DNA of 64,000 nt, taken from NCBI RefSeq assembly GCF_018531465.1, contig NZ_JAHDTF010000043.1:1-64000 (forward strand), read 5' to 3'. The stretch comes from Sphaerisporangium fuscum. Its GTDB lineage: Bacteria > Actinomycetota > Actinomycetes > Streptosporangiales > Streptosporangiaceae. Of this stretch, positions 1 to 64,000 are shown piece by piece. A program made the position numbers and the translations under genes. The number at the start of each line of letters is the position of its first letter. Positions within the stretch are counted from its first letter, which is position 1. Below the pieces are notes generated by a model. It saw only the letters and a list, made by a program, of their open reading frames with translations. It searched no databases and was not told where the DNA came from.

Positions 1-2
1 AC

Positions 3-170
3 CAAGAGGGCTACCTCAACCGATCCAAGATCGGCCGCCGTAACCGCTACACGGTCAACCCGGATCGCAGCTTCCGCTACCCCACCGAGGCCGATATGCC
101 CGTCGGCGTACTGCTGGACATCTTCACCCGCCACCAGCGACGCGACATCGATCAGTTGCCGGGACGGTAG
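3..170 (+). CDS. C-terminal end of a winged-helix DNA-binding regulator (partial)
   Basis: The reading frame is open from the left edge and ends with TAG, so only the last 55 residues are visible. They contain GYLNRSKIGRRNRYTVNP followed by a short tail. This looks like the second helix and beta-wing of a MarR/ArsR-like winged helix-turn-helix domain: a 'leader Gly-Tyr-Leu, then basic GRRNRY wing' pattern is common in actinomycete helix-turn-helix proteins where the wing contacts DNA. The N-terminus and any effector domain lie outside the window, so the target cannot be stated. Assignment to a winged-helix family is fairly safe; the exact family is not. Confidence 0.6.
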   Translation, partial: QEGYLNRSKIGRRNRYTVNPDRSFRYPTEADMPVGVLLDIFTRHQRRDIDQLPGR

Positions 171-208
171 GGCGGCCCCCGTGCCACACGGTGCGGTGGA
201 CGCGAGCA

Positions 209-313
209 TCAGTGCTTCAATCCGCCGATCACGCCGGCGACCTGCTTCCACAGCTCCGGATTGCCGAACAGGTAGCTGAGGAAGGGGATGAACAACGCGA
301 GGTTGTTGAGGCT
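209..313 (-). pseudogene. 3' remnant of an unidentified hydrophobic protein
   Basis: On the minus strand the last about 34 residues read LNNLALFIPFLSYLFGNP, then a short tail ending in GGLKH and TGA. The stretch is hydrophobic and non-repetitive, and it is unlike the Arg/Pro/Ala-rich noise of the other frames here, so it looks like a true C-terminus. Upstream of residue L the frame becomes noise at the same place where the plus-strand DUF397 remnant begins. No start codon with a ribosome-binding site precedes it. I do not recognise the family. A short intact membrane peptide is the alternative, but no suitable start is visible. Confidence 0.35.
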
Positions 314-331
314 GACGGCGCAAGAGCGCAG

Positions 332-505
332 GTTTTCCGCCGCTCGTCTTTCTGTAACTCCAACGGCGGGTGCGTGGAAGTCGCCCGCGACGCCCGCGGC
401 GCGGCGGTCCGGGACGCCAAGAATCCGGACGGGCCCGTTCTCCGCTTCACCGACGACGAGTGGCACGCCTTCGCCCTGGGCGTGCGCGCGGGCGAATTCG
501 AATAG
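332..505 (+). pseudogene. 5'-truncated DUF397 protein
   Basis: The frame gives FRRSSFCNSNGGCVEVARD, then AVRDAKNPDGPVLRFT and ends WHAFALGVRAGEFE plus TAG. This matches the DUF397 pattern, small actinomycete proteins of about 60-80 residues usually encoded beside an XRE-type regulator. The usual N-terminal 'W-R-K-S-S' Trp is replaced by Val-Phe. No ATG, GTG or TTG with a ribosome-binding site lies just upstream; the only in-frame ATG (191) would add about 45 unrelated residues. The partner XRE gene is missing. I read this as a truncated relic of a DUF397/XRE pair. Confidence 0.6.
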
Positions 506-713
506 TCAGGAGTTTCAGAAGCGGACCAGGGCGTGTACCCCATCTCCACGTGTCTCCGTGCCTCGCACGGTCAGGGGAGGCGGGCACCGCCTGACGGGAT
601 CGCCGAGGACCGGCCAGTTCCCCTGGGTCGACTCCGACCGCGAACCGTGCAGCTCCACCCGCCTCGGAGAACCCCACCAGCAGCCGCGAGGTGAACCGCA
701 AAGACACCGGCGC

Positions 714-1325
714 CTACGCCGCCGGGGGTGGATCGGGCTGGTTCATCGCATACAGGGCACGCCTGATGAGGACGTCGAGTTCGTTGGCGTCCGGCAGGCC
801 CAGGTCGTAGAGCAGACGGTAGTGCAGCGGGCCGTAGAGCAGGTATAGCGCGACGTCCAGGTCGGCGTCGGGGCGTAGCTGCCCGTGTTGTTGGGCGCGG
901 CGCATGCGTTCTCTGAACAGGTCGAGCTGTGGTTCGAGCAGGTGTTCTCGTAGCTGGCGGGCGACGTCGGGGTTCTGGAGCCCTTCGGCGATCACACCGG
1001 CCAGCGGTGAGGTCTGTGGCGGGTCGAGGGCGCTGATCAGGCCCAGCATCTGGGTGCGCAGGTCGACGGCCAGGTCGCCGGTGTCGGGATAGCCGGTGGT
1101 CTGCTCGGCGATCTCGCCGAGCAGGTCGATGGTCACCATGGCCTTGGACGGCCACCAGCGGTAGATGGTCGGCTTACCGACACCGGCGCGGGCGGCGATG
1201 GCCTCGATGGTGACGCCTGCGTAGCCCTTTTCAGCGATCAGTTCGGCGGTGGCATCCAAGATCGCACGGCGGGCACGGGAGCTGCGCCGCGCCGGGTCGG
1301 GCGGGGTGGCGGCGGTCGATCGCAT
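714..1325 (-). CDS. TetR/AcrR family transcriptional repressor
   Basis: A 203-residue protein. Residues about 17-65 form the TetR helix-turn-helix (RRAILDATAELIAEKGYAG, then VGKPTIYRWWPSKA, with the typical Gly-Val-Gly and Tyr-Arg-Trp-Trp recognition helix). The rest is an all-helical ligand and dimerisation domain of ordinary length. It is divergent from the alpha/beta hydrolase at 1448, and the 122-bp gap contains a near-perfect 26-bp dyad (1398-1423) plus a related partial site at 1350-1361. It therefore probably represses itself and the hydrolase. The inducer is unknown. Confidence 0.9.
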   Translation of the reverse strand: MRSTAATPPDPARRSSRARRAILDATAELIAEKGYAGVTIEAIAARAGVGKPTIYRWWPSKAMVTIDLLGEIAEQTTGYPDTGDLAVDLRTQMLGLISALDPPQTSPLAGVIAEGLQNPDVARQLREHLLEPQLDLFRERMRRAQQHGQLRPDADLDVALYLLYGPLHYRLLYDLGLPDANELDVLIRRALYAMNQPDPPPAA

Positions 1326-1363
1326 GCCGAGATCCTACCTCTCGGGTTACGTAACGTTTCGTT

Positions 1364-1393
1364 TTGACACACGCGCCGAGCTCGGTCTAACGT
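1364..1393 (+). promoter_or_regulatory. Promoter of the alpha/beta hydrolase gene
   Basis: A consensus -35 TTGACA (1364-1369) is followed after 18 bp by a -10-like TAACGT (1388-1393). Transcription would start near 1400, inside the dyad operator. A ribosome-binding site AGAGGAG (1435-1441) precedes the ATG at 1448. Position and match are good; activity is inferred. Confidence 0.6.
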
Positions 1394-1397
1394 CATC

Positions 1398-1423
1398 AAC
1401 GTGACGGAACGTTTCGTCACGTT
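1398..1423. promoter_or_regulatory. 26-bp dyad operator, probable TetR site
   Basis: The half-sites AACGTGACGGAAC and GTTTCGTCACGTT are inverted copies differing at one position. The dyad sits over the predicted transcription start of the hydrolase gene, so binding would block initiation. An AACGTTTCGT core also occurs at 1353-1362, near the start of the divergent TetR gene. The adjacent TetR is the likely binder. Confidence 0.7.
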
Positions 1424-1447
1424 GGTCGAACGAAAGAGGAGCACGGA

Positions 1448-2332
1448 ATGAAGCACGGACGCGTGACCGCCAACGGGATCGACTTCTCCTACGTCGAGGA
1501 GGGTGAAGGTCCCCTGGCGCTGCTCCTGCACGGTTTCCCCGAGTCCGGAGAGGCGACCTGGCGGCACCTGATCCCGGCCCTGGCCGAAGCCGGTTACCGA
1601 GCCGTCGCCCCGAACATGCGGGGTTTCGCACCCACCGCGCTGCCGGCCGACGGCAGCATGCTGATGGCCGACCTGGTCGCCGACGCCAATGCCCTGCACG
1701 AGAAGCTGGGCGGCGGAAGCGACGCGGTCATCATCGGCCACGACTGGGGCGGCGGCACCACCTGGGCCGCGGCGGTGGCCGCCCCGGAGCGGTGGTCCAA
1801 GGTGGTCGTCAGTGACGTCCCGCCCCTGCAGTTCTTCGGCGACTACGCCGGCACCTACGCCGGCATCGAGGCGCTGAACCACTTCTGGTTCTTCCAGATG
1901 GACATGGCCGAGCACATCGTGGCCGCTGACGACATGGCCTACCTGTTCCAGCTGATGCAGAACAAGTGGACGGCACCTGACTACGACGCCACAGAGGACT
2001 TCGAGGCCACCCGCAAGGCCATCGGCGACCCCGAGCGCCTGCGGGCGGCCCTGGGCCTGTACCGGCAGAACTTCGGAGCCAAGATCATGGGAACCCCGGA
2101 GTGGCAGGCAGAGCAGGGTGCACTGTGGGGGCCGCTCCCGCAGCAGCCGACGCTCTACCTGCACGGCACCAAGGACAACAGCGTCGTCCTGGACCAGGCC
2201 GGCTTGGACGCCATCAGGGCCCTGCTCTCCGAAGGCTCCCGGACGGCCTTCATCGAAGGCGCCGGGCACATCGTCCCCGCCGAGAAGCCCGCCGAATACA
2301 ACAGCCGAGTCCTGGAGTTCCTGAAGAACTGA
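1448..2332 (+). CDS. Alpha/beta hydrolase, epoxide hydrolase-like
   Basis: A 294-residue cytoplasmic hydrolase with the oxyanion motif HGFPES (about residues 28-33), nucleophile elbow GHDWGG with Asp99, and a C-terminal GAGHIVPAEKP supplying the catalytic His (about 274). Asp as nucleophile plus the HGFPE motif is the signature of epoxide hydrolases and haloalkane or fluoroacetate dehalogenases. A nearby acid in the cap or strand 7 (GTKDNSV) could complete the triad. The ATG is set by AGAGGAG 7 nt upstream. It is divergent from a TetR gene and probably induced by a small toxic substrate. Epoxide hydrolase is more likely than dehalogenase, but the substrate cannot be read from sequence. Confidence 0.85.
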   Translation: MKHGRVTANGIDFSYVEEGEGPLALLLHGFPESGEATWRHLIPALAEAGYRAVAPNMRGFAPTALPADGSMLMADLVADANALHEKLGGGSDAVIIGHDWGGGTTWAAAVAAPERWSKVVVSDVPPLQFFGDYAGTYAGIEALNHFWFFQMDMAEHIVAADDMAYLFQLMQNKWTAPDYDATEDFEATRKAIGDPERLRAALGLYRQNFGAKIMGTPEWQAEQGALWGPLPQQPTLYLHGTKDNSVVLDQAGLDAIRALLSEGSRTAFIEGAGHIVPAEKPAEYNSRVLEFLKN

Positions 2333-2505
2333 CCCGTTGGGCCGACAGGAATCCTCGGGTGTATCGGGCTCGAGCAGCCACGTACATCTGCGTCCCTCGG
2401 CCGCAGGTCAGCACCTCTTGTCGGCCCAGGCCCTGGTGTGCGCGTTGGCGTAGTGGCCCATCGCCGGTGGCAGAGCCTCGTCCAGGTGGGTTCGACAGGT
2501 GCCGA

Positions 2506-3870
2506 TCATTTGTGGCCGGGCAAGCTTGCGGCCATGACCAGGCCGCTGGCGGTGAGGATGAACATCCAGGTGAGGGCTGGGGCGAAGCCGCCGGCCTGGA
2601 GGATGACGGCCATCAGCGCGGTGCCGGCGGCGGCGCCGATCCGTTGCACAGTGGTGCTGGCGCTGGTGGCGTGCGGGATGGCGGCCGGGCGCAGGGTGCG
2701 GTAGACGGCGACGCTGACGGGCAGGCCGGCGACGCCGAATCCGACTCCGCGCAGGAGCAACGCCACGCTCAGCAGGAGAGTGTCGGTGTCAGGGGTGGCG
2801 AAGGCGAACGGAAGGGTGCCCATGGTGGCCGCGGCCATCCCGGCCAGGGCCAGCGGACGCGGCGGCAGACGGTCCACGTACCGTCCCACCAGCAGGGACG
2901 CCACTGCGATACCGAAGGTTTGGGGAGCGAGCGCGAGCCCGGCGTCGAGCGCGGACAGGTTGTGCAGTCGCTGGTAGTACAGCGGCAACAGGAACATCGG
3001 CCCCCAGCTCGTGACGCCGAGGACGAACATCATGACCGTCCCCGACCGGAAGGCGCGATCGGCGAAGAGCCGCAGGTCGAGCAGGCTCGCCTCGGCCCGG
3101 CGGAGCGAGCGCGTGATGAACGCGGTCAGGAGTCCGGCCCCTGCCACCGCCGTCAGGGCCGCGGCCCCGATCCCGGCCTGTGTCTCCAGCCCGGTCAGCG
3201 CGTGCAGCAGGGCGACCACTCCAGCCGGCAGCAGGAGCAGCCCGACAAGATCGAGATGACGTTGGTCGCGCTCCTCATCCCGGGGGAACCACCGCCATGT
3301 CATGGCCAACGAGACCAGGATGAGCGGCACGTTGACGAAAAAGACCCAGCGCCAGCCCCAGCCGTCGATCAGCACGCCGCCGAGCACGGGCCCGGAGATC
3401 GGGGCGATCTGCCCGACGAAGCCGACCTTGCCCATCACCCGGCCCAGGCGCTCGGGTCCGGCCGCCCGGGCCAGGACGAGCTGCGTCACAGGCAGGATCA
3501 TGCCGCCGCCCAGCCCTTGCAGCACGCGGAAGGCGATGAGCGAGCCTGCCGACCACGCGGCGCCGCACAGGATCGACCCGAGCAGGAACAGCCCCAGGGC
3601 CGTCAGCCACACGGCGCGGGCGCCGAAACGGCCGACCGACCAGCCCACCAGCGGGATGACGGCGGTCATGGCCAGCACGTAGGAGGTGGTGACCCACTGG
3701 ATCGTCGTGACCGGCGCGGCCAGGTCCCTGGCGAGCTCGTCCAGTGCCACCGCGACGATCGTGGTGTCCAGCAGCGCGGCCATCGCGCCCGTCAGCACCG
3801 TCACGGTCAGCGGCAGCAGGCCGCGCGTGCTCGTGGCCGACGGGATCTCGTTCGCGGACGGCGCTCTCAT
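2506..3870 (-). CDS. MFS drug:H+ antiporter of the DHA2 (EmrB/QacA) type
   Basis: A 454-residue integral membrane protein with about 12-14 predicted helices. It has the MFS motif A-like loop (GRFGARAVWL), the motif C region GPVLGGVLIDGWGWRWVF typical of drug antiporters, and the D-T-T-I-V motif in helix 1 (AALLDTTIVAVAL) typical of DHA2. It probably exports a toxic compound. Its ATG overlaps the stop of the oxidoreductase gene upstream (ATGA), so the two are co-transcribed and translationally coupled on the minus strand. Expression is likely governed by the TetR gene at 4903. Confidence 0.88.
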   Translation of the reverse strand: MRAPSANEIPSATSTRGLLPLTVTVLTGAMAALLDTTIVAVALDELARDLAAPVTTIQWVTTSYVLAMTAVIPLVGWSVGRFGARAVWLTALGLFLLGSILCGAAWSAGSLIAFRVLQGLGGGMILPVTQLVLARAAGPERLGRVMGKVGFVGQIAPISGPVLGGVLIDGWGWRWVFFVNVPLILVSLAMTWRWFPRDEERDQRHLDLVGLLLLPAGVVALLHALTGLETQAGIGAAALTAVAGAGLLTAFITRSLRRAEASLLDLRLFADRAFRSGTVMMFVLGVTSWGPMFLLPLYYQRLHNLSALDAGLALAPQTFGIAVASLLVGRYVDRLPPRPLALAGMAAATMGTLPFAFATPDTDTLLLSVALLLRGVGFGVAGLPVSVAVYRTLRPAAIPHATSASTTVQRIGAAAGTALMAVILQAGGFAPALTWMFILTASGLVMAASLPGHK

Positions 3871-4814
3871 GGGATCAGCAGGGTCTTGCCGACCGTGGCC
3901 CTGGCCTCGATCGCCCGGTGCGCCTCGGCTGCCTCGGCCAGGGGGTAGGTCTGGCCGATGACCGGACGCAGCCGTCCGGCCGCCGCGTGCGCGAGTGCCT
4001 GCTCGGCCAGCGCCCGGATCTGCGCCGGGGACGGTACGCCGCCGTCAGGGACGAGCGTCACGTGGGTGGCCGGCTCGGTCCAGGAGCCGGAGGCCATGCC
4101 GTACACACTGGCCCGGCCGCCGGGCCGCACGGCGCGCATGCCCTGTGCGCCCACGACGCCGCCGACTCCGTCGAAGACGAGATCGACGCCTCCGCTCATC
4201 TCGGCGACCTCGCGTTCCCAACCCGGCTGGGAGTAGTCCACGTACGCGGACGCACCCAGCGAGGTGACCAGCGCCTTCTTGCCCGGGCCGCGGGCGGCGC
4301 CGACCACCTTCGCCCCCGAGGCGGCGGCCAGCTGGACCAGCAGGCTGCCGACACCACCGGCGGCCGCCTCCACCAGCACCCACTCGCCCGGACGTACCTC
4401 GGCCTGCCGGTGCAGCAGCACCGCGGTCCGTCCATCGGCCAGCAGCGCCACCGCATCCCGCAGCGTCACCTCCGCCGGGACGGCCACGAGGTCCTCCGTC
4501 CGGGCCACGGCCAGCTCCGCGTAGCCGCCGGTGCCGCCCGTCGTGGTCACCACGGTCTGCCCGATCCACGCGGCGTCCGTCCCCGGGCCGACAGCCGCGA
4601 CGCGCCCGCCCACCCCGTTGCCGGGGACGCGCGGCAGCGGTGGCCGCTTATGAGCCGCTGGACCGCGACCGGCCCGCACCTGTGTCTCGACATAGGTGAC
4701 GCCGGCGTAGTCCACGGCCACGAGCGCCTGACCCGGCCCCGGCACCGGGTCGTCGACCTCCCGGATGCGCAGCACCTCCGGCCCGCCGAAGCGGTCCATG
4801 ACCACAGCATGCAT
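3867..4814 (-). CDS. NAD(P)H-dependent quinone oxidoreductase-like MDR enzyme
   Basis: A 315-residue member of the medium-chain dehydrogenase/reductase superfamily. The N-terminal GroES-like half starts MHAVVMDRFGGPEVL, and the nucleotide-binding half has the AAAGGVGSLLVQLA loop (Ala-x-Gly-Gly-Val-Gly) of zeta-crystallin/QOR enzymes. Zinc-ligand cysteines are absent, as in QORs. The frame is open upstream to 5048, but the ATG at 4814 has a strong GAGGAGG site (4821-4827) and matches family N-termini. It probably reduces quinones or enones. It is the first gene of an operon with the MFS exporter and divergent from the TetR gene at 4903. Confidence 0.88.
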   Translation of the reverse strand: MHAVVMDRFGGPEVLRIREVDDPVPGPGQALVAVDYAGVTYVETQVRAGRGPAAHKRPPLPRVPGNGVGGRVAAVGPGTDAAWIGQTVVTTTGGTGGYAELAVARTEDLVAVPAEVTLRDAVALLADGRTAVLLHRQAEVRPGEWVLVEAAAGGVGSLLVQLAAASGAKVVGAARGPGKKALVTSLGASAYVDYSQPGWEREVAEMSGGVDLVFDGVGGVVGAQGMRAVRPGGRASVYGMASGSWTEPATHVTLVPDGGVPSPAQIRALAEQALAHAAAGRLRPVIGQTYPLAEAAEAHRAIEARATVGKTLLIP

Positions 4815-4830
4815 GACTGCCTCCTCAATA

Positions 4831-4880
4831 GGAGCAAAACGCTCCGCTTGGAAGACTGTATGACCGGAGTGATTCGCTCC
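4831..4880. promoter_or_regulatory. Twin dyad operators in the oxidoreductase/TetR gap
   Basis: Two inverted repeats, GGAGCAAAACGCTCC (4831-4845) and GGAGTGATTCGCTCC (4866-4880), share the form GGAGN-N4-CGCTCC and start 35 bp apart. They fill the 88-bp divergent gap. The TetR encoded at 4903 is the likely ligand, repressing itself and the oxidoreductase-exporter operon. Confidence 0.7.
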
Positions 4881-4902
4881 GCAAGTTCGGTATGCTGCCG
4901 GC

Positions 4903-5601
4903 ATGACCGAATCCAAGCGCCGCGGTCCCCGGCGGGCGGAGGCCGAGCGCAACGACCGGGCCCTCCTGCGGGCGGCGCGCCAGGTGCTGGCGGCCGACGG
5001 GGAGCATGCTTCGGTCGCGGCGATCGCGGCGGCCGCCGGGGTCGGCATCGGCAGCCTCTACCGCCGCTACCGCACCAAGGAGGAGCTCTTCCAGCGGCTG
5101 GCCGAACTGTCCCTCGACAACTGGAATCAAGCGGCCGAACGAGGTCTCGCCGAGGACGATCCATGGGAAGGACTGGCCGGCTTCATCGTCGCCTGCGCCG
5201 AGTTCGGCCAAGGGTCGCTCGCCCCCGTCGCGGGCACTATCGAGGTCACCACGGAGATGCAGGCCAAGTCCGACCGCTCGGATGAACTGCTCGCTGCGCT
5301 CGTCGCGCGCGCCCACCAGGCCGGCGCGCTCAGGCCGGACGTCACACCCGTCGACATCTCGCTGCTGATCGAGCAGTTCGGCAGGTCGCCTGCCCTGGAC
5401 CAGCTGCGCAAGCAGGGGCGCGAGGACCTCGTCGAAGCCGCCGCCGACGCTCACAAGCGCGTTCTCGCCATCGCCGTGGACGGCCTGCGCGCCTGCCACC
5501 CGCGTCCGCTACCCGGCGCCCCGCCCACTGACCGGCTCTTCACCGAACGCTGGGTACACGAAGGCGGCCAATCTCGCCGCTCGTCATCGACGAGCGCCTG
5601 A
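4903..5601 (+). CDS. TetR/AcrR family transcriptional repressor
   Basis: A 232-residue protein with an N-terminal helix-turn-helix (RALLRAARQVLAADGEHAS, then VGIGSLYRRYRTKEELF) and a C-terminal helical domain. The SLYRRYRTKEEL recognition segment and the 'SPALDQLRK' tail resemble regulators placed beside short oxidoreductases. It is divergent from the oxidoreductase-MFS operon with two matched dyads between them. The last about 25 residues (Arg/Ser-rich) look disordered. Ligand unknown, probably a substrate of the neighbouring enzyme or pump. Confidence 0.9.
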   Translation: MTESKRRGPRRAEAERNDRALLRAARQVLAADGEHASVAAIAAAAGVGIGSLYRRYRTKEELFQRLAELSLDNWNQAAERGLAEDDPWEGLAGFIVACAEFGQGSLAPVAGTIEVTTEMQAKSDRSDELLAALVARAHQAGALRPDVTPVDISLLIEQFGRSPALDQLRKQGREDLVEAAADAHKRVLAIAVDGLRACHPRPLPGAPPTDRLFTERWVHEGGQSRRSSSTSA

Positions 5602-5628
5602 TCGCTTCCTAGCCGCCTCGGTCCGGGC

Positions 5629-6246
5629 TCAGGCCGGCCGGGCGGCGGGCCGGAGGCCGTCCATCAGGAGGTCCAGCAGGCGACCGGCCTTGGCTTCCTG
5701 CTCGCGCCGGGGGGCCACGGTGAAGATGCCGATGAGGGAGGCGGCGATGTCTTCGGCGGTGATGTCGGAGCGGAGGTCGCCCGCTGCGCGACCGGCGTCG
5801 AGAATCGTGGTGATGGCCGCCAGTAGCTCGCTCCGGGTCTGTGCATGGGCGATCTCGCCCGACTCGATCATCGCCAGCAGCGTGTCGAGCATGCCGTTCT
5901 TGGTCGCGATCCAGTCCCCGAACAAGTCCATCCAGCGCCGCATCGCCGCAGCCGGGGGCAGCCGGCCGAGCAGCTCGCGGGCGCCGGTCGTCAGCCGCAC
6001 GACCTGATCCCGGTAGACCGCGTCGACCAGCGACTCGCGGGTCGGGAAGTGCCGGTAGAGCGTGGCGATGCCGACTCCGGCCTCGCGGGCGATCGCACGC
6101 ATCGACGGCTCTGCGTCAGCCGACGCGAACACGCGGGTCGCCACCGCGAGCAACTGGTCGCGGTTACGGGTTGCGTCCGCCCGTGGCGCACGCGTCTCCG
6201 CCTCGGTCAAAACGGATCGCGCTCCGGTTGTGTTAGGGTCACCCAT
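5629..6246 (-). CDS. TetR/AcrR family transcriptional repressor
   Basis: About 205 residues from the ATG at 6246. The helix-turn-helix is clear (RDQLLAVATRVFASADAEP, then VGIATLYRHFPTRESLV), followed by a helical domain (AAAMRRWMDLFGDWIATK). The frame continues upstream to 6411, but that part overlaps the divergent gene and is noise. A TTG start at 6210, giving MTEAETRAPRAD, is also attractive: it has GGAG 11 nt upstream and would place both copies of the dyad outside the gene. It probably represses the oxidoreductase at 6306. Confidence 0.85.
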   Translation of the reverse strand: MGDPNTTGARSVLTEAETRAPRADATRNRDQLLAVATRVFASADAEPSMRAIAREAGVGIATLYRHFPTRESLVDAVYRDQVVRLTTGARELLGRLPPAAAMRRWMDLFGDWIATKNGMLDTLLAMIESGEIAHAQTRSELLAAITTILDAGRAAGDLRSDITAEDIAASLIGIFTVAPRREQEAKAGRLLDLLMDGLRPAARPA

Positions 6247-6268
6247 GGAAACGGAGCATAGTCCGTTT
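6210..6268. promoter_or_regulatory. Two related dyads at the TetR/oxidoreductase divide
   Basis: At 6249-6268 AAACGGA and TCCGTTT are perfect 7-bp inverted arms around 6 bp. A second copy at 6210-6229 has AAACGGA and TCCGGTT, one mismatch, also around 6 bp. The spacing is 39 bp. The first copy lies between the two divergent start codons. The second falls at the extreme 5' end of the TetR gene, or just outside it if the TTG start is used. Confidence 0.65.
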
Positions 6269-6305
6269 CGAGGTGTTCCCTCCATTCGCAAAGAGGCAGG
6301 CGTAC

Positions 6306-7262
6306 ATGCAGGAGCAGAGCGATCAGCCGCCGGCGGGCAGGAGCAGGGCGGTCCGGCTCGATTCGTTCGGCGGCCCCGAAGTCCTGGACATCCGTGAGGT
6401 TCCCGCTCCACAGGCCGGCCCGGGACAGATCCGCGTGCGGGTCACCGCGGCCGGCCTGAACCCGATGGACTGGATCATGACCGCCGACGCGGACACCGCC
6501 GCCCGGTTCGGCTTGAGCCTCCCGGCCGGGTTCGGGACCGACTACGCGGGACTGGTCGACCAGGTCGGTGACGGGGTGACCGGCTTCGCGCCCGGCGACC
6601 GGGTGTTCGGGGGCGCCTTGTCCCGCGCGGTCGCCGACTTCGTGGTGATCGACCCGGCCGGGGGGATCGCGGCGAACGAGGCCCATCACACTCCCGACGG
6701 CGTCGACGACCGCACCGCCGCCACCCTCACGATCGCCGGCCGCACGGCATCCGCCGCCCTCGCCGTGGTCGACCCCGGCCCGGACGACACAGTGCTGATC
6801 GGCGGCGCGGCGGGCGGGGTCGGGGTGTTCGCTGTCCAGCTGGCCCGGATCGCAGGAGCGCGCGTGATCGGGACGGGATCGGCGACATCATCCGACTTCC
6901 TGCGCGATCTCGGAGCCGAGCCGGTCGCCTACGGCGACGGCCTGGCCGACCGGGTCCGAGCCCTCGCTCCCGGCGGTGTCACCGCCGCCGTCGACCTGCA
7001 CGGGACGGAGACAGTACACGCCGCAAGGGAACTCGGCGTCCCGGACGGCCGCATCTGCACCATCGCCGCTCAGGTCGACGGCGTGCCGACGGCGAACGGC
7101 GCGAACGCCGCCCCCGGCGCCCTGGAAGAGGTCGCCCGCCTGGTCGCGGCGGGCCGACTCCGAGTGCCTATCGCGGCGAGCTTCCCGGTCGAGCAGATCC
7201 GACGCGCGGCCGAGATGCAGGCCGGCCGGCACGTGCATGGCAAGGTCGTCATCGACCTCTAG
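6306..7262 (+). CDS. NADP-dependent quinone oxidoreductase-like MDR enzyme
   Basis: A 318-residue medium-chain reductase. The GroES-like half reads AVRLDSFGGPEVLDIREVP and VTAAGLNPMDW; the Rossmann half has IGGAAGGVGVFAVQLA. There are no structural-zinc cysteines. The ATG at 6306 is chosen over the GTG at 6273 because AGAGGCAGG ends 5 nt upstream and the protein then begins with the usual short N-terminus. It is divergent from its own TetR gene, making this the second oxidoreductase/TetR module within 3 kb. It is probably a response enzyme for electrophilic or quinone compounds. Confidence 0.87.
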   Translation: MQEQSDQPPAGRSRAVRLDSFGGPEVLDIREVPAPQAGPGQIRVRVTAAGLNPMDWIMTADADTAARFGLSLPAGFGTDYAGLVDQVGDGVTGFAPGDRVFGGALSRAVADFVVIDPAGGIAANEAHHTPDGVDDRTAATLTIAGRTASAALAVVDPGPDDTVLIGGAAGGVGVFAVQLARIAGARVIGTGSATSSDFLRDLGAEPVAYGDGLADRVRALAPGGVTAAVDLHGTETVHAARELGVPDGRICTIAAQVDGVPTANGANAAPGALEEVARLVAAGRLRVPIAASFPVEQIRRAAEMQAGRHVHGKVVIDL

Positions 7263-7482
7263 ATCAAGGCCGTCGCGACGATGAACGCCAGGCCGAGGAG
7301 ATGACGATCAATAGTGACTCTAAGCTACCTGGAATTACAATGAGTGACTCCGGCTTTCGGGAGGAGCACCAGGCGATACCCAGGACTCCCAGCGTGTGTC
7401 ACCAGCGCAGCCCTAGCCGCTGCCACCTTGATATGGCGCTTGCGCAAGTAGGCGCGATTACCGCGGGAGGAGTAGGACCGCC

Positions 7483-8091
7483 CTAGGCGGACCGGCCCGG
7501 TGCGGACAGCGCGGCGTGCAGGTCCTCGCGGAGGCTGCCGGCGTCGCGGAAGTGGATGGCGCTCATGCCGGCCGACTCGGCGCCGTTGACGTTCACCAGA
7601 CGGTCGTCGACGAAGACGAACTCCCCCGGCAGGGCGCCGAGCCGCGCGGCGACCCGCAGGTAGATCTCCGCGTCCGGCTTCACCAGGCCCATGCGGCCGC
7701 TGTAGAAGCGGGCGTCCATGGCCTGGATCCAGGACAGGCCCTCGATGCCGTCGGCCAGGCAGGCCGGGGCGTTGGACAGCAGTGCCACCCGATGCCCCGC
7801 GTCCTGGAGCTCCGAGAGAAGAGCCACGGTCTCGTCGTTGGCGTGCGTCCAGCTCTCGATGTCGAGCTCGACCAGCCGTTCGATCTCGGCGTCGGCCGCC
7901 CGGCGGTCGAGCACCTCCGACCAGTACGCGCCGGGGGTCAGGGTGCCGCGGTCGAACTCCAGCCGGTGCTCCCAGTAGCGCTGCCAGAACCGGTCAGGGT
8001 CGACGCCGGCGGCCCGCGCCAGCTTCTCCCGGTCGGCTTCGGGCTGCGCGTGGCACAGCACTTCCCCGTAGTCGAAAAGCACCCATTTCAT
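7483..8091 (-). CDS. HAD-superfamily hydrolase (subfamily IA-like)
   Basis: A 202-residue enzyme with all HAD motifs: motif I LFDYGEVL with the nucleophile Asp, motif II ALLSNAP, the motif III Lys in LVKPDAEIY, and motif IV FVFVDDRLVNV. It is probably a phosphatase or 2-haloacid dehalogenase-type hydrolase; motif I ends in Gly-Glu-Val rather than Asp-x-Asp, so the general acid two residues after the nucleophile is absent, as in some YihX-like relatives. The minus-strand frame is open far upstream, but that part lies over the next gene and is noise; MKWVLFDYGE is the expected start. It follows the hydrolase at 8112 by 20 bp, so co-transcription is likely. Confidence 0.85.
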   Translation of the reverse strand: MKWVLFDYGEVLCHAQPEADREKLARAAGVDPDRFWQRYWEHRLEFDRGTLTPGAYWSEVLDRRAADAEIERLVELDIESWTHANDETVALLSELQDAGHRVALLSNAPACLADGIEGLSWIQAMDARFYSGRMGLVKPDAEIYLRVAARLGALPGEFVFVDDRLVNVNGAESAGMSAIHFRDAGSLREDLHAALSAPGRSA

Positions 8092-8111
8092 GATCGTGAT
8101 AGTACCGAACT

Positions 8112-8963
8112 TCAAACCTTGAGGTACGGCTCCACGTGCTCGTTGACGGCGCCGCAGCCGAGGTAGTTGCGCACGGTGTGGAAGTCCGCCCAGTCGATGT
8201 TGACCTTTTCGTCGGCGGTCACACCGTCGAAGTGGCTCTTCAGCACGCCTGGAATGGCGGCGATGTCGTCCTTGTCGGCGATGTTCACCCAGCGGCGCAC
8301 ACCCCGGGGGCATCGGCCGCGACCGGCCTGCGGCAGCGGCTGCAGCCGTTCGAAGACGACGCCGCGCATCGCGAGCGGGCTCCCCAGGGTGATCAGCAGC
8401 TCGACCGAGAGATCGGGATGCGCCCACAGCGCCTCGTAGGCGACGACGCTGCCGAGGGAATGGGCGATCACCACCTGTGCCCGGGTGCGGCGGATCACCT
8501 CGGCGACCGCGTCCCGGGACCGCACCCGGGCGGCGGCGTCGGCGCCGGCGAGGTAGGCGGCGACCTCCGGGCAGAAGTCCTCGGCGAAGTCCTTGGCGTG
8601 CGGGCCGAGCCGGACCAGCAGCCATTCGGCGAAGCGGTGGATGAGCCCGGTGACCGTCTCGCCCGGGCCCGTGCAGGAGGCCGCGACCTGCCTCATCCAG
8701 TCGGCCAGCACCAGTTGCGCGGCCGGGTCCATCCTGCGCAGGTCGCCCTTGGTGGCGGGCGGCTGCTCCTTGCGGAGCAGGTGGGCGTAGTAGGCGACCT
8801 CGGCGAGATAGGTCTGCCCCGTGTACGGCGCCCCTCCGGTGAGCCCGGCGTGCAGGTAGCGGTCCCACTTGGCCCGCATCACCTCCGCGGCCCCCTCGGC
8901 CGAACCGGCGGCCAGGAAGTAGCGGTACTTGCCGATGCCGTGAACCCCCACGATCCTCGCCAC
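8112..8963 (-). CDS. Alpha/beta-fold serine hydrolase, lipase-like
   Basis: A 283-residue protein starting ARIVGVHGIGKY, where VHGIG is an oxyanion-type motif. The nucleophile elbow AHSLGSVVAYEAL carries the probable catalytic Ser. A C-terminal DWADFHTVRNYLG may supply the His. The GTG at 8963 is preferred because GGGAGG lies 7 nt upstream; the longer frame to 9032 has no such site. It resembles PGAP1-like or 'alpha/beta hydrolase' proteins of actinomycetes whose substrates are unknown. It stands upstream of the HAD hydrolase in the same direction. Confidence 0.75.
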   Translation of the reverse strand: MARIVGVHGIGKYRYFLAAGSAEGAAEVMRAKWDRYLHAGLTGGAPYTGQTYLAEVAYYAHLLRKEQPPATKGDLRRMDPAAQLVLADWMRQVAASCTGPGETVTGLIHRFAEWLLVRLGPHAKDFAEDFCPEVAAYLAGADAAARVRSRDAVAEVIRRTRAQVVIAHSLGSVVAYEALWAHPDLSVELLITLGSPLAMRGVVFERLQPLPQAGRGRCPRGVRRWVNIADKDDIAAIPGVLKSHFDGVTADEKVNIDWADFHTVRNYLGCGAVNEHVEPYLKV

Positions 8964-9189
8964 CGCGCGGCCTCCCACCATCACCGGCCCCGCCCAGCGG
9001 GGGCGATCACACCGGCTCGAGAACACCGTCACTGTGCACCAGACCCTTGATCATCACAAGAGGCCGGCCGAGCCACGATCGCCCTCCGATCGGACCTTCG
9101 CGTCCGGTTCGACGCGGGCGTCCGGGGCCGTCGCGCTTCACATCGGAAGCCGGCCGCGCCCCCTTGCGGGGGAAATAGGGTGATCATTT

Positions 9190-10251
9190 ATGCGATTGAT
9201 GGCCGCCCTCCTTCTCGTCGTCCTCCTCGCGGTGTGCGGCGCCGACGAGGGCTCGACACGGGTGCCCAGGTGGCGGCTGACGTACGCGGCGCGTCAGGTG
9301 GCCTCGACGGAATTCGGCGCGATAGGCGTCACAGGGCAGGGCCAGGCATGGGCCCTGCTGCTCGAGAAGAACCGGCGAGACCCCAGCAGGCCCCGGTGGG
9401 CGATGCGCCGCTGGGACGGCGCTTCCTGGCGGCCCACCGCGCTGCCGGAGGGCGTCAGGGGCTTCAACCCGAAGTTCGCCGCCTCCCCCTCGGGTGACGA
9501 CCTGTGGATGTTCACGGGCGACCGCCCGTTCCAGCTGACCGGCGGCCGGTGGGTTCACCGCGCGTGGGGCGGCAGGTTCGAGCGTGGTTCCGTCGCCGTC
9601 GTGGCCGAAGACGACGTCTGGATCTCCGAGTACGGCGGTCCCGACGACTACATGGAGGCCGGACTCGGTCACTGGGACGGCCGCTCCTGGAAACCGGTGC
9701 CCAGGCCGAGCACCTTCGGCTACGCGATCTCGCACCTGGCCGCCCCCGGCGGAGGCGAGTTGTGGGCCTTGATCGAGACTGGGAAGGGGAGCGCGGTGAT
9801 CCGGCGGAACGGCTCCGGATGGGTCCCCACTCCCTCCCTGCCTCCCGCACCCGGCTGCCCCCCTTCGCCCGCCGGCGGGTTCTCCGGCATGACGGCCCGC
9901 GCCCAGGACGACGTGTGGCTGTACACCGCCGCCGGCGCCCGGCGATCCGGGTCCTGCAAGGTGCCCGACCGCGGCATGGTCGCGCATTGGGACGGCACCG
10001 CGTGGACGTGGCCGAACCTGCCGCTGGCCGAGACGTGGCTGCCCGCCGTCCGCGCCGACCGGGTCGGCGGTGTGTGGTACAAATCGGTTGATCAGGGGTG
10101 GGAGCTCCCGGTTACCCTGGGGGCATGCCTGGTCACCTTCACGTCCGCGGCTCGATCTCGATACCCGAGGCCGAGCTCGCCTGGCGTTTCTCCCGGTCGT
10201 CCGGGCCGGGCGGCCAGGGGGTCAACACCACCGACAGCCGGGTCGAGCTGA
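9190..10251 (+). CDS. Secreted WDG-repeat protein, probably truncated at its 3' end
   Basis: A 353-residue frame starting MRLMAALLLVVLLAVCG, a signal peptide with a possible (not canonical) lipobox at Cys16. The body has repeated Trp-Asp-Gly-x-x-Trp segments (RRWDGASW, HWDGRSWKPV, HWDGTAWTWP) as in six- or seven-bladed propeller-like surface proteins. Up to about residue 300 (GGVWYKS) composition looks natural. The last about 43 residues (Arg/Pro/Ser-rich) run over the start of arfB in another frame and look like read-through noise. The true C-terminus was probably lost. It may still be expressed, but a complete fold is doubtful. Confidence 0.6.
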   Translation: MRLMAALLLVVLLAVCGADEGSTRVPRWRLTYAARQVASTEFGAIGVTGQGQAWALLLEKNRRDPSRPRWAMRRWDGASWRPTALPEGVRGFNPKFAASPSGDDLWMFTGDRPFQLTGGRWVHRAWGGRFERGSVAVVAEDDVWISEYGGPDDYMEAGLGHWDGRSWKPVPRPSTFGYAISHLAAPGGGELWALIETGKGSAVIRRNGSGWVPTPSLPPAPGCPPSPAGGFSGMTARAQDDVWLYTAAGARRSGSCKVPDRGMVAHWDGTAWTWPNLPLAETWLPAVRADRVGGVWYKSVDQGWELPVTLGACLVTFTSAARSRYPRPSSPGVSPGRPGRAARGSTPPTAGSS

Positions 10252-10550
10252 GCTTCGACCTGCTCGCCACCGGCGCGCTCCCGCAGCCGCTCAAGGCCCG
10301 CGCGCTGGAGCGGCTGGGGTCACGGCTCGTCGACGGCGTGATCACGATCGCCGCCTCCGAGCACCGCTCTCAGCTGCGCAACCGCGAGGCCGCCATGGTC
10401 CGGCTGGCGCGCCTGCTCGACGAGGCCATCGCTCCCCCGCCGAAGAAGCGCCGGGCCACCAAGCCCTCCAAGGGAGCCGTCGAGAGGCGCCTGACGGCCA
10501 AGAAGCACCGCGCCGACCTCAAGCGCCTGCGCCGCTCCGACGGCCTGTGA
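10125..10550 (+). CDS. arfB: Alternative ribosome-rescue factor / peptidyl-tRNA hydrolase ArfB
   Basis: A 141-residue class I release-factor-like hydrolase. It carries the catalytic GGQ loop in SSGPGGQGVNTTDSRVEL and the basic C-terminal tail (KKRRATKPSKGAVERR, then KKHRADLKRLRRSDGL) that in ArfB/YaeJ proteins enters the empty mRNA channel of stalled ribosomes. It hydrolyses peptidyl-tRNA on non-stop ribosomes. The ATG at 10125 has a GGGGG site just upstream; the frame opens further to 10098 without support. The upstream secreted-protein frame overlaps its first 127 bp in a different frame. Confidence 0.92.
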   Translation: MPGHLHVRGSISIPEAELAWRFSRSSGPGGQGVNTTDSRVELSFDLLATGALPQPLKARALERLGSRLVDGVITIAASEHRSQLRNREAAMVRLARLLDEAIAPPPKKRRATKPSKGAVERRLTAKKHRADLKRLRRSDGL

Positions 10551-10565
10551 CCGCGACGCCGCCGG

Positions 10566-11204
10566 TCACAGGCGGCGGTCCTCCATCTCCCAGATGTGGT
10601 CGACGACGTGCCAGGCGATGCGCCGGGCGGCGTAGCGCGCGGGCCAGCCGCCCGGCACCAGGGGCCCGCCGTCGGACGGCTTGGACAGCACCTCGGCGAT
10701 GTCGTCCCGCATCGCGGCCAGCGCCACGGCGTCGTCCGGTCTGAAGGGCTTGTGCCGTACGCCGATCTTGCGGGCGTACGACCGTTCGGCCTCGATCACG
10801 TGCGAGATCATCTTGTCGCGGTCCCGGCCGCCGCCGCGCGGCCCCTTGCGCAGCTCGGCGGGTGAGGCGGCGGCCACCTCGTCGAAGACCTCCCACGCGG
10901 CCCGGACCAGGGCGGTGTCCCGCTCGGCGACCGGCGCGTCCACCGGCCGGGCGTCCAGGCCGGGGACGGCGAACGGGGCGCCGAAGTCGGTCATCGCGTC
11001 GCCGGGCACCCGTTCCACCACCACCGGAGCGCCGGGCTCGAACGGCAGCCCCGCCCGTCCGGCGATGACGCGGTAGCGGGGCGCGTACTCCTCCAGCCGT
11101 TCGAGGGCGCCCTCCTCTCCCTTGCCGACACGGCACCACCCGGGCCAGTCGAGCGAGCAGGCGAAGACCTTCTTCGGGCCGATCTCCAGATAGACGTCGG
11201 TCAT
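10566..11204 (-). CDS. Uncharacterised protein with a DinB-like C-terminal half
   Basis: A 212-residue protein. The N-terminal part (VYLEIGPKKVFACSLDWPGW) resembles small HicB-like or DUF domains with an alpha-beta fold; the C-terminal part has helices with DKMISHVIEAERSYARKIG and ARRIAWHVVDHIWEMEDR. The spaced His residues fit the metal-binding helices of DinB-like four-helix bundle proteins. No signal peptide or membrane segment. It converges on arfB with 15 bp between stop codons. The DinB link is a pattern judgement, not a firm assignment. Confidence 0.6.
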   Translation of the reverse strand: MTDVYLEIGPKKVFACSLDWPGWCRVGKGEEGALERLEEYAPRYRVIAGRAGLPFEPGAPVVVERVPGDAMTDFGAPFAVPGLDARPVDAPVAERDTALVRAAWEVFDEVAAASPAELRKGPRGGGRDRDKMISHVIEAERSYARKIGVRHKPFRPDDAVALAAMRDDIAEVLSKPSDGGPLVPGGWPARYAARRIAWHVVDHIWEMEDRRL

Positions 11205-11243
11205 GCCCGCATCCTCCCCCAGGAACGTGACAGGTCCTGTCAG

Positions 11244-12026
11244 CTACTCGACCAGCTCGATGAGATCGGCCACCGACTCCACGACCGTGGAGGGGCGGAA
11301 GGGGAAGCGGTCGATCTGGTCCCTGGTGGTGACGCCGGTCAGCACCAGGATGGTGTGCAACCCGGCCTCCATGCCCGACACCACGTCGGTGTCCATGCGG
11401 TCGCCGATCATGGCGGTGGTCTCGCTGTGGCCGTTGATCGCGTTGAGGGCGCTGCGCATCATCATCGGGTTCGGCTTGCCGACGAAGTACGGCTCGACCC
11501 CGGTCGCCTTGGTGATCATCGCCGCGACCGCGCCGCAGGCGGGCAGCGATCCCTCGGCGGACGGCCCGACGGGGTCGGGGTTGGTCGCGATGAACCGGGC
11601 GCCGGCCTCGATCAGCCGGATGGCCTTGGTTATCGCGGTGAAGCTGTAGGTGCGGGTCTCGCCGAGCACGACGTACTCGGGGTCGATGTCGGTGAGGATG
11701 TAACCGGTCTCGTGCAGGGCGGTGGTCAGGCCCGCCTCGCCGATCACGTACGCCGATCCGCCGGGCCGCTGGTCGTCGAGGAACCGGGCGGTGGCCAGCG
11801 CGGAGGTCCAGATCGACTCCGGCGGCACCTCCAGCCCGGCGCCGCGCAGCCGTACGGACAGGTCACGCGGGGTGTAGATCGAGTTGTTGGTCAGCACGAG
11901 GAACCGCTTGCCCGAGTCGCGCAGTCTGCGGATGAACTCGTCCGCCCCCGGAACGGGCTTCCCCTCGTGGACCAGGACTCCGTCCATGTCCGACAGCCAG
12001 CATTCGATGGGCCTGCGCTCGTTCAC
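11244..12026 (-). CDS. HAD-IIA family sugar/nucleotide phosphatase, NagD-like
   Basis: A 260-residue cytosolic phosphatase. Motif I is [12 protein letters not shown], motif II LVLTNNS, motif III Lys in VGKPNPMMM, and motif [15 protein letters not shown]. The large C2-type cap between motifs II and III (about 60-180) is the mark of HAD-IIA proteins such as NagD and AraL. Likely substrates are UMP, phosphosugars or phosphoglycolate. Start is a GTG at 12026. The gene lies between two minus-strand genes with about 40 and 100 bp gaps and may have its own promoter. Confidence 0.88.
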
Positions 12027-12127
12027 CGTGCCCCCGCGTTTCGCACCTGGATGGACCAGACCAAGGATGGCAGGTATCTGGAAGACATTTCACCTTGTAC
12101 AGCCCATCTTGTCCGATTGGCGAGACA

Positions 12128-12577
12128 TCACCGCATGGTGCGCCAGGTCTGCTCCTCGACCAGCTCTCTGCTACGCCAGCCGGCGGGCGTGCGGACCATG
12201 CGGTGGTGGTACCAGCCGCCGCCCTGGATGAGGCCGGAGGTGTCGGCGGCGATCGCCTCGCGCGAGGGGGCGAGGGTGTCGGCGAAGGCGGCCGAAACCG
12301 CGGCCTCGTCCCCGTCCCCGTCGAAGGTGACCGACATGACCCCGATGAGGTGCAGGCGGCCGGGCCAGTGCCGCAGGACGTCGGCCAGCCAGGCCTTGGC
12401 CTCGTCCCTGCGTCCCCGGACGCCTCCGGCCGAGGTGTAGTCGATCAGCGCGTCCTCGGTGAAGACGCTGTCGAGCCGGTCCCAGTCGCCGCTGTCCACG
12501 GCGTAGGCGTACCGGGCGAGCACGTCGGCGATCTCCAGCCGGTCGGCGGTCTGCGTGGTGAGCGTCATGACCGCCAT
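12128..12577 (-). CDS. SnoaL-like / NTF2-fold protein
   Basis: A 149-residue single-domain protein with the SnoaL_4 pattern: LEIADVLARYAYAVDSGDWDRLDSVF, then DALIDYTSAGG with acidic pocket residues, and the C-terminal strand WYHHRMVRTPAGWRS. These conical-pocket proteins act as isomerases, cyclases or hydrolases of small lipophilic substrates. It ends the group TetR-SGNH-SnoaL on the minus strand, but a separate dyad (12581-12594) sits only 3 bp upstream of its ATG and no ribosome-binding site is visible, so it may have its own leaderless transcript. Confidence 0.82.
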   Translation of the reverse strand: MAVMTLTTQTADRLEIADVLARYAYAVDSGDWDRLDSVFTEDALIDYTSAGGVRGRRDEAKAWLADVLRHWPGRLHLIGVMSVTFDGDGDEAAVSAAFADTLAPSREAIAADTSGLIQGGGWYHHRMVRTPAGWRSRELVEEQTWRTMR

Positions 12578-12580
12578 TCA

Positions 12581-12594
12581 ACCAAACGCTTGGT
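12581..12594. promoter_or_regulatory. ACCAANCGNTTGGT dyad in front of the SnoaL gene
   Basis: ACCAAACGCTTGGT is an inverted repeat with ACCAA/TTGGT arms and a CG core, a shape typical of TetR operators. It lies between the SGNH stop and the SnoaL start, separate from the CCTAAAG dyad upstream of the local TetR gene, so a different regulator may bind. Confidence 0.45.
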
Positions 12595-12615
12595 CGGCTC
12601 GCCCGGGAAAGCCGG

Positions 12616-13791
12616 TCAGCCGTTCCCCGGCGCGAAGGGACCGCCGTCGCCGAACACCAGCCGGGCGAAGTTCTCGCCGATGCGACGGTGTCCCTCGGGG
12701 CCGGGGTGGACCTCGTCGGGCAGCGGCAGTTCGGCGTAGTCGGCCTCGCCGTAGAGGGCACGACCGTCGAGATAGTGCAGGTTCGGGTCGTCCGCCGCCC
12801 GTTCCGCGACGATCCGGGCGAGCTCGTCGCGGATGACGTTGAGCGTCAGGCGCCCCAGGGCCCGCTCGGCCGGGTCGCCCGTGGCCTTGAACCGCGGCGT
12901 CGTGCCGTCGAAGTCCGGCATGAGGGGGCCGGGGGTGTCCTCCTGCACCGGGCACAGGATGGGCGAGACGACCAGCAGCGGCACGGCGGGATGCCCCTCG
13001 CGGACGGTGTCGAGGAAGCCGTGGACCGCCGGGGTGAAGACGCGCAGGCGCATCGCGTCGGCGTTGACGATGTTGATGCCCATCTTGATGCTGATCAGGT
13101 CCGCGGGGGTGTCGCGCATCGCGCGGGCGGTGAACGGGTCGAGCAGCGCGCTGCCGCCGAACCCCAGGTTGACCAGGTCGACGCCACCCTGCGCGGCGGC
13201 CAGGGCCGGCCAGATGGCGGTCGGGTGGACGGCGTTGGAGCCCTGGCTGATGGAACTGCCATGGTGCAGCCACACCCTGCGCCCGCCGTCCGCCGCCGGC
13301 TCGACCGGGGCGTCGGTGCGCAGGGCGATCAGCTCGGTGATCTCCGTGTGCGGCAGCCAGATCTCGACGTCCTTGCCCCCGGCGGGCAGGCCCGCGAAAC
13401 GGGCGGTGCCGGGCGGCCCCTCCCGCAGCTCCACGGCTCCGGTGGTCATGTCGAGAGTGCGGACGTTGCCGCCGGTCACGGTGGCCTGGGCCGTGAGGCG
13501 GCCGTCGACGAGCAGGTCGTACACGCCGTCCGCGGGGATGGGCAGGCCGCGGTAGGCCCTCTTGGTGGGCAGCGTGTCCAGCTCGACGATGGTGGCCCGG
13601 GTGCGGAAGGCCAGCCGTACGCCGGACGGCTGGGCCTCGGCCACGGCCAGCTGCTGGTCGGGGATCTGCCGCCGGGCCCGGGCCGGCAGCCGGTGCGGCA
13701 GCAGGCCGCACGCGGTGCGTTCGGTGTCCAGGGCGCCGCGCAGCATGTCCGCGGTGACAGGGGTGGTGATGAGGGTGTGCTCGCTGCTCAT
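12616..13791 (-). CDS. SGNH/GDSL-type esterase with N-terminal beta domain
   Basis: A 391-residue cytoplasmic enzyme. Residues about 1-165 form a beta-rich region (LAFRTRATIVELDTLP, LLVDGRLTAQATV) and residues about 175-390 the SGNH hydrolase. Visible catalytic elements are GSSISQG (nucleophile Ser and oxyanion Gly region), the Gly in NLGFGGSALL, GINIVNADA in place of the usual Gly-x-Asn block, and DEVHPGPEGH with the Asp-x-x-His pair. It probably deacylates a carbohydrate or small ester. It lies 36 bp downstream of a TetR gene in the same direction, so it is likely controlled by it. Confidence 0.85.
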   Translation of the reverse strand: MSSEHTLITTPVTADMLRGALDTERTACGLLPHRLPARARRQIPDQQLAVAEAQPSGVRLAFRTRATIVELDTLPTKRAYRGLPIPADGVYDLLVDGRLTAQATVTGGNVRTLDMTTGAVELREGPPGTARFAGLPAGGKDVEIWLPHTEITELIALRTDAPVEPAADGGRRVWLHHGSSISQGSNAVHPTAIWPALAAAQGGVDLVNLGFGGSALLDPFTARAMRDTPADLISIKMGINIVNADAMRLRVFTPAVHGFLDTVREGHPAVPLLVVSPILCPVQEDTPGPLMPDFDGTTPRFKATGDPAERALGRLTLNVIRDELARIVAERAADDPNLHYLDGRALYGEADYAELPLPDEVHPGPEGHRRIGENFARLVFGDGGPFAPGNG

Positions 13792-13827
13792 TCTCTCGGC
13801 TTTCGATGGTTCGGGTGGGCGGCGCGG

Positions 13828-14397
13828 TCAGGAGGCGGACCGGTTCCGCAGCAGGGCGTCGAGGGAGTCCAGGACCCACGCCCAGGACTCCTGCGTGTCG
13901 ACCGGGGTGTGGCTGAAGCCTCCGGCCAGCTCCAGGCTGACGTAGCCGTGGAAGACGCTGCCCAGCAGCCGGACCGCGTGCGTCTGGTCCGGTTCCGCCA
14001 GGTCGTAGCCGCGCAGGATCGCCCGCATCATCCGCGCGTGCCGCACGCCGGCGCTGGCCGCGGCCGTCTCCGGGTCGAGCCTGAGCCGCGCCGCGGCGTA
14101 GCGGCCGGGATGCTCCCGCGCGTAGTCGCGCAGGACGTCGCCGAAGGCCGCCAGGGCGTCCTTGCCGGCGCGCCCGGCCACCGCGTCGGCGGCCCGGTCG
14201 GCCAGTTCCTCCAGGGCGAGCAGGGTGATGCGGGTCGTGAGGTCCTGGGAGTTCTTCAGGTGCGAGTACAGGCTCGCGACCTTGACGCCGAACCGCGCGG
14301 CGAGCGCCGAGACCGTCACGTTGTCGAGGCCGACCTCGTCGGCCAGCTCCGCTCCCGCCTGGACCAGGCGTTCCGTCGTGAGCCCTGCTCGCGCCAT
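13828..14397 (-). CDS. TetR family repressor with WHG-type C-terminal domain
   Basis: A 189-residue protein. The helix-turn-helix reads LVQAGAELADEVGLDNVTVS, then FGVKVASLYSHLKNSQDL, typical of the TetR branch whose recognition helix carries Ser-Leu-Tyr-x-His. The C-terminal half (SVFHGYVSLELAGGF) resembles the WHG domain. GGGAGG lies 7 nt before the ATG. It heads a minus-strand group with the SGNH esterase and possibly the SnoaL gene. A CCTAAAG-T-CTTTAGG dyad lies 39 bp upstream, fitting autoregulation. Confidence 0.88.
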   Translation of the reverse strand: MARAGLTTERLVQAGAELADEVGLDNVTVSALAARFGVKVASLYSHLKNSQDLTTRITLLALEELADRAADAVAGRAGKDALAAFGDVLRDYAREHPGRYAAARLRLDPETAAASAGVRHARMMRAILRGYDLAEPDQTHAVRLLGSVFHGYVSLELAGGFSHTPVDTQESWAWVLDSLDALLRNRSAS

Positions 14398-14423
14398 GTC
14401 CTGCCTCCCGTCTTCCGAAAAGG

Positions 14424-14450
14424 ATTATGCACTTACCTAAAGTCTTTAGG
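14424..14450 (-). promoter_or_regulatory. Probable autoregulated promoter of the TetR gene
   Basis: CCTAAAGTCTTTAGG (14436-14450) is a perfect 7-bp inverted repeat around one base. On the minus strand a -10-like CATAAT (complement of 14424-14429) follows it. The dyad would lie in the spacer or -35 region, so binding should block polymerase. The start and strength are inferred. Confidence 0.5.
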
Positions 14451-14536
14451 CAAATCGCACCCTTGCTTAGGGAGGCGGATCCGGCACGAGACCTCCTTAT
14501 TTCCGATCACCACGTGCCCGGCTAAGGTTCGGGAGG

Positions 14537-15322
14537 GTGGAAAAGATCGAGATAAACGGGCGGCTCGCGACGGTGGACGACCTGCGCCACACCGCCCTGC
14601 GCGGATACGGCCACTTCACAGCGATGCAGGTGCGCGACCGGCGGGTACGCGGCCTGGACCTGCACCTCTCCCGCCTCCGCAACGCCACGCGGGAACTCTT
14701 CGACCGCGACCTCGACACCGAGCTCGTGCGCGCCCGCGTCCGGCACGCTCTGGAGGGCGAGGACGGCGACGCCTCCGTGCGGGTGTACGTCTACGGCCAC
14801 GACCTGCCCGTCTGGGACGAGGTGGAGCCGCAGATCATGGTCTCGGTGCGGCCCCCCACCGAGCCCCCGTCCACCCCGCGGGGCCTGTGGCCCGCCCCCT
14901 TCCAGCGCGAGGCCGCGCACCTCAAGCACATCGGCGGCTTCGGGCAGGCCTACTTCTCCCGCCTGGCCGAGCGGGCCGGCTTCGACGAGGCCCTGCTCGT
15001 CGCGGCCGACGGCACGATCGCGGAGGGGGCGATCACCAACATCGGCTTCTGGGACGGCACCTGCGTCGTCTGGCCGGAGGCCCCCATGCTGCGCGGCATC
15101 ACCATGATGCTCGTCGAGCGAGGGCTGGCCGACATGGGCGTCCCGGTCCGCCACCAGGTCGTACGCCTGTCCGACCTGCCCTCCTTCCGCTCGGTGTTCC
15201 TCACCAACTCCTGGGGGGTGATGCAGGTCGACCGGGTGGACGACCTGCGGTTCGCCCTCGACGAGCGGATGATGGCGATGATCAGGAAGGCTCACGAGCG
15301 CAACCCGTGGGACCTCATCTGA
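14537..15322 (+). CDS. Class IV PLP-dependent aminotransferase
   Basis: A 261-residue enzyme of the branched-chain aminotransferase / 4-amino-4-deoxychorismate lyase fold. The Schiff-base Lys is in AAHLKHIGGFGQAYFSR; the PLP-phosphate and glutamate contact lies in IAEGAITNIGFWDG. The short length and N-terminal INGRLATVDDLRHTAL fit PabC-like or D-amino-acid transaminase-like members. It could be aminodeoxychorismate lyase for folate or an orphan transaminase; no pabA/pabB lies nearby. The start is a GTG at 14537 after GGGAGG. Confidence 0.85.
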   Translation: MEKIEINGRLATVDDLRHTALRGYGHFTAMQVRDRRVRGLDLHLSRLRNATRELFDRDLDTELVRARVRHALEGEDGDASVRVYVYGHDLPVWDEVEPQIMVSVRPPTEPPSTPRGLWPAPFQREAAHLKHIGGFGQAYFSRLAERAGFDEALLVAADGTIAEGAITNIGFWDGTCVVWPEAPMLRGITMMLVERGLADMGVPVRHQVVRLSDLPSFRSVFLTNSWGVMQVDRVDDLRFALDERMMAMIRKAHERNPWDLI

Positions 15323-15366
15323 CCCGCTGGCCGGCCCGGAACACCGCCGAGCCGGCCGGGTGAGGG

Positions 15367-16812
15367 TCAAATCGACGCGCGGTGGGTCCAGCGGCCGGCC
15401 AGGAGCGTGCCCAGGACCTCCATGCGGCGCAGTTCCCCGGGGCTCGCCTGCGCCGGGTCGGAGGCGACGACCACCAGGTCGGCGGGGTCGCCGGCCGTGA
15501 CCGTCGTACGTCCCCGGCTCGCCGCGGCGAGCGCCGTCGAGACGGGGATGGCCTGCTCGGGGTGCCACGGCGGCCGCTCGTCGTCGGTCCGGCCCACGGC
15601 CGAGGCGATGCCGTCCCACGGGTCGAGCGGCGCGACCGGCGCGTCCGAGCCGAGCTCCAGGGTCGCCCCCGCCGCCAGCAGCGCGGCGTAGGCGTACGAC
15701 CGGCCGGTCCTGTCGCGCCAGAGCCGGTCGGCCACCTCGCGGTCGTCGGGAGCGTGGGCGGGCTGGACCCCCGCGACCAGTCCGGGTCTGGCGAACCTCG
15801 CGAAGTCCTCCGGCCGGACCAGCTGGGCGTGCTCGATCCTGCCGGGGCAGCCGATCCGCTCGAAGGCCTCCAGGGCCAGGCTCACGGCCGCGTCGCCGAT
15901 CGCGTGCACGGCGGGCTGGATGCCGTGCGCCGCCGCCTGCGACATGACGTCGTACAGCTCCGCCTGCGGCGTCTCCAGCAGGCCGCGGTCCTCGGTGCCG
16001 GGGTAGGGGTCGTCGCAGTAGGCCGTGCGGGTGTTGAGGGAGCCGTCCACGAACAGCTTGACCGGGCCGACCTCCAGCAGGCCGCCCGATCCGGCCACTT
16101 CCTGGCCCGTGCGCCATCCGCGCGCGATGGCCTCCTTCAATCCGTGACGGGGGATCGAGCAGCGGACCCGCACGTCGACCCGCCGCTCCCGCACGCGGCG
16201 GCTCCAGTCGTCGACGTTGTCGGCGAACTCGAAGTCCAGCACGCCGACCACGCCGCGGGCCGCCGCGGCCGTCATCGCCTCGGCCACCCACCCGTCCAGC
16301 TCGTCCTGCGGCGGCGGGGGCAGCGCGGCCATGGCGGTGTAACACTCATGCTCACGCAGCACGCCGGTCGGATGGTCGGCCATGCCGACGGCCGCCAGGG
16401 CGGCGGGACTGAACCAGGCGGTGTGCAGATCGTTGCCGACCAGCACGATCTCCCGGTCCGGCGCCGCCGCCTGCAACAGCGACTTGTGCGGCTTGTCCGG
16501 CCACAGCGCGTCCCGGAAGCCGTACCCGACCGTGAACCCGGCGTGCGGGAGCACGAGCTCGACGGCCTCCCGCGCGGACGCGGCGGAGCCGAGGTCCACG
16601 CGGCGGCGCGTCTGCGCCCACTGGACCGAGTGCACGTGCGCGTCCCACAGGCCGGGCAGCAGTGTCGCCCCCTGGACGTCGACCGCCTCGCCCGAGGCGG
16701 GGCCGGGCATCGGCTCGGCGCTGACCTCCTCGACCCGGCCCCTGACGATCAGGACATCCCGCAGCGGCCCCGCAGGGCCCAGACGCGCGTTACGCAACAG
16801 CAGAGAAGACAT
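15367..16812 (-). CDS. Amidohydrolase family protein, YtcJ-like
   Basis: About 481 residues. A small beta domain (LLLRNARLGPAG, VDVQGATLLPGLWDAHVHS) contains the HxH metal ligands. The TIM barrel includes VDGSLNTRTAYC with DDPYPG, the metal His in AVHAIGDAAV, EHAQLV, and the catalytic Asp in ELGSDAPVAPLDP. The C-terminal GDPADLVVVASDP strand belongs to the composite beta domain. These are metal-dependent hydrolases of amides or formamides with broad substrates. An upstream GTG at 16833 is possible. It is a single gene between convergent and same-strand neighbours with no clear partner. Confidence 0.87.
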   Translation of the reverse strand: MSSLLLRNARLGPAGPLRDVLIVRGRVEEVSAEPMPGPASGEAVDVQGATLLPGLWDAHVHSVQWAQTRRRVDLGSAASAREAVELVLPHAGFTVGYGFRDALWPDKPHKSLLQAAAPDREIVLVGNDLHTAWFSPAALAAVGMADHPTGVLREHECYTAMAALPPPPQDELDGWVAEAMTAAAARGVVGVLDFEFADNVDDWSRRVRERRVDVRVRCSIPRHGLKEAIARGWRTGQEVAGSGGLLEVGPVKLFVDGSLNTRTAYCDDPYPGTEDRGLLETPQAELYDVMSQAAAHGIQPAVHAIGDAAVSLALEAFERIGCPGRIEHAQLVRPEDFARFARPGLVAGVQPAHAPDDREVADRLWRDRTGRSYAYAALLAAGATLELGSDAPVAPLDPWDGIASAVGRTDDERPPWHPEQAIPVSTALAAASRGRTTVTAGDPADLVVVASDPAQASPGELRRMEVLGTLLAGRWTHRASI

Positions 16813-16890
16813 GCGACCGACGGTACGCGCCACAGCCGGAGACTCATCGTCCGGACCGGACCGGTCCCCGCCCGGAACGTACGGGGCCCT

Positions 16891-17796
16891 CTACGACCCC
16901 GGGGCCAGGGCCTCCAGGGCCTCCTCGGCGCGGCGCATCGAGACGGCCGGGTCGGCGTCCGGGGCGCCGATCTCGGGGTCGAAGTTCAGGTCGTGGAACA
17001 GCTCGGTCACCCCGGCGCCGGCGAGCGCCTCGGCGTCGGCGCGGATCTCCTCCAGCGAGCCGGTCAGCGGCACGCGGCCGGGCAGTCCGGCCTCGCGTAC
17101 CTTGGTGACGCCCCGGCAGACGAACCGCAGCGCCTCGGGATCGCGCCCGGCCTCCCGGGCCGCATCCTTTACGATGTAGATCTGTTCACTGATCGTGGCG
17201 AGGTCGGTGCGGCTGGAGCTGATCCAGCCGTCGGCGAGCTGCCCGGCGCGCCGCAGCGCCACCTCGGCCGCCCCGCCGAGCAGCACCGCCGGCGCGGGGT
17301 GCGGCTTGGGGTCCTGGTGCGACGGCGGCACCTCGTAGAACTCCCCCTTGTGCGAAATCATCTCCTCCTGCCACAGCTGCCGCAGGACCTGCAGGTATTC
17401 GACCGCGCGCCGCCCGCGGCCCTCCATCGGCACGCCGGAGGCGACGAACTCCTCCCGGAGCCAGCCGAGGCCGAGGCCGACGTCCAGGCGCCCGCCCGCG
17501 ACCTCCTGCAAGGTGGCGAGCTGCTTGGCGAGCAGCGCCGGGGAGTAGTACGGCATGTTCAGCACGGCGACCGACAACCGGACGCGGCTGGTCACGCCCG
17601 CGAGGTACGCCAGGGTGACGATGGGATCCTGCACGTCGCGGTAGGTCGGGCCCATCTCGTGGCCCACCGGGTAGAGCAGCCGCTGGAACGTCCACAGCGA
17701 CTCGTAGCCGAGCTCCTCGGCGCGCCGGGCGACGCGGAGCATGTTCGCGGGCCTCGCCCACGAGCCGGAGACGGGCACTCCGAAGCCGATCTTCAT
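16891..17796 (-). CDS. LLM-class flavin-dependent oxidoreductase
   Basis: A 301-residue luciferase-like monooxygenase fold protein starting MKIGFGVPVSGSWARP, with SLWTFQRLLYP and the barrel strand RLDVGLGLGWLREEF. This form is typical of the F420- or FMN-dependent LLM families (TIGR03619-like) abundant in actinomycetes; the cofactor is probably F420 given the host group, but FMN cannot be excluded. The ATG at 17796 follows GGTGGAG; a GTG at 17805 is alternative. It is divergent from the APH-like kinase with only 37 bp between starts, so the two promoters overlap. Confidence 0.86.
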   Translation of the reverse strand: MKIGFGVPVSGSWARPANMLRVARRAEELGYESLWTFQRLLYPVGHEMGPTYRDVQDPIVTLAYLAGVTSRVRLSVAVLNMPYYSPALLAKQLATLQEVAGGRLDVGLGLGWLREEFVASGVPMEGRGRRAVEYLQVLRQLWQEEMISHKGEFYEVPPSHQDPKPHPAPAVLLGGAAEVALRRAGQLADGWISSSRTDLATISEQIYIVKDAAREAGRDPEALRFVCRGVTKVREAGLPGRVPLTGSLEEIRADAEALAGAGVTELFHDLNFDPEIGAPDADPAVSMRRAEEALEALAPGS

Positions 17797-17833
17797 GGTC
17801 TCCACCCTACGACCATGAACGTAGATTGGGCGG

Positions 17834-18781
17834 ATGACCGTTCAGGACGGAGCGGACGTGGCGCACGGCGATCGGCCCGGGCGAGACGGCGCCTCCGGCT
17901 CACCCCCGCCCCCGCCGGACATCGCCGCAAAGCTGGCCGGGATCGCCGGCGACGGTCCCTTCGCCGTCCTGAAGGACACGCGGGTGACGGTCGTGCGGGT
18001 GGGCGACGTCGTGGTGAAGGCGCACCCGGCGGACACCGACGAGGCGGCCCTGACCGCGCGCGTGCGCGCCGCACGCGCGCTTCCCGGGCTCTTCCTGCCG
18101 CCTCTGGACGACCGGGTGCGGCGCGTCGAGGGCCGTCCGGTGACGCTGTGGCCGACCGGCGAGCCGGTGGACCCCTCCGACCCGGACGCCGCCCCCTGGG
18201 AGCCGGCCGCCGAACTCCTCGCCCGGCTGCACGCGGTGCAGGCCGCCGGCCTCCCGTCCCTGCCTCCCGCGGGCGGACCGGCGAGGCTCCTGCGGGCCGT
18301 CGCGTCCCTGGACGGCCTCGACAGCGCGTACGCCGCCGGCGCGCGCGCCATCCGGGAGGCCTTCCGCTCCCTGCCTCCCGGGGCCGCCGCCACGGTCCCG
18401 GGCACGCGGCTCGCGCACGGTGACTGGCACCTGGGGCAGATCGTGCGGTACGAGGGCGAGTGGCTGCTGATCGACGTCGACGACCTCGGCGCCGGGAGCC
18501 CCGCCTGGGACCTGGCACGACCCGCCGCCTGGTACGCCACGGGGTTCCTCGCCCCGGAGGTGTGGCAGCGGTTCCTGGCCGCCTACACCCGGGCGGGCGG
18601 AAGCGCGGTGTCGCAGGCGGATCCGTGGCGGGAACTCGACGTGCCGGCCCGGGCGTTGACGGTCCAGTTGGCGGCCACGGCCGTGGCGGCGGCGGGCGCG
18701 GCGGGCGTCCCACTCGGCGAAGTGGAGCGCTCCCTCGTCTCCTCCTGCGGGAGGATCGCCCGCACCCCCGCCGCGCAGTAG
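17834..18781 (+). CDS. Aminoglycoside phosphotransferase (APH)-fold kinase
   Basis: A 315-residue protein-kinase-like enzyme. The phosphate-transfer loop is LAHGDWHLGQIVRYEGEW (Brenner motif His-Gly-Asp) and the metal-binding motif is LLIDVDDLGAGSPAWDLA. The N-lobe has a possible ATP-binding Lys in VVVKAHPAD. The sequence fits the large APH family with unknown small-molecule substrates, including homoserine or fructosamine kinase-like members; it should not be called a resistance gene. It starts 37 bp from the divergent LLM gene. Confidence 0.85.
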   Translation: MTVQDGADVAHGDRPGRDGASGSPPPPPDIAAKLAGIAGDGPFAVLKDTRVTVVRVGDVVVKAHPADTDEAALTARVRAARALPGLFLPPLDDRVRRVEGRPVTLWPTGEPVDPSDPDAAPWEPAAELLARLHAVQAAGLPSLPPAGGPARLLRAVASLDGLDSAYAAGARAIREAFRSLPPGAAATVPGTRLAHGDWHLGQIVRYEGEWLLIDVDDLGAGSPAWDLARPAAWYATGFLAPEVWQRFLAAYTRAGGSAVSQADPWRELDVPARALTVQLAATAVAAAGAAGVPLGEVERSLVSSCGRIARTPAAQ

Positions 18782-18816
18782 GGTCGCCTCAGACCACCTA
18801 CAAGGAGAAGCACTCG

Positions 18817-19080
18817 ATGTCCATGCATTGCCCGAAGTGCCACGGAACCATGCGGACCTACGACCGCAGCGGCGTCCACATTGAGCAGTGCGAGAACTGC
18901 CGTGGCATCTTCCTGGACTACGGCGAGCTCGAGACGCTGTCGCGCATCGAGAGCCAGTACGCCCAGCAGCACTACGCGCCCCCGCCCGCGCCGCACGGCC
19001 CCGCCTGGGGCAGCCACCACCACGGCCACCACCACGGTCACCACGACCGCGGTTTCCTGGGCATGCTCTTCTCCAGCTGA
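18817..19080 (+). CDS. Zinc-ribbon (zf-TFIIB) protein with a His-rich tail
   Basis: An 87-residue protein. Residues 4-30 have the paired MHCPKCHGTM and EQCENCRGIFLDYGELE motifs, the four-cysteine zinc ribbon of the zf-TFIIB family, in which Cys-x-x-Cys pairs bind one zinc. The C-terminal part is a Pro/His-rich linker with SHHHGHHHGHHDRGF, nine His in a short run, ending GFLGMLFSS. GGAG lies 10 nt upstream of the ATG. Family function is unknown; the His cluster suggests metal binding or storage. It follows the APH gene by 35 bp and may be co-transcribed. Confidence 0.85.
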   Translation: MSMHCPKCHGTMRTYDRSGVHIEQCENCRGIFLDYGELETLSRIESQYAQQHYAPPPAPHGPAWGSHHHGHHHGHHDRGFLGMLFSS

Positions 19081-19095
19081 CCCCGCCGCAGCCCG

Positions 19096-20058
19096 TCAGC
19101 CGGGGAAGTCGTCCGGGTCCACCTCACTGGTGCGGGCGTTGCCACCGACGACGGGCTGCAGGGTGAGCTTCCAGGTGCTCCACCTGATGAGGGTCGCGGT
19201 ACGGATCGTCCGGAACCTCAGCGAATCCTCGAAGCGCTTGAAGGAGCAGTCACGGGTAAAGGCCCGTGCCCTGTCGTCCCAGTCGGCGCCTCCCGTGAAG
19301 AAGATCTTGTAGGTGCCGTCCGGCACACCGTTGACGGTCGCCTTGCGGCCCTTGCGGACGTAGAAGCTCGTCACCTTCTTCGTGCCGCGCACCAGTGTGA
19401 GGACCGCGTCCTGCCCCCCGCCGTTGTCGACGGTCAGCTGCCCGCGCCCGGAGCGGCTTCCGGAACGGATGAAGGCGCCGTTGGCCAGACGGCGGTCGAG
19501 CGCCTTGGGCGCCTTCAGCTTCACGACGTCGGCGGGGTAGTCGCCCTTGGCGGCCAGGTGGCCGCCCGCCGACTTCACCGCGCCCAGCCCGTCCGCCTTG
19601 CCGAGTTCGGCCAGGACCGCCGACGCCGTGCACAGACGCCGGCCGTCCACCGACTCGCGCGCGTCGCCGAGGTCGTTCCCCAGCCCGCGAAGCGCGGCGA
19701 CGTAGTCGGAGTGTTCGGCGCCGATCTCCGGCGGCGGGGTGAGCCCTCCCAGTCGCTCGGCGGCGTCGCCGACGGCGCTCTCGGCCTGTTCCAGCCGCTT
19801 TCCGAGCGACTTCAGCGAACGCGACCCGGCCACGGCGTCGAGGGACGAGCCGACCGGCCCGAGCGCCGTCGTGAGCGTGGAGCGGTACTCCTCGGGCGAG
19901 GTTCCGGGCGGGACGCTGGACGACGCGCCGGGAGCCGGCGTCGCCGCGGCGTCCGCCGAAGCGCTCGGCGAGGGCGGTACGGGCTTCTCACCCGGGCTGC
20001 ACGCGGCGAGGGCCGACATGAGGACGAGTCCAGGGGCGAGCAACCGGGGGGAACGCAT
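19096..20058 (-). CDS. Predicted lipoprotein of unknown function
   Basis: About 320 residues. The signal peptide MRSPRLLAPGLVLMSALAAC ends in a canonical lipobox (Leu-Ala-Ala-Cys), followed by a Ser/Pro/Ala-rich linker (PPSPSASADAAATPAPG) typical of membrane-anchored actinomycete lipoproteins. Residues about 65-165 look helical (ALGPVGSSLDAVAG, KRLEQAESAVGDAAER). The C-terminal half is beta-rich (GQLTVDNGGGQDAVLTLVRG, then TYKIFFTGGADWDDRARAF) and has two Cys. The C-terminal domain resembles extracellular modules of unknown role. A GTG at 20079 is the alternative start. Confidence 0.75.
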   Translation of the reverse strand: MRSPRLLAPGLVLMSALAACSPGEKPVPPSPSASADAAATPAPGASSSVPPGTSPEEYRSTLTTALGPVGSSLDAVAGSRSLKSLGKRLEQAESAVGDAAERLGGLTPPPEIGAEHSDYVAALRGLGNDLGDARESVDGRRLCTASAVLAELGKADGLGAVKSAGGHLAAKGDYPADVVKLKAPKALDRRLANGAFIRSGSRSGRGQLTVDNGGGQDAVLTLVRGTKKVTSFYVRKGRKATVNGVPDGTYKIFFTGGADWDDRARAFTRDCSFKRFEDSLRFRTIRTATLIRWSTWKLTLQPVVGGNARTSEVDPDDFPG

Positions 20059-20109
20059 CCGCCGATGATCGGCGAGCACCGCGGTGCTGTCAAGGCGCCG
20101 GAGGGACGC

Positions 20110-21783
20110 TCAGTCGACGGGACGGAAGACCAGCAGGGAGCGGGGGCGCTTGGTGAGGACGACCTCGGCCGGGGCGGTGAAGGTCTCCCCGTCGCGCGCC
20201 AGGCGCAGGCCCGCCTCGGGGACGCCGGCGGAGGTGACGCTCAGGTGGTCGGCGCGCCACTGCAGGTAGTGGCGCGACAGGCCGAACCCGCCGAGGAAGG
20301 TGCTGGCCATGGCGCGCAGGCGGGGCAGCCGTGAGGTCGCCGCCAGGAGCCGGATGTCGAGCACCCCGTCCTCCAGCCTGTCGCGGCGGGTCGGGGCGAC
20401 GCCATGCGACTGGTAGGCGCAGTTGCCCGCGAACAGCAGCCACACCTTGCGCCGCACCCCGTCGACGACCAGCTCCTCGGGGCGGCGGTCGTGCATGAGC
20501 ACGTCGGCCATGGCCAGCATCAACGCCGGCCACTTGCCGATCTTTCCTTCCCAGTCCTCCCGCCGGTCGACGACCAGCGGGTAGATGCCGAGGCTCGCGG
20601 TGTTGAGGAACACCCGGCCGGCCACCTCGCCGACGTCGACCGCAACGACGTGCCCGGCCCGGTAGGCGGCGACCGCCTCCTCGATCGTCTCCAGGCCGAG
20701 CGTGCGGGCGAAGTGGTCGAACGTGCCCGCCGGGATGGGCAGCAGCGGGATGCCGCGCTCCATGGCGGCCTGCGCCCCGCAGTTCATCGTGCCGTCGCCG
20801 CCCGCCACGGCGAGCACCCGGGCCCGTGCCGCGGCGTCCTGGAGGACCTTCATCAGCTCGTCGCCGGGCTCCGCCTCGACGACCTCGGCCTCGGGCAGGG
20901 CCCGCCGGACGGCCTCGGCGGTGCTGGGGTCGCGCCCGGCCCCGTTGTTGACCACGACGACGACTCCGGCACCGCCGGGGTCGAGGTCGTGCAGGGGGGC
21001 GGTGACGGCGACACGGGCGTCCCCCAGCACGGTCTGCCCCGGCCACAGCCGCTTGGTGACGAGCGCGGCGGTCGCGCCGATCGCCATCCCCGCGAGCACG
21101 TCGCCGGGATAGTGGACGCCGGTGTAGACACGCGAGAAGCAGACGGCCGCGGCCGTCACGGCGACCGGCACGGCGATCTTCGCCGGCGCCTCCATCGCCA
21201 CCGCCGTCGCGAACGCGGCCGCCGAGGCGGAGTGCCCGGACGGGAACGAGTGGGAGCTCGGCACCCTGCCGAGGCGTTTGAGCGGGAAGTCCACGATGGA
21301 GGGCCGCGCCCGCGCGAACGCCTGTTTGCCGAGCAGGTTGACCACCGGGCTCGCGAAGCTGATCGCCAGCAGGCCCCGCGTGGCGGCCCGGCGCATCTGC
21401 CGGCGCCCGCTGAGCGCGAGGGCCCCGGCGACGCCGGCCCAGAGCAGGGAGTTGTCGGCCGCCCGCGACAGGCGCGGCAGCACGTGGTGCAGGCCGGGCA
21501 GGTGGGCGTCGGCGACCGACCTGAACAGCCGCCGGTCGAGCGCGCCCAGCCGCTTCTTCAGCCCGGCGATGTCGAACGGGCCGCCCGTCCCCGCGGCGAC
21601 CGGCATCCCGAGCCGCCCGGCCACCCCGGTGGCGTCGAGCCGTCCCATCAGCCCCGTGTCGTTGCTCGTGACCTTCCGCATGCCGTCGTTACTGCCCAGC
21701 GAGGGCCCGGTCAGTCCCCCGGACGCCGATCGGTCTCGAACGTCGGCGCACGTCAGGGGCGGGTCGGAGACGGTGCGGCTCAC
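20110..21783 (-). CDS. PAP2 phosphatase - diacylglycerol kinase fusion protein
   Basis: A 557-residue two-domain protein. The N-terminal half has the PAP2 signature: KQAFARARP, PSSHSFPSGHSASAAAF and SRVYTGVHYPGDVLAG, with several membrane helices. The C-terminal half is a DAGK catalytic domain: VVVVNNGAGR, AVAGGDGTMNCGAQAA with the GGDGT motif, and a beta-rich C-terminus (EAGLRLARDGETF). Kinase and phosphatase in one chain would act on lipids such as diacylglycerol/phosphatidate or undecaprenyl derivatives at the membrane. The start could be GTG 21783 or the ATG at 21681 (MRKVTSND). Confidence 0.85.
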   Translation of the reverse strand: MSRTVSDPPLTCADVRDRSASGGLTGPSLGSNDGMRKVTSNDTGLMGRLDATGVAGRLGMPVAAGTGGPFDIAGLKKRLGALDRRLFRSVADAHLPGLHHVLPRLSRAADNSLLWAGVAGALALSGRRQMRRAATRGLLAISFASPVVNLLGKQAFARARPSIVDFPLKRLGRVPSSHSFPSGHSASAAAFATAVAMEAPAKIAVPVAVTAAAVCFSRVYTGVHYPGDVLAGMAIGATAALVTKRLWPGQTVLGDARVAVTAPLHDLDPGGAGVVVVVNNGAGRDPSTAEAVRRALPEAEVVEAEPGDELMKVLQDAAARARVLAVAGGDGTMNCGAQAAMERGIPLLPIPAGTFDHFARTLGLETIEEAVAAYRAGHVVAVDVGEVAGRVFLNTASLGIYPLVVDRREDWEGKIGKWPALMLAMADVLMHDRRPEELVVDGVRRKVWLLFAGNCAYQSHGVAPTRRDRLEDGVLDIRLLAATSRLPRLRAMASTFLGGFGLSRHYLQWRADHLSVTSAGVPEAGLRLARDGETFTAPAEVVLTKRPRSLLVFRPVD

Positions 21784-21816
21784 GGCGGGCGGTGCGGGCC
21801 GGCGGGAGCGGCGCCG

Positions 21817-22179
21817 TCACGGGAGGCGGCGCCTGCCGGGGAAGCCGAGCTCGCTCCGGTGGTACCAGGCGAGGCCGGCCTCGCCCTCGATCCAGCACAG
21901 CCGCACCGACACGCCGCCGAGCTCGGCGGGGAAGTCGACCAGCACCGGCGCGATGCCCTTGACCTCGATACCCTGATCCTCGAACCAGCTCAGGATCTCG
22001 GCGATGCGCGCCTCGAACGCCTTGGCCTCGGGGATGCCGCCGAGCGCGGAGAAGCCGGCCGTGTTGAGGTCGTGGGCGAGCTCGGCGAGGTCGGCGCGGA
22101 TCGCGACCAGTTCGTCGACGTGCTCACGCACCTGCGGCATCAGGCTCCGCGCCTGGTCGACCGTGAAGATCTTGTCCAC
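21817..22179 (-). CDS. DUF2203 family protein
   Basis: A 120-residue protein. It opens MDKIFTVDQARSLMPQV and ends with a conserved VRLCWIEGEAGLAWYHRSE, the pattern of DUF2203 (short helical-plus-strand proteins of unknown role found across Gram-positive bacteria). The Trp-Tyr-His segment probably lines a pocket. GTG start at 22179. It stands just downstream of the small N-terminal-domain paralogue on the same strand with a 34-bp gap, so it may be co-expressed with that gene. Confidence 0.82.
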   Translation of the reverse strand: MDKIFTVDQARSLMPQVREHVDELVAIRADLAELAHDLNTAGFSALGGIPEAKAFEARIAEILSWFEDQGIEVKGIAPVLVDFPAELGGVSVRLCWIEGEAGLAWYHRSELGFPGRRRLP

Positions 22180-22213
22180 CCTCAGAACGGTATCGGCCCG
22201 CGCGGGCCCCTGT

Positions 22214-22519
22214 TCACCGGGGTTCGGCGGGGCCAGGGACGTCGGCGCTGAGGGCGGTGTTCAGGACCTCTTCGAAGTCGAGCTCCACTACCCACGTCTC
22301 ACCGCCGCCGGCGCCGGGGGCGCCGCATTCGTGCTCGGGCCGCACCGGGCTGAACGCGGCGCTGAAGAAGCGCTCCTCGCCGACCAGGCGGCACAGCTGG
22401 ATCACCCGGGTGTAGAGGCGCGGGTGGTCGGCGGCCGCGAAGCGGTGGCCGGCGGACGGCTGCCTGTGCTCACCGAGTGCTCCGGCCACGGCGTTCGACG
22501 GCATCGGATCACCGCTCAT
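22214..22519 (-). CDS. Stand-alone paralogue of the CehA/McbA-protein N-terminal domain
   Basis: A 101-residue protein. It aligns along its whole length with residues 1-88 of the 680-aa metallohydrolase encoded at 22703-24745: for example GEERFFSAAFSPVRPE against DEETFSGAAFARARAE, and VVELDFEEVLNTAL against VLELDFDEVLRDAL. It carries no metal-binding residues and is too short for an enzyme. The ATG at 22519 is set by GGGAGG 5 nt upstream. A 113-nt leader matches that of the large gene. It may be an adaptor or a relic of tandem duplication; the function of the domain is unknown to me. Confidence 0.75.
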   Translation of the reverse strand: MSGDPMPSNAVAGALGEHRQPSAGHRFAAADHPRLYTRVIQLCRLVGEERFFSAAFSPVRPEHECGAPGAGGGETWVVELDFEEVLNTALSADVPGPAEPR

Positions 22520-22524
22520 GCCCA

Positions 22525-22650
22525 CCTCCCGTAACAGAGTGTGTCGCTATGGTGACACCAAAGCGTCGATCCGGGGGCGGGAAGGCGCGGCGTGGGAGAG
22601 ATTTCTTCTCCCCGGGGTGAGCCTCTGTGCCCAGGCGAATAAGTCGCCAC
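22525..22650 (-). promoter_or_regulatory. Leader of the small paralogue, copy 1 of a duplicated regulatory region
   Basis: This region resembles 24751-24876 in front of the large gene. A dyad TGTGTCGCTATGGTGACA (22540-22557) lies 20 nt from the start codon, and a CAGGCGA box (22632-22638) lies 113 nt upstream; both distances match copy 2 exactly. Blocks GTCGAT, CCGGGGGCG and TTTCTTC occur in order between them. It probably carries a promoter shared by both genes. Confidence 0.65.
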
Positions 22651-22702
22651 GTTGCGGGCGCATCACCGCAGGCGGCCCCAAGCCGCCGCCTCCGAGCGGG
22701 TC

Positions 22703-24745
22703 TCAGCGCGGCAGGCGGGTCACGTAGACGCGCCTGGCCTCGTCGATGAGGTCGAGGTGGTCCTCGAGCTGTTCCTTGGTGTCCAGGCGCGCCCGCGCGC
22801 GGATCAGCTGCTCCAGCAGCTCCAGCCACGACAGGCACCAGCGCAGGTCCTCCTCCCGGGCCACCCGCCGGCCGCGCACGTCGACGTACACCGGGCTGGT
22901 GTGGGCGAAGACGTGGCTGTAGAGCGAGCGGGGGTGCGGTCCCCCGTCGGCGATCGCGACCACGTACGTCGGCGCGCCGGCGGTGAACTCGGCGCAGATC
23001 TCCCCCGGCGGCCCCTCGGCGAGCAGGCCGTCCGCGGTGTGGATGGCGAGCCGCTCGACCTCCGGGCCGATCACCCTGGCCGTCACGCTCACGCGGTCCC
23101 CCGGCGCGAGGTCGACGGTGTCCCCCGGCTCGTGGCCGTTCACCAGCAGCTCGACGAACGGGCCCGTGGTGGCGAAGGTGCGCCCGCGGCGGACCGCCTC
23201 GGCGTAGGAGGCGGCGGTGAGGGGGCCGGTGACCTTCGCGTAGGTGCGCTCCCAGCCCGGCGGGCCGGCGACCATCTCCATCCGCTGGCGGGTGAACGAC
23301 AGCATCGAGTCGGTGCCGGCGACGGCGGCGAGCCGGTTGCCCGCGCCGAGCAGCCGGCGGTAGACGGCGGCCGACCCGGCGGCGGAGGCGTAGTGCAGGA
23401 TCTCCATGCCGTCGACCAGGCCGAGCGCGGCGTCCACGACGGCGGCGCGGGCCGAGCACTGGGGCCGGCCGGTGCCGAAGATGTCGCCGGGGTCCTCGAT
23501 GGGCGACTTGAAGGTGTGCGCGTAGCCGACGAGGGCGCCCAGCGCCTTCAGCTCCTCGCACACCCTGCCGCTCGGCGGCCAGTCAGGGGCGCCGCCGAAC
23601 CCGCTGTGGTACCGGCCCGGCGCGGCGGTGAGGCCGAACGCGTGGAGGTGCCCGAGCAGGTCGTTGCGGTACTCGACGCCCATGCGGGCGACGTGCGTGG
23701 CGTCCGACCACGGCAGGTCGCGCCCCGCCCAGTGCTCCAGCGCCTCGCGGTCCAGCACGCGCGTCCCGGCGACGTTGGCGGCGAGCAGGTTGAGCACGTG
23801 CAGGTCCTCGCCGTGCTGCGCGGCGGCGGCCATGCCGGGGGTCGCCACCACGTCCCCGACGAAGTTGAGGTGGACGTGCAGGTCCCCGCCGTACCAGCCC
23901 TCGGCCGCCGCGTCGTACAGCCGGTCGGGAGTGAGCCGGACCAGGGTCACGTCGGAGGGGGCGGGGGTGACCGCGCGTTCGGCGAAGTCGTATTCCATGC
24001 CGCGCGTCACTCGCACGGTCAGCGGCTCGGCGGGCACGTCGAGCACGACGTCGTCGCCGTGGAAGTACGGCACGCCGTGGTGGTCGCGCCTCGGCGGCGC
24101 GCCCTCGGGGTACCAGCCCTGGCCGTCACCGCTCCACACGCTCCACCGGCACGGGAACCCGGCGCGCAGCCGCAGCCGCGCCGCCGGGGCGGGCCGGGTG
24201 AGCCCGGACAGTTCGACCCGGGCGAGGTCCCCTCGGAGGGTGGGCACGGTGACCTCGGTGGCGGTGTCCAGGTCGATCAGGCGGGCGCCTCCCGGGGCGA
24301 GCCGGTACGTCCGGTCGCCGGCGCGCACCTCGGCGGCCGAGGGGCGGGCGTTGTCGACCAGGAGGGACAGCGGCACCGGGCGTTCGTCCAGCACGGTGCG
24401 CGCAGCGCCGTCCAGCCGGTGCCCGGCCTCCGTCAGCCGCAGCACGGCGAGCCCCTCGGGCGGCTCCCCGCCGCGACCGGCGAGCGCGTCGCGCAGCACC
24501 TCGTCGAAGTCGAGCTCCAGGACCCGGGTCTCGAGGTCGGCCTGGTCGCCGTCCGGCAGTTCCGCGCGGGCGCGGGCGAAGGCCGCGCCGGAGAACGTCT
24601 CCTCGTCCAGGAACCGCGACAGGCTCATCGACCTGACGTACGGGGTCGCGGGCTCGCCCCAGCTCATGCCGTGCTCGGCCAGCGCTCTGCGGTACCCCTC
24701 GAGCGCCTCTGCCACGGCCTGCGGAAGCATCCGGTCGTCGTGCAC
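22703..24745 (-). CDS. CehA/McbA-type (PHP-like) metallohydrolase with extra N-terminal domain
   Basis: A 680-residue protein. Residues 1-88 match the small paralogue; residues about 90-270 look like beta-rich carbohydrate-binding modules (WSVWSGDGQGWYPEG, VPAEPLTVRVTRGMEY). The C-terminal half has the CehA/McbA pattern, with metal ligands in GDLHVHLNF, a His in VLNLLAANV/HLHAFG, VGYAHTFKSP, and AVAGTDSML with the ligand Asp. Known members include carbaryl hydrolase CehA, but many act on unknown phosphoesters or amides. The start is GTG 24745 with AGGAGG 5 nt upstream. No signal peptide, so it is cytoplasmic. Confidence 0.8.
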   Translation of the reverse strand: MHDDRMLPQAVAEALEGYRRALAEHGMSWGEPATPYVRSMSLSRFLDEETFSGAAFARARAELPDGDQADLETRVLELDFDEVLRDALAGRGGEPPEGLAVLRLTEAGHRLDGAARTVLDERPVPLSLLVDNARPSAAEVRAGDRTYRLAPGGARLIDLDTATEVTVPTLRGDLARVELSGLTRPAPAARLRLRAGFPCRWSVWSGDGQGWYPEGAPPRRDHHGVPYFHGDDVVLDVPAEPLTVRVTRGMEYDFAERAVTPAPSDVTLVRLTPDRLYDAAAEGWYGGDLHVHLNFVGDVVATPGMAAAAQHGEDLHVLNLLAANVAGTRVLDREALEHWAGRDLPWSDATHVARMGVEYRNDLLGHLHAFGLTAAPGRYHSGFGGAPDWPPSGRVCEELKALGALVGYAHTFKSPIEDPGDIFGTGRPQCSARAAVVDAALGLVDGMEILHYASAAGSAAVYRRLLGAGNRLAAVAGTDSMLSFTRQRMEMVAGPPGWERTYAKVTGPLTAASYAEAVRRGRTFATTGPFVELLVNGHEPGDTVDLAPGDRVSVTARVIGPEVERLAIHTADGLLAEGPPGEICAEFTAGAPTYVVAIADGGPHPRSLYSHVFAHTSPVYVDVRGRRVAREEDLRWCLSWLELLEQLIRARARLDTKEQLEDHLDLIDEARRVYVTRLPR

Positions 24746-24750
24746 GTGGA

Positions 24751-24876
24751 CCTCCTGTGACGGAATGTGCCGCCATGGTCACATCCACGCAAGCCGTCGA
24801 TTTCCGGGGGCGAGCGCGTCGGAGGACTTTTCTTCCACTCCGGATGACCTGTCTGCACAGGCGAGTAATTCCTGCG
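24751..24876 (-). promoter_or_regulatory. Leader of the metallohydrolase gene, copy 2 of a duplicated regulatory region
   Basis: A dyad TGTGCCGCCATGGTCACA (24766-24783) lies 20 nt from the GTG start, and CAGGCGA (24858-24864) lies 113 nt upstream, at the same places as in copy 1. The start-proximal 38 nt align without gaps. The dyad arms are TGTG/CACA with a conserved ATGGT centre. It is likely the common operator or promoter. Confidence 0.65.
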
Positions 24877-25031
24877 GTTTGTCAGTACGATTCCCCCGAT
24901 CACCCTGTAGATCGGTCCAAAACGGCGAGATCAGCTGTCGGCCGCGGCGTCGCTCGTGCTGGCCGCGGGCAGGATCCGCGACTGCTGCGGTTGCTGCGAC
25001 CGCAACTGAGGCGGGCGGGAGCGCCGGGGGC

Positions 25032-25628
25032 TCACGAGAACAGCTGGTCCAGGTGGCGGTCGAGCAGGCGCAGGGCCTCCTCGGGGGTGTGGACCTCCAG
25101 TAGGACGTAGGTGGTCAGGCCGTCGACCAGGGCGATCAGCAGCATGGCCTCGTCGTCGGGGTCGCGGTGCGGGGCGATCTGCCCGTTCTGGACGGCCTCG
25201 CGCAGGCGGCCGGCGATGAAGGCCCGCAGCGCGGGAATGCCCTCCTTCGCGGTGGCCCTCAGCCGCTCGTCGTGGACGGCGCGGATGAAGTAGGCGATCT
25301 GCACGAGGATGCCCGAGCGGCTCTTGTCGTCCAGCGGCAGCATCTCGGCGAGCGTCTCGCGCACCACCTCGCGGGGCGAGGGCGAGCCGCTCAGCGCCCT
25401 GATCCGCGCGATCACACGGCGTTCGGACAGCTTGCCGATGTGGTCGAGGGCGAAGACGAGCATCTCGTCCTTGGTCGTGAAGTAGTGCTGCAGCCGTCCG
25501 AGCGAGATCCCCGCCTCCGCCGCCACGTCGCGCAGGCTCGCGCTCTCCAGGCCGCGCGTGCTGGCGATGCGCCACAGCGCCTCGGCGATCTGCTGCCTCC
25601 GCTCGTCGTGGTCGACCTTCTTGGGCAC
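25032..25628 (-). CDS. TetR family repressor (BetI-like C-terminal domain)
   Basis: A 198-residue protein. Helix-turn-helix: RRQQIAEALWRIASTRGLES, then GISLGRLQHYFTTKDEML, where RLQHYF is the form seen in BetI-type TetR proteins. The C-terminal domain (TYVLLEVHTPEEALRLLDRH) also fits TetR_C_6/BetI. The start is GTG 25628. It is divergent from the PH-domain operon, and a 15-bp inverted repeat pair spans the gap (25643-25692), so it probably represses both. BetI proteins sense choline; here nothing choline-related is nearby, so the ligand is open. Confidence 0.88.
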   Translation of the reverse strand: MPKKVDHDERRQQIAEALWRIASTRGLESASLRDVAAEAGISLGRLQHYFTTKDEMLVFALDHIGKLSERRVIARIRALSGSPSPREVVRETLAEMLPLDDKSRSGILVQIAYFIRAVHDERLRATAKEGIPALRAFIAGRLREAVQNGQIAPHRDPDDEAMLLIALVDGLTTYVLLEVHTPEEALRLLDRHLDQLFS

Positions 25629-25642
25629 CCGTCACCCTTTCA

Positions 25643-25692
25643 CAAGTCAGTTGTATTGCTATAGTCGTGCCGTATTTAATACAGATGACTTG
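25643..25692. promoter_or_regulatory. Long inverted repeat in the TetR / PH-protein gap
   Basis: CAAGTCAGTTGTATT (25643-25657) is repeated in inverted form as AATACAGATGACTTG (25678-25692), 13 of 15 positions matching, around a 20-bp AT-rich spacer. This is unusually AT-rich for the window. One arm faces each divergent gene, so a TetR dimer pair or two dimers could repress both promoters. Confidence 0.65.
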
Positions 25693-25733
25693 GAAAGTCT
25701 AACCGGACGCCGGACCGCGGCGAGGACGAGGAC

Positions 25734-26255
25734 ATGCCCATGACAGAGCACCTGCCGCCGAGGCTGCGGCCTCCGCGCCACAAGGCCGACCCCCTGGCCC
25801 GGCGCTGGTGGACGGCCCAGGCCCTGCTGACCGTGACGGCACCGGCGACGCTGACCGGCCTCGCCCTGTTCGTACCGGCGCTGCTGTTCTTCCCCGGGGC
25901 GCTGGTCTGGCTCGGCCCGCCGCTCGCGCTGCTGGTGGCGCCGGCCCTGGCGTACGCGCTGGTCATGCCGTCCTGGCGCTACAAGGTGCACGGATGGGAG
26001 CTCGGCACGCTGGCGGTGTACGCGGCCAGCGGGTGGTTCTGGCAGAAACGACGCATCGTGCCGCTCTCACGCGTGCAGACCGTCGACACCGTCCGCGGGC
26101 CGCTGCAGCGCTCCTACGGGCTCGCCACCGTCACCGTGACCACCGCTTCGACGCACGGCGACGTGAAGATCGCGGGCCTCTCGGACGCCGACGCCGAGCA
26201 CCTCGCGCGGCGCATCGGCGAGGCCGCGCAGTTGGTGCCCGGGGACGCCACGTGA
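25734..26255 (+). CDS. Bacterial PH-domain membrane protein (YdbS-like)
   Basis: A 173-residue protein with two hydrophobic helices (about residues 30-80: LTVTAPATLTGLALFVPALL, then LVWLGPPLALLVAPALAYAL) and a C-terminal bPH_2 domain (YKVHGWELGTLAVYAASGWF, then KRRIVPLSRVQTVDTVRGPL, ATVTVTTASTHGDVKIAGL). The 'RIVPLSRVQTV' pattern is diagnostic. Such proteins pair with a larger YdbT-like partner to form membrane complexes of poorly known role, sometimes linked to antimicrobial stress. It overlaps the next gene by GTGA, so translation is coupled. Confidence 0.88.
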   Translation: MPMTEHLPPRLRPPRHKADPLARRWWTAQALLTVTAPATLTGLALFVPALLFFPGALVWLGPPLALLVAPALAYALVMPSWRYKVHGWELGTLAVYAASGWFWQKRRIVPLSRVQTVDTVRGPLQRSYGLATVTVTTASTHGDVKIAGLSDADAEHLARRIGEAAQLVPGDAT

Positions 26256-27832
26256 GCGAGTACCTCGCGGACCGGTCCGCGAACGTGAAAGAGACCGCCG
26301 CGGCACCGTGGCGCGGCCTCGATCCCCGGACGATCGCCGTCCACTGCTCCTGGCTGGCCGCGCCGCTCGGCTCCCTCGCCCTGACCGCCGCGGCCTCGGG
26401 CGGACGGCTCGGGCCCGGCGAGTGGATCACCGTCGCGTCGATCGGTGTCGCGTTCTCCGTGGTCACCGCCCTGGGACTGGTGCGCCTCGCCCGCACCCGG
26501 TACCGCGTGACGGAGGACGCCTTCGAGGTCCGGACCGGGCTTTTCGTGCGGAGGTACCGGTCGGTCCCGCTGAACCGGATCCGCGGCGTCGACCTGACCG
26601 CGAACCCCGTGCACCGGCTCTTCGGGCTCGCCGTGCTGCGGGCCGGCACCGGGGGCGGCCCGGGCTCCGGCTCGGGCGAGCTGGCCCTGGAGGCGCTGTC
26701 CCGGCCCGCCGCGGAACGACTGCGGGCCGAGCTGCTGTCCCGTGCCGGCGTGGCGGCGTCGGCGGACCCGGTCGTCTCGGTGCTCGACCCGCGCTGGACG
26801 CGGTACGCGCCGCTGACGTTCTGGGTGTTCGGCGGGGTGTTCGTGGTGATCGGCACCGCGTACCGGATCCTGCACGACCTCGGCGTCGAGCCGTGGCGCA
26901 TCCCCGTGGTCCGGCGTGCTCTCCTCACGCTGGGCGGGGTGTCGCCGTGGACGGTCGTCCCGGTGTCCGTCGCGCTGATCGCGGTCGTCGGGTCGGTGGG
27001 CGCGGTCGTGCTGTACGTGGAGAACTGGTGGCGGTTCCGGCTGGAATGGACCGACTCCGGGACGCTCGCGGTACGCCGGGGGCTGCTGACGACGCGGTCG
27101 GTGTCCATCGAACGCGCCCGGCTGCGCGGGCTGGTTCTGCGCGAGCCGCTGCTGCTGCGCGCGGCCGGCGGCGCGACGCTGAAGGCGGTCGCCGGCGGGC
27201 TCGGCGACGCGGACGAGAACCGCCGCCGCAGCGCTCTCCTCCCCCCGGCGCCGCGCGCCGAAGCCCTGCGCGCCGCGGCCCGTGTGCTCGCCGGGCCTGG
27301 ATCGGCGCCGGAGCCGCGCCTCACCGCCTCGCCCCTGGACGCGCCGCGTCTGTCCCCGTTGGACCGTCCGCGGCTCACCGCGCATCCCGCGGCCGCGTTC
27401 CGGCGGCGGGTGCTGCGGGGGATGATTTTCGTCGTGCTGCCCGTCACCGCGGCCCTCGCCGTGCCGGGCGTCCTGTTCACGACGGTGCTGGTGCACTGCG
27501 CGTGGGTCTTCCTGCTGGTGGGCACGCTCACGACGTTCTGGCTGGCCCGGGACGCCTACCGCGCCCTCGGCCACGGCCTGGACGGGCCGTATCTGGTGAC
27601 CCGCTCCGGCACGTTCAGCCGCGACACCGTGGCGTTGCGGCGGGACGGCATCGTGGCGTGGACCTTCTCCAGCTCGCCGTTCGCCCGGCGCGCGGGCCTG
27701 GTCACGCTGACGGCCGCCGTCGCCGCCGGAGAGAACGGCTACCGCGTACCGGACATGGCAGAGCGGGAATCGGCGCGTCTCGCCGAGACGGCCACCCCCG
27801 GAATCCTCACCGAGTTCCTCGAACGGGCCTGA
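26252..27832 (+). CDS. Bacterial PH-domain membrane protein (YdbT-like, three PH modules)
   Basis: A 526-residue membrane protein. Three bPH_2 modules alternate with helix pairs: YRVTEDAFEVRTGLFVRRYR with SVPLNRIRGVDLTANP; LAVRRGLLTTRSVSIERARL; and YLVTRSGTFSRDTVALRRDG. About six transmembrane segments lie between them (near 35-75, 190-245, 390-430). The GTG at 26252 overlaps the stop of the YdbS-like gene. The length and layout match YdbT partners. The frame is also open upstream to 25808, but that part overlies the first gene. The pair probably forms one membrane complex under TetR control. Confidence 0.88.
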   Translation: MSEYLADRSANVKETAAAPWRGLDPRTIAVHCSWLAAPLGSLALTAAASGGRLGPGEWITVASIGVAFSVVTALGLVRLARTRYRVTEDAFEVRTGLFVRRYRSVPLNRIRGVDLTANPVHRLFGLAVLRAGTGGGPGSGSGELALEALSRPAAERLRAELLSRAGVAASADPVVSVLDPRWTRYAPLTFWVFGGVFVVIGTAYRILHDLGVEPWRIPVVRRALLTLGGVSPWTVVPVSVALIAVVGSVGAVVLYVENWWRFRLEWTDSGTLAVRRGLLTTRSVSIERARLRGLVLREPLLLRAAGGATLKAVAGGLGDADENRRRSALLPPAPRAEALRAAARVLAGPGSAPEPRLTASPLDAPRLSPLDRPRLTAHPAAAFRRRVLRGMIFVVLPVTAALAVPGVLFTTVLVHCAWVFLLVGTLTTFWLARDAYRALGHGLDGPYLVTRSGTFSRDTVALRRDGIVAWTFSSSPFARRAGLVTLTAAVAAGENGYRVPDMAERESARLAETATPGILTEFLERA

Positions 27833-27908
27833 GCGGCCCCCACCGCGTCGGCGCGGGGGAGAAACCCGACCCGCGGCGACGGGGTTCTCGCGATGACTAC
27901 GGGAGGGG

Positions 27909-28878
27909 TCAGGGGGTGTGGTGGGTGAAGGTGGACAGGAGGCGGTCGGCGGCGAGGGTGGGGGTCAGGGTGCCCTCGAGGACGTCGCGTTCCAGCTGGG
28001 CGGTGATGGCGGCCACCTCGGGGTCCTGCTTCAGCCGGGCCAGCAGGCGGTCCTGGACGAGGGTCCACATCCAGCGGACCTGCTGGCGGCGGCGCCGGGC
28101 GGCGAGTTCGCCGGAGGCCTCCAGGAGGTCCTGGTGGCGGGCGATCTGCCGCCACAGCTCGGCAAGGCCCGTACCGGTGAGGCCGCTGCAGGTCAGCACC
28201 GGGGTGTCCCACGAGCCGCCGCCCGCGCGCAGCAGCCGGAGCGCGCCCGCGAGCTCGCGGGCGGCCTTGCGGGCGTCCATCTCGTGGGAGCCGTCGGCCT
28301 TGTTGACCGCGATGACGTCGGCCAGCTCCAGCACGCCCTTCTTGATGCCCTGGAGCTGGTCGCCGGTGCGGGCCAGGGTGAGCAGCAGGAAGGTGTCGAC
28401 CATCTCGGCGACGGCGGTCTCGGACTGCCCGACGCCCACGGTCTCGACCAGCACGACGTCGAACCCGGCGGCCTCGACCACCACCATCGCCTCGCGGGTG
28501 GCCTTGGTGACCCCGCCGAGGGTGCCGGAGGTGGGCGAGGGCCGGATGTAGGCGTTGGGGTCGGCCGCCAGCCGTGACATGCGGGTCTTGTCGCCGAGGA
28601 TGCTGCCCCCGGTGCGGGTCGAGGACGGGTCGACGGCCAGGACCGCGACCCGGTGTCCCTCCCCCGTCAGGTGGACGCCGAGCGCGTCGATGAACGTCGA
28701 CTTGCCGACCCCCGGCACGCCCGTGACGCCGACCCGGCGCGCCTTGCCCGACAGCGGGGTCAGCTCGACCAGGAGCCGCTGCGCCAGCTCACGGTGGTCG
28801 GCGCGGCTGGACTCCACCAGGGTGATCGCCCGCGCGATCCAGGCGATGGACCCTTCGCGCACCCCCTGGACGTAGTCC

Positions 28879-28892
<14 letters not shown>
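27909..28892 (-). CDS. meaB: Methylmalonyl-CoA mutase-associated GTPase MeaB
   Basis: A 327-residue G3E-type GTPase of the ArgK/MeaB family. P-loop [15 protein letters not shown]; the MeaB-specific blocks [20 protein letters not shown] and [19 protein letters not shown] as guanine-specificity motif. MeaB protects the mutase and gates delivery of adenosylcobalamin to it. It overlaps the mutB stop by 14 bp and is the last gene of the mutA-mutB-meaB operon, so it is co-transcribed with its client enzyme. Confidence 0.95.
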
Positions 28893-31064
<2,172 letters not shown>

Positions 31065-31068
<4 letters not shown>

Positions 31069-32882
31069 TCGCTCACTCCCAGGTCGTCGAAGGTCGTGCG
31101 CAGCACCTCGAGGGCGTCGCATCCGGCGTAGAGGTTGGCGTCCACGCCATCATGGTCCCCCTTCCCCGCCAGCCAGATCCTTCTCGCCCCGGCCCGGCGC
31201 AGCTCGGCCGCGACGGCCGCGGCGTGCTCGCCGTACAGCTTGTCACTGGAGCACAGGCAGGCCACGGTGGTGCCGCCGCGGCGGAAGGCGGCGGCGATCT
31301 CGGCCGGGTCCGTCGAGGGCCCGCTGGTGACGGTGGCGATGCCGCCCGCCTGGAAGAGGTTGGCGGCGAACGAGGCCCGCGCGGTGTGCGCGGCCACCGG
31401 TCCGATCGTCGCGAGGAAGACCTCCGGGCGCGGCTCGGCGCGGTCGGCGCGGTCGCGCAGGGCCTCGAACTCCTGGGCGTAGTGGACGCGGGGCAGGCCG
31501 CCGCCGGGTGGCTCGGGGGCGGGCTCGCGGGCGGGGCGGCGCTCGTCGAGGTGCGGGAACTCGCTGACCCCGGTGATCGGATCCTTGCGGCGGGCGACGG
31601 CGCGGGCCCGGCGCGACCAGGTGGCCGAGAGCCGCTGGGGGATCAGCCGGTCGAGGGCCGCCTCGACGCCGCCCGCGCGCTCGATCTCCTGGAACCACTC
31701 CCAGGCCTTCTCGGCGAGTTCGGCGGTGAGCCGCTCGACGTACCACGAGCCGCCCGCCGGATCGGCGACCCTGGCGACGCCGGCCTCCTCCACCAGCAGG
31801 CTGTGGGTGTTGCGGGCGATGCGCCGGGCGAAGGCGTCGGGCAGGCCGAGCCGGGCGTCGAACGGCTGGACGGTGACGGCCTCGGCGCCGCCGACGCCCG
31901 CGCCGAAGCAGGCGAGCGTGGTGCGCAGCATGTTCACCCAGGGGTCGCGGCCGGTCATCATCGCCGAGGAGGTGACCGCGTGCTGGGTCTGGCCTCCGCT
32001 GCCAGGCGCACCGCAGGCCTCGGCGACGCGGGCCCACAGCAGCCGCGCGGCGCGGAACTTCGCGATCGTGAGGAACTGGTCGGCCGTGGCGGCGTAGCGG
32101 AACTCCAGCTGGCCGAAGGCGTCCTCCAGCGGCAGGCCGGCGTCGGTGAGGGCCCGCAGGTAGGCGACCCCGGTGGCCAGGGAGCAGCCGAGCTCCTCGG
32201 CCTCGCCGCCGCCCGCGTCGTGGTACGGCGTGGCGTCCACGGTGATCGCCCGCAGCGAGGGGACCTCCAGGGCGCGCCGGGCCAGGCCGGCGACCGTGGA
32301 CGGCGGGAGCACGACGCCCGTCCTCGCCCGCAGGCCGATCGGGTCGGCGCCGAGGTTGCCGCCCGCCGGCGCGACGCCTCGCTCCTCGGCGAGCCGCAGG
32401 AAGGCGTCGGCGGCCTCGGCGGTGCGCGCCCCGGCGTCGAGGACGACGGGGGCGAGGTCGAGGTAGACGCCGTCGAGCACCCGGGGCAGGGCGGCGGGGT
32501 CGAGCCCGCCGTCGCCGAGGACCAGCCACAGGGAGGTGACGCCGTTCTCCAGGTCGGCGAGCACGGCCTCGCGGAACACCTCGGGGTCGGGGTGGGCGTG
32601 CCGCTGGCGGACGTCCCAGCCGGACGGCACGGACCCGGCGGGGCGGGCGCCGCGGGTGTAGGGCGCGAAGCCGGGCAGGCCGGGATCGCCGGGCAGGTCG
32701 GCGGCGTCGTACAGCGGCGCGACGGGCACGCCGTCGTGGGTGGTGAAGGCCAGCGCCTCTTCGGGGGAGTCGACGTCGGCGCCCGACCTGCGCAGCACGC
32801 CCACGGCGAGTCGCCGCCAGTCTTCCCGCGTGACCGGCGGGAAGTCGGCGGCGGTCTGGAGTTCCTCAGGCTGCACGGTCAT
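31065..32882 (-). CDS. mutA: Methylmalonyl-CoA mutase small subunit
   Basis: About 605 residues. It has the mutase TIM-barrel fold ([46 protein letters not shown]-like segment) and a degenerate C-terminal B12-like domain lacking the Asp-x-His-x-x-Gly motif, which is the hallmark of the non-catalytic partner. The start [10 protein letters not shown] at 32882 is preferred; the frame to 33092 lies over intergenic DNA and the next gene's end. It heads the mutA-mutB-meaB operon. Confidence 0.94.
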
Positions 32883-32991
32883 GTCCCGGATGGTAGGCGC
32901 TGCCGTACCAGAACAATACTTCGGGGCCCCCGAACGCCCCGGCGCGCCCGTGCTTGATCGCCTCGCTGCGCTCGGCGGCGAGGAGCGCGGG

Positions 32992-33771
32992 TCAGGTGAT
33001 GGGGGCCTCGAAGGAGGCGTTCCAGGTCGCCTTGTCGACGACGCCGTCGTCCTTGAGGTTCTCCTGCTGCTGGAAGCCGACGCAGACGTCACGGGACTGC
33101 GGCCCGTAGGCGCCGTCGACGTCGAGGGTCCAGCCGCGCTTCTCCATCTGCGCCTGCCAGGTGCGCACGTCGTCGCCGCGCATGATCGGCGGGTACTTCA
33201 GCGCCCGGCCGGGCCACTGGGGGTGGGTGGACGGCGGCCCGGGCGGCGTCGGCTGCCGGTCGCCGGGGCGCGGGGCGCCCTTCTTCACCCAGGCGTACAG
33301 GGCGTCGCCGGGGCAGTCGGTGGAGTACCCGTCGCGGTGGCCCTTGATCTCCTTGCCCGCTCCGCCGTGCTCGCGCAGGTAGTCGACGGCGTCGAGGATG
33401 CCGTGGAGCATGGCGTCCGGCGGCTGGACCAGGCCGGAGTTGCCGACCAGGCCGAGCACGGCGTAGTGGCCGGAGTTCAGGCCGGGGCCGTTGGCGGCGG
33501 GCAGGTGGCCGGGGCCGCGCCCGACGAAGACCTTGCGGTGCGGGCAGGCGATCATCGAGTAGCCGATGTCCAGCCAGCCGTTTCCATCCATGTGGTAGTT
33601 CTGGATGGATTTCACCATCGCGACGCACTTGGTGTGGTCGTTCACGATCGCCGGCTCGACCCGGCCGCCCGTGTAGTGCACCTTCACGCCCTTCGTGGAG
33701 GTGAGCGTCGAATAGGAGCCGCGCGGGGCACGGGCGCCCCACTCTTTGCGCGACACGAGGTCGATGGCCAC
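32992..33771 (-). CDS. PGRP-type N-acetylmuramoyl-L-alanine amidase with peptidoglycan-binding domain
   Basis: About 259 residues. The amidase_2/PGRP domain (residues about 5-170) shows GVKVHYTGG (zinc His), IGYSMIACPHRKVFVGRG, and IKGHRDGYSTDCPGDALY with His and Cys ligands. A PG_binding_1-like domain follows a Pro-rich linker (PRPGDRQPTPPGPPST), with IMRGDDVRTWQAQM and GAYGPQSRDVCVGFQ. The GTG at 33771 has GGAG 6 nt upstream; an ATG at 33846 lacks one. Neither start gives a signal peptide. It may be released by lysis or exported by a leaderless route, or be a phage-type endolysin. Confidence 0.83.
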   Translation of the reverse strand: MAIDLVSRKEWGARAPRGSYSTLTSTKGVKVHYTGGRVEPAIVNDHTKCVAMVKSIQNYHMDGNGWLDIGYSMIACPHRKVFVGRGPGHLPAANGPGLNSGHYAVLGLVGNSGLVQPPDAMLHGILDAVDYLREHGGAGKEIKGHRDGYSTDCPGDALYAWVKKGAPRPGDRQPTPPGPPSTHPQWPGRALKYPPIMRGDDVRTWQAQMEKRGWTLDVDGAYGPQSRDVCVGFQQQENLKDDGVVDKATWNASFEAPIT

Positions 33772-34028
33772 GAACTTCTCCAAGGGGGAACGAACATTCC
33801 GGACGACGACCCACTGTCCCCGCACCGGGTCTCCAAACCGGCCCATTGCGGATCGCAGCGGATCGAATCCGCTTGGCTAACCCTAACCGGGGATTCATCC
33901 CGCATCAGGCGGTTTGCGGATGTGCGTTCCCTGAACAACAGCTGAAGACCGGCTCTATACCCTGATTTGCGCGGTCAGCGGGGGAAAACCCTTGGACGGC
34001 ACCCCGCTCCGGACTGAATCATGAATAT

Positions 34029-35135
34029 ATGTCTGTTGTGGAGGAGGTACGTTTCCCCGCCGCCGAGGCTCTCCCGATGAAGGTGTGGCTCGACGACGGC
34101 GACTCACCGATCGATGTCATCGACGCGCTCGCGCTGTCCCCGTTCGCCCTGGGGAACCAGCCGTGGGCCCGTTCCGCCGACCTGGAAAGGGTGCGTCCCG
34201 ACGCGCCGCTGATGCCGGCCAAGGCCCGGCTGACCCGCTCGGCCAAGGAGGAGGACGGCCGCGAGTCGCGGCTGGCCTGCGGCGACGGGTGGACCCTGCG
34301 GGTGGTCAGGTACCGCAACCGCTCGGCGACGCTCACCGTGACCGCCGTCAGCGACGAGCTCGCGCGCTCGGTGCTGGAGGAGGCGGTCAAGGACGCCGTC
34401 GAACGGCCGCAGGAGGACGGCCAGGTCGAGATGGGCTTCTGGTGGACGGGCGGCCACGGCCCCCGCCGCAACCAGCGCCCGATCACCGCGCCCCGCTGGG
34501 AGGCGATCCGCGCCAACTACACGCGGCGGGCGGGCGAGTCGCTGGGACGGCTGATGGCGATGACGCCGTCGGAGGTCAACGGGCGGCTGATCCTCCTGCA
34601 CGGCCCGCCGGGCACCGGCAAGACCACGGCGCTGCGCGCCCTGGCCCGCGAGTGGGCCGAGTGGTGCCAGGTCGACTGCGTGCTCGACCCCGAGAAGCTG
34701 TTCGGCAGCCCCGGTTACCTGATGGAGGTCGCGGTCGGCTACGACGAAGGCGAGGAGCGGCGCCGCTGGCGGCTGCTGGTCCTGGAGGACTGCGACGAGC
34801 TGATCCGCGCCGAGGCCAAGGACGCCACCGGCCAGGGGCTGTCGCGGCTGCTCAACCTGACCGACGGGCTGCTCGGCCAGGGCAGGGACGTCCTGGTGGC
34901 GGTGACCACCAACGAGGACCTCGCCCGGCTGCACCCGGCCGTCGTCCGTCCGGGCCGCTGCCTGGCCCAGGTGGAGGCGGGCCGGCTGTCGCGGGAGGAG
35001 GCGGCGGCGTGGCTCGGCTCGCCGGACGGCCTCGGCCCCGCGGGGGCGACGCTGGCCGAGCTGTTCGCCCTGCGCGCCGGGCGCACCGACGTCGTCCCGC
35101 CCGCGCCGGCCGAGACGACCGGCCTCTACCTCTGA
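34029..35135 (+). CDS. AAA ATPase with DUF5925-like N-terminal domain
   Basis: A 368-residue ATPase. The N-terminal about 150 residues (VIDALALSPFALGNQPWARS, LRVVRYRNRSATLTVTAVSD) fit the DUF5925 type. The AAA core has Walker A LLHGPPGTGKTTALRA, Walker B LLVLEDCDEL, sensor 1 LVAVTTNED and the RPGR segment. It probably remodels a protein partner; such ATPases are common single genes in actinomycetes. It is divergent from the amidase and ends 6 bp before a perfect 16-bp hairpin, so transcription probably stops before the lanthipeptide genes. Confidence 0.8.
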   Translation: MSVVEEVRFPAAEALPMKVWLDDGDSPIDVIDALALSPFALGNQPWARSADLERVRPDAPLMPAKARLTRSAKEEDGRESRLACGDGWTLRVVRYRNRSATLTVTAVSDELARSVLEEAVKDAVERPQEDGQVEMGFWWTGGHGPRRNQRPITAPRWEAIRANYTRRAGESLGRLMAMTPSEVNGRLILLHGPPGTGKTTALRALAREWAEWCQVDCVLDPEKLFGSPGYLMEVAVGYDEGEERRRWRLLVLEDCDELIRAEAKDATGQGLSRLLNLTDGLLGQGRDVLVAVTTNEDLARLHPAVVRPGRCLAQVEAGRLSREEAAAWLGSPDGLGPAGATLAELFALRAGRTDVVPPAPAETTGLYL

Positions 35136-35140
35136 CGGTC

Positions 35141-35178
35141 GCGGTCCGCGGACGGCTCCCTCGCCGTCCGCGGACCGC
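35141..35178 (+). terminator. Terminator after the AAA ATPase gene
   Basis: A perfect 16-bp stem (GCGGTCCGCGGACGGC and its complement) with a 6-nt loop TCCCTC begins 6 bp after the stop. There is no U-tract, as is usual in high-GC actinomycetes. It insulates the ATPase from the lanA promoter region. Confidence 0.75.
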
Positions 35179-35467
35179 CCGTCCGCCGTCACGGGACGTG
35201 ACGGCGCCGGACGATCTTCGGCGACGTCCCGGAATCTCACAAATACGGTACGTAAACCTGGCTGTGCCCGCACACGTAAACGCGCCCGTCAAGGCGGGCA
35301 CGGACGCAATCATCCTCACTATCCGTGAAGTCGTGATGGCGATTAGAAATATCGGGCGACCGCTTCCTATGGCTGAATCCGCGACGTAAGATCCCGATGA
35401 GGTTTAACAGGGAGTGCCCCGCGCGCCCCGCGTATGCCATGGCATTCCCTCTATTTCGGGAGGTTTA
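35179..35467 (+). promoter_or_regulatory. Control region of the lanthipeptide locus
   Basis: The 289 bp before lanA are noticeably AT-richer than their surroundings. They hold a direct repeat ACGTAAAC (35250-35257 and 35274-35281, 24 bp apart) and a weak promoter candidate, TTCCTA (35364-35369) with 17 bp to TAAGAT (35387-35392), giving a leader of about 70 nt. The ribosome-binding site is CGGGAGG (35457-35463). The repeat may bind a regulator. No regulator gene is adjacent. Confidence 0.35.
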
Positions 35468-35644
35468 ATGAGCAACGCTTTCCTGCTGGACGACGCCACG
35501 ACCGACATCGAGAACCTGGACCTCGACCTGCAGGTCTCCTTCGACGCGCAAATGGCCGACGTGAACGGCTTCGACATGCTCGGTTCGCGTACCTCTCCGA
35601 ACCGGACCTACAACCACCAGTCGATGTGCCCGACCTGCTGCTGA
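35468..35644 (+). CDS. lanA: Class I lanthipeptide precursor peptide
   Basis: A 58-residue peptide: an acidic leader with ENLDLDLQVSFDAQM, then a core region ending SRTSPNRTYNHQSMCPTCC. The core has five Ser/Thr (42, 43, 47, 52, 56) and three Cys (54, 57, 58), enough for up to three (methyl)lanthionine rings. The LDLDL leader motif resembles the LanB-recognition box of actinomycete class I peptides such as microbisporicin, and the SxCxxCC tail matches theirs in spacing, though here Pro-Thr replace the residues before the last two Cys. It sits 97 bp before lanB with a strong ribosome-binding site. The processing site is unknown, perhaps near FDMLGS. Confidence 0.85.
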   Translation: MSNAFLLDDATTDIENLDLDLQVSFDAQMADVNGFDMLGSRTSPNRTYNHQSMCPTCC

Positions 35645-35664
35645 ACCAGCGCTGACGGGTCAAG

Positions 35665-35698
35665 GGAGGGCGCCGCTCCTCGGCGCCCTCCGCCTTTT
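35665..35698 (+). terminator. Hairpin between lanA and lanB, likely partial terminator
   Basis: GGAGGGCGCCG (35665-35675) pairs perfectly over 11 bp with CGGCGCCCTCC (35681-35691) around a 5-nt loop and is followed by GCCTTTTC. It is a Rho-independent-type structure right after the precursor gene. In lantibiotic operons such hairpins let lanA mRNA exceed lanB mRNA by partial read-through or by 3' stabilisation; this role is inferred here. Confidence 0.75.
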
Positions 35699-35741
35699 CC
35701 CGACCATATGAATTCGGTGGCGAGCGCGAGGGAACCGGTTT

Positions 35742-38700
35742 TTGCGAGACGACCTTTTCGAGACGGCCGACGCGATCCTCGTCCGGATGGGCACCGTTCC
35801 CCGGGATGGCGTGAAGCACGACGGTGCCGCCGATCCGCATTCTGTGATTCGACAGGTACAGGCCGATCCCCTGCTTCGCGAGGCGATCCGGGTGGCGAGC
35901 GGAAGCCTGTCGGGATTCCTCGACAAATTCGCGGACGGCACTGCGGGGAACAGCGAGAAAAAGCTGCTGCGGGCGGCGATTTCCGCGACCCGGTACCGGC
36001 TGCGCATGGGCGGCCGGCCGACCCCCTTCGGCCTTTTCGCCGGCGTCGCCGCGGCCCGGTTCGGACCCGAGGCCCGGGCCGAGGTGCGCGGGCCCGGCGA
36101 GAAGTCGGTCCGCCTCGACGGCGACTGGCTGCTCGGCCGCGTCCGCGCCTGGCTCGAACTGCCCGCCGTACGTCGGCGCGTGCACGTCATGGTCAACGAC
36201 CTGTGCTTCCCGCGCGACGGCCGCCTGTTCATCCGGCAGGCCGACGGCGAGATCTCGATCCGTGACACGCCGGTGGTCGCCTGGATCCGCGAGACCGCCG
36301 CCTCCCCCGTCCCGTACCCCCGCCTGCTGCGGGACGCCGCCGGGCGCTTCCCGGACGTCCCGGAGGACAGGATCGACGGCGTGCTGGCGCAGCTGATCCG
36401 GCACGGGTTCCTGGTCACCTCGATCACGCCTCACCTGTTCGACGCCCACCTGCTCGACCGTCTGGAAGCGGCGCTGGGTGAGGTGCCGGGCGCCGTCGAC
36501 GACCTGCGCGGCATCCGTTCCGCGCTGGACGCCTACCGCGCCACCGAACCGGGCAAGGGCGAGGACGAATGGCTCCGCCTGGTGCGCCGCCTCGACCCGG
36601 CCGGCACCGCGCCCCACCCTCCGGTGCACGTCGACCTGGCCATGGACGCCACCGTCGTGCTGCCCCGGCAGGTGGCCGACGAGGCGCGCCGCTACGCGCA
36701 CGCCATGTGGGCCATCTCCCCCGAGTGGGTCACCCACGGCCACATGCGCGAGTACTGGGACCGCTTCGTGGAGCGGTACGGGGTGGGCGACGCGGTGCCG
36801 CTCGCCGAGCTGGTCGACCCGCACCGCGGGCTGGGCCTTCCCGCGAGCTACCTGACCCCGCCCTCCGCGCACGCGCCCGCGCCCACCGGCGCGGAGACCG
36901 AGCAGGGCCGGGAGCGGCGCGCCCTGATCGCCGAACTGGTGCAGGAGGCCCTGCTCGGCGAGCGCCGTGAGCTGGTGCTGACCGAGGCCGACATCGACCG
37001 GCTCTCCTGCGCCTCCCCCGCCGACCCGCCCCGCACGCTGGAGCTGTGCTTCCAGCTCCTCGCCGACAGCGTCGCCGACCTGAACCGGGGCGAGTTCCGC
37101 CTGCTGTCCGCCCTGCACGCCGGCTCGTGGATGGCCGGGGCGACGGCGGGCCGGTTCGCCGCGCTGACCGGCATGAGCGGCGACCTGTCCCGGATCATGG
37201 CGAGCGGCGCCGGGGAGGCCATGGCCGCCCAGGTCTCCTTCCGGCCGCTCAGCGACCGGGGCGCCAACCTCGTGCAGGTGCCGCGGCTGCTGCCGTACGA
37301 GATCCCCGTGGGCGTCTTCGCCGACCGGGAGGACCCGCATGTCCTGGACTGGCGGGAGCTGCTGGCCACCGCGACCCCCACGGGGTTCCAGCTCGTGTGG
37401 GGACGGGACGGCCGGCAGGTGATCCCGGTGGTCCCCCACATGCTGGCCCTGGATCGCGAGGCGCCCGCCATCGTGCGGCTGCTGGTGGACATGGCCCTCG
37501 GCGCGCCCAAGACGCTGACCGGCTGGGACTGGGCCGGCCTGGCCTCCATGCCCTTCCTCCCCCGGCTCTCCTTCGGCAGGGTGGTGGCGGCTCCGCAGCG
37601 CTGGAAGCCGGACCGGCGCGTGCGCGAGGCCGCCGCCGACCCCGCCGCGTGGGCCTCCGCGCTCGCCCGGTGGCGCGACCGCTACCAGGTGCCCGACCGG
37701 GTGCAGATCGTCCAGCAGGACCGCGTGTACGGCATCGACCTGAGGGACGACTGGCACCAGAGGCTGCTGCGGCACGAGCTCACCAAGGGACGGCTCCTGC
37801 TGGTGGAGGACGTGACGGCCGGCGGGCGCGGGCTCGGCTGGGCGGGCGGCCACAGCACCGAGGTGGTCGTGCCCATGACCCGCCGGGACGGCGTCGCCGC
37901 CGCCCGGCGGCCGTCGGTACGACTGCGGCCCCGTGAGGAGTACCAGGCGCACCTGCCCGGCGAGGAATGGCTCTACGCCAAGCTGTACGCGGTGCCCGAG
38001 GCCCAGGACCCGCTGCTGCGCGACCACCTTCCCCAGCTGCTGCGCGAGATCGACGGTTCGGTCGACCGGTGGTTCTTCATCCGCTACCTCGACCCGGACC
38101 CGCACATCCGGCTGCGCCTGCACGGCGACCCCGAGGCCCTGCGCGCGACGGTGCTGCCCGCGCTGGCCCGGCACTGCAGGGCCTGGCAGCGGGCCGGGGC
38201 GATGCGCGCGCTGACCCTGGACACCTACGAGCCGGAGACCGGCCGGTACGGCGGCCCCGCCGCGCTGCCGCACGCCGAGCGGCTGTTCTGCCTGGACAGC
38301 CAGTCGGTGATCGCCCAGCTGCGGGCCCGCGCCCGCGGCGGCCCGGCGATCCCGGACGAGGTGCTCACCGCGGCCGGCCACGCGATCCTGCTGGAGTCCC
38401 TGGGCGACTGGGACTGGTGCGCCTGGGTCGAGCGCACCTTCCGCAAGGGGCCCGAGCACGCGACCTTCCAGCGGCACCGCGCACTCGCGACCGATCTCAT
38501 CCGTCCCGGACGGACGGCGGAGCGCGTCGCCGAACGCCTCTCCCTCCCCGGGCTCGCCCGGCTGTGGACCGGTTCGCCCGAGGCGCGCGCCTACGGGGCG
38601 ATCGTCCTGCCGGACGGAGAGCCGGGGGAAGCGTCGCGCGACATCCTGCTCGCGCTGCTGCACATGCAGCACAACCGGCTGATCGGCGTCGACCGGGCCA

Positions 38701-38783
38701 AGGAGACCGCCGCCGCGGCGATCCTCCGAGGCGTCGCCCGCGCCCACACCGGACGGCTCCGGCACGGCGCCGGGCTCGGCTGA
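35742..38783 (+). CDS. lanB: Full-length class I lanthipeptide dehydratase LanB
   Basis: A 1013-residue enzyme with both halves fused: the Lant_dehydr_N glutamylation domain (residues about 1-710; RPTPFGLFAG at 92-101) and the SpaB_C-type elimination domain (about 735-1000; DRWFFIRYLDPDPHIRLRLH and YEPETGRYGGPAALPHAE). It dehydrates Ser/Thr in the LanA core using glutamyl-tRNA. Full length distinguishes it from split LanB proteins of thiopeptide pathways. The start is a TTG at 35742 with GAGGGA 8 nt upstream; no in-frame ATG or GTG precedes it in that stretch. It is followed by lanC after 25 bp. Confidence 0.95.
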   Translation: MRDDLFETADAILVRMGTVPRDGVKHDGAADPHSVIRQVQADPLLREAIRVASGSLSGFLDKFADGTAGNSEKKLLRAAISATRYRLRMGGRPTPFGLFAGVAAARFGPEARAEVRGPGEKSVRLDGDWLLGRVRAWLELPAVRRRVHVMVNDLCFPRDGRLFIRQADGEISIRDTPVVAWIRETAASPVPYPRLLRDAAGRFPDVPEDRIDGVLAQLIRHGFLVTSITPHLFDAHLLDRLEAALGEVPGAVDDLRGIRSALDAYRATEPGKGEDEWLRLVRRLDPAGTAPHPPVHVDLAMDATVVLPRQVADEARRYAHAMWAISPEWVTHGHMREYWDRFVERYGVGDAVPLAELVDPHRGLGLPASYLTPPSAHAPAPTGAETEQGRERRALIAELVQEALLGERRELVLTEADIDRLSCASPADPPRTLELCFQLLADSVADLNRGEFRLLSALHAGSWMAGATAGRFAALTGMSGDLSRIMASGAGEAMAAQVSFRPLSDRGANLVQVPRLLPYEIPVGVFADREDPHVLDWRELLATATPTGFQLVWGRDGRQVIPVVPHMLALDREAPAIVRLLVDMALGAPKTLTGWDWAGLASMPFLPRLSFGRVVAAPQRWKPDRRVREAAADPAAWASALARWRDRYQVPDRVQIVQQDRVYGIDLRDDWHQRLLRHELTKGRLLLVEDVTAGGRGLGWAGGHSTEVVVPMTRRDGVAAARRPSVRLRPREEYQAHLPGEEWLYAKLYAVPEAQDPLLRDHLPQLLREIDGSVDRWFFIRYLDPDPHIRLRLHGDPEALRATVLPALARHCRAWQRAGAMRALTLDTYEPETGRYGGPAALPHAERLFCLDSQSVIAQLRARARGGPAIPDEVLTAAGHAILLESLGDWDWCAWVERTFRKGPEHATFQRHRALATDLIRPGRTAERVAERLSLPGLARLWTGSPEARAYGAIVLPDGEPGEASRDILLALLHMQHNRLIGVDRAKETAAAAILRGVARAHTGRLRHGAGLG

Positions 38784-38808
38784 CCGCGGCACCAGGCAAG
38801 GGGAGGAC

Positions 38809-40104
38809 ATGAGCAGGCAGGACCAGCGGGAGCGGGCACGCGAGGTCGTGGACCGGTTGCTGGAGCGGCTGGCCGATCCGGACGCCACCGCGGCCGCCAC
38901 CGGATTCGCCGCAGAGGTGTCCGACGACGGGCGGGCGCAGTCGCTGTGGGAGGACCTGTCGCTGGCCGACGGGTACCCCGGCGTCTCCCTGGCGTTCAGC
39001 GGCACCACCCACCGAGACAAGCGGCAGGTCGTGGCCGCCCACCGCTACCTGGCCCGCGCGACGGCCGCGGGCGAGGGGGCCGCGGGCACGGTGAGCATCT
39101 ACGGCGGCGTCGGCGCGCTGGCGTTCGCCACCCTGGTCGCCCACCGGCGGACCGGCGGGTACGTCGCGGCGCTCGGGCGGCTGGACGACTACGCCAGGCG
39201 ACTGACGCGCGCGGCCCTGCCCTCGGTCACCGGCGCCCCGGTGGCGAGCAACGGCGAGTTCGAGGTGGTCCGCGGGATGAGCGGCCTGGGCCGCTACCTG
39301 CTCGCCCGCGCCGAGACCTGCGGCGCCGAGCTGGAGATGGTGCTGACCTACCTGGTGTCGATGTCGCGGGGCGACGTCGCCCACCGGGGCCTGCGGGTGC
39401 CGCACTGGTGGTCCATGGCACCGCCGCGGGCCGGCATGGAGGACAGGCTGCCCGACGGGCACCTCAACCTGGGGCTCTCGCACGGCGTCAGCGGGCCGCT
39501 GGCCCTGCTCTCCCTCGCCTGGCGGGACGGGCACGTGGTCGAGGGGCAGCGGGAGGCCATCGAGAGCATCGTCGGGCTGCTGCGGCGGTGGGCGGTGGAG
39601 GACGAGCACGGCCCGCACTGGCCCTCCCACGTGAGCATCGAGGAGTGGGCCGCCGGACGGGCCTCCCCGCGCACGCGGCAGCGCCCGTCGTGGTGCTACG
39701 GATCGCCCGGGGTGTCCCGTGCCGTACAGCTGGCCGCGCTGGCCCTCGGGCGGGACGACTGGCACGAGCTGGCCCACGCGTCCGTGCTGGCCGTGCTCGC
39801 CACCCCGTGGGAGGAGTGGAGCGTCCCGGACGCCGGACTGTGCCACGGCTGGAGCGGGCTGCTGCACCTGGTCGGGCTGCTCAACGGGCATCTCGGCGAC
39901 GAACGGCTCGACCGGGCCCGGGACGAGCTGGCCGCGACCGTGATCACGCGCTTCCGCGAGGACCTGCCGTTCGGGTACCGCTTCGCCCAGGGCGCCGACA
40001 TGTCCGGGTTCCTGGAGGGCGCCGCCGGGGTGGCGCTGGCCCTGGACGCCTACGCCTGTGACGGGCCCACGGTCGGCTGGGACGCCGCCCTGCTCGTGTC
40101 CTGA
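38809..40104 (+). CDS. lanC: Lanthipeptide cyclase LanC
   Basis: A 431-residue zinc enzyme that adds Cys thiols to dehydrated residues, forming (methyl)lanthionine rings. The zinc ligands are Cys296 in SWCYGSPG and the Cys345-His346 pair in LCHGWSGLLH; LGLSHGVSGP carries the conserved His near the active site, and GFLEGAAGVALAL is the C-terminal alpha-toroid repeat. GGGGAGG precedes the ATG at 38809. It completes the modification pair LanB-LanC for the precursor at 35468. No transporter or immunity gene follows; the next gene is convergent. Confidence 0.95.
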   Translation: MSRQDQRERAREVVDRLLERLADPDATAAATGFAAEVSDDGRAQSLWEDLSLADGYPGVSLAFSGTTHRDKRQVVAAHRYLARATAAGEGAAGTVSIYGGVGALAFATLVAHRRTGGYVAALGRLDDYARRLTRAALPSVTGAPVASNGEFEVVRGMSGLGRYLLARAETCGAELEMVLTYLVSMSRGDVAHRGLRVPHWWSMAPPRAGMEDRLPDGHLNLGLSHGVSGPLALLSLAWRDGHVVEGQREAIESIVGLLRRWAVEDEHGPHWPSHVSIEEWAAGRASPRTRQRPSWCYGSPGVSRAVQLAALALGRDDWHELAHASVLAVLATPWEEWSVPDAGLCHGWSGLLHLVGLLNGHLGDERLDRARDELAATVITRFREDLPFGYRFAQGADMSGFLEGAAGVALALDAYACDGPTVGWDAALLVS

Positions 40105-40117
40105 CCGGCGCGCCGGG

Positions 40118-40921
40118 TCAGGGGGAGGCCGGCCGGGGAGCGGTCCTCGCCTCCGGCGACAGCAGTGACGGGTCCGAGCGCGCCAGCAGGGCCGGCTCGG
40201 TGCGGGGCAGGCCCCATCTCTCGCCCCCGGACGGGCCGGGCGGCGCCGGGGCGTTGTCCCAGAACGGGCCGACCAGGCCGAGCTCGCGGAAGAACGCCCG
40301 CGCCTCGTCGGGGGTGCGGCGGCGGTACTCCCGGGTGAGCCGCCCCTCGTACCAGCGGGTGGCGAGCAGCCACAAGGTGTGCATGTCGAGCAGGACGCCC
40401 CGCGGGTAGCGGGTCTCGCGCAGCCACCGTCCCACGTGCTCCTCCGAGCAGAACAGCGACTGGTGCGAGCAGGCGAACCGCACGTCGTCCCACATGCGCG
40501 CCACCGGCACCAGGAAGTGCGCGACCAGCTCGGCCGTGGTCGGCTCGTCGGGGCACACGTCGACCGCCAGCGCCCTGCCGCAGCCGGGGCAGTGGGTGGC
40601 CACCAGGCACTTCTGGCCCACCAGGGCCGGGATCGCGAAGGAGTCCCACGCGCAGCCGCCCCACCACTTCACCTTCTCGCCGGCGACGACGAATCCGAGC
40701 GGCACCGCCGACCACGGGTGCGCCATGATGACGCCCCGCCGCTCGGCGTCGAGCACGAGCAGGTTGGAGTCGTGCAGCAGCCGCAGCGCCGCCAGGGTCT
40801 CGTCCAGGCCGATGCCGAACTGGGCGGCCACCTCCTCGGGGGCGGGTGGGTCGCCGGTCTCGGCGAAGCGCCGGTAAACGAACACCCGCACGTCTGCCAG
40901 GTCGTCCATGCGTGTGGCCAT
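40118..40921 (-). CDS. MerB-like (organomercurial lyase family) protein
   Basis: A 267-residue protein with an N-terminal winged helix (residues about 25-65) and the MerB core. Its WWGGCAWDSFAIPALVG supplies Cys90 and Asp93, and HQSLFCSEEHVGRWL supplies Cys158, corresponding to MerB Cys96, Asp99 and Cys159. An added HCPGCGRALAVDVCP could bind metal. No merA, merT or merR lies nearby, so mercury detoxification as an operon is absent. It converges on lanC with 13 bp between stops. It may act on organometals, bind a metal, or have been reused for a peptide pathway; the last is speculation. Confidence 0.8.
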   Translation of the reverse strand: MATRMDDLADVRVFVYRRFAETGDPPAPEEVAAQFGIGLDETLAALRLLHDSNLLVLDAERRGVIMAHPWSAVPLGFVVAGEKVKWWGGCAWDSFAIPALVGQKCLVATHCPGCGRALAVDVCPDEPTTAELVAHFLVPVARMWDDVRFACSHQSLFCSEEHVGRWLRETRYPRGVLLDMHTLWLLATRWYEGRLTREYRRRTPDEARAFFRELGLVGPFWDNAPAPPGPSGGERWGLPRTEPALLARSDPSLLSPEARTAPRPASP

Positions 40922-41047
40922 ACCCGCCCTGACCTGGATCGATACCGCTCCAGGTCCGCCGAGGCGGGCCGTCGTGACACGGCTGGTAGCCTCGTGGATC
41001 CGCTTCCGCCGCGGCGACGGAACGAAGGAGAAGCCTGGGAGGCACCG

Positions 41048-41506
41048 GTGGGCAGGCCGAGGAAGGGCTCACGGCGCATCGTCGTCGACGGCGCCGTCTT
41101 CCGCTGGCGGGTCCCGAGGAGGCCCCGCTACCGGCAGGGCGACGACCGGATGCCCCTCACCTTCACCGTGGAGCGGGCCGAGGAGCCGGGGTCCGTCCTC
41201 GTGGTGTCGCTCCCCTGCGCCCGGCCGGACAACCAGGTCGGAGAACGCACGATCGCGGTCCGCCCCCTCCTGGTCGCCGGCTGCGTCCGGCGGGCCGTCG
41301 AACAGGGCTGGGACCCCGGGAGACGCGGATCGGCCTTCCCCCTCACCGTCACCGAGGACGAACTGGCCGTGCTCCTGGGCGGCCCCCCTCAGTACCTGAT
41401 CCCCTTCCTCTGGGGCATGATCCCCGAGGGCGGAGGCATCAGAGACCTCCCCCGATGCACCCAGATCCGGAGCCGGGACCAGCAGGACACCGGCCAGGGT
41501 CGGTAG
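41048..41506 (+). CDS. Small conserved protein of unknown function
   Basis: A 152-residue protein beginning GRPRKGSRRIVVDGAVFRW and containing LLVAGCVRRAVEQGWDPGRRG. The pattern is familiar from short actinomycete hypothetical proteins, often with a basic N-terminus and a Trp-Asp-Pro-Gly motif. There is no signal peptide or membrane helix. The GTG at 41048 follows GGGAGG by 5 nt. I do not know its function. The last about 20 residues look unordered (RDLPRCTQIRSRDQQD). Confidence 0.65.
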   Translation: MGRPRKGSRRIVVDGAVFRWRVPRRPRYRQGDDRMPLTFTVERAEEPGSVLVVSLPCARPDNQVGERTIAVRPLLVAGCVRRAVEQGWDPGRRGSAFPLTVTEDELAVLLGGPPQYLIPFLWGMIPEGGGIRDLPRCTQIRSRDQQDTGQGR

Positions 41507-41536
41507 GGACGGACGGAGCACCTCGTCGGCGGCTTC

Positions 41537-42421
41537 TCAGGCGTCGTCGGGTGACTCCGACGCCGGCTCCAGACCGAGGCGGGCCGGCAGGCTGCTCACG
41601 GCGGCCGTCAGGTCGGGCGGTGCGGGGCGACGGGTCACCATGAAGAGGGTGAGCCTCCCCGGAACCGCCACCGCCGAGATCCGCTCCTGGGGCTCGGCGT
41701 AGGAGAGGCCCAGCCCACGGGGCATGACGATCGGGCAGCGAAGCAGGCGCCCCATGCGTACGGCCGTCTCCGCCGTGGCCGCCGCCCGGGGGCGCCCGCC
41801 CAGCTCGGAGAGCCGCCGGTGCAGCGTGGCGGTGGAGGTGTCGTAGGTGTAGGCGACCACGTCGAGGCCCGCGAACGGCTTGCGCCCGGAGCCGAGCGGC
41901 ACGTCCGGCGGGGTGAGGACGGCGAGCCGGTCGCGTGCCACGGGCACGCCCTTCACCGTACCGGGCAGCCGCATCTGATCGGCGATCGCGACGAAGGCCG
42001 CGTCCAGCGACCCCTCGCCGACCCACTCGACCAGCCGTTCGCCGTGGTCGGTGACCTGGTGCACCGTCACCTCGCCCAGCAGTTCCTGCAACGCCGGGAA
42101 CAGCCACGGGGCGAGGCTGCCGAACGTGCCGACGGTGAGGATGGCCGCGCGCGCCGCCGCCCGGGTCCGGTCGAAGATCGCCTCCAGGTGCCGGAGGACA
42201 TGTGCCGCCTCCGCGGCGAGCGCCCGCCCCGCCGGCGTCGGCCGGGCACCCGTGGTGTCCCGGTCGAAGAGCCGTTCGCCGATCCTGCGCTCCAGCGCGG
42301 CCAGCCGGTTGCTCGCGGCCGGCTGGCTGATGAGCAGTTCCCGCCCGGCCGCGCCGATCGAGCCGTGCCGGGCGAGCGCCTCGACGAGCCGCAGATCCTC
42401 GACCGTTGGTAATGAGCTCAT
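41537..42421 (-). CDS. LysR family transcriptional regulator
   Basis: A 294-residue regulator. The HTH_1 domain is at residues about 8-65 (LRLVEALARHGSIGAAGREL, then QPAASNRLAALERRIGERLF). The effector domain (ILTVGTFGSLAPWLFPALQE) follows the usual periplasmic-binding-protein-like fold. It is divergent from an MFS exporter, and an inverted repeat GCTCATA-N9-TATGAGC overlaps its ATG (42416-42438). LysR proteins normally regulate the divergent gene, so it probably controls the exporter in response to its substrate. Confidence 0.9.
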   Translation of the reverse strand: MSSLPTVEDLRLVEALARHGSIGAAGRELLISQPAASNRLAALERRIGERLFDRDTTGARPTPAGRALAAEAAHVLRHLEAIFDRTRAAARAAILTVGTFGSLAPWLFPALQELLGEVTVHQVTDHGERLVEWVGEGSLDAAFVAIADQMRLPGTVKGVPVARDRLAVLTPPDVPLGSGRKPFAGLDVVAYTYDTSTATLHRRLSELGGRPRAAATAETAVRMGRLLRCPIVMPRGLGLSYAEPQERISAVAVPGRLTLFMVTRRPAPPDLTAAVSSLPARLGLEPASESPDDA

Positions 42422-42438
42422 ATGCCGACATTATGAGC
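42416..42438. promoter_or_regulatory. LysR-type inverted repeat at the regulator start
   Basis: GCTCATA (42416-42422) and TATGAGC (42432-42438) are perfect 7-bp inverted arms around 9 bp, covering the LysR start codon. This is the size of a typical LysR recognition site (T-N11-A style). It would serve autoregulation and activation of the exporter at 42495. Confidence 0.55.
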
Positions 42439-42494
42439 TGACAGGGCGATCCGCCATCTACCTGGGGATCTCACCCGATTCCAGGATTGGCTCC

Positions 42495-43739
42495 GTGACT
42501 GCTCGCCGTGACATCGCCGCAATGCTGACCACGACGTTCCTGACCTGGATGGGGCAGCGGACGACCGCCGTGGCGCTCCCCCTCGTCGCCCTCGCCGAGA
42601 CCGGATCCCCCTGGACCACCGGATTGGTCGGCGGCGCCGTCGGGCTGCCCATGCTCACATCGGCGTGGTGGGCCCGGGGACTACGGCAACGCCTGACGAC
42701 CGGCCGCGCTCTCGCCGTCGTGCTCGCCGTCCAGGTGGTGGGGCTGCTCGTCGTCCCGATCGGCGCCGCCGTCGGCACCGTCGGCCCGATCCACCTGGCC
42801 GCCACCGGCCTGATCACCGGCTGCGCCACCGCCGTGAGCGCCCCGGCCCAGCGGGCGCTGCTCGCCGACATCTGCGACCGCCTGGGCTCCGGCGTCGCCT
42901 CCCGGATGCTCGCCTGGCAGGACTTCGCCCACCGCAGCACGATGATCGTGGCGCCGCCGCTGGCCGGCTGGGCGATCACCGTCGGCGGCCCGTTCCGGTT
43001 GCTCTGGGCGGAGGCGGTGGGCGTCGGTCTCGGTGCGGCCGTGCTGCTGACGGTGAGAGGCGGCGCGGCCCCCGCCACCGGCGGCGGGATGACGGACGCG
43101 CCGGCCCTCCGGCACGTACTGGCCCGTCACCCGGAGGTACGCCGCGCCGTGACCATGTCCGGTGTCGGCGGCCTCGTCTGGTTCGCCTTCACCCTCGGGC
43201 TGGCGATCCTCGGCGCCGAGACCGGCCGGCCCGGCCTGCTCATCTCGGCCGGCATGACCGGTTACGGGGCCGGCTCCATCGTCGGGGCGCTCATGGCGCC
43301 GGCGCTGGTCCCCCGGCTGCCGTCACTGGGCACCATGGCCACCGGATGGATCATCCTCGGGGCGTCCTTCGCCGCCCTGCCCGCGGTGACCTCGTCGCTC
43401 ACGCTGATCGCCTGCCTGGCCGCGGTCGGCGGCCTGGCCATGCCGCTCGGCATCGGAGCGATGAACCGGCTGATCACCGTTCGGACCGACGGCGCGGAAC
43501 GGCGGGCGGCCTTCGCCGCCGAGAGCCTGGTGCACGACGGGGCGGTGTCGCTCGGCCTGCTCGCCGGCGGAGCGGTCATCGGCCTGGCCGGCGCGGGGCC
43601 GACACTGATCGTCGCCGGGGCCGCGCAGGTCGCCGTCGCGCTCCTGGCCGGGCCCTGGGTGATCCCGGTGCCCGCTCACCAGGTGCGGGACGACTCCCCC
43701 CTCCCGGCCGGACGAGCCCGATCCGCGTCCAGCACCTGA
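42495..43739 (+). CDS. MFS transporter
   Basis: A 414-residue polytopic protein with about 12 helices. It starts TARRDIAAMLTTTFLTWMG and has LLVSAGMTGYGAGS-like helix 7-8 (LLISAGMTGYGAGSIVGALM) and a cytoplasmic loop with ARGLRQRLTTGRAL in place of the usual motif A. The substrate is unknown; it is probably an exporter of a small molecule. The start is a GTG at 42495; the frame upstream lies over the divergent LysR gene. Regulated by the adjacent LysR. No accessory enzyme is adjacent. Confidence 0.85.
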   Translation: MTARRDIAAMLTTTFLTWMGQRTTAVALPLVALAETGSPWTTGLVGGAVGLPMLTSAWWARGLRQRLTTGRALAVVLAVQVVGLLVVPIGAAVGTVGPIHLAATGLITGCATAVSAPAQRALLADICDRLGSGVASRMLAWQDFAHRSTMIVAPPLAGWAITVGGPFRLLWAEAVGVGLGAAVLLTVRGGAAPATGGGMTDAPALRHVLARHPEVRRAVTMSGVGGLVWFAFTLGLAILGAETGRPGLLISAGMTGYGAGSIVGALMAPALVPRLPSLGTMATGWIILGASFAALPAVTSSLTLIACLAAVGGLAMPLGIGAMNRLITVRTDGAERRAAFAAESLVHDGAVSLGLLAGGAVIGLAGAGPTLIVAGAAQVAVALLAGPWVIPVPAHQVRDDSPLPAGRARSASST

Positions 43740-43975
43740 CCGTGCGGTGCGCGGGGCCGGCTCGGGGAAACGGCGCCCGGGATGCGTTCGACGGTCAGGG
43801 CGGCGGGCCGGGCGAAGGCCGCCGCCGCCGGGCACCTCCCACGCGTGTACGCTGCGGCTTGCACTGGCGGAACCCTCCTGAAGGGGCGCGAACGGGGCAG
43901 GTCAGCGGCCCTCCCCGAGCCTCGGGGCGGCCTTCGGGATCGCCGGCGCGACATCGAGACAGGTGGGCACGGCAG
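43740..43975. other. 236-bp gap without a recognisable gene
   Basis: The DNA between the MFS stop and the PucR start is GC-rich with open frames only by composition. I see no hairpin, repeat or promoter match worth calling, apart from the ribosome-binding site AGGTGGG (43961-43967) of the PucR gene. Confidence 0.5.
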
Positions 43976-45520
43976 ATGCTGAAGCTGGACCGGTTGGTGA
44001 ACGTCCTCGGCGGCTACGGGGCGCGGCTGTGCTGCGCCGTGCCGTCACGGGACGTGGAGCTGCGCAGCGTGGTGGTGCACGATCCGACCGACCCCCGCCC
44101 CGCGACCGGTGACGTGTTCCTTTCGGTCGGTGTGGAGTCCGCGGCCGACGCCGTACGGCTGGCGCGGTCGGCGCGTGCCGCCGCGGTGCTGGTGCGAGGG
44201 AAGCCGCCCCTCGACGAGAGCGCTCTGTCGGACGCGCGCGACAGCGGGATCGCCGTGCTGCTCGTGGAACCCGCGGTGTCCTGGAGCCAGCTCTTCGGCG
44301 TGGTGTACGGCCTGACGCTCGAAGGCCGGGAGACCGAGGCCGGGCGAGGGCCGACCGATCTGTTCGCCTTCGCGGACACGCTCGCGACCGATATCGGCTC
44401 CCCGGTGACGATCGAGGACCAGATGTCGCGGGTTCTGGCCTACTCCCGCTCGCAGCAGTCCGCCGACCCGGTACGGCTGGAGACGATCCTGGGCAGACGG
44501 GTACCGGACGCCATGCACCGCCTGCTGGAGAGCAAGGGCGTCTTCGCGCACCTGACGGCCTCCGACGAGCCGTTGTTCGTCGAGCCCGCGCCCGAGCACG
44601 GGCTGCGGGGCCGCATGGTGGTGGCCGTACGCGCCGGACGCGAGCTGCTGGGATCCATATGGGTCGAATGCGAGCGCCGGCTGTCCGACGATCAGCAGAT
44701 CGTCCTGTGCGACGGAGCACGGGCCGTCGCGCTGTACCTGCTGCGTTCCCGGGTCAGCGCGGATCTGGAACGGCAGGTGGAGTCCGACCTCGTCATCCAG
44801 CTGCTGGAGGGCTCGGCCGACACCCCCCGGGTGATCAGCAGGCTCGGCCTGCCACAGGGGCGGTTCCGGGTGATCGCACTCCAGGCGCACATCGCCGAGG
44901 AGAGGCACGCGGCGGTCCTGCTCGCCTTCGAGCGCGCGACCACGGGGTTCGGCTGGTCACGGCCCGGGCGTAGCGCGCTGTTCGGCAACACCCTGTACAC
45001 GGTGCTGCCCTGCGCGAGCGACGTCACGCCCGCGCGCGACTGGCTCGCCTCGATCTCGGGCGTCCTGCCGCGGCCGGTCACCGTGTTCGCCGGCATCGGC
45101 GGAGCGGCGGAGGCCGCCCAGCTGCCCGCGAGCAGGCGGGAGGCCGACGAGAGCCTCGCCCTGCGGGCCGCGCGGCCCGGCGGTGCCCCGGCGGTCGTGT
45201 ACGACGAGTCGTGGGACGAGATCCTGCTGCAGCGCCTCCGGGCGGCCGCGGCGTCGGGGCGCACCCCCGCCCGCGGGCCGGTCGCCGAGCTGACCCGGTA
45301 CGACGCGGAACGCGGCACCCGATACGTCCCGACCCTGCGCGCCTGGCTGGAGGCCCAGGGGGACCTGGGCACCGCCGCCGAGCGTCTCGGCGTCCACCCC
45401 AACACCGTGCGTTACCGGCTCAGGAAGATGGCCGAGATCACGAACCTGCAGCTCGACGTGCCGGAGAAGCGACTGGCGATGATCATCGCACTCGCCGTCC
45501 ACCAGGACACACAACCCTGA
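43976..45520 (+). CDS. PucR family transcriptional regulator
   Basis: A 514-residue regulator. Residues about 1-130 form a PucR/purine-catabolism N-terminal domain (ELRSVVVHDPTDPRPATGDV), 140-280 a GAF-like sensor (SPVTIEDQMSRVLAYS), and the C-terminal HTH_30 domain is LGTAAERLGVHPNTVRYRLR. These proteins activate amino-acid and purine catabolism genes in actinomycetes. It is directly upstream of the DadA-like oxidoreductase in the same direction, with two dyads in between, so it probably activates that gene. The long upstream frame from 42665 is a shadow of the MFS gene. Confidence 0.88.
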   Translation: MLKLDRLVNVLGGYGARLCCAVPSRDVELRSVVVHDPTDPRPATGDVFLSVGVESAADAVRLARSARAAAVLVRGKPPLDESALSDARDSGIAVLLVEPAVSWSQLFGVVYGLTLEGRETEAGRGPTDLFAFADTLATDIGSPVTIEDQMSRVLAYSRSQQSADPVRLETILGRRVPDAMHRLLESKGVFAHLTASDEPLFVEPAPEHGLRGRMVVAVRAGRELLGSIWVECERRLSDDQQIVLCDGARAVALYLLRSRVSADLERQVESDLVIQLLEGSADTPRVISRLGLPQGRFRVIALQAHIAEERHAAVLLAFERATTGFGWSRPGRSALFGNTLYTVLPCASDVTPARDWLASISGVLPRPVTVFAGIGGAAEAAQLPASRREADESLALRAARPGGAPAVVYDESWDEILLQRLRAAAASGRTPARGPVAELTRYDAERGTRYVPTLRAWLEAQGDLGTAAERLGVHPNTVRYRLRKMAEITNLQLDVPEKRLAMIIALAVHQDTQP

Positions 45521-45530
45521 CCGCCCGCGC

Positions 45531-45578
45531 TTGTCGGAGCAGGACAAACCGCCCCGTCGCGCTTGTCCGACGCGGACA
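45531..45578. promoter_or_regulatory. Twin dyads between the PucR and oxidoreductase genes
   Basis: TTGTCGGAGCAGGACAA (45531-45547) and TGTCCGACGCGGACA (45564-45578) are inverted repeats with TTGTC/GGACAA and TGTCCG/CGGACA arms, each preceded by GCGC. The spacing of 32-33 bp is about three helical turns. They are probable PucR sites controlling the downstream gene. Confidence 0.6.
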
Positions 45579-45644
45579 GCACGTTTCCCGTTCACATCGG
45601 CGATCCTCATGGCAGGCAAGAGACGCGAGCGGAGAAAAAGGGCA

Positions 45645-46895
45645 ATGCATATCGACGGTGGGCCGCGTTCCGCGGTAGTGATCGGCGCCGGTGTCGTTGG
45701 ACTGTCCACTGCGTGGTTCCTGCAGGAACGCGGCGTGGACGTCACCGTGGTCGACCGCGGCGGGGTGGCCGCGGGCGCCTCGTGGGGCAATGCGGGCTGG
45801 CTCTCGCCGGGGCTGGCGATCCCGCTGAACGAACCCGGCGTCCTGCGTTACGGTCTGAGCTCCCTGCTCAACCCGAACGCCCCGCTGCACGTGCCGGCCA
45901 CTCCCGACCCGGGCCTGTGGGCCTTCCTCACCCGGTTCGCCCTGAACTGCAGCTGGAAGTCCTGGGGCCAGGCCGTACGGGCGAACATCCCGCTCAACGA
46001 CGAGTGCCTCGAGGCGTTCGACGTGCTCACGTCCAACGGCGTCGAGGCGGCCACGATCGACGCGCCGATCATGGCCGCCTTCGAGACCGAACGCCAGGCG
46101 GTGGGGTTGCTGCACGAGCTCCGGCGCATCAACGAGTCGGGGCTGAAGATCGAGTACACCGCGTTCAAGGGTGACGAACTCGGCAAGCTGCTGCCGCAGA
46201 TCTCCCCCCGCGTCCGGGCCGGCATCCGGCTGGAAGGGCAGCGCTACATCGACCCCGGGGAGTTCACGCACTCGCTGGGCCGCGCCGTCACCGCACGCGG
46301 CGCCGAGATCCGGTCCGGCTTCGATGTCGCCGACGTGCGCACCGGGACCGGCGGGCTCACCGTGGTGTCGAGCGCCGGCGACTCGGTCACGGCCGACGCC
46401 GTCGTCCTGGCCACCGGCGCCTGGCTGAACCGTCTCGGCAAGGCGTGGGGCGTCCGGGTGCCCGTGCGCGCCGGACGCGGCTACTCCTTCACCGTGCCCA
46501 CCAAGGAACCCGTGCCCGCGCCGATCTACCTGCCGGCCGTACGCGTCGCCTGCACGCCGTACCAGGGCAAGCTCCGCGTCGCGGGGACGATGGAGTTCCG
46601 CGGCCCGGACCACCCGCTGGTGCGGCGGCGCATCGACGCGATCATCAAGTCCGCCGAGCCGCTGCTGGCCGGGGTCGACTGGGACGCGATGACCGACCTC
46701 TGGGTCGGCCCCCGGCCCGTGACCCCCGACGGCCGGCCTCTCATCGGAGCCACCAACGTCCCTGGCGTCTTCGTCGCGGGCGGGCACGGCATGTGGGGGA
46801 TCACCCAGGGGCCGATCACCGGGCGCATGCTCGCGGAGCAGATCACCACAGGAAAGCAGCCCGCCGCCCTGCGGGCCTTCGACCCCACCCGCTGA
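45645..46895 (+). CDS. FAD-dependent D-amino acid dehydrogenase-like oxidoreductase (DadA family)
   Basis: A 416-residue DAO-fold flavoprotein. Its FAD-binding VVIGAGVVGLSTAWFLQERG comes near the N-terminus, followed by the WGNAGWLSPGL loop, and the C-terminal FVAGGHGMWGITQGPITGR closes the isoalloxazine pocket. This is the DadA/hydroxyproline-oxidase pattern. The substrate is a D- or imino-amino acid, unspecified. The ATG at 45645 has GGAG 14 nt upstream; the frame opens from 45531 over the dyads. It is probably activated by the adjacent PucR protein. Confidence 0.88.
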   Translation: MHIDGGPRSAVVIGAGVVGLSTAWFLQERGVDVTVVDRGGVAAGASWGNAGWLSPGLAIPLNEPGVLRYGLSSLLNPNAPLHVPATPDPGLWAFLTRFALNCSWKSWGQAVRANIPLNDECLEAFDVLTSNGVEAATIDAPIMAAFETERQAVGLLHELRRINESGLKIEYTAFKGDELGKLLPQISPRVRAGIRLEGQRYIDPGEFTHSLGRAVTARGAEIRSGFDVADVRTGTGGLTVVSSAGDSVTADAVVLATGAWLNRLGKAWGVRVPVRAGRGYSFTVPTKEPVPAPIYLPAVRVACTPYQGKLRVAGTMEFRGPDHPLVRRRIDAIIKSAEPLLAGVDWDAMTDLWVGPRPVTPDGRPLIGATNVPGVFVAGGHGMWGITQGPITGRMLAEQITTGKQPAALRAFDPTR

Positions 46896-46931
46896 CATCA
46901 GCTCGGCCGGCGACGGCGTCGTGCCCCTCGG

Positions 46932-47813
46932 TTACAGGCGCTTGGCCAGGAAGGACAGCACCGCGTCGGCCATCTCGTCGGGTACTTCCTCGGCGAGGTC
47001 GTGACCGGCGTCGAAGACGTGACCGGTGACGTCGTGGGCCATGAGCCGCATCTGCGCCTCGTTCCGCTCGCCGATGAACGCCGAGCCGCCGAGCGCCAGC
47101 ACCGGGATGTCCAGCTTCTTCTGCGCCGCCTGCCGGTTCTGTTCGGCGTCCACGAGCATCGCCCGATAGATCGACAGCATCGCGCGGATGCCTCCGGGCA
47201 TCGAGTAGCAGCGCACGTATTCGTCGACCGCGTCGGTGGTCGCGGTGTCAGGGTGGCTGCGCTCGTTCTTGATCATGTAGGTGATCAGTTCGCGTTCATG
47301 GCCGGCGATCAGCAGCTCGGGGACGTCCGGCTGGAAGTAGAAGCCCAGATGCCACAGGTGCAGGCCGCTGGAGACGTTCTCGGGGGTGAGAGCGGTGTGG
47401 TCCTCGAAGCCGAATCCGGGGAAGAGCGCCTCGGCGAAGACCAAGGCGTTGACGTGATCACGGTGCCGGGCGGCGAGCTGGTAGCCGATCACCGCTCCCC
47501 AGTCCTCTCCGATCACTACGTAGGACTTGTGCCCGAGGTGAGCCATCAGGGCGGCGATGTCGTCGCTCATCGTCGCCGAGTCGTATCCGTCAGCGGGCCG
47601 GGCTGAGTCGCCGAGGCCACGCAGGTCCGGTACGACCACGGTGTAGTGCGGCGTCAGCTTCGGGAGGAGGTGCCGCCAGTGGTAGCCGGTCTTGGGCACG
47701 CCGTGCAGCAGTACGACTGCCGGGCCGGACCCGCCCGTCCGGTAGTGCAGACTCGTTCCGTTGACCGTGGCACGGCCCGTGCGGACCGGGTCTCCGTGGT
47801 GGTCGAACATCAT
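46932..47813 (-). CDS. Alpha/beta hydrolase, epoxide hydrolase/dehalogenase-like
   Basis: A 293-residue hydrolase with VVLLHGVPKTGYHWRH (oxyanion), the nucleophile elbow GEDWGAVIGYQLA with Asp, LRGLGDSARP and the C-terminal AGHDLAEEVPDE with the catalytic His. Asp nucleophile plus Glu before it resembles fluoroacetate dehalogenase and epoxide hydrolase relatives. The ATG pair at 47813/47810 is preferred over the frame to 47891. It lies 93 bp downstream of the unknown 433-aa gene in the same direction, so the two may be co-transcribed under the TetR at 49314. Confidence 0.85.
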   Translation of the reverse strand: MMFDHHGDPVRTGRATVNGTSLHYRTGGSGPAVVLLHGVPKTGYHWRHLLPKLTPHYTVVVPDLRGLGDSARPADGYDSATMSDDIAALMAHLGHKSYVVIGEDWGAVIGYQLAARHRDHVNALVFAEALFPGFGFEDHTALTPENVSSGLHLWHLGFYFQPDVPELLIAGHERELITYMIKNERSHPDTATTDAVDEYVRCYSMPGGIRAMLSIYRAMLVDAEQNRQAAQKKLDIPVLALGGSAFIGERNEAQMRLMAHDVTGHVFDAGHDLAEEVPDEMADAVLSFLAKRL

Positions 47814-47906
47814 TTGCCTTACCAACTTCCTGTGTTCCTCGGTGCGGCGGCGGCGGAGGCCGGTGCCCGCCTCAGCCGTCTGCCACCGCATCTTCGGCGG
47901 TCTGTT

Positions 47907-49208
47907 CTAGCGGTCGGTGATGTCGTGGTCCGGCAGGTCGATGACGAGGCGGCTCGGCCCGTTGCCGCCCGCCGTCACCGGTTCGGCGCGATGGCCGGCG
48001 GGGCGCAGGACGACGTTCTCCGGGTAGAGCCGGCCGAGCAGTGCCAGCACGACGGTGTCGTCCTGACCGGTGGCGTCCAGGGTGACGTCGCCGCCCTCCG
48101 TCCACACCAGCCCGGGTGCGCGCAGTGCGGCCCACACGTCCGCGGTCCGGGTGTCGCCGGCGGTCGCGTTGCCTGTGGTGGGGCGGTGGCGGTGGCGGTG
48201 GGCGAAGCGGTGGCCGCGCAGGGCCTGGCCGAGGTCGACGCAGGCGGTGGTGCCCTCGTGGGCCACGGCGATGTGGGCGGTCCGGGTGCCGTCGGCGACC
48301 GGCCCGATGACGATACGGAAGGGGAGCGGCCCTTCTACCGGGGCGGCGGGCGGCAGATCCTCGATGAGCGTGCGAGGCGCGGCGTAGTAGTCGTCCAACT
48401 CGGCGACGTAGGTGGCGGTCTCGCCGACGGCGGGGTCGGGGCGCCAGGTCAGCAGGTGCTGGGGCGCGGTGAGCGGCGGTGCGTCGATGACGGCGGGCAG
48501 GGCGGTGCCGCCGTCCGCGTCGAAGCCGTAGCCGTCGGGGCCGGAAGTGCCGGTGACGACGTGGCGGGCGAAGTCGACGATGCTGGTGTGCCGGATCTGG
48601 CGGACCAGGAGTTCGGTGAGGAATCGGTCGCGGGCCGCCTCGGTGTGCCGCAGGCCGCTGGGAGTGACCAGGAGCGGGACGTCCTGCCAGTTCGTGAAGG
48701 GCAGCAGGGCATCCCGCAGCAGGACCATCTGGTGCAGCCACTCGTTGTAGAGCTGCATCGTGACGGGCCCGCCGCGGCGGCCCCGGAGCAGGTCGGCCGC
48801 GGGCGGGGTGAGCAGGTGACCGTAGCAGTGGCTGCGGACGACGAGCGGGCCCGCGGGGAAGGGGATCGGCTCGGTCAGCAGCCGGTCCAGCGCCGTGGTC
48901 GCCCATGAGGCGATCACCCGCCCTATGGCCTCGGCCTGCGCGCCCACTTCGCGGGCGGCCGTGGCGCTGTCAGGGCCGACGGCCAGCGGAAGGGAGGTCT
49001 CCCGTGTGCCCAGGCCGAGCGTCGCGCGGATCTGGGCCTGAAGCACCTCACCGTCCGCGCTCGTCAGGGCGTTGTCATCAATGATGCCCTGCAGCAGCGG
49101 CAGGGCACCGGTGAAGAACTCGCGGGCGGTCATGGTGCTCGCCTCGGGGAAGGTGTTCCATCGGCTGCCGCCAAGGACCGGGGCGGTTTCGGTGTGCGAG
49201 GGTGGCAT
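47907..49208 (-). CDS. Unrecognised 433-residue protein under TetR control
   Basis: A 433-residue protein with no signal peptide or clear membrane helix. The N-terminal half looks helical (AREFFTGALPLLQGIIDD, LLVRQIRHTSIVDFARHVVT). The C-terminal half is beta-rich with RIVIGPVADGTRTAHIAVAH and ACVDLGQALRGHRFAHRHRH, and has Trp-, Asp- and His-containing loops. I cannot place it in a known family. GGAGGA sits 3 nt before the ATG. It is between a TetR gene and an alpha/beta hydrolase on the same strand, with a 22-bp dyad (49277-49298) upstream, so it belongs to an inducible operon. Confidence 0.7.
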   Translation of the reverse strand: MPPSHTETAPVLGGSRWNTFPEASTMTAREFFTGALPLLQGIIDDNALTSADGEVLQAQIRATLGLGTRETSLPLAVGPDSATAAREVGAQAEAIGRVIASWATTALDRLLTEPIPFPAGPLVVRSHCYGHLLTPPAADLLRGRRGGPVTMQLYNEWLHQMVLLRDALLPFTNWQDVPLLVTPSGLRHTEAARDRFLTELLVRQIRHTSIVDFARHVVTGTSGPDGYGFDADGGTALPAVIDAPPLTAPQHLLTWRPDPAVGETATYVAELDDYYAAPRTLIEDLPPAAPVEGPLPFRIVIGPVADGTRTAHIAVAHEGTTACVDLGQALRGHRFAHRHRHRPTTGNATAGDTRTADVWAALRAPGLVWTEGGDVTLDATGQDDTVVLALLGRLYPENVVLRPAGHRAEPVTAGGNGPSRLVIDLPDHDITDR

Positions 49209-49276
49209 GGTTCCTCCGATGTCGTGGACGAGGCCGCAAGCGGCCTCACCGGCGTCGGTGTCGACGGCGGCGACTT

Positions 49277-49298
49277 ATCTGGATCGCCCGATACAGAT
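49277..49298. promoter_or_regulatory. 22-bp dyad upstream of the unknown gene
   Basis: The arms ATCTG-ATCG and CGAT-CAGAT are inverted around a CC centre, with one mismatched pair. A near-copy lies at 49909-49930 upstream of the TetR gene, sharing the first 15 bp ATCTGGATCGCCCG. The TetR at 49314 probably binds both and so links the two transcripts. Confidence 0.7.
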
Positions 49299-49313
49299 TC
49301 CGGGCGTGAAAAA

Positions 49314-49892
49314 TCAGCCGAGCGTGCTCAGGGCTACCTCCACGAGGGGTTCGAGGGCACGGGCGTCCGGGGTGATCTTCGAGGAGACGAGGAGCCCGTT
49401 GAGGAAGGTGACAAGGAAGGCGGCGAGGGTGTGCGGGTCGTGCCGCGCCGAGATCTCGCCGCGCTCCACCGCCGCGCGCAGCAGGTCGGTGAGCGCGTCC
49501 TGGTTGGCGCCCAGCACGTCACGCAGGGTGCGCCGGGTCGGCTGGTCCTCCGGCAGGCGCTCGGTGGCGGCATTGACCAACAGGCAGCCCCGGCCGCCGT
49601 GTTCGACGGCGATCCGGATCCGTTCGACCAGCAGCGCGCGGATCGCCGAGCGGGCGTCCGTCCCCTCTTCAAGGCTGCGCAGGGCGGCCGCGGCGAAGGT
49701 GGCACGATAGTGCTCCAGCGCGGCCCGGTACAGGCCGTCCTTGTCGCCGAACGCGGCATACAGGGAACCCTGCCCGATCCCGAGGTGCCGGGTCAGGTCC
49801 CGCACCGAGGTCGCCTCGTAGCCACGCGCCCAGAACAGCTCCATCGCGCGACGCACCGCCGCCTCGGTGTCGAATTCCCGGGTCCTTGCCAT
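49314..49892 (-). CDS. TetR family transcriptional repressor
   Basis: A 192-residue protein. Helix-turn-helix: AVRRAMELFWARGYEATSVR, then GIGQGSLYAAFGDKDGLYRA, typical of the AcrR/TetR branch with Ser-Leu-Tyr-Ala-Ala-Phe. The C-terminal domain has GGRGCLLVNAATERLP with a Cys, common in this subfamily (TetR_C_16/33-like). The gene is upstream of the unknown 433-aa gene on the same strand; matching dyads lie at its own promoter (49909-49930) and in front of that gene. Confidence 0.9.
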   Translation of the reverse strand: MARTREFDTEAAVRRAMELFWARGYEATSVRDLTRHLGIGQGSLYAAFGDKDGLYRAALEHYRATFAAAALRSLEEGTDARSAIRALLVERIRIAVEHGGRGCLLVNAATERLPEDQPTRRTLRDVLGANQDALTDLLRAAVERGEISARHDPHTLAAFLVTFLNGLLVSSKITPDARALEPLVEVALSTLG

Positions 49893-49908
49893 GCGCTCAC
49901 CCTAGCGT

Positions 49909-49930
49909 ATCTGGATCGCCCGTTCAAGAA
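49909..49930. promoter_or_regulatory. Partial dyad upstream of the TetR gene
   Basis: Copy of the 49277-49298 site: ATCTGGATCGCCCG is intact and the right arm is degraded (TTCAAGAA). It lies 17 bp upstream of the TetR ATG. It is probably a weaker autoregulatory site. Confidence 0.5.
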
Positions 49931-50152
49931 AGCGGGTGGCGGGCGCGACCGGCACGGCTCTGCTCTCGTATGGCTACGGCGAACGAGCACGTGGCGCTGT
50001 GTGATGCTCGGGATCGAGCCCGCCGCGAGGGCCGGCGGTGCTGTCGCGCCCGTAGGGCCGTCGACGAGCGGCTGTCCGGCATCATGTCGTCCCAGGGCGC
50101 GCACGAACCGATCGCCGCTGCGGAGTGCGGGTTCTGGTCGTCGCCGCACGGC

Positions 50153-50188
50153 GAAACCCCGTCCCGCTTCACCGCTGGACGGGGTTTC
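50153..50188. terminator. Bidirectional hairpin terminator downstream of the acyl-CoA dehydrogenase
   Basis: GAAACCCCGTCC (50153-50164) pairs perfectly with GGACGGGGTTTC (50177-50188) around a 12-nt loop. It starts 13 bp after the minus-strand stop at 50202. There is a TTTC run on the minus strand, consistent with termination of the dehydrogenase transcript. Confidence 0.7.
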
Positions 50189-50201
50189 CGCACATCAACG
50201 C

Positions 50202-51371
50202 CTACTTCAGCAGCTGCCTCGCCATGACCATGCGCTGGATCTGGTTGGTGCCCTCGTAGATCTGGGTGATCTTGGCGTCGCGCATCATGCGCTCCACCGG
50301 GTAGTCACGGGTGTAGCCGTACCCGCCCAGCAACTGCACCGCGTCGGTGGTGATCTCCATGGCCGCGTCCGAGGCCGCGCACTTGGCCGCGCTGGAGAAG
50401 AACGTCAGGTCGGCCACCTTCTCCCCCCGCATCGCCTGCTCGGACTTGGCCGCCGCCGCGTAGGTCAGCTGCCGGGCCGCCTCCAGCTTCATCGCCATAT
50501 CGGCGATCATGAACTGCAGGCCCTGGAACTCGGCCACCGGCTTGCCGAACTGCCGGCGCTCCTTGACGTACCCGATCGCGTAGTCCAGCGCCCCCTGCGC
50601 GATCCCCAGCGCCTGCGCGGCGATCGTGATGCGGGTGTGGTCCAGCGTCGCCAGCGCGGTCTTGAACCCCGTCCCCGGCTCACCGATCATCCGGTCCGCC
50701 GGGATCCGCACGTCCTCCAGGATCACCTGACGGGTGGGCGAGCCCTTGATGCCCAGCTTCTTCTCCTTGGCCCCGAAACTCACCCCCGCATCCCCCTTCT
50801 CGACCACGAACGCCGAGATCCCCCGCGCGCCCGCCTGCGGATCGGTCACCGCCATGACCGTGTAGAACTCGGAGATGCCCGCGTTGGTGATCCACATCTT
50901 GGTGCCGTTGAGCACATAGTGCTCACCGTCGCGCACCGCCCGCGTCTTCATCGCCGCCGCGTCCGACCCCGCCTCGGGCTCGGACAACGCGTAGGAGAAC
51001 ATCGCCTCGCCCCGCGCCACCGGCTCCAGGTAGCGCCGCTTGAGCTCCTGCGACCCCGACAGCAGCAGCGGCACCGTCCCCAGCTTGTTCACCGCCGGGA
51101 TCAGCGAGGACGAGGCGCACGCCCGCGCGACCTCCTCGATCACGATCACCGTCGCCAGGGCGTCCGCCCCCGCCCCGCCGTACGCCTCCGGGATGTGCAC
51201 GGCGTGCAGATCCGCCGCGACCAGGTCCTTGTAGACCTCCCAGGGGAACTCCTCGTTCTCGTCGGCCGCCGCCGCACGCGGCGCGATCTTCTCGTCGGCG
51301 AGGGCGCGGACCGTCTCACGGAGCATGGGGTACTCCTCGGCCGCGGCGTGCAGGTGGCCATCCAGGCTCAT
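50202..51371 (-). CDS. Acyl-CoA dehydrogenase
   Basis: A 389-residue FAD enzyme. It has the FAD-binding [18 protein letters not shown] and [15 protein letters not shown] region, helix [20 protein letters not shown] with [19 protein letters not shown], and the C-terminal [19 protein letters not shown] in which the Glu of YEGT is the catalytic base. It oxidises short or branched acyl-CoA. The start MSLDGH at 51371 is preferred over 51401. It is divergent from a TetR gene with a dyad between them (51419-51431), so it is probably repressed by that protein, as for fatty-acid-degradation regulators. Confidence 0.92.
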
Positions 51372-51418
51372 GTGTCTCACCCAATCCCGGGAATCGTGCA
51401 CTTCGTGCCGTATCGTAA

Positions 51419-51431
51419 GTCACTGAGTGAC
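51419..51431. promoter_or_regulatory. GTCACT-G-AGTGAC dyad between acyl-CoA dehydrogenase and TetR genes
   Basis: A perfect 6-bp inverted repeat around one base lies about midway in the 115-bp divergent gap, flanked by TAA and GTAA. It is a probable operator for the TetR at 51487. No other dyad is evident in the gap. Confidence 0.55.
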
Positions 51432-51486
51432 GTAAGGAAAGAGCGAGTGTTACGGTGGACCGCCCACCGACGCTCGAAGGGGTCAG

Positions 51487-52194
51487 ATGTCCACGAGGCG
51501 AGACGTGCGCCGGGAGTTGATGTCCGCGGCGATCAGCCTGTCCCTCACCACGGGGTTCGACGAGACGACGGTGGACGAGATCGCCGCCGCGGCCGGCGTG
51601 GCCAGGCGGACGTTCTTCCGGCACTTCCGCAGCAAGGAGGACGCGATCCTCCCTGATCACGACGAGTGCCTGAAGCGCGTGGTGGCGTTCCTGGAGTCGG
51701 CCTCTCCGCTGCGCTCCCCCCTCCTGGTGATCGCCGAGGCGGCCGGCATCGTGCTGGACATGTACCTCGAGGACCCGGAGACGGCGGTCAAGCGCTACGA
51801 GCTGACGCGGCGGGTGCCCGCCCTGCGGGAATGGGAGGTCGGCGCCACCAGCCGCTACCAGCGGGCCTTCTCGGCGTACATGAACGACCGCGACCCCGGG
51901 GGCGCGGAGGAGGCGGTCCGGCTGCGCAACGAGGTGGCCTGCGCCTCGATGGTGGCCGCGCACAACCACGTGCTGCGGAGCTGGCTGCGGGCCGGCGGCT
52001 CGGGCGACGCGCGCGCCCGGTTGACCGCGGCGATGGCCGAGGTCACGCGGGCCTTGCGGCCGTGGGTGGACGGCCGGTCGGCGGGGGACGACTCGCCGTC
52101 CGACGAGGTCGTCGTCGTCCTCACCACCCGGCGCGCCCCGCTGTGGCGGATCGCCGAGGAGATCGAGACCGTCACCGGCCGCTCGCCGTCCTGA
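51487..52194 (+). CDS. TetR family transcriptional repressor
   Basis: A 235-residue protein. Helix-turn-helix at residues about 8-55: RRELMSAAISLSLTTGFDET, then GVARRTFFRHFRSKEDAI, where TFFRHFRSKED is the typical recognition helix. The C-terminal half is helical with a Pro-rich turn. It is divergent from the acyl-CoA dehydrogenase, with a GTCACT dyad between, so it probably responds to an acyl-CoA. The last 40 residues after DGRSAGDD form an unusual tail ending in RIAEEIETVTGRSPS. Confidence 0.88.
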   Translation: MSTRRDVRRELMSAAISLSLTTGFDETTVDEIAAAAGVARRTFFRHFRSKEDAILPDHDECLKRVVAFLESASPLRSPLLVIAEAAGIVLDMYLEDPETAVKRYELTRRVPALREWEVGATSRYQRAFSAYMNDRDPGGAEEAVRLRNEVACASMVAAHNHVLRSWLRAGGSGDARARLTAAMAEVTRALRPWVDGRSAGDDSPSDEVVVVLTTRRAPLWRIAEEIETVTGRSPS

Positions 52195-52279
52195 CCGGAT
52201 CGCCGGCCCGCGACCCGGACCAATACCACCTTTCGGACATGGGAAAACGGCTCCGGATCACGAATACGTAAACCATCCG

Positions 52280-53434
52280 ATGCGCCGCCCCGGAGGCGAA
52301 ACCACAATCGGCAAGGTGGTCACCCCGTCGCCCGCCGATCCGAGCCGCGTCGTCTTCCACCGATGGACCACCGTGGTCCCGTCGGAGAGCGGCGTGACCG
52401 GCTACCTCGATCCCTTCGGCAGCGAGCCCACGACCTGGCCCTACACCCGCTGGACCTCCGAGGAGCGCGAGATCGGCTTCCCGGCCACCGAGCTCGTCCC
52501 GTCATGGACGGCCGAGGCGCCCAAGGGGTCGTGGCTGCGGATGGAACTGCAGGCGCGCACCGTGACCGGCGGCCTGACCAAGTGGTACGACATGGGCCGC
52601 TGGGCCGAGGGCGACGGCGACATCCACCGCACGTCGCTGCCGGGACAGGGCGACGAGGACGGCGACGTCGCCGTGGACACCCTCGTGGCGACCCGCCCGG
52701 TGGTGGCGTACCGGCTGCGGGTCACCCTGCACGGCGCGGGCGCGGCCGTCCACTCGGTCGGGGTGATGGCCTCGGCGCTCCCGACGCGCCCGAGCGTGCC
52801 GCCCAGCGTGCCCGGAGAGGGCGCCGGGGTCGAGCTCGACGTGCCGCCGCGCTCGCAGAAGATCCACGCCGGCCACCACCCGGAGTGGGACGGCGGCGGC
52901 GACTCCTGGTGCGGCCCGGCCTCGGTGACGATGGTGCTGCAGTACTGGGGACGCGGGCCCGGCCCCGCCGAGCTCTCCTTCGTCGACCCGTCCGACCCGT
53001 GCCCCGCCGTCGACCACGCGGCCCGCGACATGTACGACCACAGCTACCAGGGCACCGGCAACTGGCCCTTCGGGGTCGCCTACGCCGGCCGGTACGGGCT
53101 GCGCGGCTTCGTCACCCGGCTGCGCTCGCTGGCCGAGGCGGAGCGCTTCATCAGGGCGGGCATCCCCCTGATCACGTCGCAGTCGTTCAAGGAGCACGAG
53201 CTGCCGGGCTCGGGCTACTCCACACGCGGCCACATCATGGTCGTGACGGGCTTCACCCCCGAGGGCGATGTCATCGCCAACGATCCGGCGGCGCCCTCCG
53301 ACGAGACGGTCAAGAGAACCTACCCTCGGTCCGCGTTCGAGAACGTCTGGTTGCGCAGCACCAGCAGCGGGGGAATCGTCCATGTCATCCACCCGCACGA
53401 CATTCCGCTCCCACCGTCAGAAGGCAACTGGTGA
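52280..53434 (+). CDS. C39-like cysteine peptidase
   Basis: A 384-residue protein. Its N-terminal half (residues about 15-165) is beta-rich (WTTVVPSESGVTGYLDPFG). The C-terminal half has the peptidase C39-like (papain-fold) pattern: DSWCGPASVTMVLQYWG with the catalytic Cys, GHIMVVTGFTPEGD with His, and an Asn/Asp in IANDPAAPSD. No signal peptide is visible, and there is no ABC transporter domain. It ends with GTGA overlapping the prolyl oligopeptidase gene. It is the first gene of a three-peptidase operon. The natural substrate is unknown. Confidence 0.82.
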   Translation: MRRPGGETTIGKVVTPSPADPSRVVFHRWTTVVPSESGVTGYLDPFGSEPTTWPYTRWTSEEREIGFPATELVPSWTAEAPKGSWLRMELQARTVTGGLTKWYDMGRWAEGDGDIHRTSLPGQGDEDGDVAVDTLVATRPVVAYRLRVTLHGAGAAVHSVGVMASALPTRPSVPPSVPGEGAGVELDVPPRSQKIHAGHHPEWDGGGDSWCGPASVTMVLQYWGRGPGPAELSFVDPSDPCPAVDHAARDMYDHSYQGTGNWPFGVAYAGRYGLRGFVTRLRSLAEAERFIRAGIPLITSQSFKEHELPGSGYSTRGHIMVVTGFTPEGDVIANDPAAPSDETVKRTYPRSAFENVWLRSTSSGGIVHVIHPHDIPLPPSEGNW

Positions 53435-55302
53435 TCGAATCTCCTATCACTGCCGTCGATGTCGCACGCGTGGACGACCGCCCGCTGTGGGTGGAGATCG
53501 TGCCCGCCTCCACGGGAGAGGAGGTGTGGTGGGACGAGCCGCGCCCGGCGGAGGGCGGCCGGCGCTGCGTCGTGCGGCGCCTGCCGGACGGCAGCGTCCA
53601 CGACGTCCTGCCCGAGGGCTGGAACTCGCGTAACCGGGTGATCGAGTACGGCGGCCGCTCCTGGCGCCCGCTGCCGGACGGCGGGCTGGTGTTCACCAAC
53701 TGGGCGGACCAGCGGCTGTACCGGTGCCCGCCCGGCGGCGAGCCGGTGCCGCTCACCCCGCCGGGACCGTCCCGGTACGCCGACCTCGTCCTGCACGGCG
53801 GGGAGGTGTGGTGCGTGCGGGAGACCGAGAACGTCCGCGACCTGGTGGCGGTGCCCCTCGACGGCGGCCCGCTGCGCGTGGTGGTCAGGGCGCAGCACTT
53901 CATCATGAACCCCCGCGTCTCCCCCGGCGGCGACCAGATCGCCTGGATCGGCTGGGATCACCCCGACATGCCCTGGGACGGCACGTCGCTGTGCGTCGCC
54001 CCGCTGCTGGACGACGGCACGGCCGGGCCGTACCGCGTCGTGGCGGGCGGTCGCACCGAGGCGGTCGCGCAGGCCGAGTGGCGTGACGACGGCGCGCTGT
54101 ACGCCGTCACCGACCCGACCGGATGGTGGAACATCCACCTGGTCCCGCTCGACGGCACCCCGCCGGTCAACCTCACCCCCAGGCCGGAGGAGTTCGGCGA
54201 CGCGACCTGGAAGCTCGGCTACCGCTGGTTCGCGCTCGCGGGCGACCGGATCGTCACCACGCACGGCACGTCGGACGGCAGGCGGCTCGGCGTGCTCGAC
54301 CCGGCCACCGGCGAGATCACCGACATCGGCGGGTCGTACACCCACTGGGCGGCGACCATCTCCACCTCGCCGGACGGGCGCCGGGTGGCGGCGGTCGGCG
54401 GGTCACCGCGCAAGCCGTACGAGGTGGTGCGGGTCGACGTCGGGACCGGGGCGCACGAGGTGCTCTCCCCGGCCAAGCGACTGCCCGACGCCTCGGTGCT
54501 GCCGACCCCCGAGGCGATGGTGTTCGACGGCGTGCACGCCCACGTGTACCCGCCGATCGACGCCGAGGCCGGCCGCCCCTCGCCGTACGTGATCTTCGTG
54601 CACGGGGGCCCGACCGGCTCCAGTCCCATGGCCTTCGACCTGGAGATCGCCTACTTCACCAGCCGGGGCATCGGCGTCGCGGAGGTGAACTACGGCGGCT
54701 CCACCGGGTACGGCCGGGCCTACCGCGAGCGGCTGCGGCACAACTGGGGCATCGTGGACGTCCGCGACAGCGAGACGGTCGCCCGGGGCCTGGCCGAGGC
54801 CGGGCTCGCCGATCTCGAGCGGATCGCGATCCGGGGCGGCAGCGCGGGCGGCTGGACGTCCGTGGCCGCGCTCGTGCACAGCGACGTCTTCCGCGGCGCG
54901 GTCGCGCACTACGCGATCACCGACCCGGAGGGCTGGGCACGGGAGACCCACGACTTCGAGTCGCGCTACCTCGACGGGCTCATCGGGCCGCTGCCCGAGA
55001 CCCGCCAGCGGTACCTCGACCGCTCCCCCACCCTGCACGCCGCCCAGGCCTCCGGCCCCGCGCTGCTCATGCACGGCCTGGAGGACGCCATCGTCGACCC
55101 CGTCCAGGCCGAGAGGTTCGTCGCCGCGCTCGACCAGACCGGCGGACAGTGGGCCTACCTGACCTTCCCCGGCGAACAGCACGGGTGGCGGCGGGAGGAG
55201 ACGATCATTACGGCGCTGGAGGCCGAGCTCGCCTTCTACGGGCTGATCTTCGGTTTCCCGACCCCCGAGGTGCCGCCGCTGACACTGAAGGGAAGATCGT
55301 GA
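53431..55302 (+). CDS. Prolyl oligopeptidase family serine peptidase (S9)
   Basis: A 623-residue cytoplasmic peptidase. Residues about 20-360 form a beta-propeller (FTNWADQRLYRCPPGG, NIHLVPLDGTPPVNLTP), and 370-620 the alpha/beta hydrolase (YVIFVHGGPTGSSP, catalytic Ser in RIAIRGGSAGGWTSV, Asp in HGLEDAIVDP, His in FPGEQHGWR). The gating propeller limits it to short peptides. The GTG at 53431 overlaps the C39 stop; its own stop overlaps the M20 GTG. Linked to the other two peptidases in one operon, probably for peptide breakdown. Confidence 0.93.
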   Translation: MIESPITAVDVARVDDRPLWVEIVPASTGEEVWWDEPRPAEGGRRCVVRRLPDGSVHDVLPEGWNSRNRVIEYGGRSWRPLPDGGLVFTNWADQRLYRCPPGGEPVPLTPPGPSRYADLVLHGGEVWCVRETENVRDLVAVPLDGGPLRVVVRAQHFIMNPRVSPGGDQIAWIGWDHPDMPWDGTSLCVAPLLDDGTAGPYRVVAGGRTEAVAQAEWRDDGALYAVTDPTGWWNIHLVPLDGTPPVNLTPRPEEFGDATWKLGYRWFALAGDRIVTTHGTSDGRRLGVLDPATGEITDIGGSYTHWAATISTSPDGRRVAAVGGSPRKPYEVVRVDVGTGAHEVLSPAKRLPDASVLPTPEAMVFDGVHAHVYPPIDAEAGRPSPYVIFVHGGPTGSSPMAFDLEIAYFTSRGIGVAEVNYGGSTGYGRAYRERLRHNWGIVDVRDSETVARGLAEAGLADLERIAIRGGSAGGWTSVAALVHSDVFRGAVAHYAITDPEGWARETHDFESRYLDGLIGPLPETRQRYLDRSPTLHAAQASGPALLMHGLEDAIVDPVQAERFVAALDQTGGQWAYLTFPGEQHGWRREETIITALEAELAFYGLIFGFPTPEVPPLTLKGRS

Positions 55303-56603
55303 CCGAGGTCGCCGCCATCTGCTCGGACCTGCTGCGCATCGACACCACCAACGACGGGACCCCCGACGGCTCCGGCGAGCGCCCTGCCGCCGAGTACGTC
55401 GCCGGGCTGCTCGCCGACGTGGGGATCGAGCCGACGGTGTTCGAGTCCGCGCCCCGGCGCACCAGCGTGGTCGCCCGCATCCCGGGGGACAGCCCCGAGG
55501 CCCTGCTCATCCACGGCCACCTCGACGTCGTCCCCGCCGACCCCTCGGAGTGGAAGCTGCATCCGTTCTCCGGTGAGGTCGCCGACGGGTGCGTGAACGG
55601 GCGTGGCGCGGTCGACATGAAGGGCTCGCTGTCGATGACGCTCGCCCTGGTCCGCGAGTGGGCCCGGCGCGGCGCCCGCCCGAAACGGGACATCGTGCTG
55701 GCCTTCCTCGCCGACGAGGAGGCCACCGGCGAGTACGGCGCCGGCTACGCCGTCACCCACCACCGCGACCTGTTCGAGGGCTGCACCGAGGCCATCAGCG
55801 AGTCGGGGGGTTTCAGCGTCACGCTCCCCTCCGCCGGCGGTGTGGCGGCCGGCGAGCGGCGCGTCTACCCGGTCGCGGTCGGCGAGCGCGGCACGGCGTG
55901 GATGAGGCTCACCGCGCACGGCGTGGCCGGGCACGGCTCCAAGCCCCCGGTGGACAACCCCGTGGCCGAACTGTGCCGGGCGCTCGCCCGCCTCGCCGAC
56001 CACCGCTGGCCGGTGCGGCTCACCCCCGGCGTGGCCACCCTCATCGAGCGGCTCGGCAAGGCCCTCGGCACGACGATCGACCTCGACCGGCTCGACGAGG
56101 AGGCCGAGCGTCTCGGCAGGGCGGGCACGCTGTTCAAGGGCGTCATCCGCAACTCCGCCAACCCGACCATGCTGGACGCCGGATACAAGGTCAACGTCAT
56201 CCCGGGCACCGCCGAGGCGCACGCGGACGGCAGGTTCCTGCCCGGCTTCCGGGAGGAGTTCCTGGAGACGCTCGACCGGCTCCTGGGGCCGAAGATCACC
56301 AGGGAGTTCGTCAGCTTCCAGGACGCCGTCGACTCCCCCACCGTCGGCCTCTTCGACGACCTGTGCGCGGCCCTGCTGACCGAGGACCCCGGCGCCCGCC
56401 CCGTGCCGTACATCATGAGCGGCGGCACCGACGCCAAGTCGTTCGCCTCCCTCGGCATCAGGGGCTACGGCTTCGCGCCGCTGCTGCTGGACCCCGGGCT
56501 CGACTACTTCGGCATGTTCCACGGCGTGGACGAACGCGTCCCGGTGGCCGGCCTCGAATTCGGCGTCCGCGTCCTCGACCACCTCCTCACCACGCCCGCC
56601 TGA
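55299..56603 (+). CDS. M20 family metallopeptidase
   Basis: A 434-residue zinc-dependent peptidase or deacylase. Metal site: LLIHGHLDVVPAD, the bridging Asp in GRGAVDMKG, the catalytic Glu pair in FLADEEATGEYG, and SESGGFS plus TDAKSFASLGI later. The dimerisation domain is between (about 190-300). Members include ArgE/DapE/CPG2-type enzymes; 'dipeptidase or acyl-amino acid hydrolase' is the most that can be said. The GTG at 55299 overlaps the preceding stop. Last gene of the peptidase operon. Confidence 0.92.
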   Translation: MTEVAAICSDLLRIDTTNDGTPDGSGERPAAEYVAGLLADVGIEPTVFESAPRRTSVVARIPGDSPEALLIHGHLDVVPADPSEWKLHPFSGEVADGCVNGRGAVDMKGSLSMTLALVREWARRGARPKRDIVLAFLADEEATGEYGAGYAVTHHRDLFEGCTEAISESGGFSVTLPSAGGVAAGERRVYPVAVGERGTAWMRLTAHGVAGHGSKPPVDNPVAELCRALARLADHRWPVRLTPGVATLIERLGKALGTTIDLDRLDEEAERLGRAGTLFKGVIRNSANPTMLDAGYKVNVIPGTAEAHADGRFLPGFREEFLETLDRLLGPKITREFVSFQDAVDSPTVGLFDDLCAALLTEDPGARPVPYIMSGGTDAKSFASLGIRGYGFAPLLLDPGLDYFGMFHGVDERVPVAGLEFGVRVLDHLLTTPA

Positions 56604-56795
56604 CACGCGGGTCTCCCGGCGGGTCCTCACGGAAACCCGAAGGCGTTCCATCGTGGGCTGATTATTCGGGAATCCTTCCCCCGAAGGGGTCATATCTGTC
56701 TTCTGATTTCACCAGAAGGTGCGATACGCCCTTGAGGATCCCGCCGGATATGTGGTTATACATTTGCTTCAGGCGCGCTTCGTTCGGGGGGGAAC
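56604..56795 (+). promoter_or_regulatory. Promoter region of the first secreted NTF2-like gene
   Basis: TTATACATTTGCTTCAG (56756-56772) ends 24 bp before the GTG at 56796 and recurs, 17 bp long with 2 differences, at 57581-57597 before the second paralogue. TATACA inside it (56757-56762) may be the -10, with a weak TTGAGG (56732-56737) 19 bp upstream. The ribosome-binding site is GGGGGGGA. Confidence 0.55.
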
Positions 56796-57359
56796 GTGGG
56801 AATTCATCGGCATGTGAAGACACTGATCCATATCGCGGCCGCCGGCGGGCTCGGACTGGCGCTCACAGGCGCGGCCTCGGCGCCGATGCGCTCCCCGGGC
56901 CCCGCGGCCGACACCGACCGAGCGGCTCTCGCCCAGCTCTACCAGCGGCAGGCCGACGCCTGGGCAAAGGGCGACGCCAAGACGTACGCGCAGACCTACA
57001 CCCCGGACGCCGACTTCGTGAACGTCACCGGGGAGCACATGCACACCCGCGCCGAGATCGCGGAGCGGTACGAGGGCTTCCTTCACAAGCAGCTCAAGAA
57101 CACCCGCATCCTCACGATGGAGGAGCGGATCGACATGCTGTCCCCCTCGCTGGCCCTCATCCTGCGTAAGGGCTGCGTCCTGTTCGGCGCGGAGCGGACC
57201 TGCCATCCGAACACCTTGTCGTGGAACACCAGCCTGGTGGTCAAGCAGGCGGGCCAGTGGCTGGTCAGGTCGTTCCACAACACCCTGGTCGACCAGTCGA
57301 AGATCGCGCCGAGGGCGCCGAAGACGGCGAGCACGCTCCCACCGCGCGCCTCTCGGTAG
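56796..57359 (+). CDS. Secreted NTF2-like (SgcJ/EcaC-type) protein, copy 1
   Basis: A 187-residue protein. Signal peptide: basic GIHRHVKT, hydrophobic LIHIAAAGGLGLALTG, then AASA. The mature part has the NTF2/DUF4440 fold: ALAQLYQRQADAWAKGDAKT, YAQTYTPDADFVNVTGEHMH, and KGCVLFGAERTCHPNT with two Cys that could form a disulphide outside the cell. It is a paralogue of the next gene. GTG start. Family members include enediyne-cluster and unknown proteins; the enzymatic role is not known. Confidence 0.8.
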   Translation: MGIHRHVKTLIHIAAAGGLGLALTGAASAPMRSPGPAADTDRAALAQLYQRQADAWAKGDAKTYAQTYTPDADFVNVTGEHMHTRAEIAERYEGFLHKQLKNTRILTMEERIDMLSPSLALILRKGCVLFGAERTCHPNTLSWNTSLVVKQAGQWLVRSFHNTLVDQSKIAPRAPKTASTLPPRASR

Positions 57360-57580
57360 ACCGGCCCAGGACCGGCCGGGCGGGGCGGACCACCTCCCCC
57401 GCCCGGCCTTCGCCGTGCCCGCGCCGCCTCCGCGATCGAGCACCGGCTGCCCATCTCTTGAATGTCGGCAGAACGCGGCAAATGTCTTAATTGCGATGAA
57501 AGTGGAGAAATATCTCAACGTCAACTCCGAGACTCACCATGAGGGCACGCCCCGGCCTTCACCGTCGAAGGGATCAATTC

Positions 57581-57597
57581 TTATACGTTTGGTTCAG
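57581..57597 (+). promoter_or_regulatory. Promoter element of the second secreted NTF2-like gene
   Basis: TTATACGTTTGGTTCAG is the second copy of the element at 56756-56772, again ending 24 bp before the start codon (ATG 57621). A -35-like TTCACC (57558-57563) lies 18 bp before TATACG. The ribosome-binding site is GGGGGTG. Confidence 0.55.
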
Positions 57598-57620
57598 ATC
57601 AACTTCGTACGGGGGTGCAG

Positions 57621-58283
57621 ATGAGAATTCATCGTCGCGTGAGGAGAAGCATCCACTTGGCGGCCCTGGGAGGGATCGGCGCCGCCCTGGCCGCCGGCCC
57701 GGCGGGCGCCACCGCAACGACCGGCCCGACCACGCCGGACACCCTGATCACCCAGGCCATCGGGGCCCCCACCACCCCGCGGGGCGCGGTCGTCGCCCCA
57801 CCGCCCGGCAGCGAACGCGATCTGGCCGCCTTCGAGGAGATCCGGCGGACGCAGGAGGCCGCCTGGGCGCGCGGGGACGCGAAATCGTATGCCGCCACCT
57901 ACACCGAGGATGCCGATCTCATCAACATCCTGGGGGAACACCTGCACTCCCGTGCCGGGATCACGGAGGGGATCCAGCGGCACCTCGACCATGAGTTGAA
58001 GAACACGCGCCTGCACGGCTACGGGGAGCAGGTCCGGTTCCTGTCCCCCACGATGGCGGTCATCGTCCGCAAGGGGTGCGTGCTGTACGGCACCGAGACC
58101 GCCTGCCGTCCGGACACCCTCTCGATCAACACCAGCCTCGCCGTCAAGAGCGCCGGCCGGTGGCTGCTGTCGACCTTCCAGAACACCCTGGTGCGGCCGC
58201 CCGGACGGCCGCCCGCGGCCGGCACCGAGCCCCGGCCCGCCAAGGTGGCGCCGCCCGCGGCACCGCGGGGATCGCGCACCTGA
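57621..58283 (+). CDS. Secreted NTF2-like (SgcJ/EcaC-type) protein, copy 2
   Basis: About 220 residues. Signal peptide MRIHRRVRRSIHLAALGG followed by Ala-rich hydrophobic residues and AGATATTG. The mature domain parallels copy 1: TQEAAWARGDAKSYAATYTE, DADLINILGEHLHSRAG, and KGCVLYGTETACRPDTLS with the same two Cys. It has a longer linker after the signal (about 40 residues) and a Pro-rich tail (RPPGRPPAAGTEPRP). The ATG at 57621 aligns with the copy 1 start. It arose by tandem duplication including its promoter. Confidence 0.8.
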   Translation: MRIHRRVRRSIHLAALGGIGAALAAGPAGATATTGPTTPDTLITQAIGAPTTPRGAVVAPPPGSERDLAAFEEIRRTQEAAWARGDAKSYAATYTEDADLINILGEHLHSRAGITEGIQRHLDHELKNTRLHGYGEQVRFLSPTMAVIVRKGCVLYGTETACRPDTLSINTSLAVKSAGRWLLSTFQNTLVRPPGRPPAAGTEPRPAKVAPPAAPRGSRT

Positions 58284-58370
58284 ACCGGCGCGCGGTACGT
58301 CACAGGGCGTAGGGCGCGCGCCTCCCCCGGGAGGATTCGCCGGCGCGGCGCGGCCGCCGAGACTGGCCCC

Positions 58371-59303
58371 ATGCGTGGACATGAGCGGTTGGGGTACGGC
58401 ACAGCGGCCGCGCTCCTGGCGAGCAGCGCCTTCCACCTGGTCGTCTACGCCGTCGACGGCGGCGGCTGGGACGGTCCGGTGTCGTGGCGGAAGCCGATCC
58501 TTTTCGGGTTCTCGTTCGGGGTGACGCTGATCAGCCTGGTGTGGGTGGTCGGCCGGCTGCGCGTGCCGTCCCGGCGGGCGTGGTGGCTGGTCGGCCCGCT
58601 GGCGGCGGCGAGCGTTGCCGAGGTCGGGCTGATCACGCTGCAGCGCTGGCGCGGCGTACCGTCGCACCTGAACTTCGCCACGCCGTTCGACGCGGTGGTC
58701 TCGGCGGTGCTGGCCGGGTTCGCCATCGTGGGACTGATCCCGGCGATCGTGGCCGTCACCGTCCTCGCGTACCGCCGCCTGGACGCCTCCCCCAGCATGC
58801 GCCTGGCCGTACGGGCGGGGCTGGCCATGCTGGTGCTCAGCCAGGTGGCGGGCGCGACGCTGATCGCGAACGGACGCGCCAAGGGGCTGCCGCCGCAGGT
58901 CACGGACCTGTCCATCTTCGGCGCGGCCGGGCAGCTGAAGGTCCCGCACGCCGTCACGCTGCACGCCTTGCAGGTGCTCCCCGTGCTGGCCTGGCTGCTG
59001 ACCTTCTCGGCGTGGGAGGAGAGGGTCCGTACCCGCCTGGTGGCGCTGGCCGCCTGCGGGTACGGCTGCCTGGTCCTGGTGAGCGCCCTGCAGGCGGCCC
59101 AGGGCCGGGCTCCGGCCGACCTCACGGTCCTCTCCGGCGTCGTCCTGCCGGCCGGATCGGCGGCCCTGGTGACGGCAGGAGCGGCAGCCCTGCTCCCGGC
59201 GGCGGCGACGGCACTCCGGGCGGCCGGGACGGGCGGCGGGCCTCGCCCGGCAGTGGTGCCGCCTGGACGGAAGGAGGCCCCGAGCGTGAGTGCTGATCGC
59301 TAA
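58371..59303 (+). CDS. Polytopic membrane protein of unknown function
   Basis: A 310-residue protein with about seven to eight hydrophobic segments (TAAALLASSAFHLVVYAV, FGVTLISLVWVVGRL, WWLVGPLAAASVAEVGLI, FAIVGLIPAIVAVTVLAYRR and others). Short conserved-looking loops are SWRKPILFGFSFG and SHLNFATPFDAVVSAV. I do not recognise the family. It lies between the NTF2 pair and a methyltransferase gene that begins 11 bp after its stop. Confidence 0.7.
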   Translation: MRGHERLGYGTAAALLASSAFHLVVYAVDGGGWDGPVSWRKPILFGFSFGVTLISLVWVVGRLRVPSRRAWWLVGPLAAASVAEVGLITLQRWRGVPSHLNFATPFDAVVSAVLAGFAIVGLIPAIVAVTVLAYRRLDASPSMRLAVRAGLAMLVLSQVAGATLIANGRAKGLPPQVTDLSIFGAAGQLKVPHAVTLHALQVLPVLAWLLTFSAWEERVRTRLVALAACGYGCLVLVSALQAAQGRAPADLTVLSGVVLPAGSAALVTAGAAALLPAAATALRAAGTGGGPRPAVVPPGRKEAPSVSADR

Positions 59304-59313
59304 GGTAGCCCTC

Positions 59314-59976
59314 ATGGCGCTGCTGTCCCGGCTCGGCGAATTCAACCGGCGGCACCCCTGGAGTCACAACGACCACTACGGCCGCTGGGTCGCCGGCCGG
59401 GTGGCCGCGTCCGGGGCCCGCCACGTCCTCGACGTCGGGTGCGGTACGGGCAACCTCGTCGATCTGCTCCGCCGCCGCGCCGCCACCGTCACCGGGCTCG
59501 AGCCCGACGCCGCGACCGCTCGCGTCGCGGCGGAGCGCTTCGCCGGCGACCCCGCGGTCACCATCGTCGAGGCCGGCTTCGCGGGGCGTGCGCGGCGGCG
59601 CTGGGACGCGATCACCCTCGTCGCCGTCCTGCACCACCTGCCGCTGGTGCCCACCCTGCGGGAACTGCGCGAGTGCCTCACCCCGGGCGGGCGCCTGGTG
59701 GTCGTCGGCTGTTACCGGGAGGCCGGGCCCGCCGACCTGCTCGCCGCCCTGCCCGCCATGCTGGCCAACCCGATCATGGGGCTGGTCAAGCACTCGGCCC
59801 GCGCCGACGCGCCGCCGACGCACATGACGGCGCCCACCGCCGATCCCCGGGAGACCCTGGCCGAGATCCGGCTCGCGGCCGCACGCGAACTACCCGGTGC
59901 CCGGGTCCGTCGCCGCCTGTTCTGGCGGTACACCCTGGTCTACGACGCCCCGGGACCCGAGAACCGGCCTGCCTGA
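59314..59976 (+). CDS. Class I SAM-dependent methyltransferase
   Basis: A 220-residue Rossmann-fold methyltransferase. Motif I is HVLDVGCGTGNLVDLL, motif II an acid in VTGLEPDAAT, motif IV ITLVAVLHHLPLV. The N-terminal GEFNRRHPWSHNDHYGRWV is the usual cap. The acceptor is unknown. The ATG at 59314 has AAGG 8-11 nt upstream. It follows the membrane protein gene closely and is probably co-transcribed with it, suggesting a shared but unidentified role. Confidence 0.86.
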   Translation: MALLSRLGEFNRRHPWSHNDHYGRWVAGRVAASGARHVLDVGCGTGNLVDLLRRRAATVTGLEPDAATARVAAERFAGDPAVTIVEAGFAGRARRRWDAITLVAVLHHLPLVPTLRELRECLTPGGRLVVVGCYREAGPADLLAALPAMLANPIMGLVKHSARADAPPTHMTAPTADPRETLAEIRLAAARELPGARVRRRLFWRYTLVYDAPGPENRPA

Positions 59977-60056
59977 CCCGGCGAGTCACGCCCGCCCTGC
60001 CCCCACAGAGCAGGCCGGCGAACGCCCGTACCAGCCGAACCGGTCGCCGCGTAAAC

Positions 60057-60107
60057 GGAGTGAGTCCTCACTTCTTCTTGACGGAGTGAGGACTCACTCC
60101 TTATGGT
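60057..60107 (+). promoter_or_regulatory. Promoter with twin GGAGTGAG dyads of a drug exporter gene
   Basis: Two tandem dyads, GGAGTGAGTCCTCACTTC (60057-60074) and GGAGTGAGGACTCACTCC (60083-60100), start 26 bp apart. TTGACG (60078-60083) with 18 bp to TATGGT (60102-60107) forms a good promoter whose start would fall at or next to the ATG at 60114. The second dyad fills the spacer, so repressor binding would exclude polymerase. Confidence 0.7.
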
Positions 60108-60113
60108 GCCGTC

Positions 60114-61637
60114 ATGTCCTCCACTCCCCAGCGGCTTCAGCCGCCTCATGACAGCGCCGCGCCGGACCCGTTCGAAGCGCTGACGCCCGTCCACCGGCGG
60201 CTGCTGACCGTCGCGGCGCTCGGCTGCGCGTTCCTCGGCATGCTCGACGGCACGGTGGTCGGCACGGCGATGCCGCGCGTCGTCGCCCAGCTCGGCGGCG
60301 GGCAGGCGTGGTACGCCTGGACCGTCACCGCCTACCTGCTGACCTCCACCGTCACCGTCCCGCTGTACGGCCGCTTCTCGGACCTGTGGGGGCGCCGCAC
60401 GCCGTTGCTGGCGGGCCTGGCCATCTTCCTCGCCGGGTCGCTGGCCTGTGGGCTCGCGGGGTCGATGGGCGCGCTGATCACGTTCCGGGCGGCGCAGGGC
60501 GTCGGCGCGGGCGCGCTGCTGACGGTGGGGATGGCGGTCGTCCGCGACCTCTACCCGCCGCATCGCATGTCGGGCATGGTGAGGATGCAGACGGTGCTCG
60601 CCGGGGTCATGGTGGCCGGGATGGTCGGCGGCCCGCTGGTCGGAGGAGTGCTCACCGACCACGCCGGCTGGCGCTGGGTGTTCCTGCTGAACGTGCCGGT
60701 CGGCGCGCTCGCCGCCGCCGCGATCGCGGCCCTGCTGCCGCGCCACCGTCCGTACGGCGACGGCGAGCGCGGGCTGGATCTGGCCGGCATCGGGCTGCTC
60801 ACCGGCGGGCTGTCGCTGGTGCTGCTGGGCCTCAGCCTGAAGGGGTACGACGCGGGGGCGGGCAGCCCCTCGTGGGGCTCCCCCGCCGTCGCCGTTCCGC
60901 TCGCGGCCGGACTCGTCCTGCTCGCGCTGCTGGTCCCGGTGGAGCGGCGGGCGCGCGTGCCGGTGCTGCCGCTTCACCTGCTCGCGCGCCGCACGTACGC
61001 GGCGGTGGTGGCCGCGGGCTTCTTCTTCCAGGTGGCGAACCTGCCCGCCATGGTGTTCCTGCCGCTGTACTTCCAGCAGGTCCGCGGGTACGGCGCCACG
61101 GCGTCCGGGCTCCTGCTGCTGCCCGCCATGGTGGGCATGGCCGGGGGTAACCGCCTGACCGCGGCCGTGATCACGCGGACCGGACGCGCCAGGCCCGCCC
61201 TGCTCGCGGGGGCCGCCCTGCTCACCGCGGGGACCGTGCTGTTCGTCCTGCTCGGGGCCACGACGCCGCCGGCGGTCACGGCCGTGCTGCTCGCGCTCGT
61301 CGGGCTCAGCCTCGGACCGGCCATGGGCGGGGCCAGCATCGTCGCCCAGTACAGCGTGCCGCGCGCCGACGTGGGCATGGCGGTCGCGGGCAGCGCGCTG
61401 ACCAAGCAGATCGGCGCGTCCGTCGGCCTGGCCTGTGGCCAGTCGCTGCTCGCGCAGCTGCTCGCCCCCGCCGGCTCCGGCACCGCGGACAGCGCCGCCG
61501 CCATCGGCACGACGATCGCCTGGATCGGAGGGACGGGCGGGCTCCTCGCCGTGGCCGCCGTCCTCCTCATGCGTGATCTTCCGCTCCTGGCCGGTGACCG
61601 GCCGCCGGCGGACGGCACACCGGACCGGCAGAAATGA
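60114..61637 (+). CDS. MFS multidrug exporter, DHA2 (14-helix) type
   Basis: A 507-residue exporter. Helix 1 carries FLGMLDGTVVGTAMP (DHA2 motif D1-like), the loop has GRFSDLWGRRTPLL (motif A), and VAGMVGGPLVGGVLTDHAGW matches antiporter motif C. About 14 helices are predicted. No ribosome-binding site precedes the ATG, and the promoter sits 6 bp upstream, so translation is probably leaderless. The twin GGAGTGAG dyads imply strong repression by a TetR- or MarR-like protein that is not encoded next to it. Confidence 0.9.
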   Translation: MSSTPQRLQPPHDSAAPDPFEALTPVHRRLLTVAALGCAFLGMLDGTVVGTAMPRVVAQLGGGQAWYAWTVTAYLLTSTVTVPLYGRFSDLWGRRTPLLAGLAIFLAGSLACGLAGSMGALITFRAAQGVGAGALLTVGMAVVRDLYPPHRMSGMVRMQTVLAGVMVAGMVGGPLVGGVLTDHAGWRWVFLLNVPVGALAAAAIAALLPRHRPYGDGERGLDLAGIGLLTGGLSLVLLGLSLKGYDAGAGSPSWGSPAVAVPLAAGLVLLALLVPVERRARVPVLPLHLLARRTYAAVVAAGFFFQVANLPAMVFLPLYFQQVRGYGATASGLLLLPAMVGMAGGNRLTAAVITRTGRARPALLAGAALLTAGTVLFVLLGATTPPAVTAVLLALVGLSLGPAMGGASIVAQYSVPRADVGMAVAGSALTKQIGASVGLACGQSLLAQLLAPAGSGTADSAAAIGTTIAWIGGTGGLLAVAAVLLMRDLPLLAGDRPPADGTPDRQK

Positions 61638-61785
61638 CGCCACTGATCACGCAAAGGCCATAACAGCCCGATATTCCCGGAGTTTTCCGGACGAAATTCC
61701 CCCGGCCGTGAAGCGCACGAACGACCATCCGGGAATTCACCCTCCACGGCGATTGACGCCCGCCGGACCGCGGCCATAATGAAGC

Positions 61786-63426
61786 GTGCCGGCGGAGATT
61801 CCCGGCGCGCGCGACCGGGATGCCGCGATCTTCATGGAGCGGGGGCCGAAGATCAGAACACCGATGCACCTGGGGCTCGACCGTAGAGCGCCACGACGGG
61901 AAAAGAACGGCAGATCGTTTCCCGCCCGATTCACGTCATCATCGGCAGTGGTCATTTCCATCACATTTCCGATATCGATGGCGACCTCGGCCGCACCGCC
62001 GGCGGCCCTCACCGACGACATCGTCTTCCCCTATTCCGGGTTGACGCCCATATCGATCGTCAGCGGCGTCGTGACCCGCGGGGGCGCCCCGGCCGGCGGG
62101 GCGGACGTGCTCGCCATCGCCTACCCCGCCGGGGACGCGCTCGACGTCCCCGAGGGGAGCGAGCTTCGCACGCTGGTCGTCGGCGCGGCGAGCACGAGCC
62201 CGCTTGGCCGGTTCTCGGTGAACGTCGACCCGGCGGCGCTGCCGGCCCGTTACGCCGACGACCGGGGGCGGGTCCATCTGGAGATCGCGATCTCCGACGG
62301 CCGCCGGGAGGTGCGCTGGATGACCACGGCCGTACGGTCCTCCCACACCACCACGATCGGCGACGACCCCGAGGAGCGGTGCGGGCCCGACGTCACCGAC
62401 GGCTGCGATCCCGGCGATCCCGTCTACGTCGTCCCCGGCACCGAGCCGCAGGTGGTCATGGTCGAGACGGCGGACGGCCGCCCGGTGCGGCCCGTCTGGT
62501 CCACCGCGTCGGCCGAGCTGCTCGGAGCGTCCGTGCCGGCGCAGCTCGTGGCCGACCTCGGCGCCCGGCCCACCGTCACCGACGCCAACGACGACCCTTC
62601 CGCCTGGGTCACCGCGCCCGCCGGAGAGGACGTCTCCCCGTCACCGCCGCCGAGCGGCACGCGCCCGTCCTCGCCGCCCGGCCGGTCCGTCCCGATCGGG
62701 CCGCCGGCCGCCGCCGAGGCGAGCCGGGTGGCGGTGACACCCCGCACGCCCGCCTTCCCCGCCCTGGCCGCGGCCCTGCGCGACGGGGTGATCACGCCGC
62801 GGCAGGTGTCGGGCGGTAGGGTCGCCGCCGCCGGCATGGCCCCCGGGCCCTGCACCACCCGCCTGGTCAAGAGATACAACGGGCGCGAGGAGACCTACAT
62901 GGGCGTCTACGCCTGGCGCGGAGCCCTCGCGACCGTCACGCAGGCGGCCGGCGCCGACCACACGCTCGGCGTCGGGGCCGAGGCGGGCCGCGGCAAGTGG
63001 TCCGGCGGCGGTTCGCTCACGCTGTCGGTGAAGGGCGGCAACAGCCACGAGGTGTCGCGGGTCTCCGACGCGTGGGCGATCGGCACCGTCAACTACGGCA
63101 TCACCGCCGACAGCTGCGACGGCAGGCGCGCCCTGGTCCCGTTGAGCCTCGGAGACCCGCTGAAACGCTTCGCCCGCGCCTACCACCCCGCGTTGGCGGC
63201 CTCGTGCGTGACGCTGTACGCCCACAGCTCCACCTGGGTGAAGGACGAGGCGCGCAACGTGAAGATCGGCGCCGCCGTGGGCCTTCCCGGCTTCGAGGCG
63301 TCGGCGCAGAGCGGGTACGACCGGCGGTCGAAGCTGTCGTTCCAGCCGACCAGGCCGACCGTGTTGTGCGGCGACCGCGGCACGGGCGTGCGGTCGTCGT
63401 CCGTCGTCGAAGCGCACAAGGGCTGA
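61786..63426 (+). CDS. Predicted secreted protein of unknown function
   Basis: Up to 546 residues. A hydrophobic segment SSSAVVISITFPISMATSAA with AAPP after it reads as a signal peptide, and the more likely start is the ATG at 61864 (MHLGLDRRAP) or 61834 rather than GTG 61786. The mature part has a Pro-rich linker (SPSPPPSGTRPSSPPGRS) and a C-terminal about 170-residue domain (CTTRLVKRYNGREETYMGVY, SLTLSVKGGNSHEVSRVSDA) with four Cys. I cannot name it. Its TGA overlaps the ATG of the next gene (TGATG). Confidence 0.7.
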   Translation: MPAEIPGARDRDAAIFMERGPKIRTPMHLGLDRRAPRREKNGRSFPARFTSSSAVVISITFPISMATSAAPPAALTDDIVFPYSGLTPISIVSGVVTRGGAPAGGADVLAIAYPAGDALDVPEGSELRTLVVGAASTSPLGRFSVNVDPAALPARYADDRGRVHLEIAISDGRREVRWMTTAVRSSHTTTIGDDPEERCGPDVTDGCDPGDPVYVVPGTEPQVVMVETADGRPVRPVWSTASAELLGASVPAQLVADLGARPTVTDANDDPSAWVTAPAGEDVSPSPPPSGTRPSSPPGRSVPIGPPAAAEASRVAVTPRTPAFPALAAALRDGVITPRQVSGGRVAAAGMAPGPCTTRLVKRYNGREETYMGVYAWRGALATVTQAAGADHTLGVGAEAGRGKWSGGGSLTLSVKGGNSHEVSRVSDAWAIGTVNYGITADSCDGRRALVPLSLGDPLKRFARAYHPALAASCVTLYAHSSTWVKDEARNVKIGAAVGLPGFEASAQSGYDRRSKLSFQPTRPTVLCGDRGTGVRSSSVVEAHKG

Positions 63427-64000
63427 TGCCGGCCCCCCACCGGCACGGCCGCCACACGGCCGTGCGACGCCGTTCCCGCCGCGGGCCGCTCACCCGTGCC
63501 GCTGTGCGCCGCGTCTGCCGCCACGCGGCACTGGCCTGCCTGCTCGTGGGCACGGCCGCCTGCTGCCCCGGGGAGGCCGTGCGCCTGGCGGCGGTGCCGT
63601 TCCCGAGCGCGAGGCTGGTCGAGCCGGGGGACGGCGGCCGGCAGTCGTTCGGGCTGCGCACGACCGTGCGGGGGCAGCCCTACCTGTTCGGCAACCTCGC
63701 CCTGTGTCTCGACCGGACCGGAGTCGCGGACGTCGTCGACGTGCGCTTCGACGATCCCACGGGCGGCATGACGGTCGAGGCCTGGGCCCTTCGGCCCTTC
63801 TACCGCCCGATGGGAGCCGACGGCGTCGGCTGGGGCGAGCCGGACAGCCTGCGGCGGCGCAAGCTGTCGACCTCGCTCAGCACCGTCACCGAGGTCTGCC
63901 GGCCGGACGATTCCTCGCGCGTCGAGTTCGCCGAGCTGGTCGTGCAGACCTCCCGTCCTCGCGGCGTGAGCGCCTCCAGCTCCGGCGTCGTCGTCCGTTA
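63426..64000 (+). CDS. Predicted secreted or lipid-anchored protein (partial)
   Basis: The ATG at 63426 overlaps the preceding stop (TGATG), giving coupled translation. The first about 45 residues are very basic (PHRHGRHTAVRRRSRRGP), then hydrophobic HAALACLLVGTAACCPG, a signal segment with a possible lipobox before Cys. The mature part is beta-like (SFGLRTTVRGQPYLFGNLAL, VADVVDVRFDDPTGG). The right end is cut off by the window. The function is unknown; it belongs with the previous secreted protein. Confidence 0.6.
   Translation, partial: MPAPHRHGRHTAVRRRSRRGPLTRAAVRRVCRHAALACLLVGTAACCPGEAVRLAAVPFPSARLVEPGDGGRQSFGLRTTVRGQPYLFGNLALCLDRTGVADVVDVRFDDPTGGMTVEAWALRPFYRPMGADGVGWGEPDSLRRRKLSTSLSTVTEVCRPDDSSRVEFAELVVQTSRPRGVSASSSGVVVR

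Follow-up and report, generated by a model that had tools for sequence, protein, structure and literature searches.

A diverged, probable member of the SCO0268/embleporicin lanthipeptide lineage in Sphaerisporangium fuscum

The DNA analysed here (the window, 64,000 nucleotides of Sphaerisporangium fuscum contig NZ_JAHDTF010000043.1) carries three adjacent genes, lanA, lanB and lanC. Together they very probably form a cassette for modifying a class I lanthipeptide, belonging to the SCO0268/embleporicin lineage. This lineage has already been described and a short gene set is common in it. What is new is an intact, diverged member outside the main host family of the lineage. New as well are its place between two convergent genes, a GC-rich hairpin found repeatedly between lanA and lanB, and the recurrence of three Ser/Thr set against three Cys in the TSP-type cores. 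The genes, their catalytic residues, their lineage, their presence and absence among genus-mates and a hairpin that recurs after lanA are all directly observed.

The first gene, lanA (35468..35644, + strand), encodes a 58-aa class I lanthipeptide precursor, MSNAFLLDDATTDIENLDLDLQVSFDAQMADVNGFDMLGSRTSPNRTYNHQSMCPTCC, in which LDLDL forms leader residues 17-21 and the core is predicted to lie within about residues 34/40-58. Pfam gives zero matches for this peptide. A profile built from 21 relative precursors, with the window left out, matches the frame at E=6.8e-13; the runner-up among the six-frame segments of the window scores E=0.24 and the best reversed control E=0.017. The precursor frame, which the initial annotation had proposed, is therefore not a chance ORF. 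There is no second copy in the genome (E up to 10) or in the window. From Ser40 onwards the peptide holds six Ser/Thr and three Cys, so dehydration could remove up to six waters and not, as first stated, up to five. For a core from Ser40 the calculated monoisotopic mass is 2184.892 unmodified and falls from 2130.860 (-3 H2O) to 2076.829 (-6 H2O); for a core from Gly39 the values are 2241.914 and 2187.882 to 2133.850.

The modifying enzymes are complete. The lanB gene (35742..38783, + strand) has a TTG start, preceded by a GAGG-type ribosome site read by eye, and encodes a full-length tRNA-Glu-type lanthipeptide dehydratase of 1013 aa with PF04738 and PF14028 (Lant_dehydr_N, E=4.8e-171; Lant_dehydr_C, E=8.9e-53). 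Counted by hand on an alignment of the LanB group with NisB, twelve NisB positions (R83, R87, T89, D121, D299, R464, R784, R786, E823, R826, H961 and R966), which we take to be catalytic sites, are identical in the window LanB (12/12). The same twelve are retained in full in each of the 12 other LanB rows inspected, out of 41 others in the set. The lanC gene (38809..40104, + strand) encodes a lanthionine cyclase of 431 aa (PF05147; LANC_like, E=7.6e-48). Alignment with 8byk and NisC (2g02) identifies the zinc ligands C296, C345 and H346 together with histidine H225. With a full-length LanB, a separate LanC bearing a zinc site and an LDLDL leader joined to a Ser/Thr/Cys core, the original assignment to class I holds, as do its readings of LanB as full-length and of a Cys-Cys-His zinc site in LanC.

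The lineage of the cassette is evident from its enzymes. A maximum-likelihood tree was built from 42 LanB sequences: the window, 22 SCO0268/Embleya-type rows (two of them identical) and 19 from the window's own family, two of which belong to its own genus. The window LanB falls within the clade of the 22 Streptomyces/Kitasatospora/Embleya-type rows (support 100/100, stem 0.58), apart from the 19 own-family proteins. Inside the clade it forms a separate long branch for which no sister group is resolved. Identity of the window LanB is 49-56% within the clade versus 34-40% outside, and that of LanC (matches of 300 residues or more) is 52-59% versus 31-42%. The best-scoring partners are Embleya-type for both LanB (about 56%) and LanC (up to 59%), Embleya-type proteins in general spanning 53-56% and 53-59%, and the best pair for the precursor, L077, is also Embleya-type; we apply this term to L077 and L079-L081, whose LanB group with two named Embleya records. 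A search for a close LanB in the window's own family was negative: 121 of 338 genomes, its own among them, contain a LanB that matches at E up to 1e-60, yet outside its own genome the highest identity is about 42% when the two best first-look candidates per genome are scored.

A LanB scan of 84,980 species genomes gave 13 loci, of which 12 are Streptomyces or Kitasatospora (LanB 50-55% identical) and the thirteenth is a distant Pedobacter (L017, 23%). The precursor profile matches 16 of 394 genomes in the Streptomyces-type family and 5 of 394 genomes of the window's class; one of these five is its own genome and two are weak. A plasmid search returned 48 records with a LanB match, of which four (two Embleya, two Streptomyces) were examined.

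Membership of the SCO0268 family in the strict sense does not follow. A lanA-lanB-lanC cluster, SCO0268-SCO0269-SCO0270, was described in 2010 (Marsh et al., PMC3091789); the accessible text of Walker et al. 2020 (PMC7268733) makes no mention of SCO0268. The window resembles this family in its three-gene unit and in that the LanB of the relatives lie in the same clade (SCO0268-SCO0270 themselves being left out of the tree). It differs in that LanA reaches 15.6 bits (E=0.013) against TIGR04451 of NCBIfam, below the cut-off of 40 bits, in that its LanB stands on a separate long branch, and in that its 58 residues lack the PEAQxS motif given for the family in PMC11672506. Given the score, the window precursor is not a strict TIGR04451 member. 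When 19 relative precursors (L007 and L014 left out) were scanned one by one, 8 passed the cut-off and 16 matched at E up to 1; L081, at 19.4 bits, falls below it like the window. NCBIfam labels the TIGR04451 model 'SCO0268 family class II lanthipeptide', even though LanB and LanC accompany these precursors.

Of the relatives that have been studied, embleporicin (EmpA/EmpB/EmpC) of Embleya sp. NF3 is the nearest. It was produced by cell-free synthesis and is reported to leave a halo of inhibition on Micrococcus luteus once furin has removed the leader (PMC11672506). Our locus L081 fits the published embleporicin. Both have a 59-aa precursor with LRAA-DFGK and a lanB of 3201 nt, and L081 has a 26-residue core with the stated Ser/Thr/Cys counts and a P450 upstream; its lanC call is longer than the published 1383 nt, which the choice of start codon may explain. 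According to PMC11672506, EmpB lacks most of the catalytic residues of NisB. Our alignment does not bear this out if the LanB of L081 is EmpB, as it is identical at 12/12 of the NisB positions compared. The embleporicin-type features given there are an LDLD leader and a GVQSxCxxCCx core motif. The window LanA has the LDLD and QSxCxxCC, with NH in place of GV and no residue after CC; the L081 core likewise ends in CC. Like the window, embleporicin has the A-B-C unit, an LDLD leader, a core of the form SPN-x-T-x3-QS-x-C-x2-CC in L081 spacing and, in the cluster as described in the accessible text of PMC11672506, no LanP. Unlike embleporicin, the window has three core Cys rather than four, NH before QS, no P450, regulator or permease neighbours and a host from a different actinomycete family; the upstream P450 of L081 and a 315-aa gene without Pfam match after its lanC are absent. 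An embleporicin homologue is also named in Actinoallomurus vinaceus JCM 17939 (PMC11672506).

Whole cassettes besides the window occur at 19 loci (L005-L014, L016, L073-L077 and L079-L081). Two of these, L010 and L011, carry two cassettes each, giving 21 in total. In 21/21 the genes lanA, lanB and lanC are adjacent, in that order and on one strand, a figure that defines the unit and not how often it is broken, since loci without a whole cassette were excluded. Those set aside are (i) L015, with only a C-terminal part of LanB and no precursor found; (ii) L017 from Pedobacter; (iii) L078, whose LanB and precursor are identical to those of L077; (iv) L082/G1000, with a weak precursor match and no LanB or LanC in the stretch; (v) G453 and G545, both weak; and (vi) L026, L027, L057-L065 and L071, which were identified by their precursor matches.

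No further gene is common to the 21 cassettes across the neighbourhoods sampled. This statement rests on gene clustering and Pfam scans; a motif scan of the relatives for ABC exporters, subtilases and LanD was weak, missing Opp ATPases that Pfam found. When genes of the first 12 loci and the window were clustered, the widest cluster beyond LanB, LanC and the precursors was an Opp-type ATPase at four loci (L008, L010, L011 and L013). Four more clusters, three of them Opp, span three loci each, and the rest two or one. Pfam was run on 96 of 107 listed neighbour proteins (9 of the remaining 11 being scanned separately) and found ABC_tran 7 times, BPD_transp_1 7, oligo_HPY 5, p450 5, HU-type DNA-binding 5 and MFS 4. 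No family dominates, and neither a subtilase nor a flavoprotein occurs, among the 25 of 76 families listed. At the near-identical loci L005 and L016, lanA is immediately preceded by a Peptidase_S37 gene, with an ABC exporter-type gene two genes further upstream; these proteins could serve the peptide there. The gene set of the window, initially called unusually minimal, is thus the usual one for its relatives. Since the A-B-C unit stands bare at most of the 19 loci, the data suggest that the accessory genes were never part of it.

The lack of any exporter or immunity gene common to the cassettes would also be expected if the product were a lanthipeptide with a non-antibiotic role, such as a signal, a morphogen or a ligand that an oligopeptide importer takes up, and not a lantibiotic for export. 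Cassettes adjoin Opp-type peptide importer genes in three species, two of which have tandem cassettes. However, this link concerns only 3 of 19 loci and four of the five LanB involved belong to one subclade (94/88). In addition, L005 and L016 have their ABC exporter-type gene nearby, and embleporicin is reported to be antibacterial (PMC11672506, as far as its accessible text goes). We consider a non-antibiotic role unlikely. A broader and quite doubtful variant is that the whole lineage represents a portable module for modification alone, bringing no exporter, protease or immunity gene with it. Its peptide would be handled by whichever peptidases and transporters the host offers and, in some species, be imported through the adjacent Opp system, serving as a signal that is internal or re-imported and not as a secreted antibiotic. 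If so, the window would be an instance of such a module outside Streptomycetaceae.

On the left of the window cassette lies a DUF5925/AAA ATPase gene (34029..35135, + strand) and on the right a MerB-like gene of the alkylmercury lyase family (40118..40921, - strand), both outside the cassette. With a short unknown ORF and a LysR regulator, these are the only four other predicted genes between 34 and 42 kb. None is a LanD, LanP, LanT or immunity gene, which confirms an absence that had been noted from the outset, and the A-B-C unit carries no gene for leader removal or export; the processing and export genes would, as anticipated, lie elsewhere. An MFS-like protein (42522-43739), 2.4 kb to the right of lanC, scores 32.0 bits against a cut-off of 33.4. 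Genes for a C39-like peptidase, a prolyl-oligopeptidase-type S9 peptidase and an M20 peptidase lie at 52280-56603, about 12 kb from the cassette. Genus-mates that lack the cassette have homologues of all three next to their AAA gene; the three are therefore native genes and possible helpers for the cassette. Matches to the flavoprotein family PF02441 number three in the genome, all on other contigs. No S37 peptidase of the L005/L016 kind was matched in the genome, a weak negative since the control genomes likewise gave none. A sigma-70 consensus promoter was not found, a result of little weight in an organism of this type. The terminator scan gave one terminator-like match, inside lanB, which is the chance rate (1 versus 0.7 expected).

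Comparison within the genus reveals how the cassette is placed. The AAA gene is present in 7 of 10 genus-mates and the cassette is absent beside it in all seven. In three of these (L050, L053 and L054) the AAA gene and the MerB-like gene converge as direct neighbours, their stop codons separated by 38, 15 and 9 bp, whereas the same stop codons are 4,982 bp apart in the window; the remaining four lack the MerB-like gene as well. The cassette thus comes or goes as a unit between convergent genes. Since the LanB clade is otherwise Streptomycetaceae-type in our sample, horizontal gain into an intergenic spot seems the simplest reading, with repeated loss as the alternative. Window genes between 41 and 52 kb have no match in the seven genus-mate stretches either, which gives this site the look of a hotspot. 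Reading the junctions by eye revealed no target duplication.

A search of 341 family genomes found the LanA precursor in one, that of S. fuscum itself. Such isolation, in a unit that has no transporter, protease or immunity gene while L005 and L016 have a peptidase and an exporter-type gene upstream, could mark a silent or decaying remnant that has lost those functions and yields no product. All three frames are nevertheless open, the catalytic residues are intact and most of the 19 other loci likewise have A-B-C without accessory genes, all of which makes decay very unlikely.

The spacer between lanA and lanB contains a stem-loop (35665..35691, + strand) with an 11-bp GC-rich stem, GGAGGGCGCCG-CTCCT-CGGCGCCCTCC. 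Eleven uninterrupted pairs were reached in 0 of 100 shuffles of the spacer, while the fold of the whole spacer is unexceptional against shuffles (z -1.5). A stem of at least 10 uninterrupted pairs within 60 nt after lanA is found in 17 of 22 cassettes, which come from related loci and hence are not independent, versus 21 of 306 other gene ends; in co-directional gaps of 50-300 nt such stems number 2 in 80. The five cassettes without a long stem (L007, L008, L010a, L013 and L014) have interrupted stems by an energy scan that had no controls. The window hairpin was not flagged by the terminator scan and the T-runs after the lanA hairpins are mostly poor, which favours an attenuator or an RNA-stabilising element over a full terminator. 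As judged from sequence, the hairpin is probably an attenuator or a stabiliser of the lanA 3' end. A similar element lies between nisA and nisB.

The core itself is a variant on a recurrent theme. The window core SPNRTYNHQSMCPTCC and the L081 core SPNATSGVQSRCIPCC are of equal length, align without gaps and share 9 of 16 residues. The pattern SP[SN]..[ST]..[ST]xCxxCC fits 16 of 21 relative precursors; the misfits (L008, L010a, L010b, L011a and L011b) all come from Opp-flanked loci. Three Ser/Thr and three Cys are kept in this pattern across the 16 TSP-type relatives and the window, a constancy that is partly by construction as the pattern was derived from those same sequences. The core had been thought distinct from known products. 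In its letters this stands: neither the string RTYNHQSMCPTCC nor three other cores of the group occur in the literature searched, a search to which the figure alignment of PMC11672506 was external. In kind it does not, since CPxCC, with or without one extra residue, ends 8 of the 21 relative precursors.

Microbisporicin and planosporicin, the comparators first chosen, are class I lantibiotics with an LD-rich leader and an SxCxxCC tail; their clusters include LanD and a larger set of accessory genes, and Ser precedes their final two Cys. The window has Pro-Thr before its last two Cys, with no Ser, as was originally observed, and 34-42 kb holds no gene for LanD. Its ring pattern may, as first proposed, differ from that of microbisporicin. 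The better comparators are embleporicin and the SCO0268 family. Descent from a lantibiotic of the microbisporicin/planosporicin type through loss of LanD and the accessory genes is the least probable reading, for although the SxCxxCC tail and LD-type leader are common to both and the best solved-structure match of the window LanB and its group is 5ehk, the lantibiotic dehydratase MibB, the nearest LanB, LanC and LanA are Embleya/Streptomyces SCO0268-type (in a tree without MibB and PspB), the CTPGC-type lipid II motif is absent from the 21 relative precursors, and no flavoprotein family appears among the 25 of 76 neighbour families listed.

For a cassette of the SCO0268/embleporicin lineage, we infer its chemistry, ring pattern, regulation, processing and activity as follows. 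LanB would bind the LDLDL leader and glutamylate core Ser/Thr using Glu-tRNA, and would then eliminate glutamate to give Dha/Dhb. Zinc-bearing LanC would add the three Cys thiols to three dehydrated residues. The likeliest partners of Cys54, Cys57 and Cys58 would be Ser43, Thr47 and Ser52, proposed because their counterparts recur in the TSP-type relatives; one example of a ring set would be Ser52-Cys57 plus two overlapping rings to Ser43/Thr47. Aminovinyl-cysteine (AviCys) would not be expected in the product, since a nearby LanD gene is lacking and the final two Cys are not preceded by Ser. The hairpin between lanA and lanB probably holds the lanA transcript above that of lanB. Leader removal and export would be carried out by host genes outside the A-B-C unit. 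The mature peptide would most likely be a small lantibiotic against Gram-positive bacteria, as is embleporicin.

The window cassette offers a natural core variant (three Cys, Asn-Arg for Ser, Pro-Thr) for probing which Ser/Thr form rings. With only two modifying enzymes, reconstruction in a laboratory host should be easy. It adds a diverged member from outside Streptomycetaceae to a little-studied lanthipeptide lineage and sharpens the general question of how lanthipeptides from clusters without a protease or exporter are matured and released.

Candidates for leader removal and export are found in two near-identical relative loci, L005 and L016. In each, lanA is immediately preceded on its own strand by a gene for a Peptidase_S37 protein (L005:8101-9546; L016:8165-9610), and an ABC exporter-type gene lies beyond that, farther upstream of lanA. 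These genes are candidates for the leader peptidase and exporter of these two loci. In the window, consecutive genes at 52280-56603 encode a C39-like peptidase, a prolyl-oligopeptidase-type S9 peptidase and an M20 peptidase, which are also retained in genus-mates without the cassette; they are possible host helpers. In three Streptomyces species, the relative cassettes are flanked by Opp-type oligopeptide importer genes (L008:3799-9314 and 14450-20290; L010:373-3892 and 16244-21299; L011:363-3880), and two of the three have a tandem pair of lanthipeptide cassettes.

The window gene at 40118-40921 matches PF03243 (78.6 bits), and its product scores under the NCBIfam organomercurial lyase cut-offs. 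The protein is classed as a MerB relative. To its right, approximately 11 kb (41048-52200) encoding MFS-like, oxidoreductase, regulatory and other proteins is likely an insertion hotspot, because it is unmatched in all seven genus-mate stretches compared.

The window's genome (G000) holds two additional, more distant LanB-type genes elsewhere: L002 (C42:44164-46101, 81.8 bits) and L003 (C19:29930-30802, 61 bits). Genus-mate G217 encodes a different small precursor (L048:1198-1377), with an FDLDLQ leader and an ERCVESGCCK end, adjoining a divergent LanB gene.

One passage of the embleporicin paper states that most NisB catalytic residues are not conserved in EmpB (PMC11672506). The LanB at L081:6312-9512, probably EmpB, is identical to NisB at all 12 positions checked, which is at odds with that statement if L081 is indeed the embleporicin locus.

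The name given to NCBIfam TIGR04451, the SCO0268 family, places it among class II lanthipeptides. Its members, such as L075:4716-4877, nevertheless accompany LanB and LanC, the class I arrangement.
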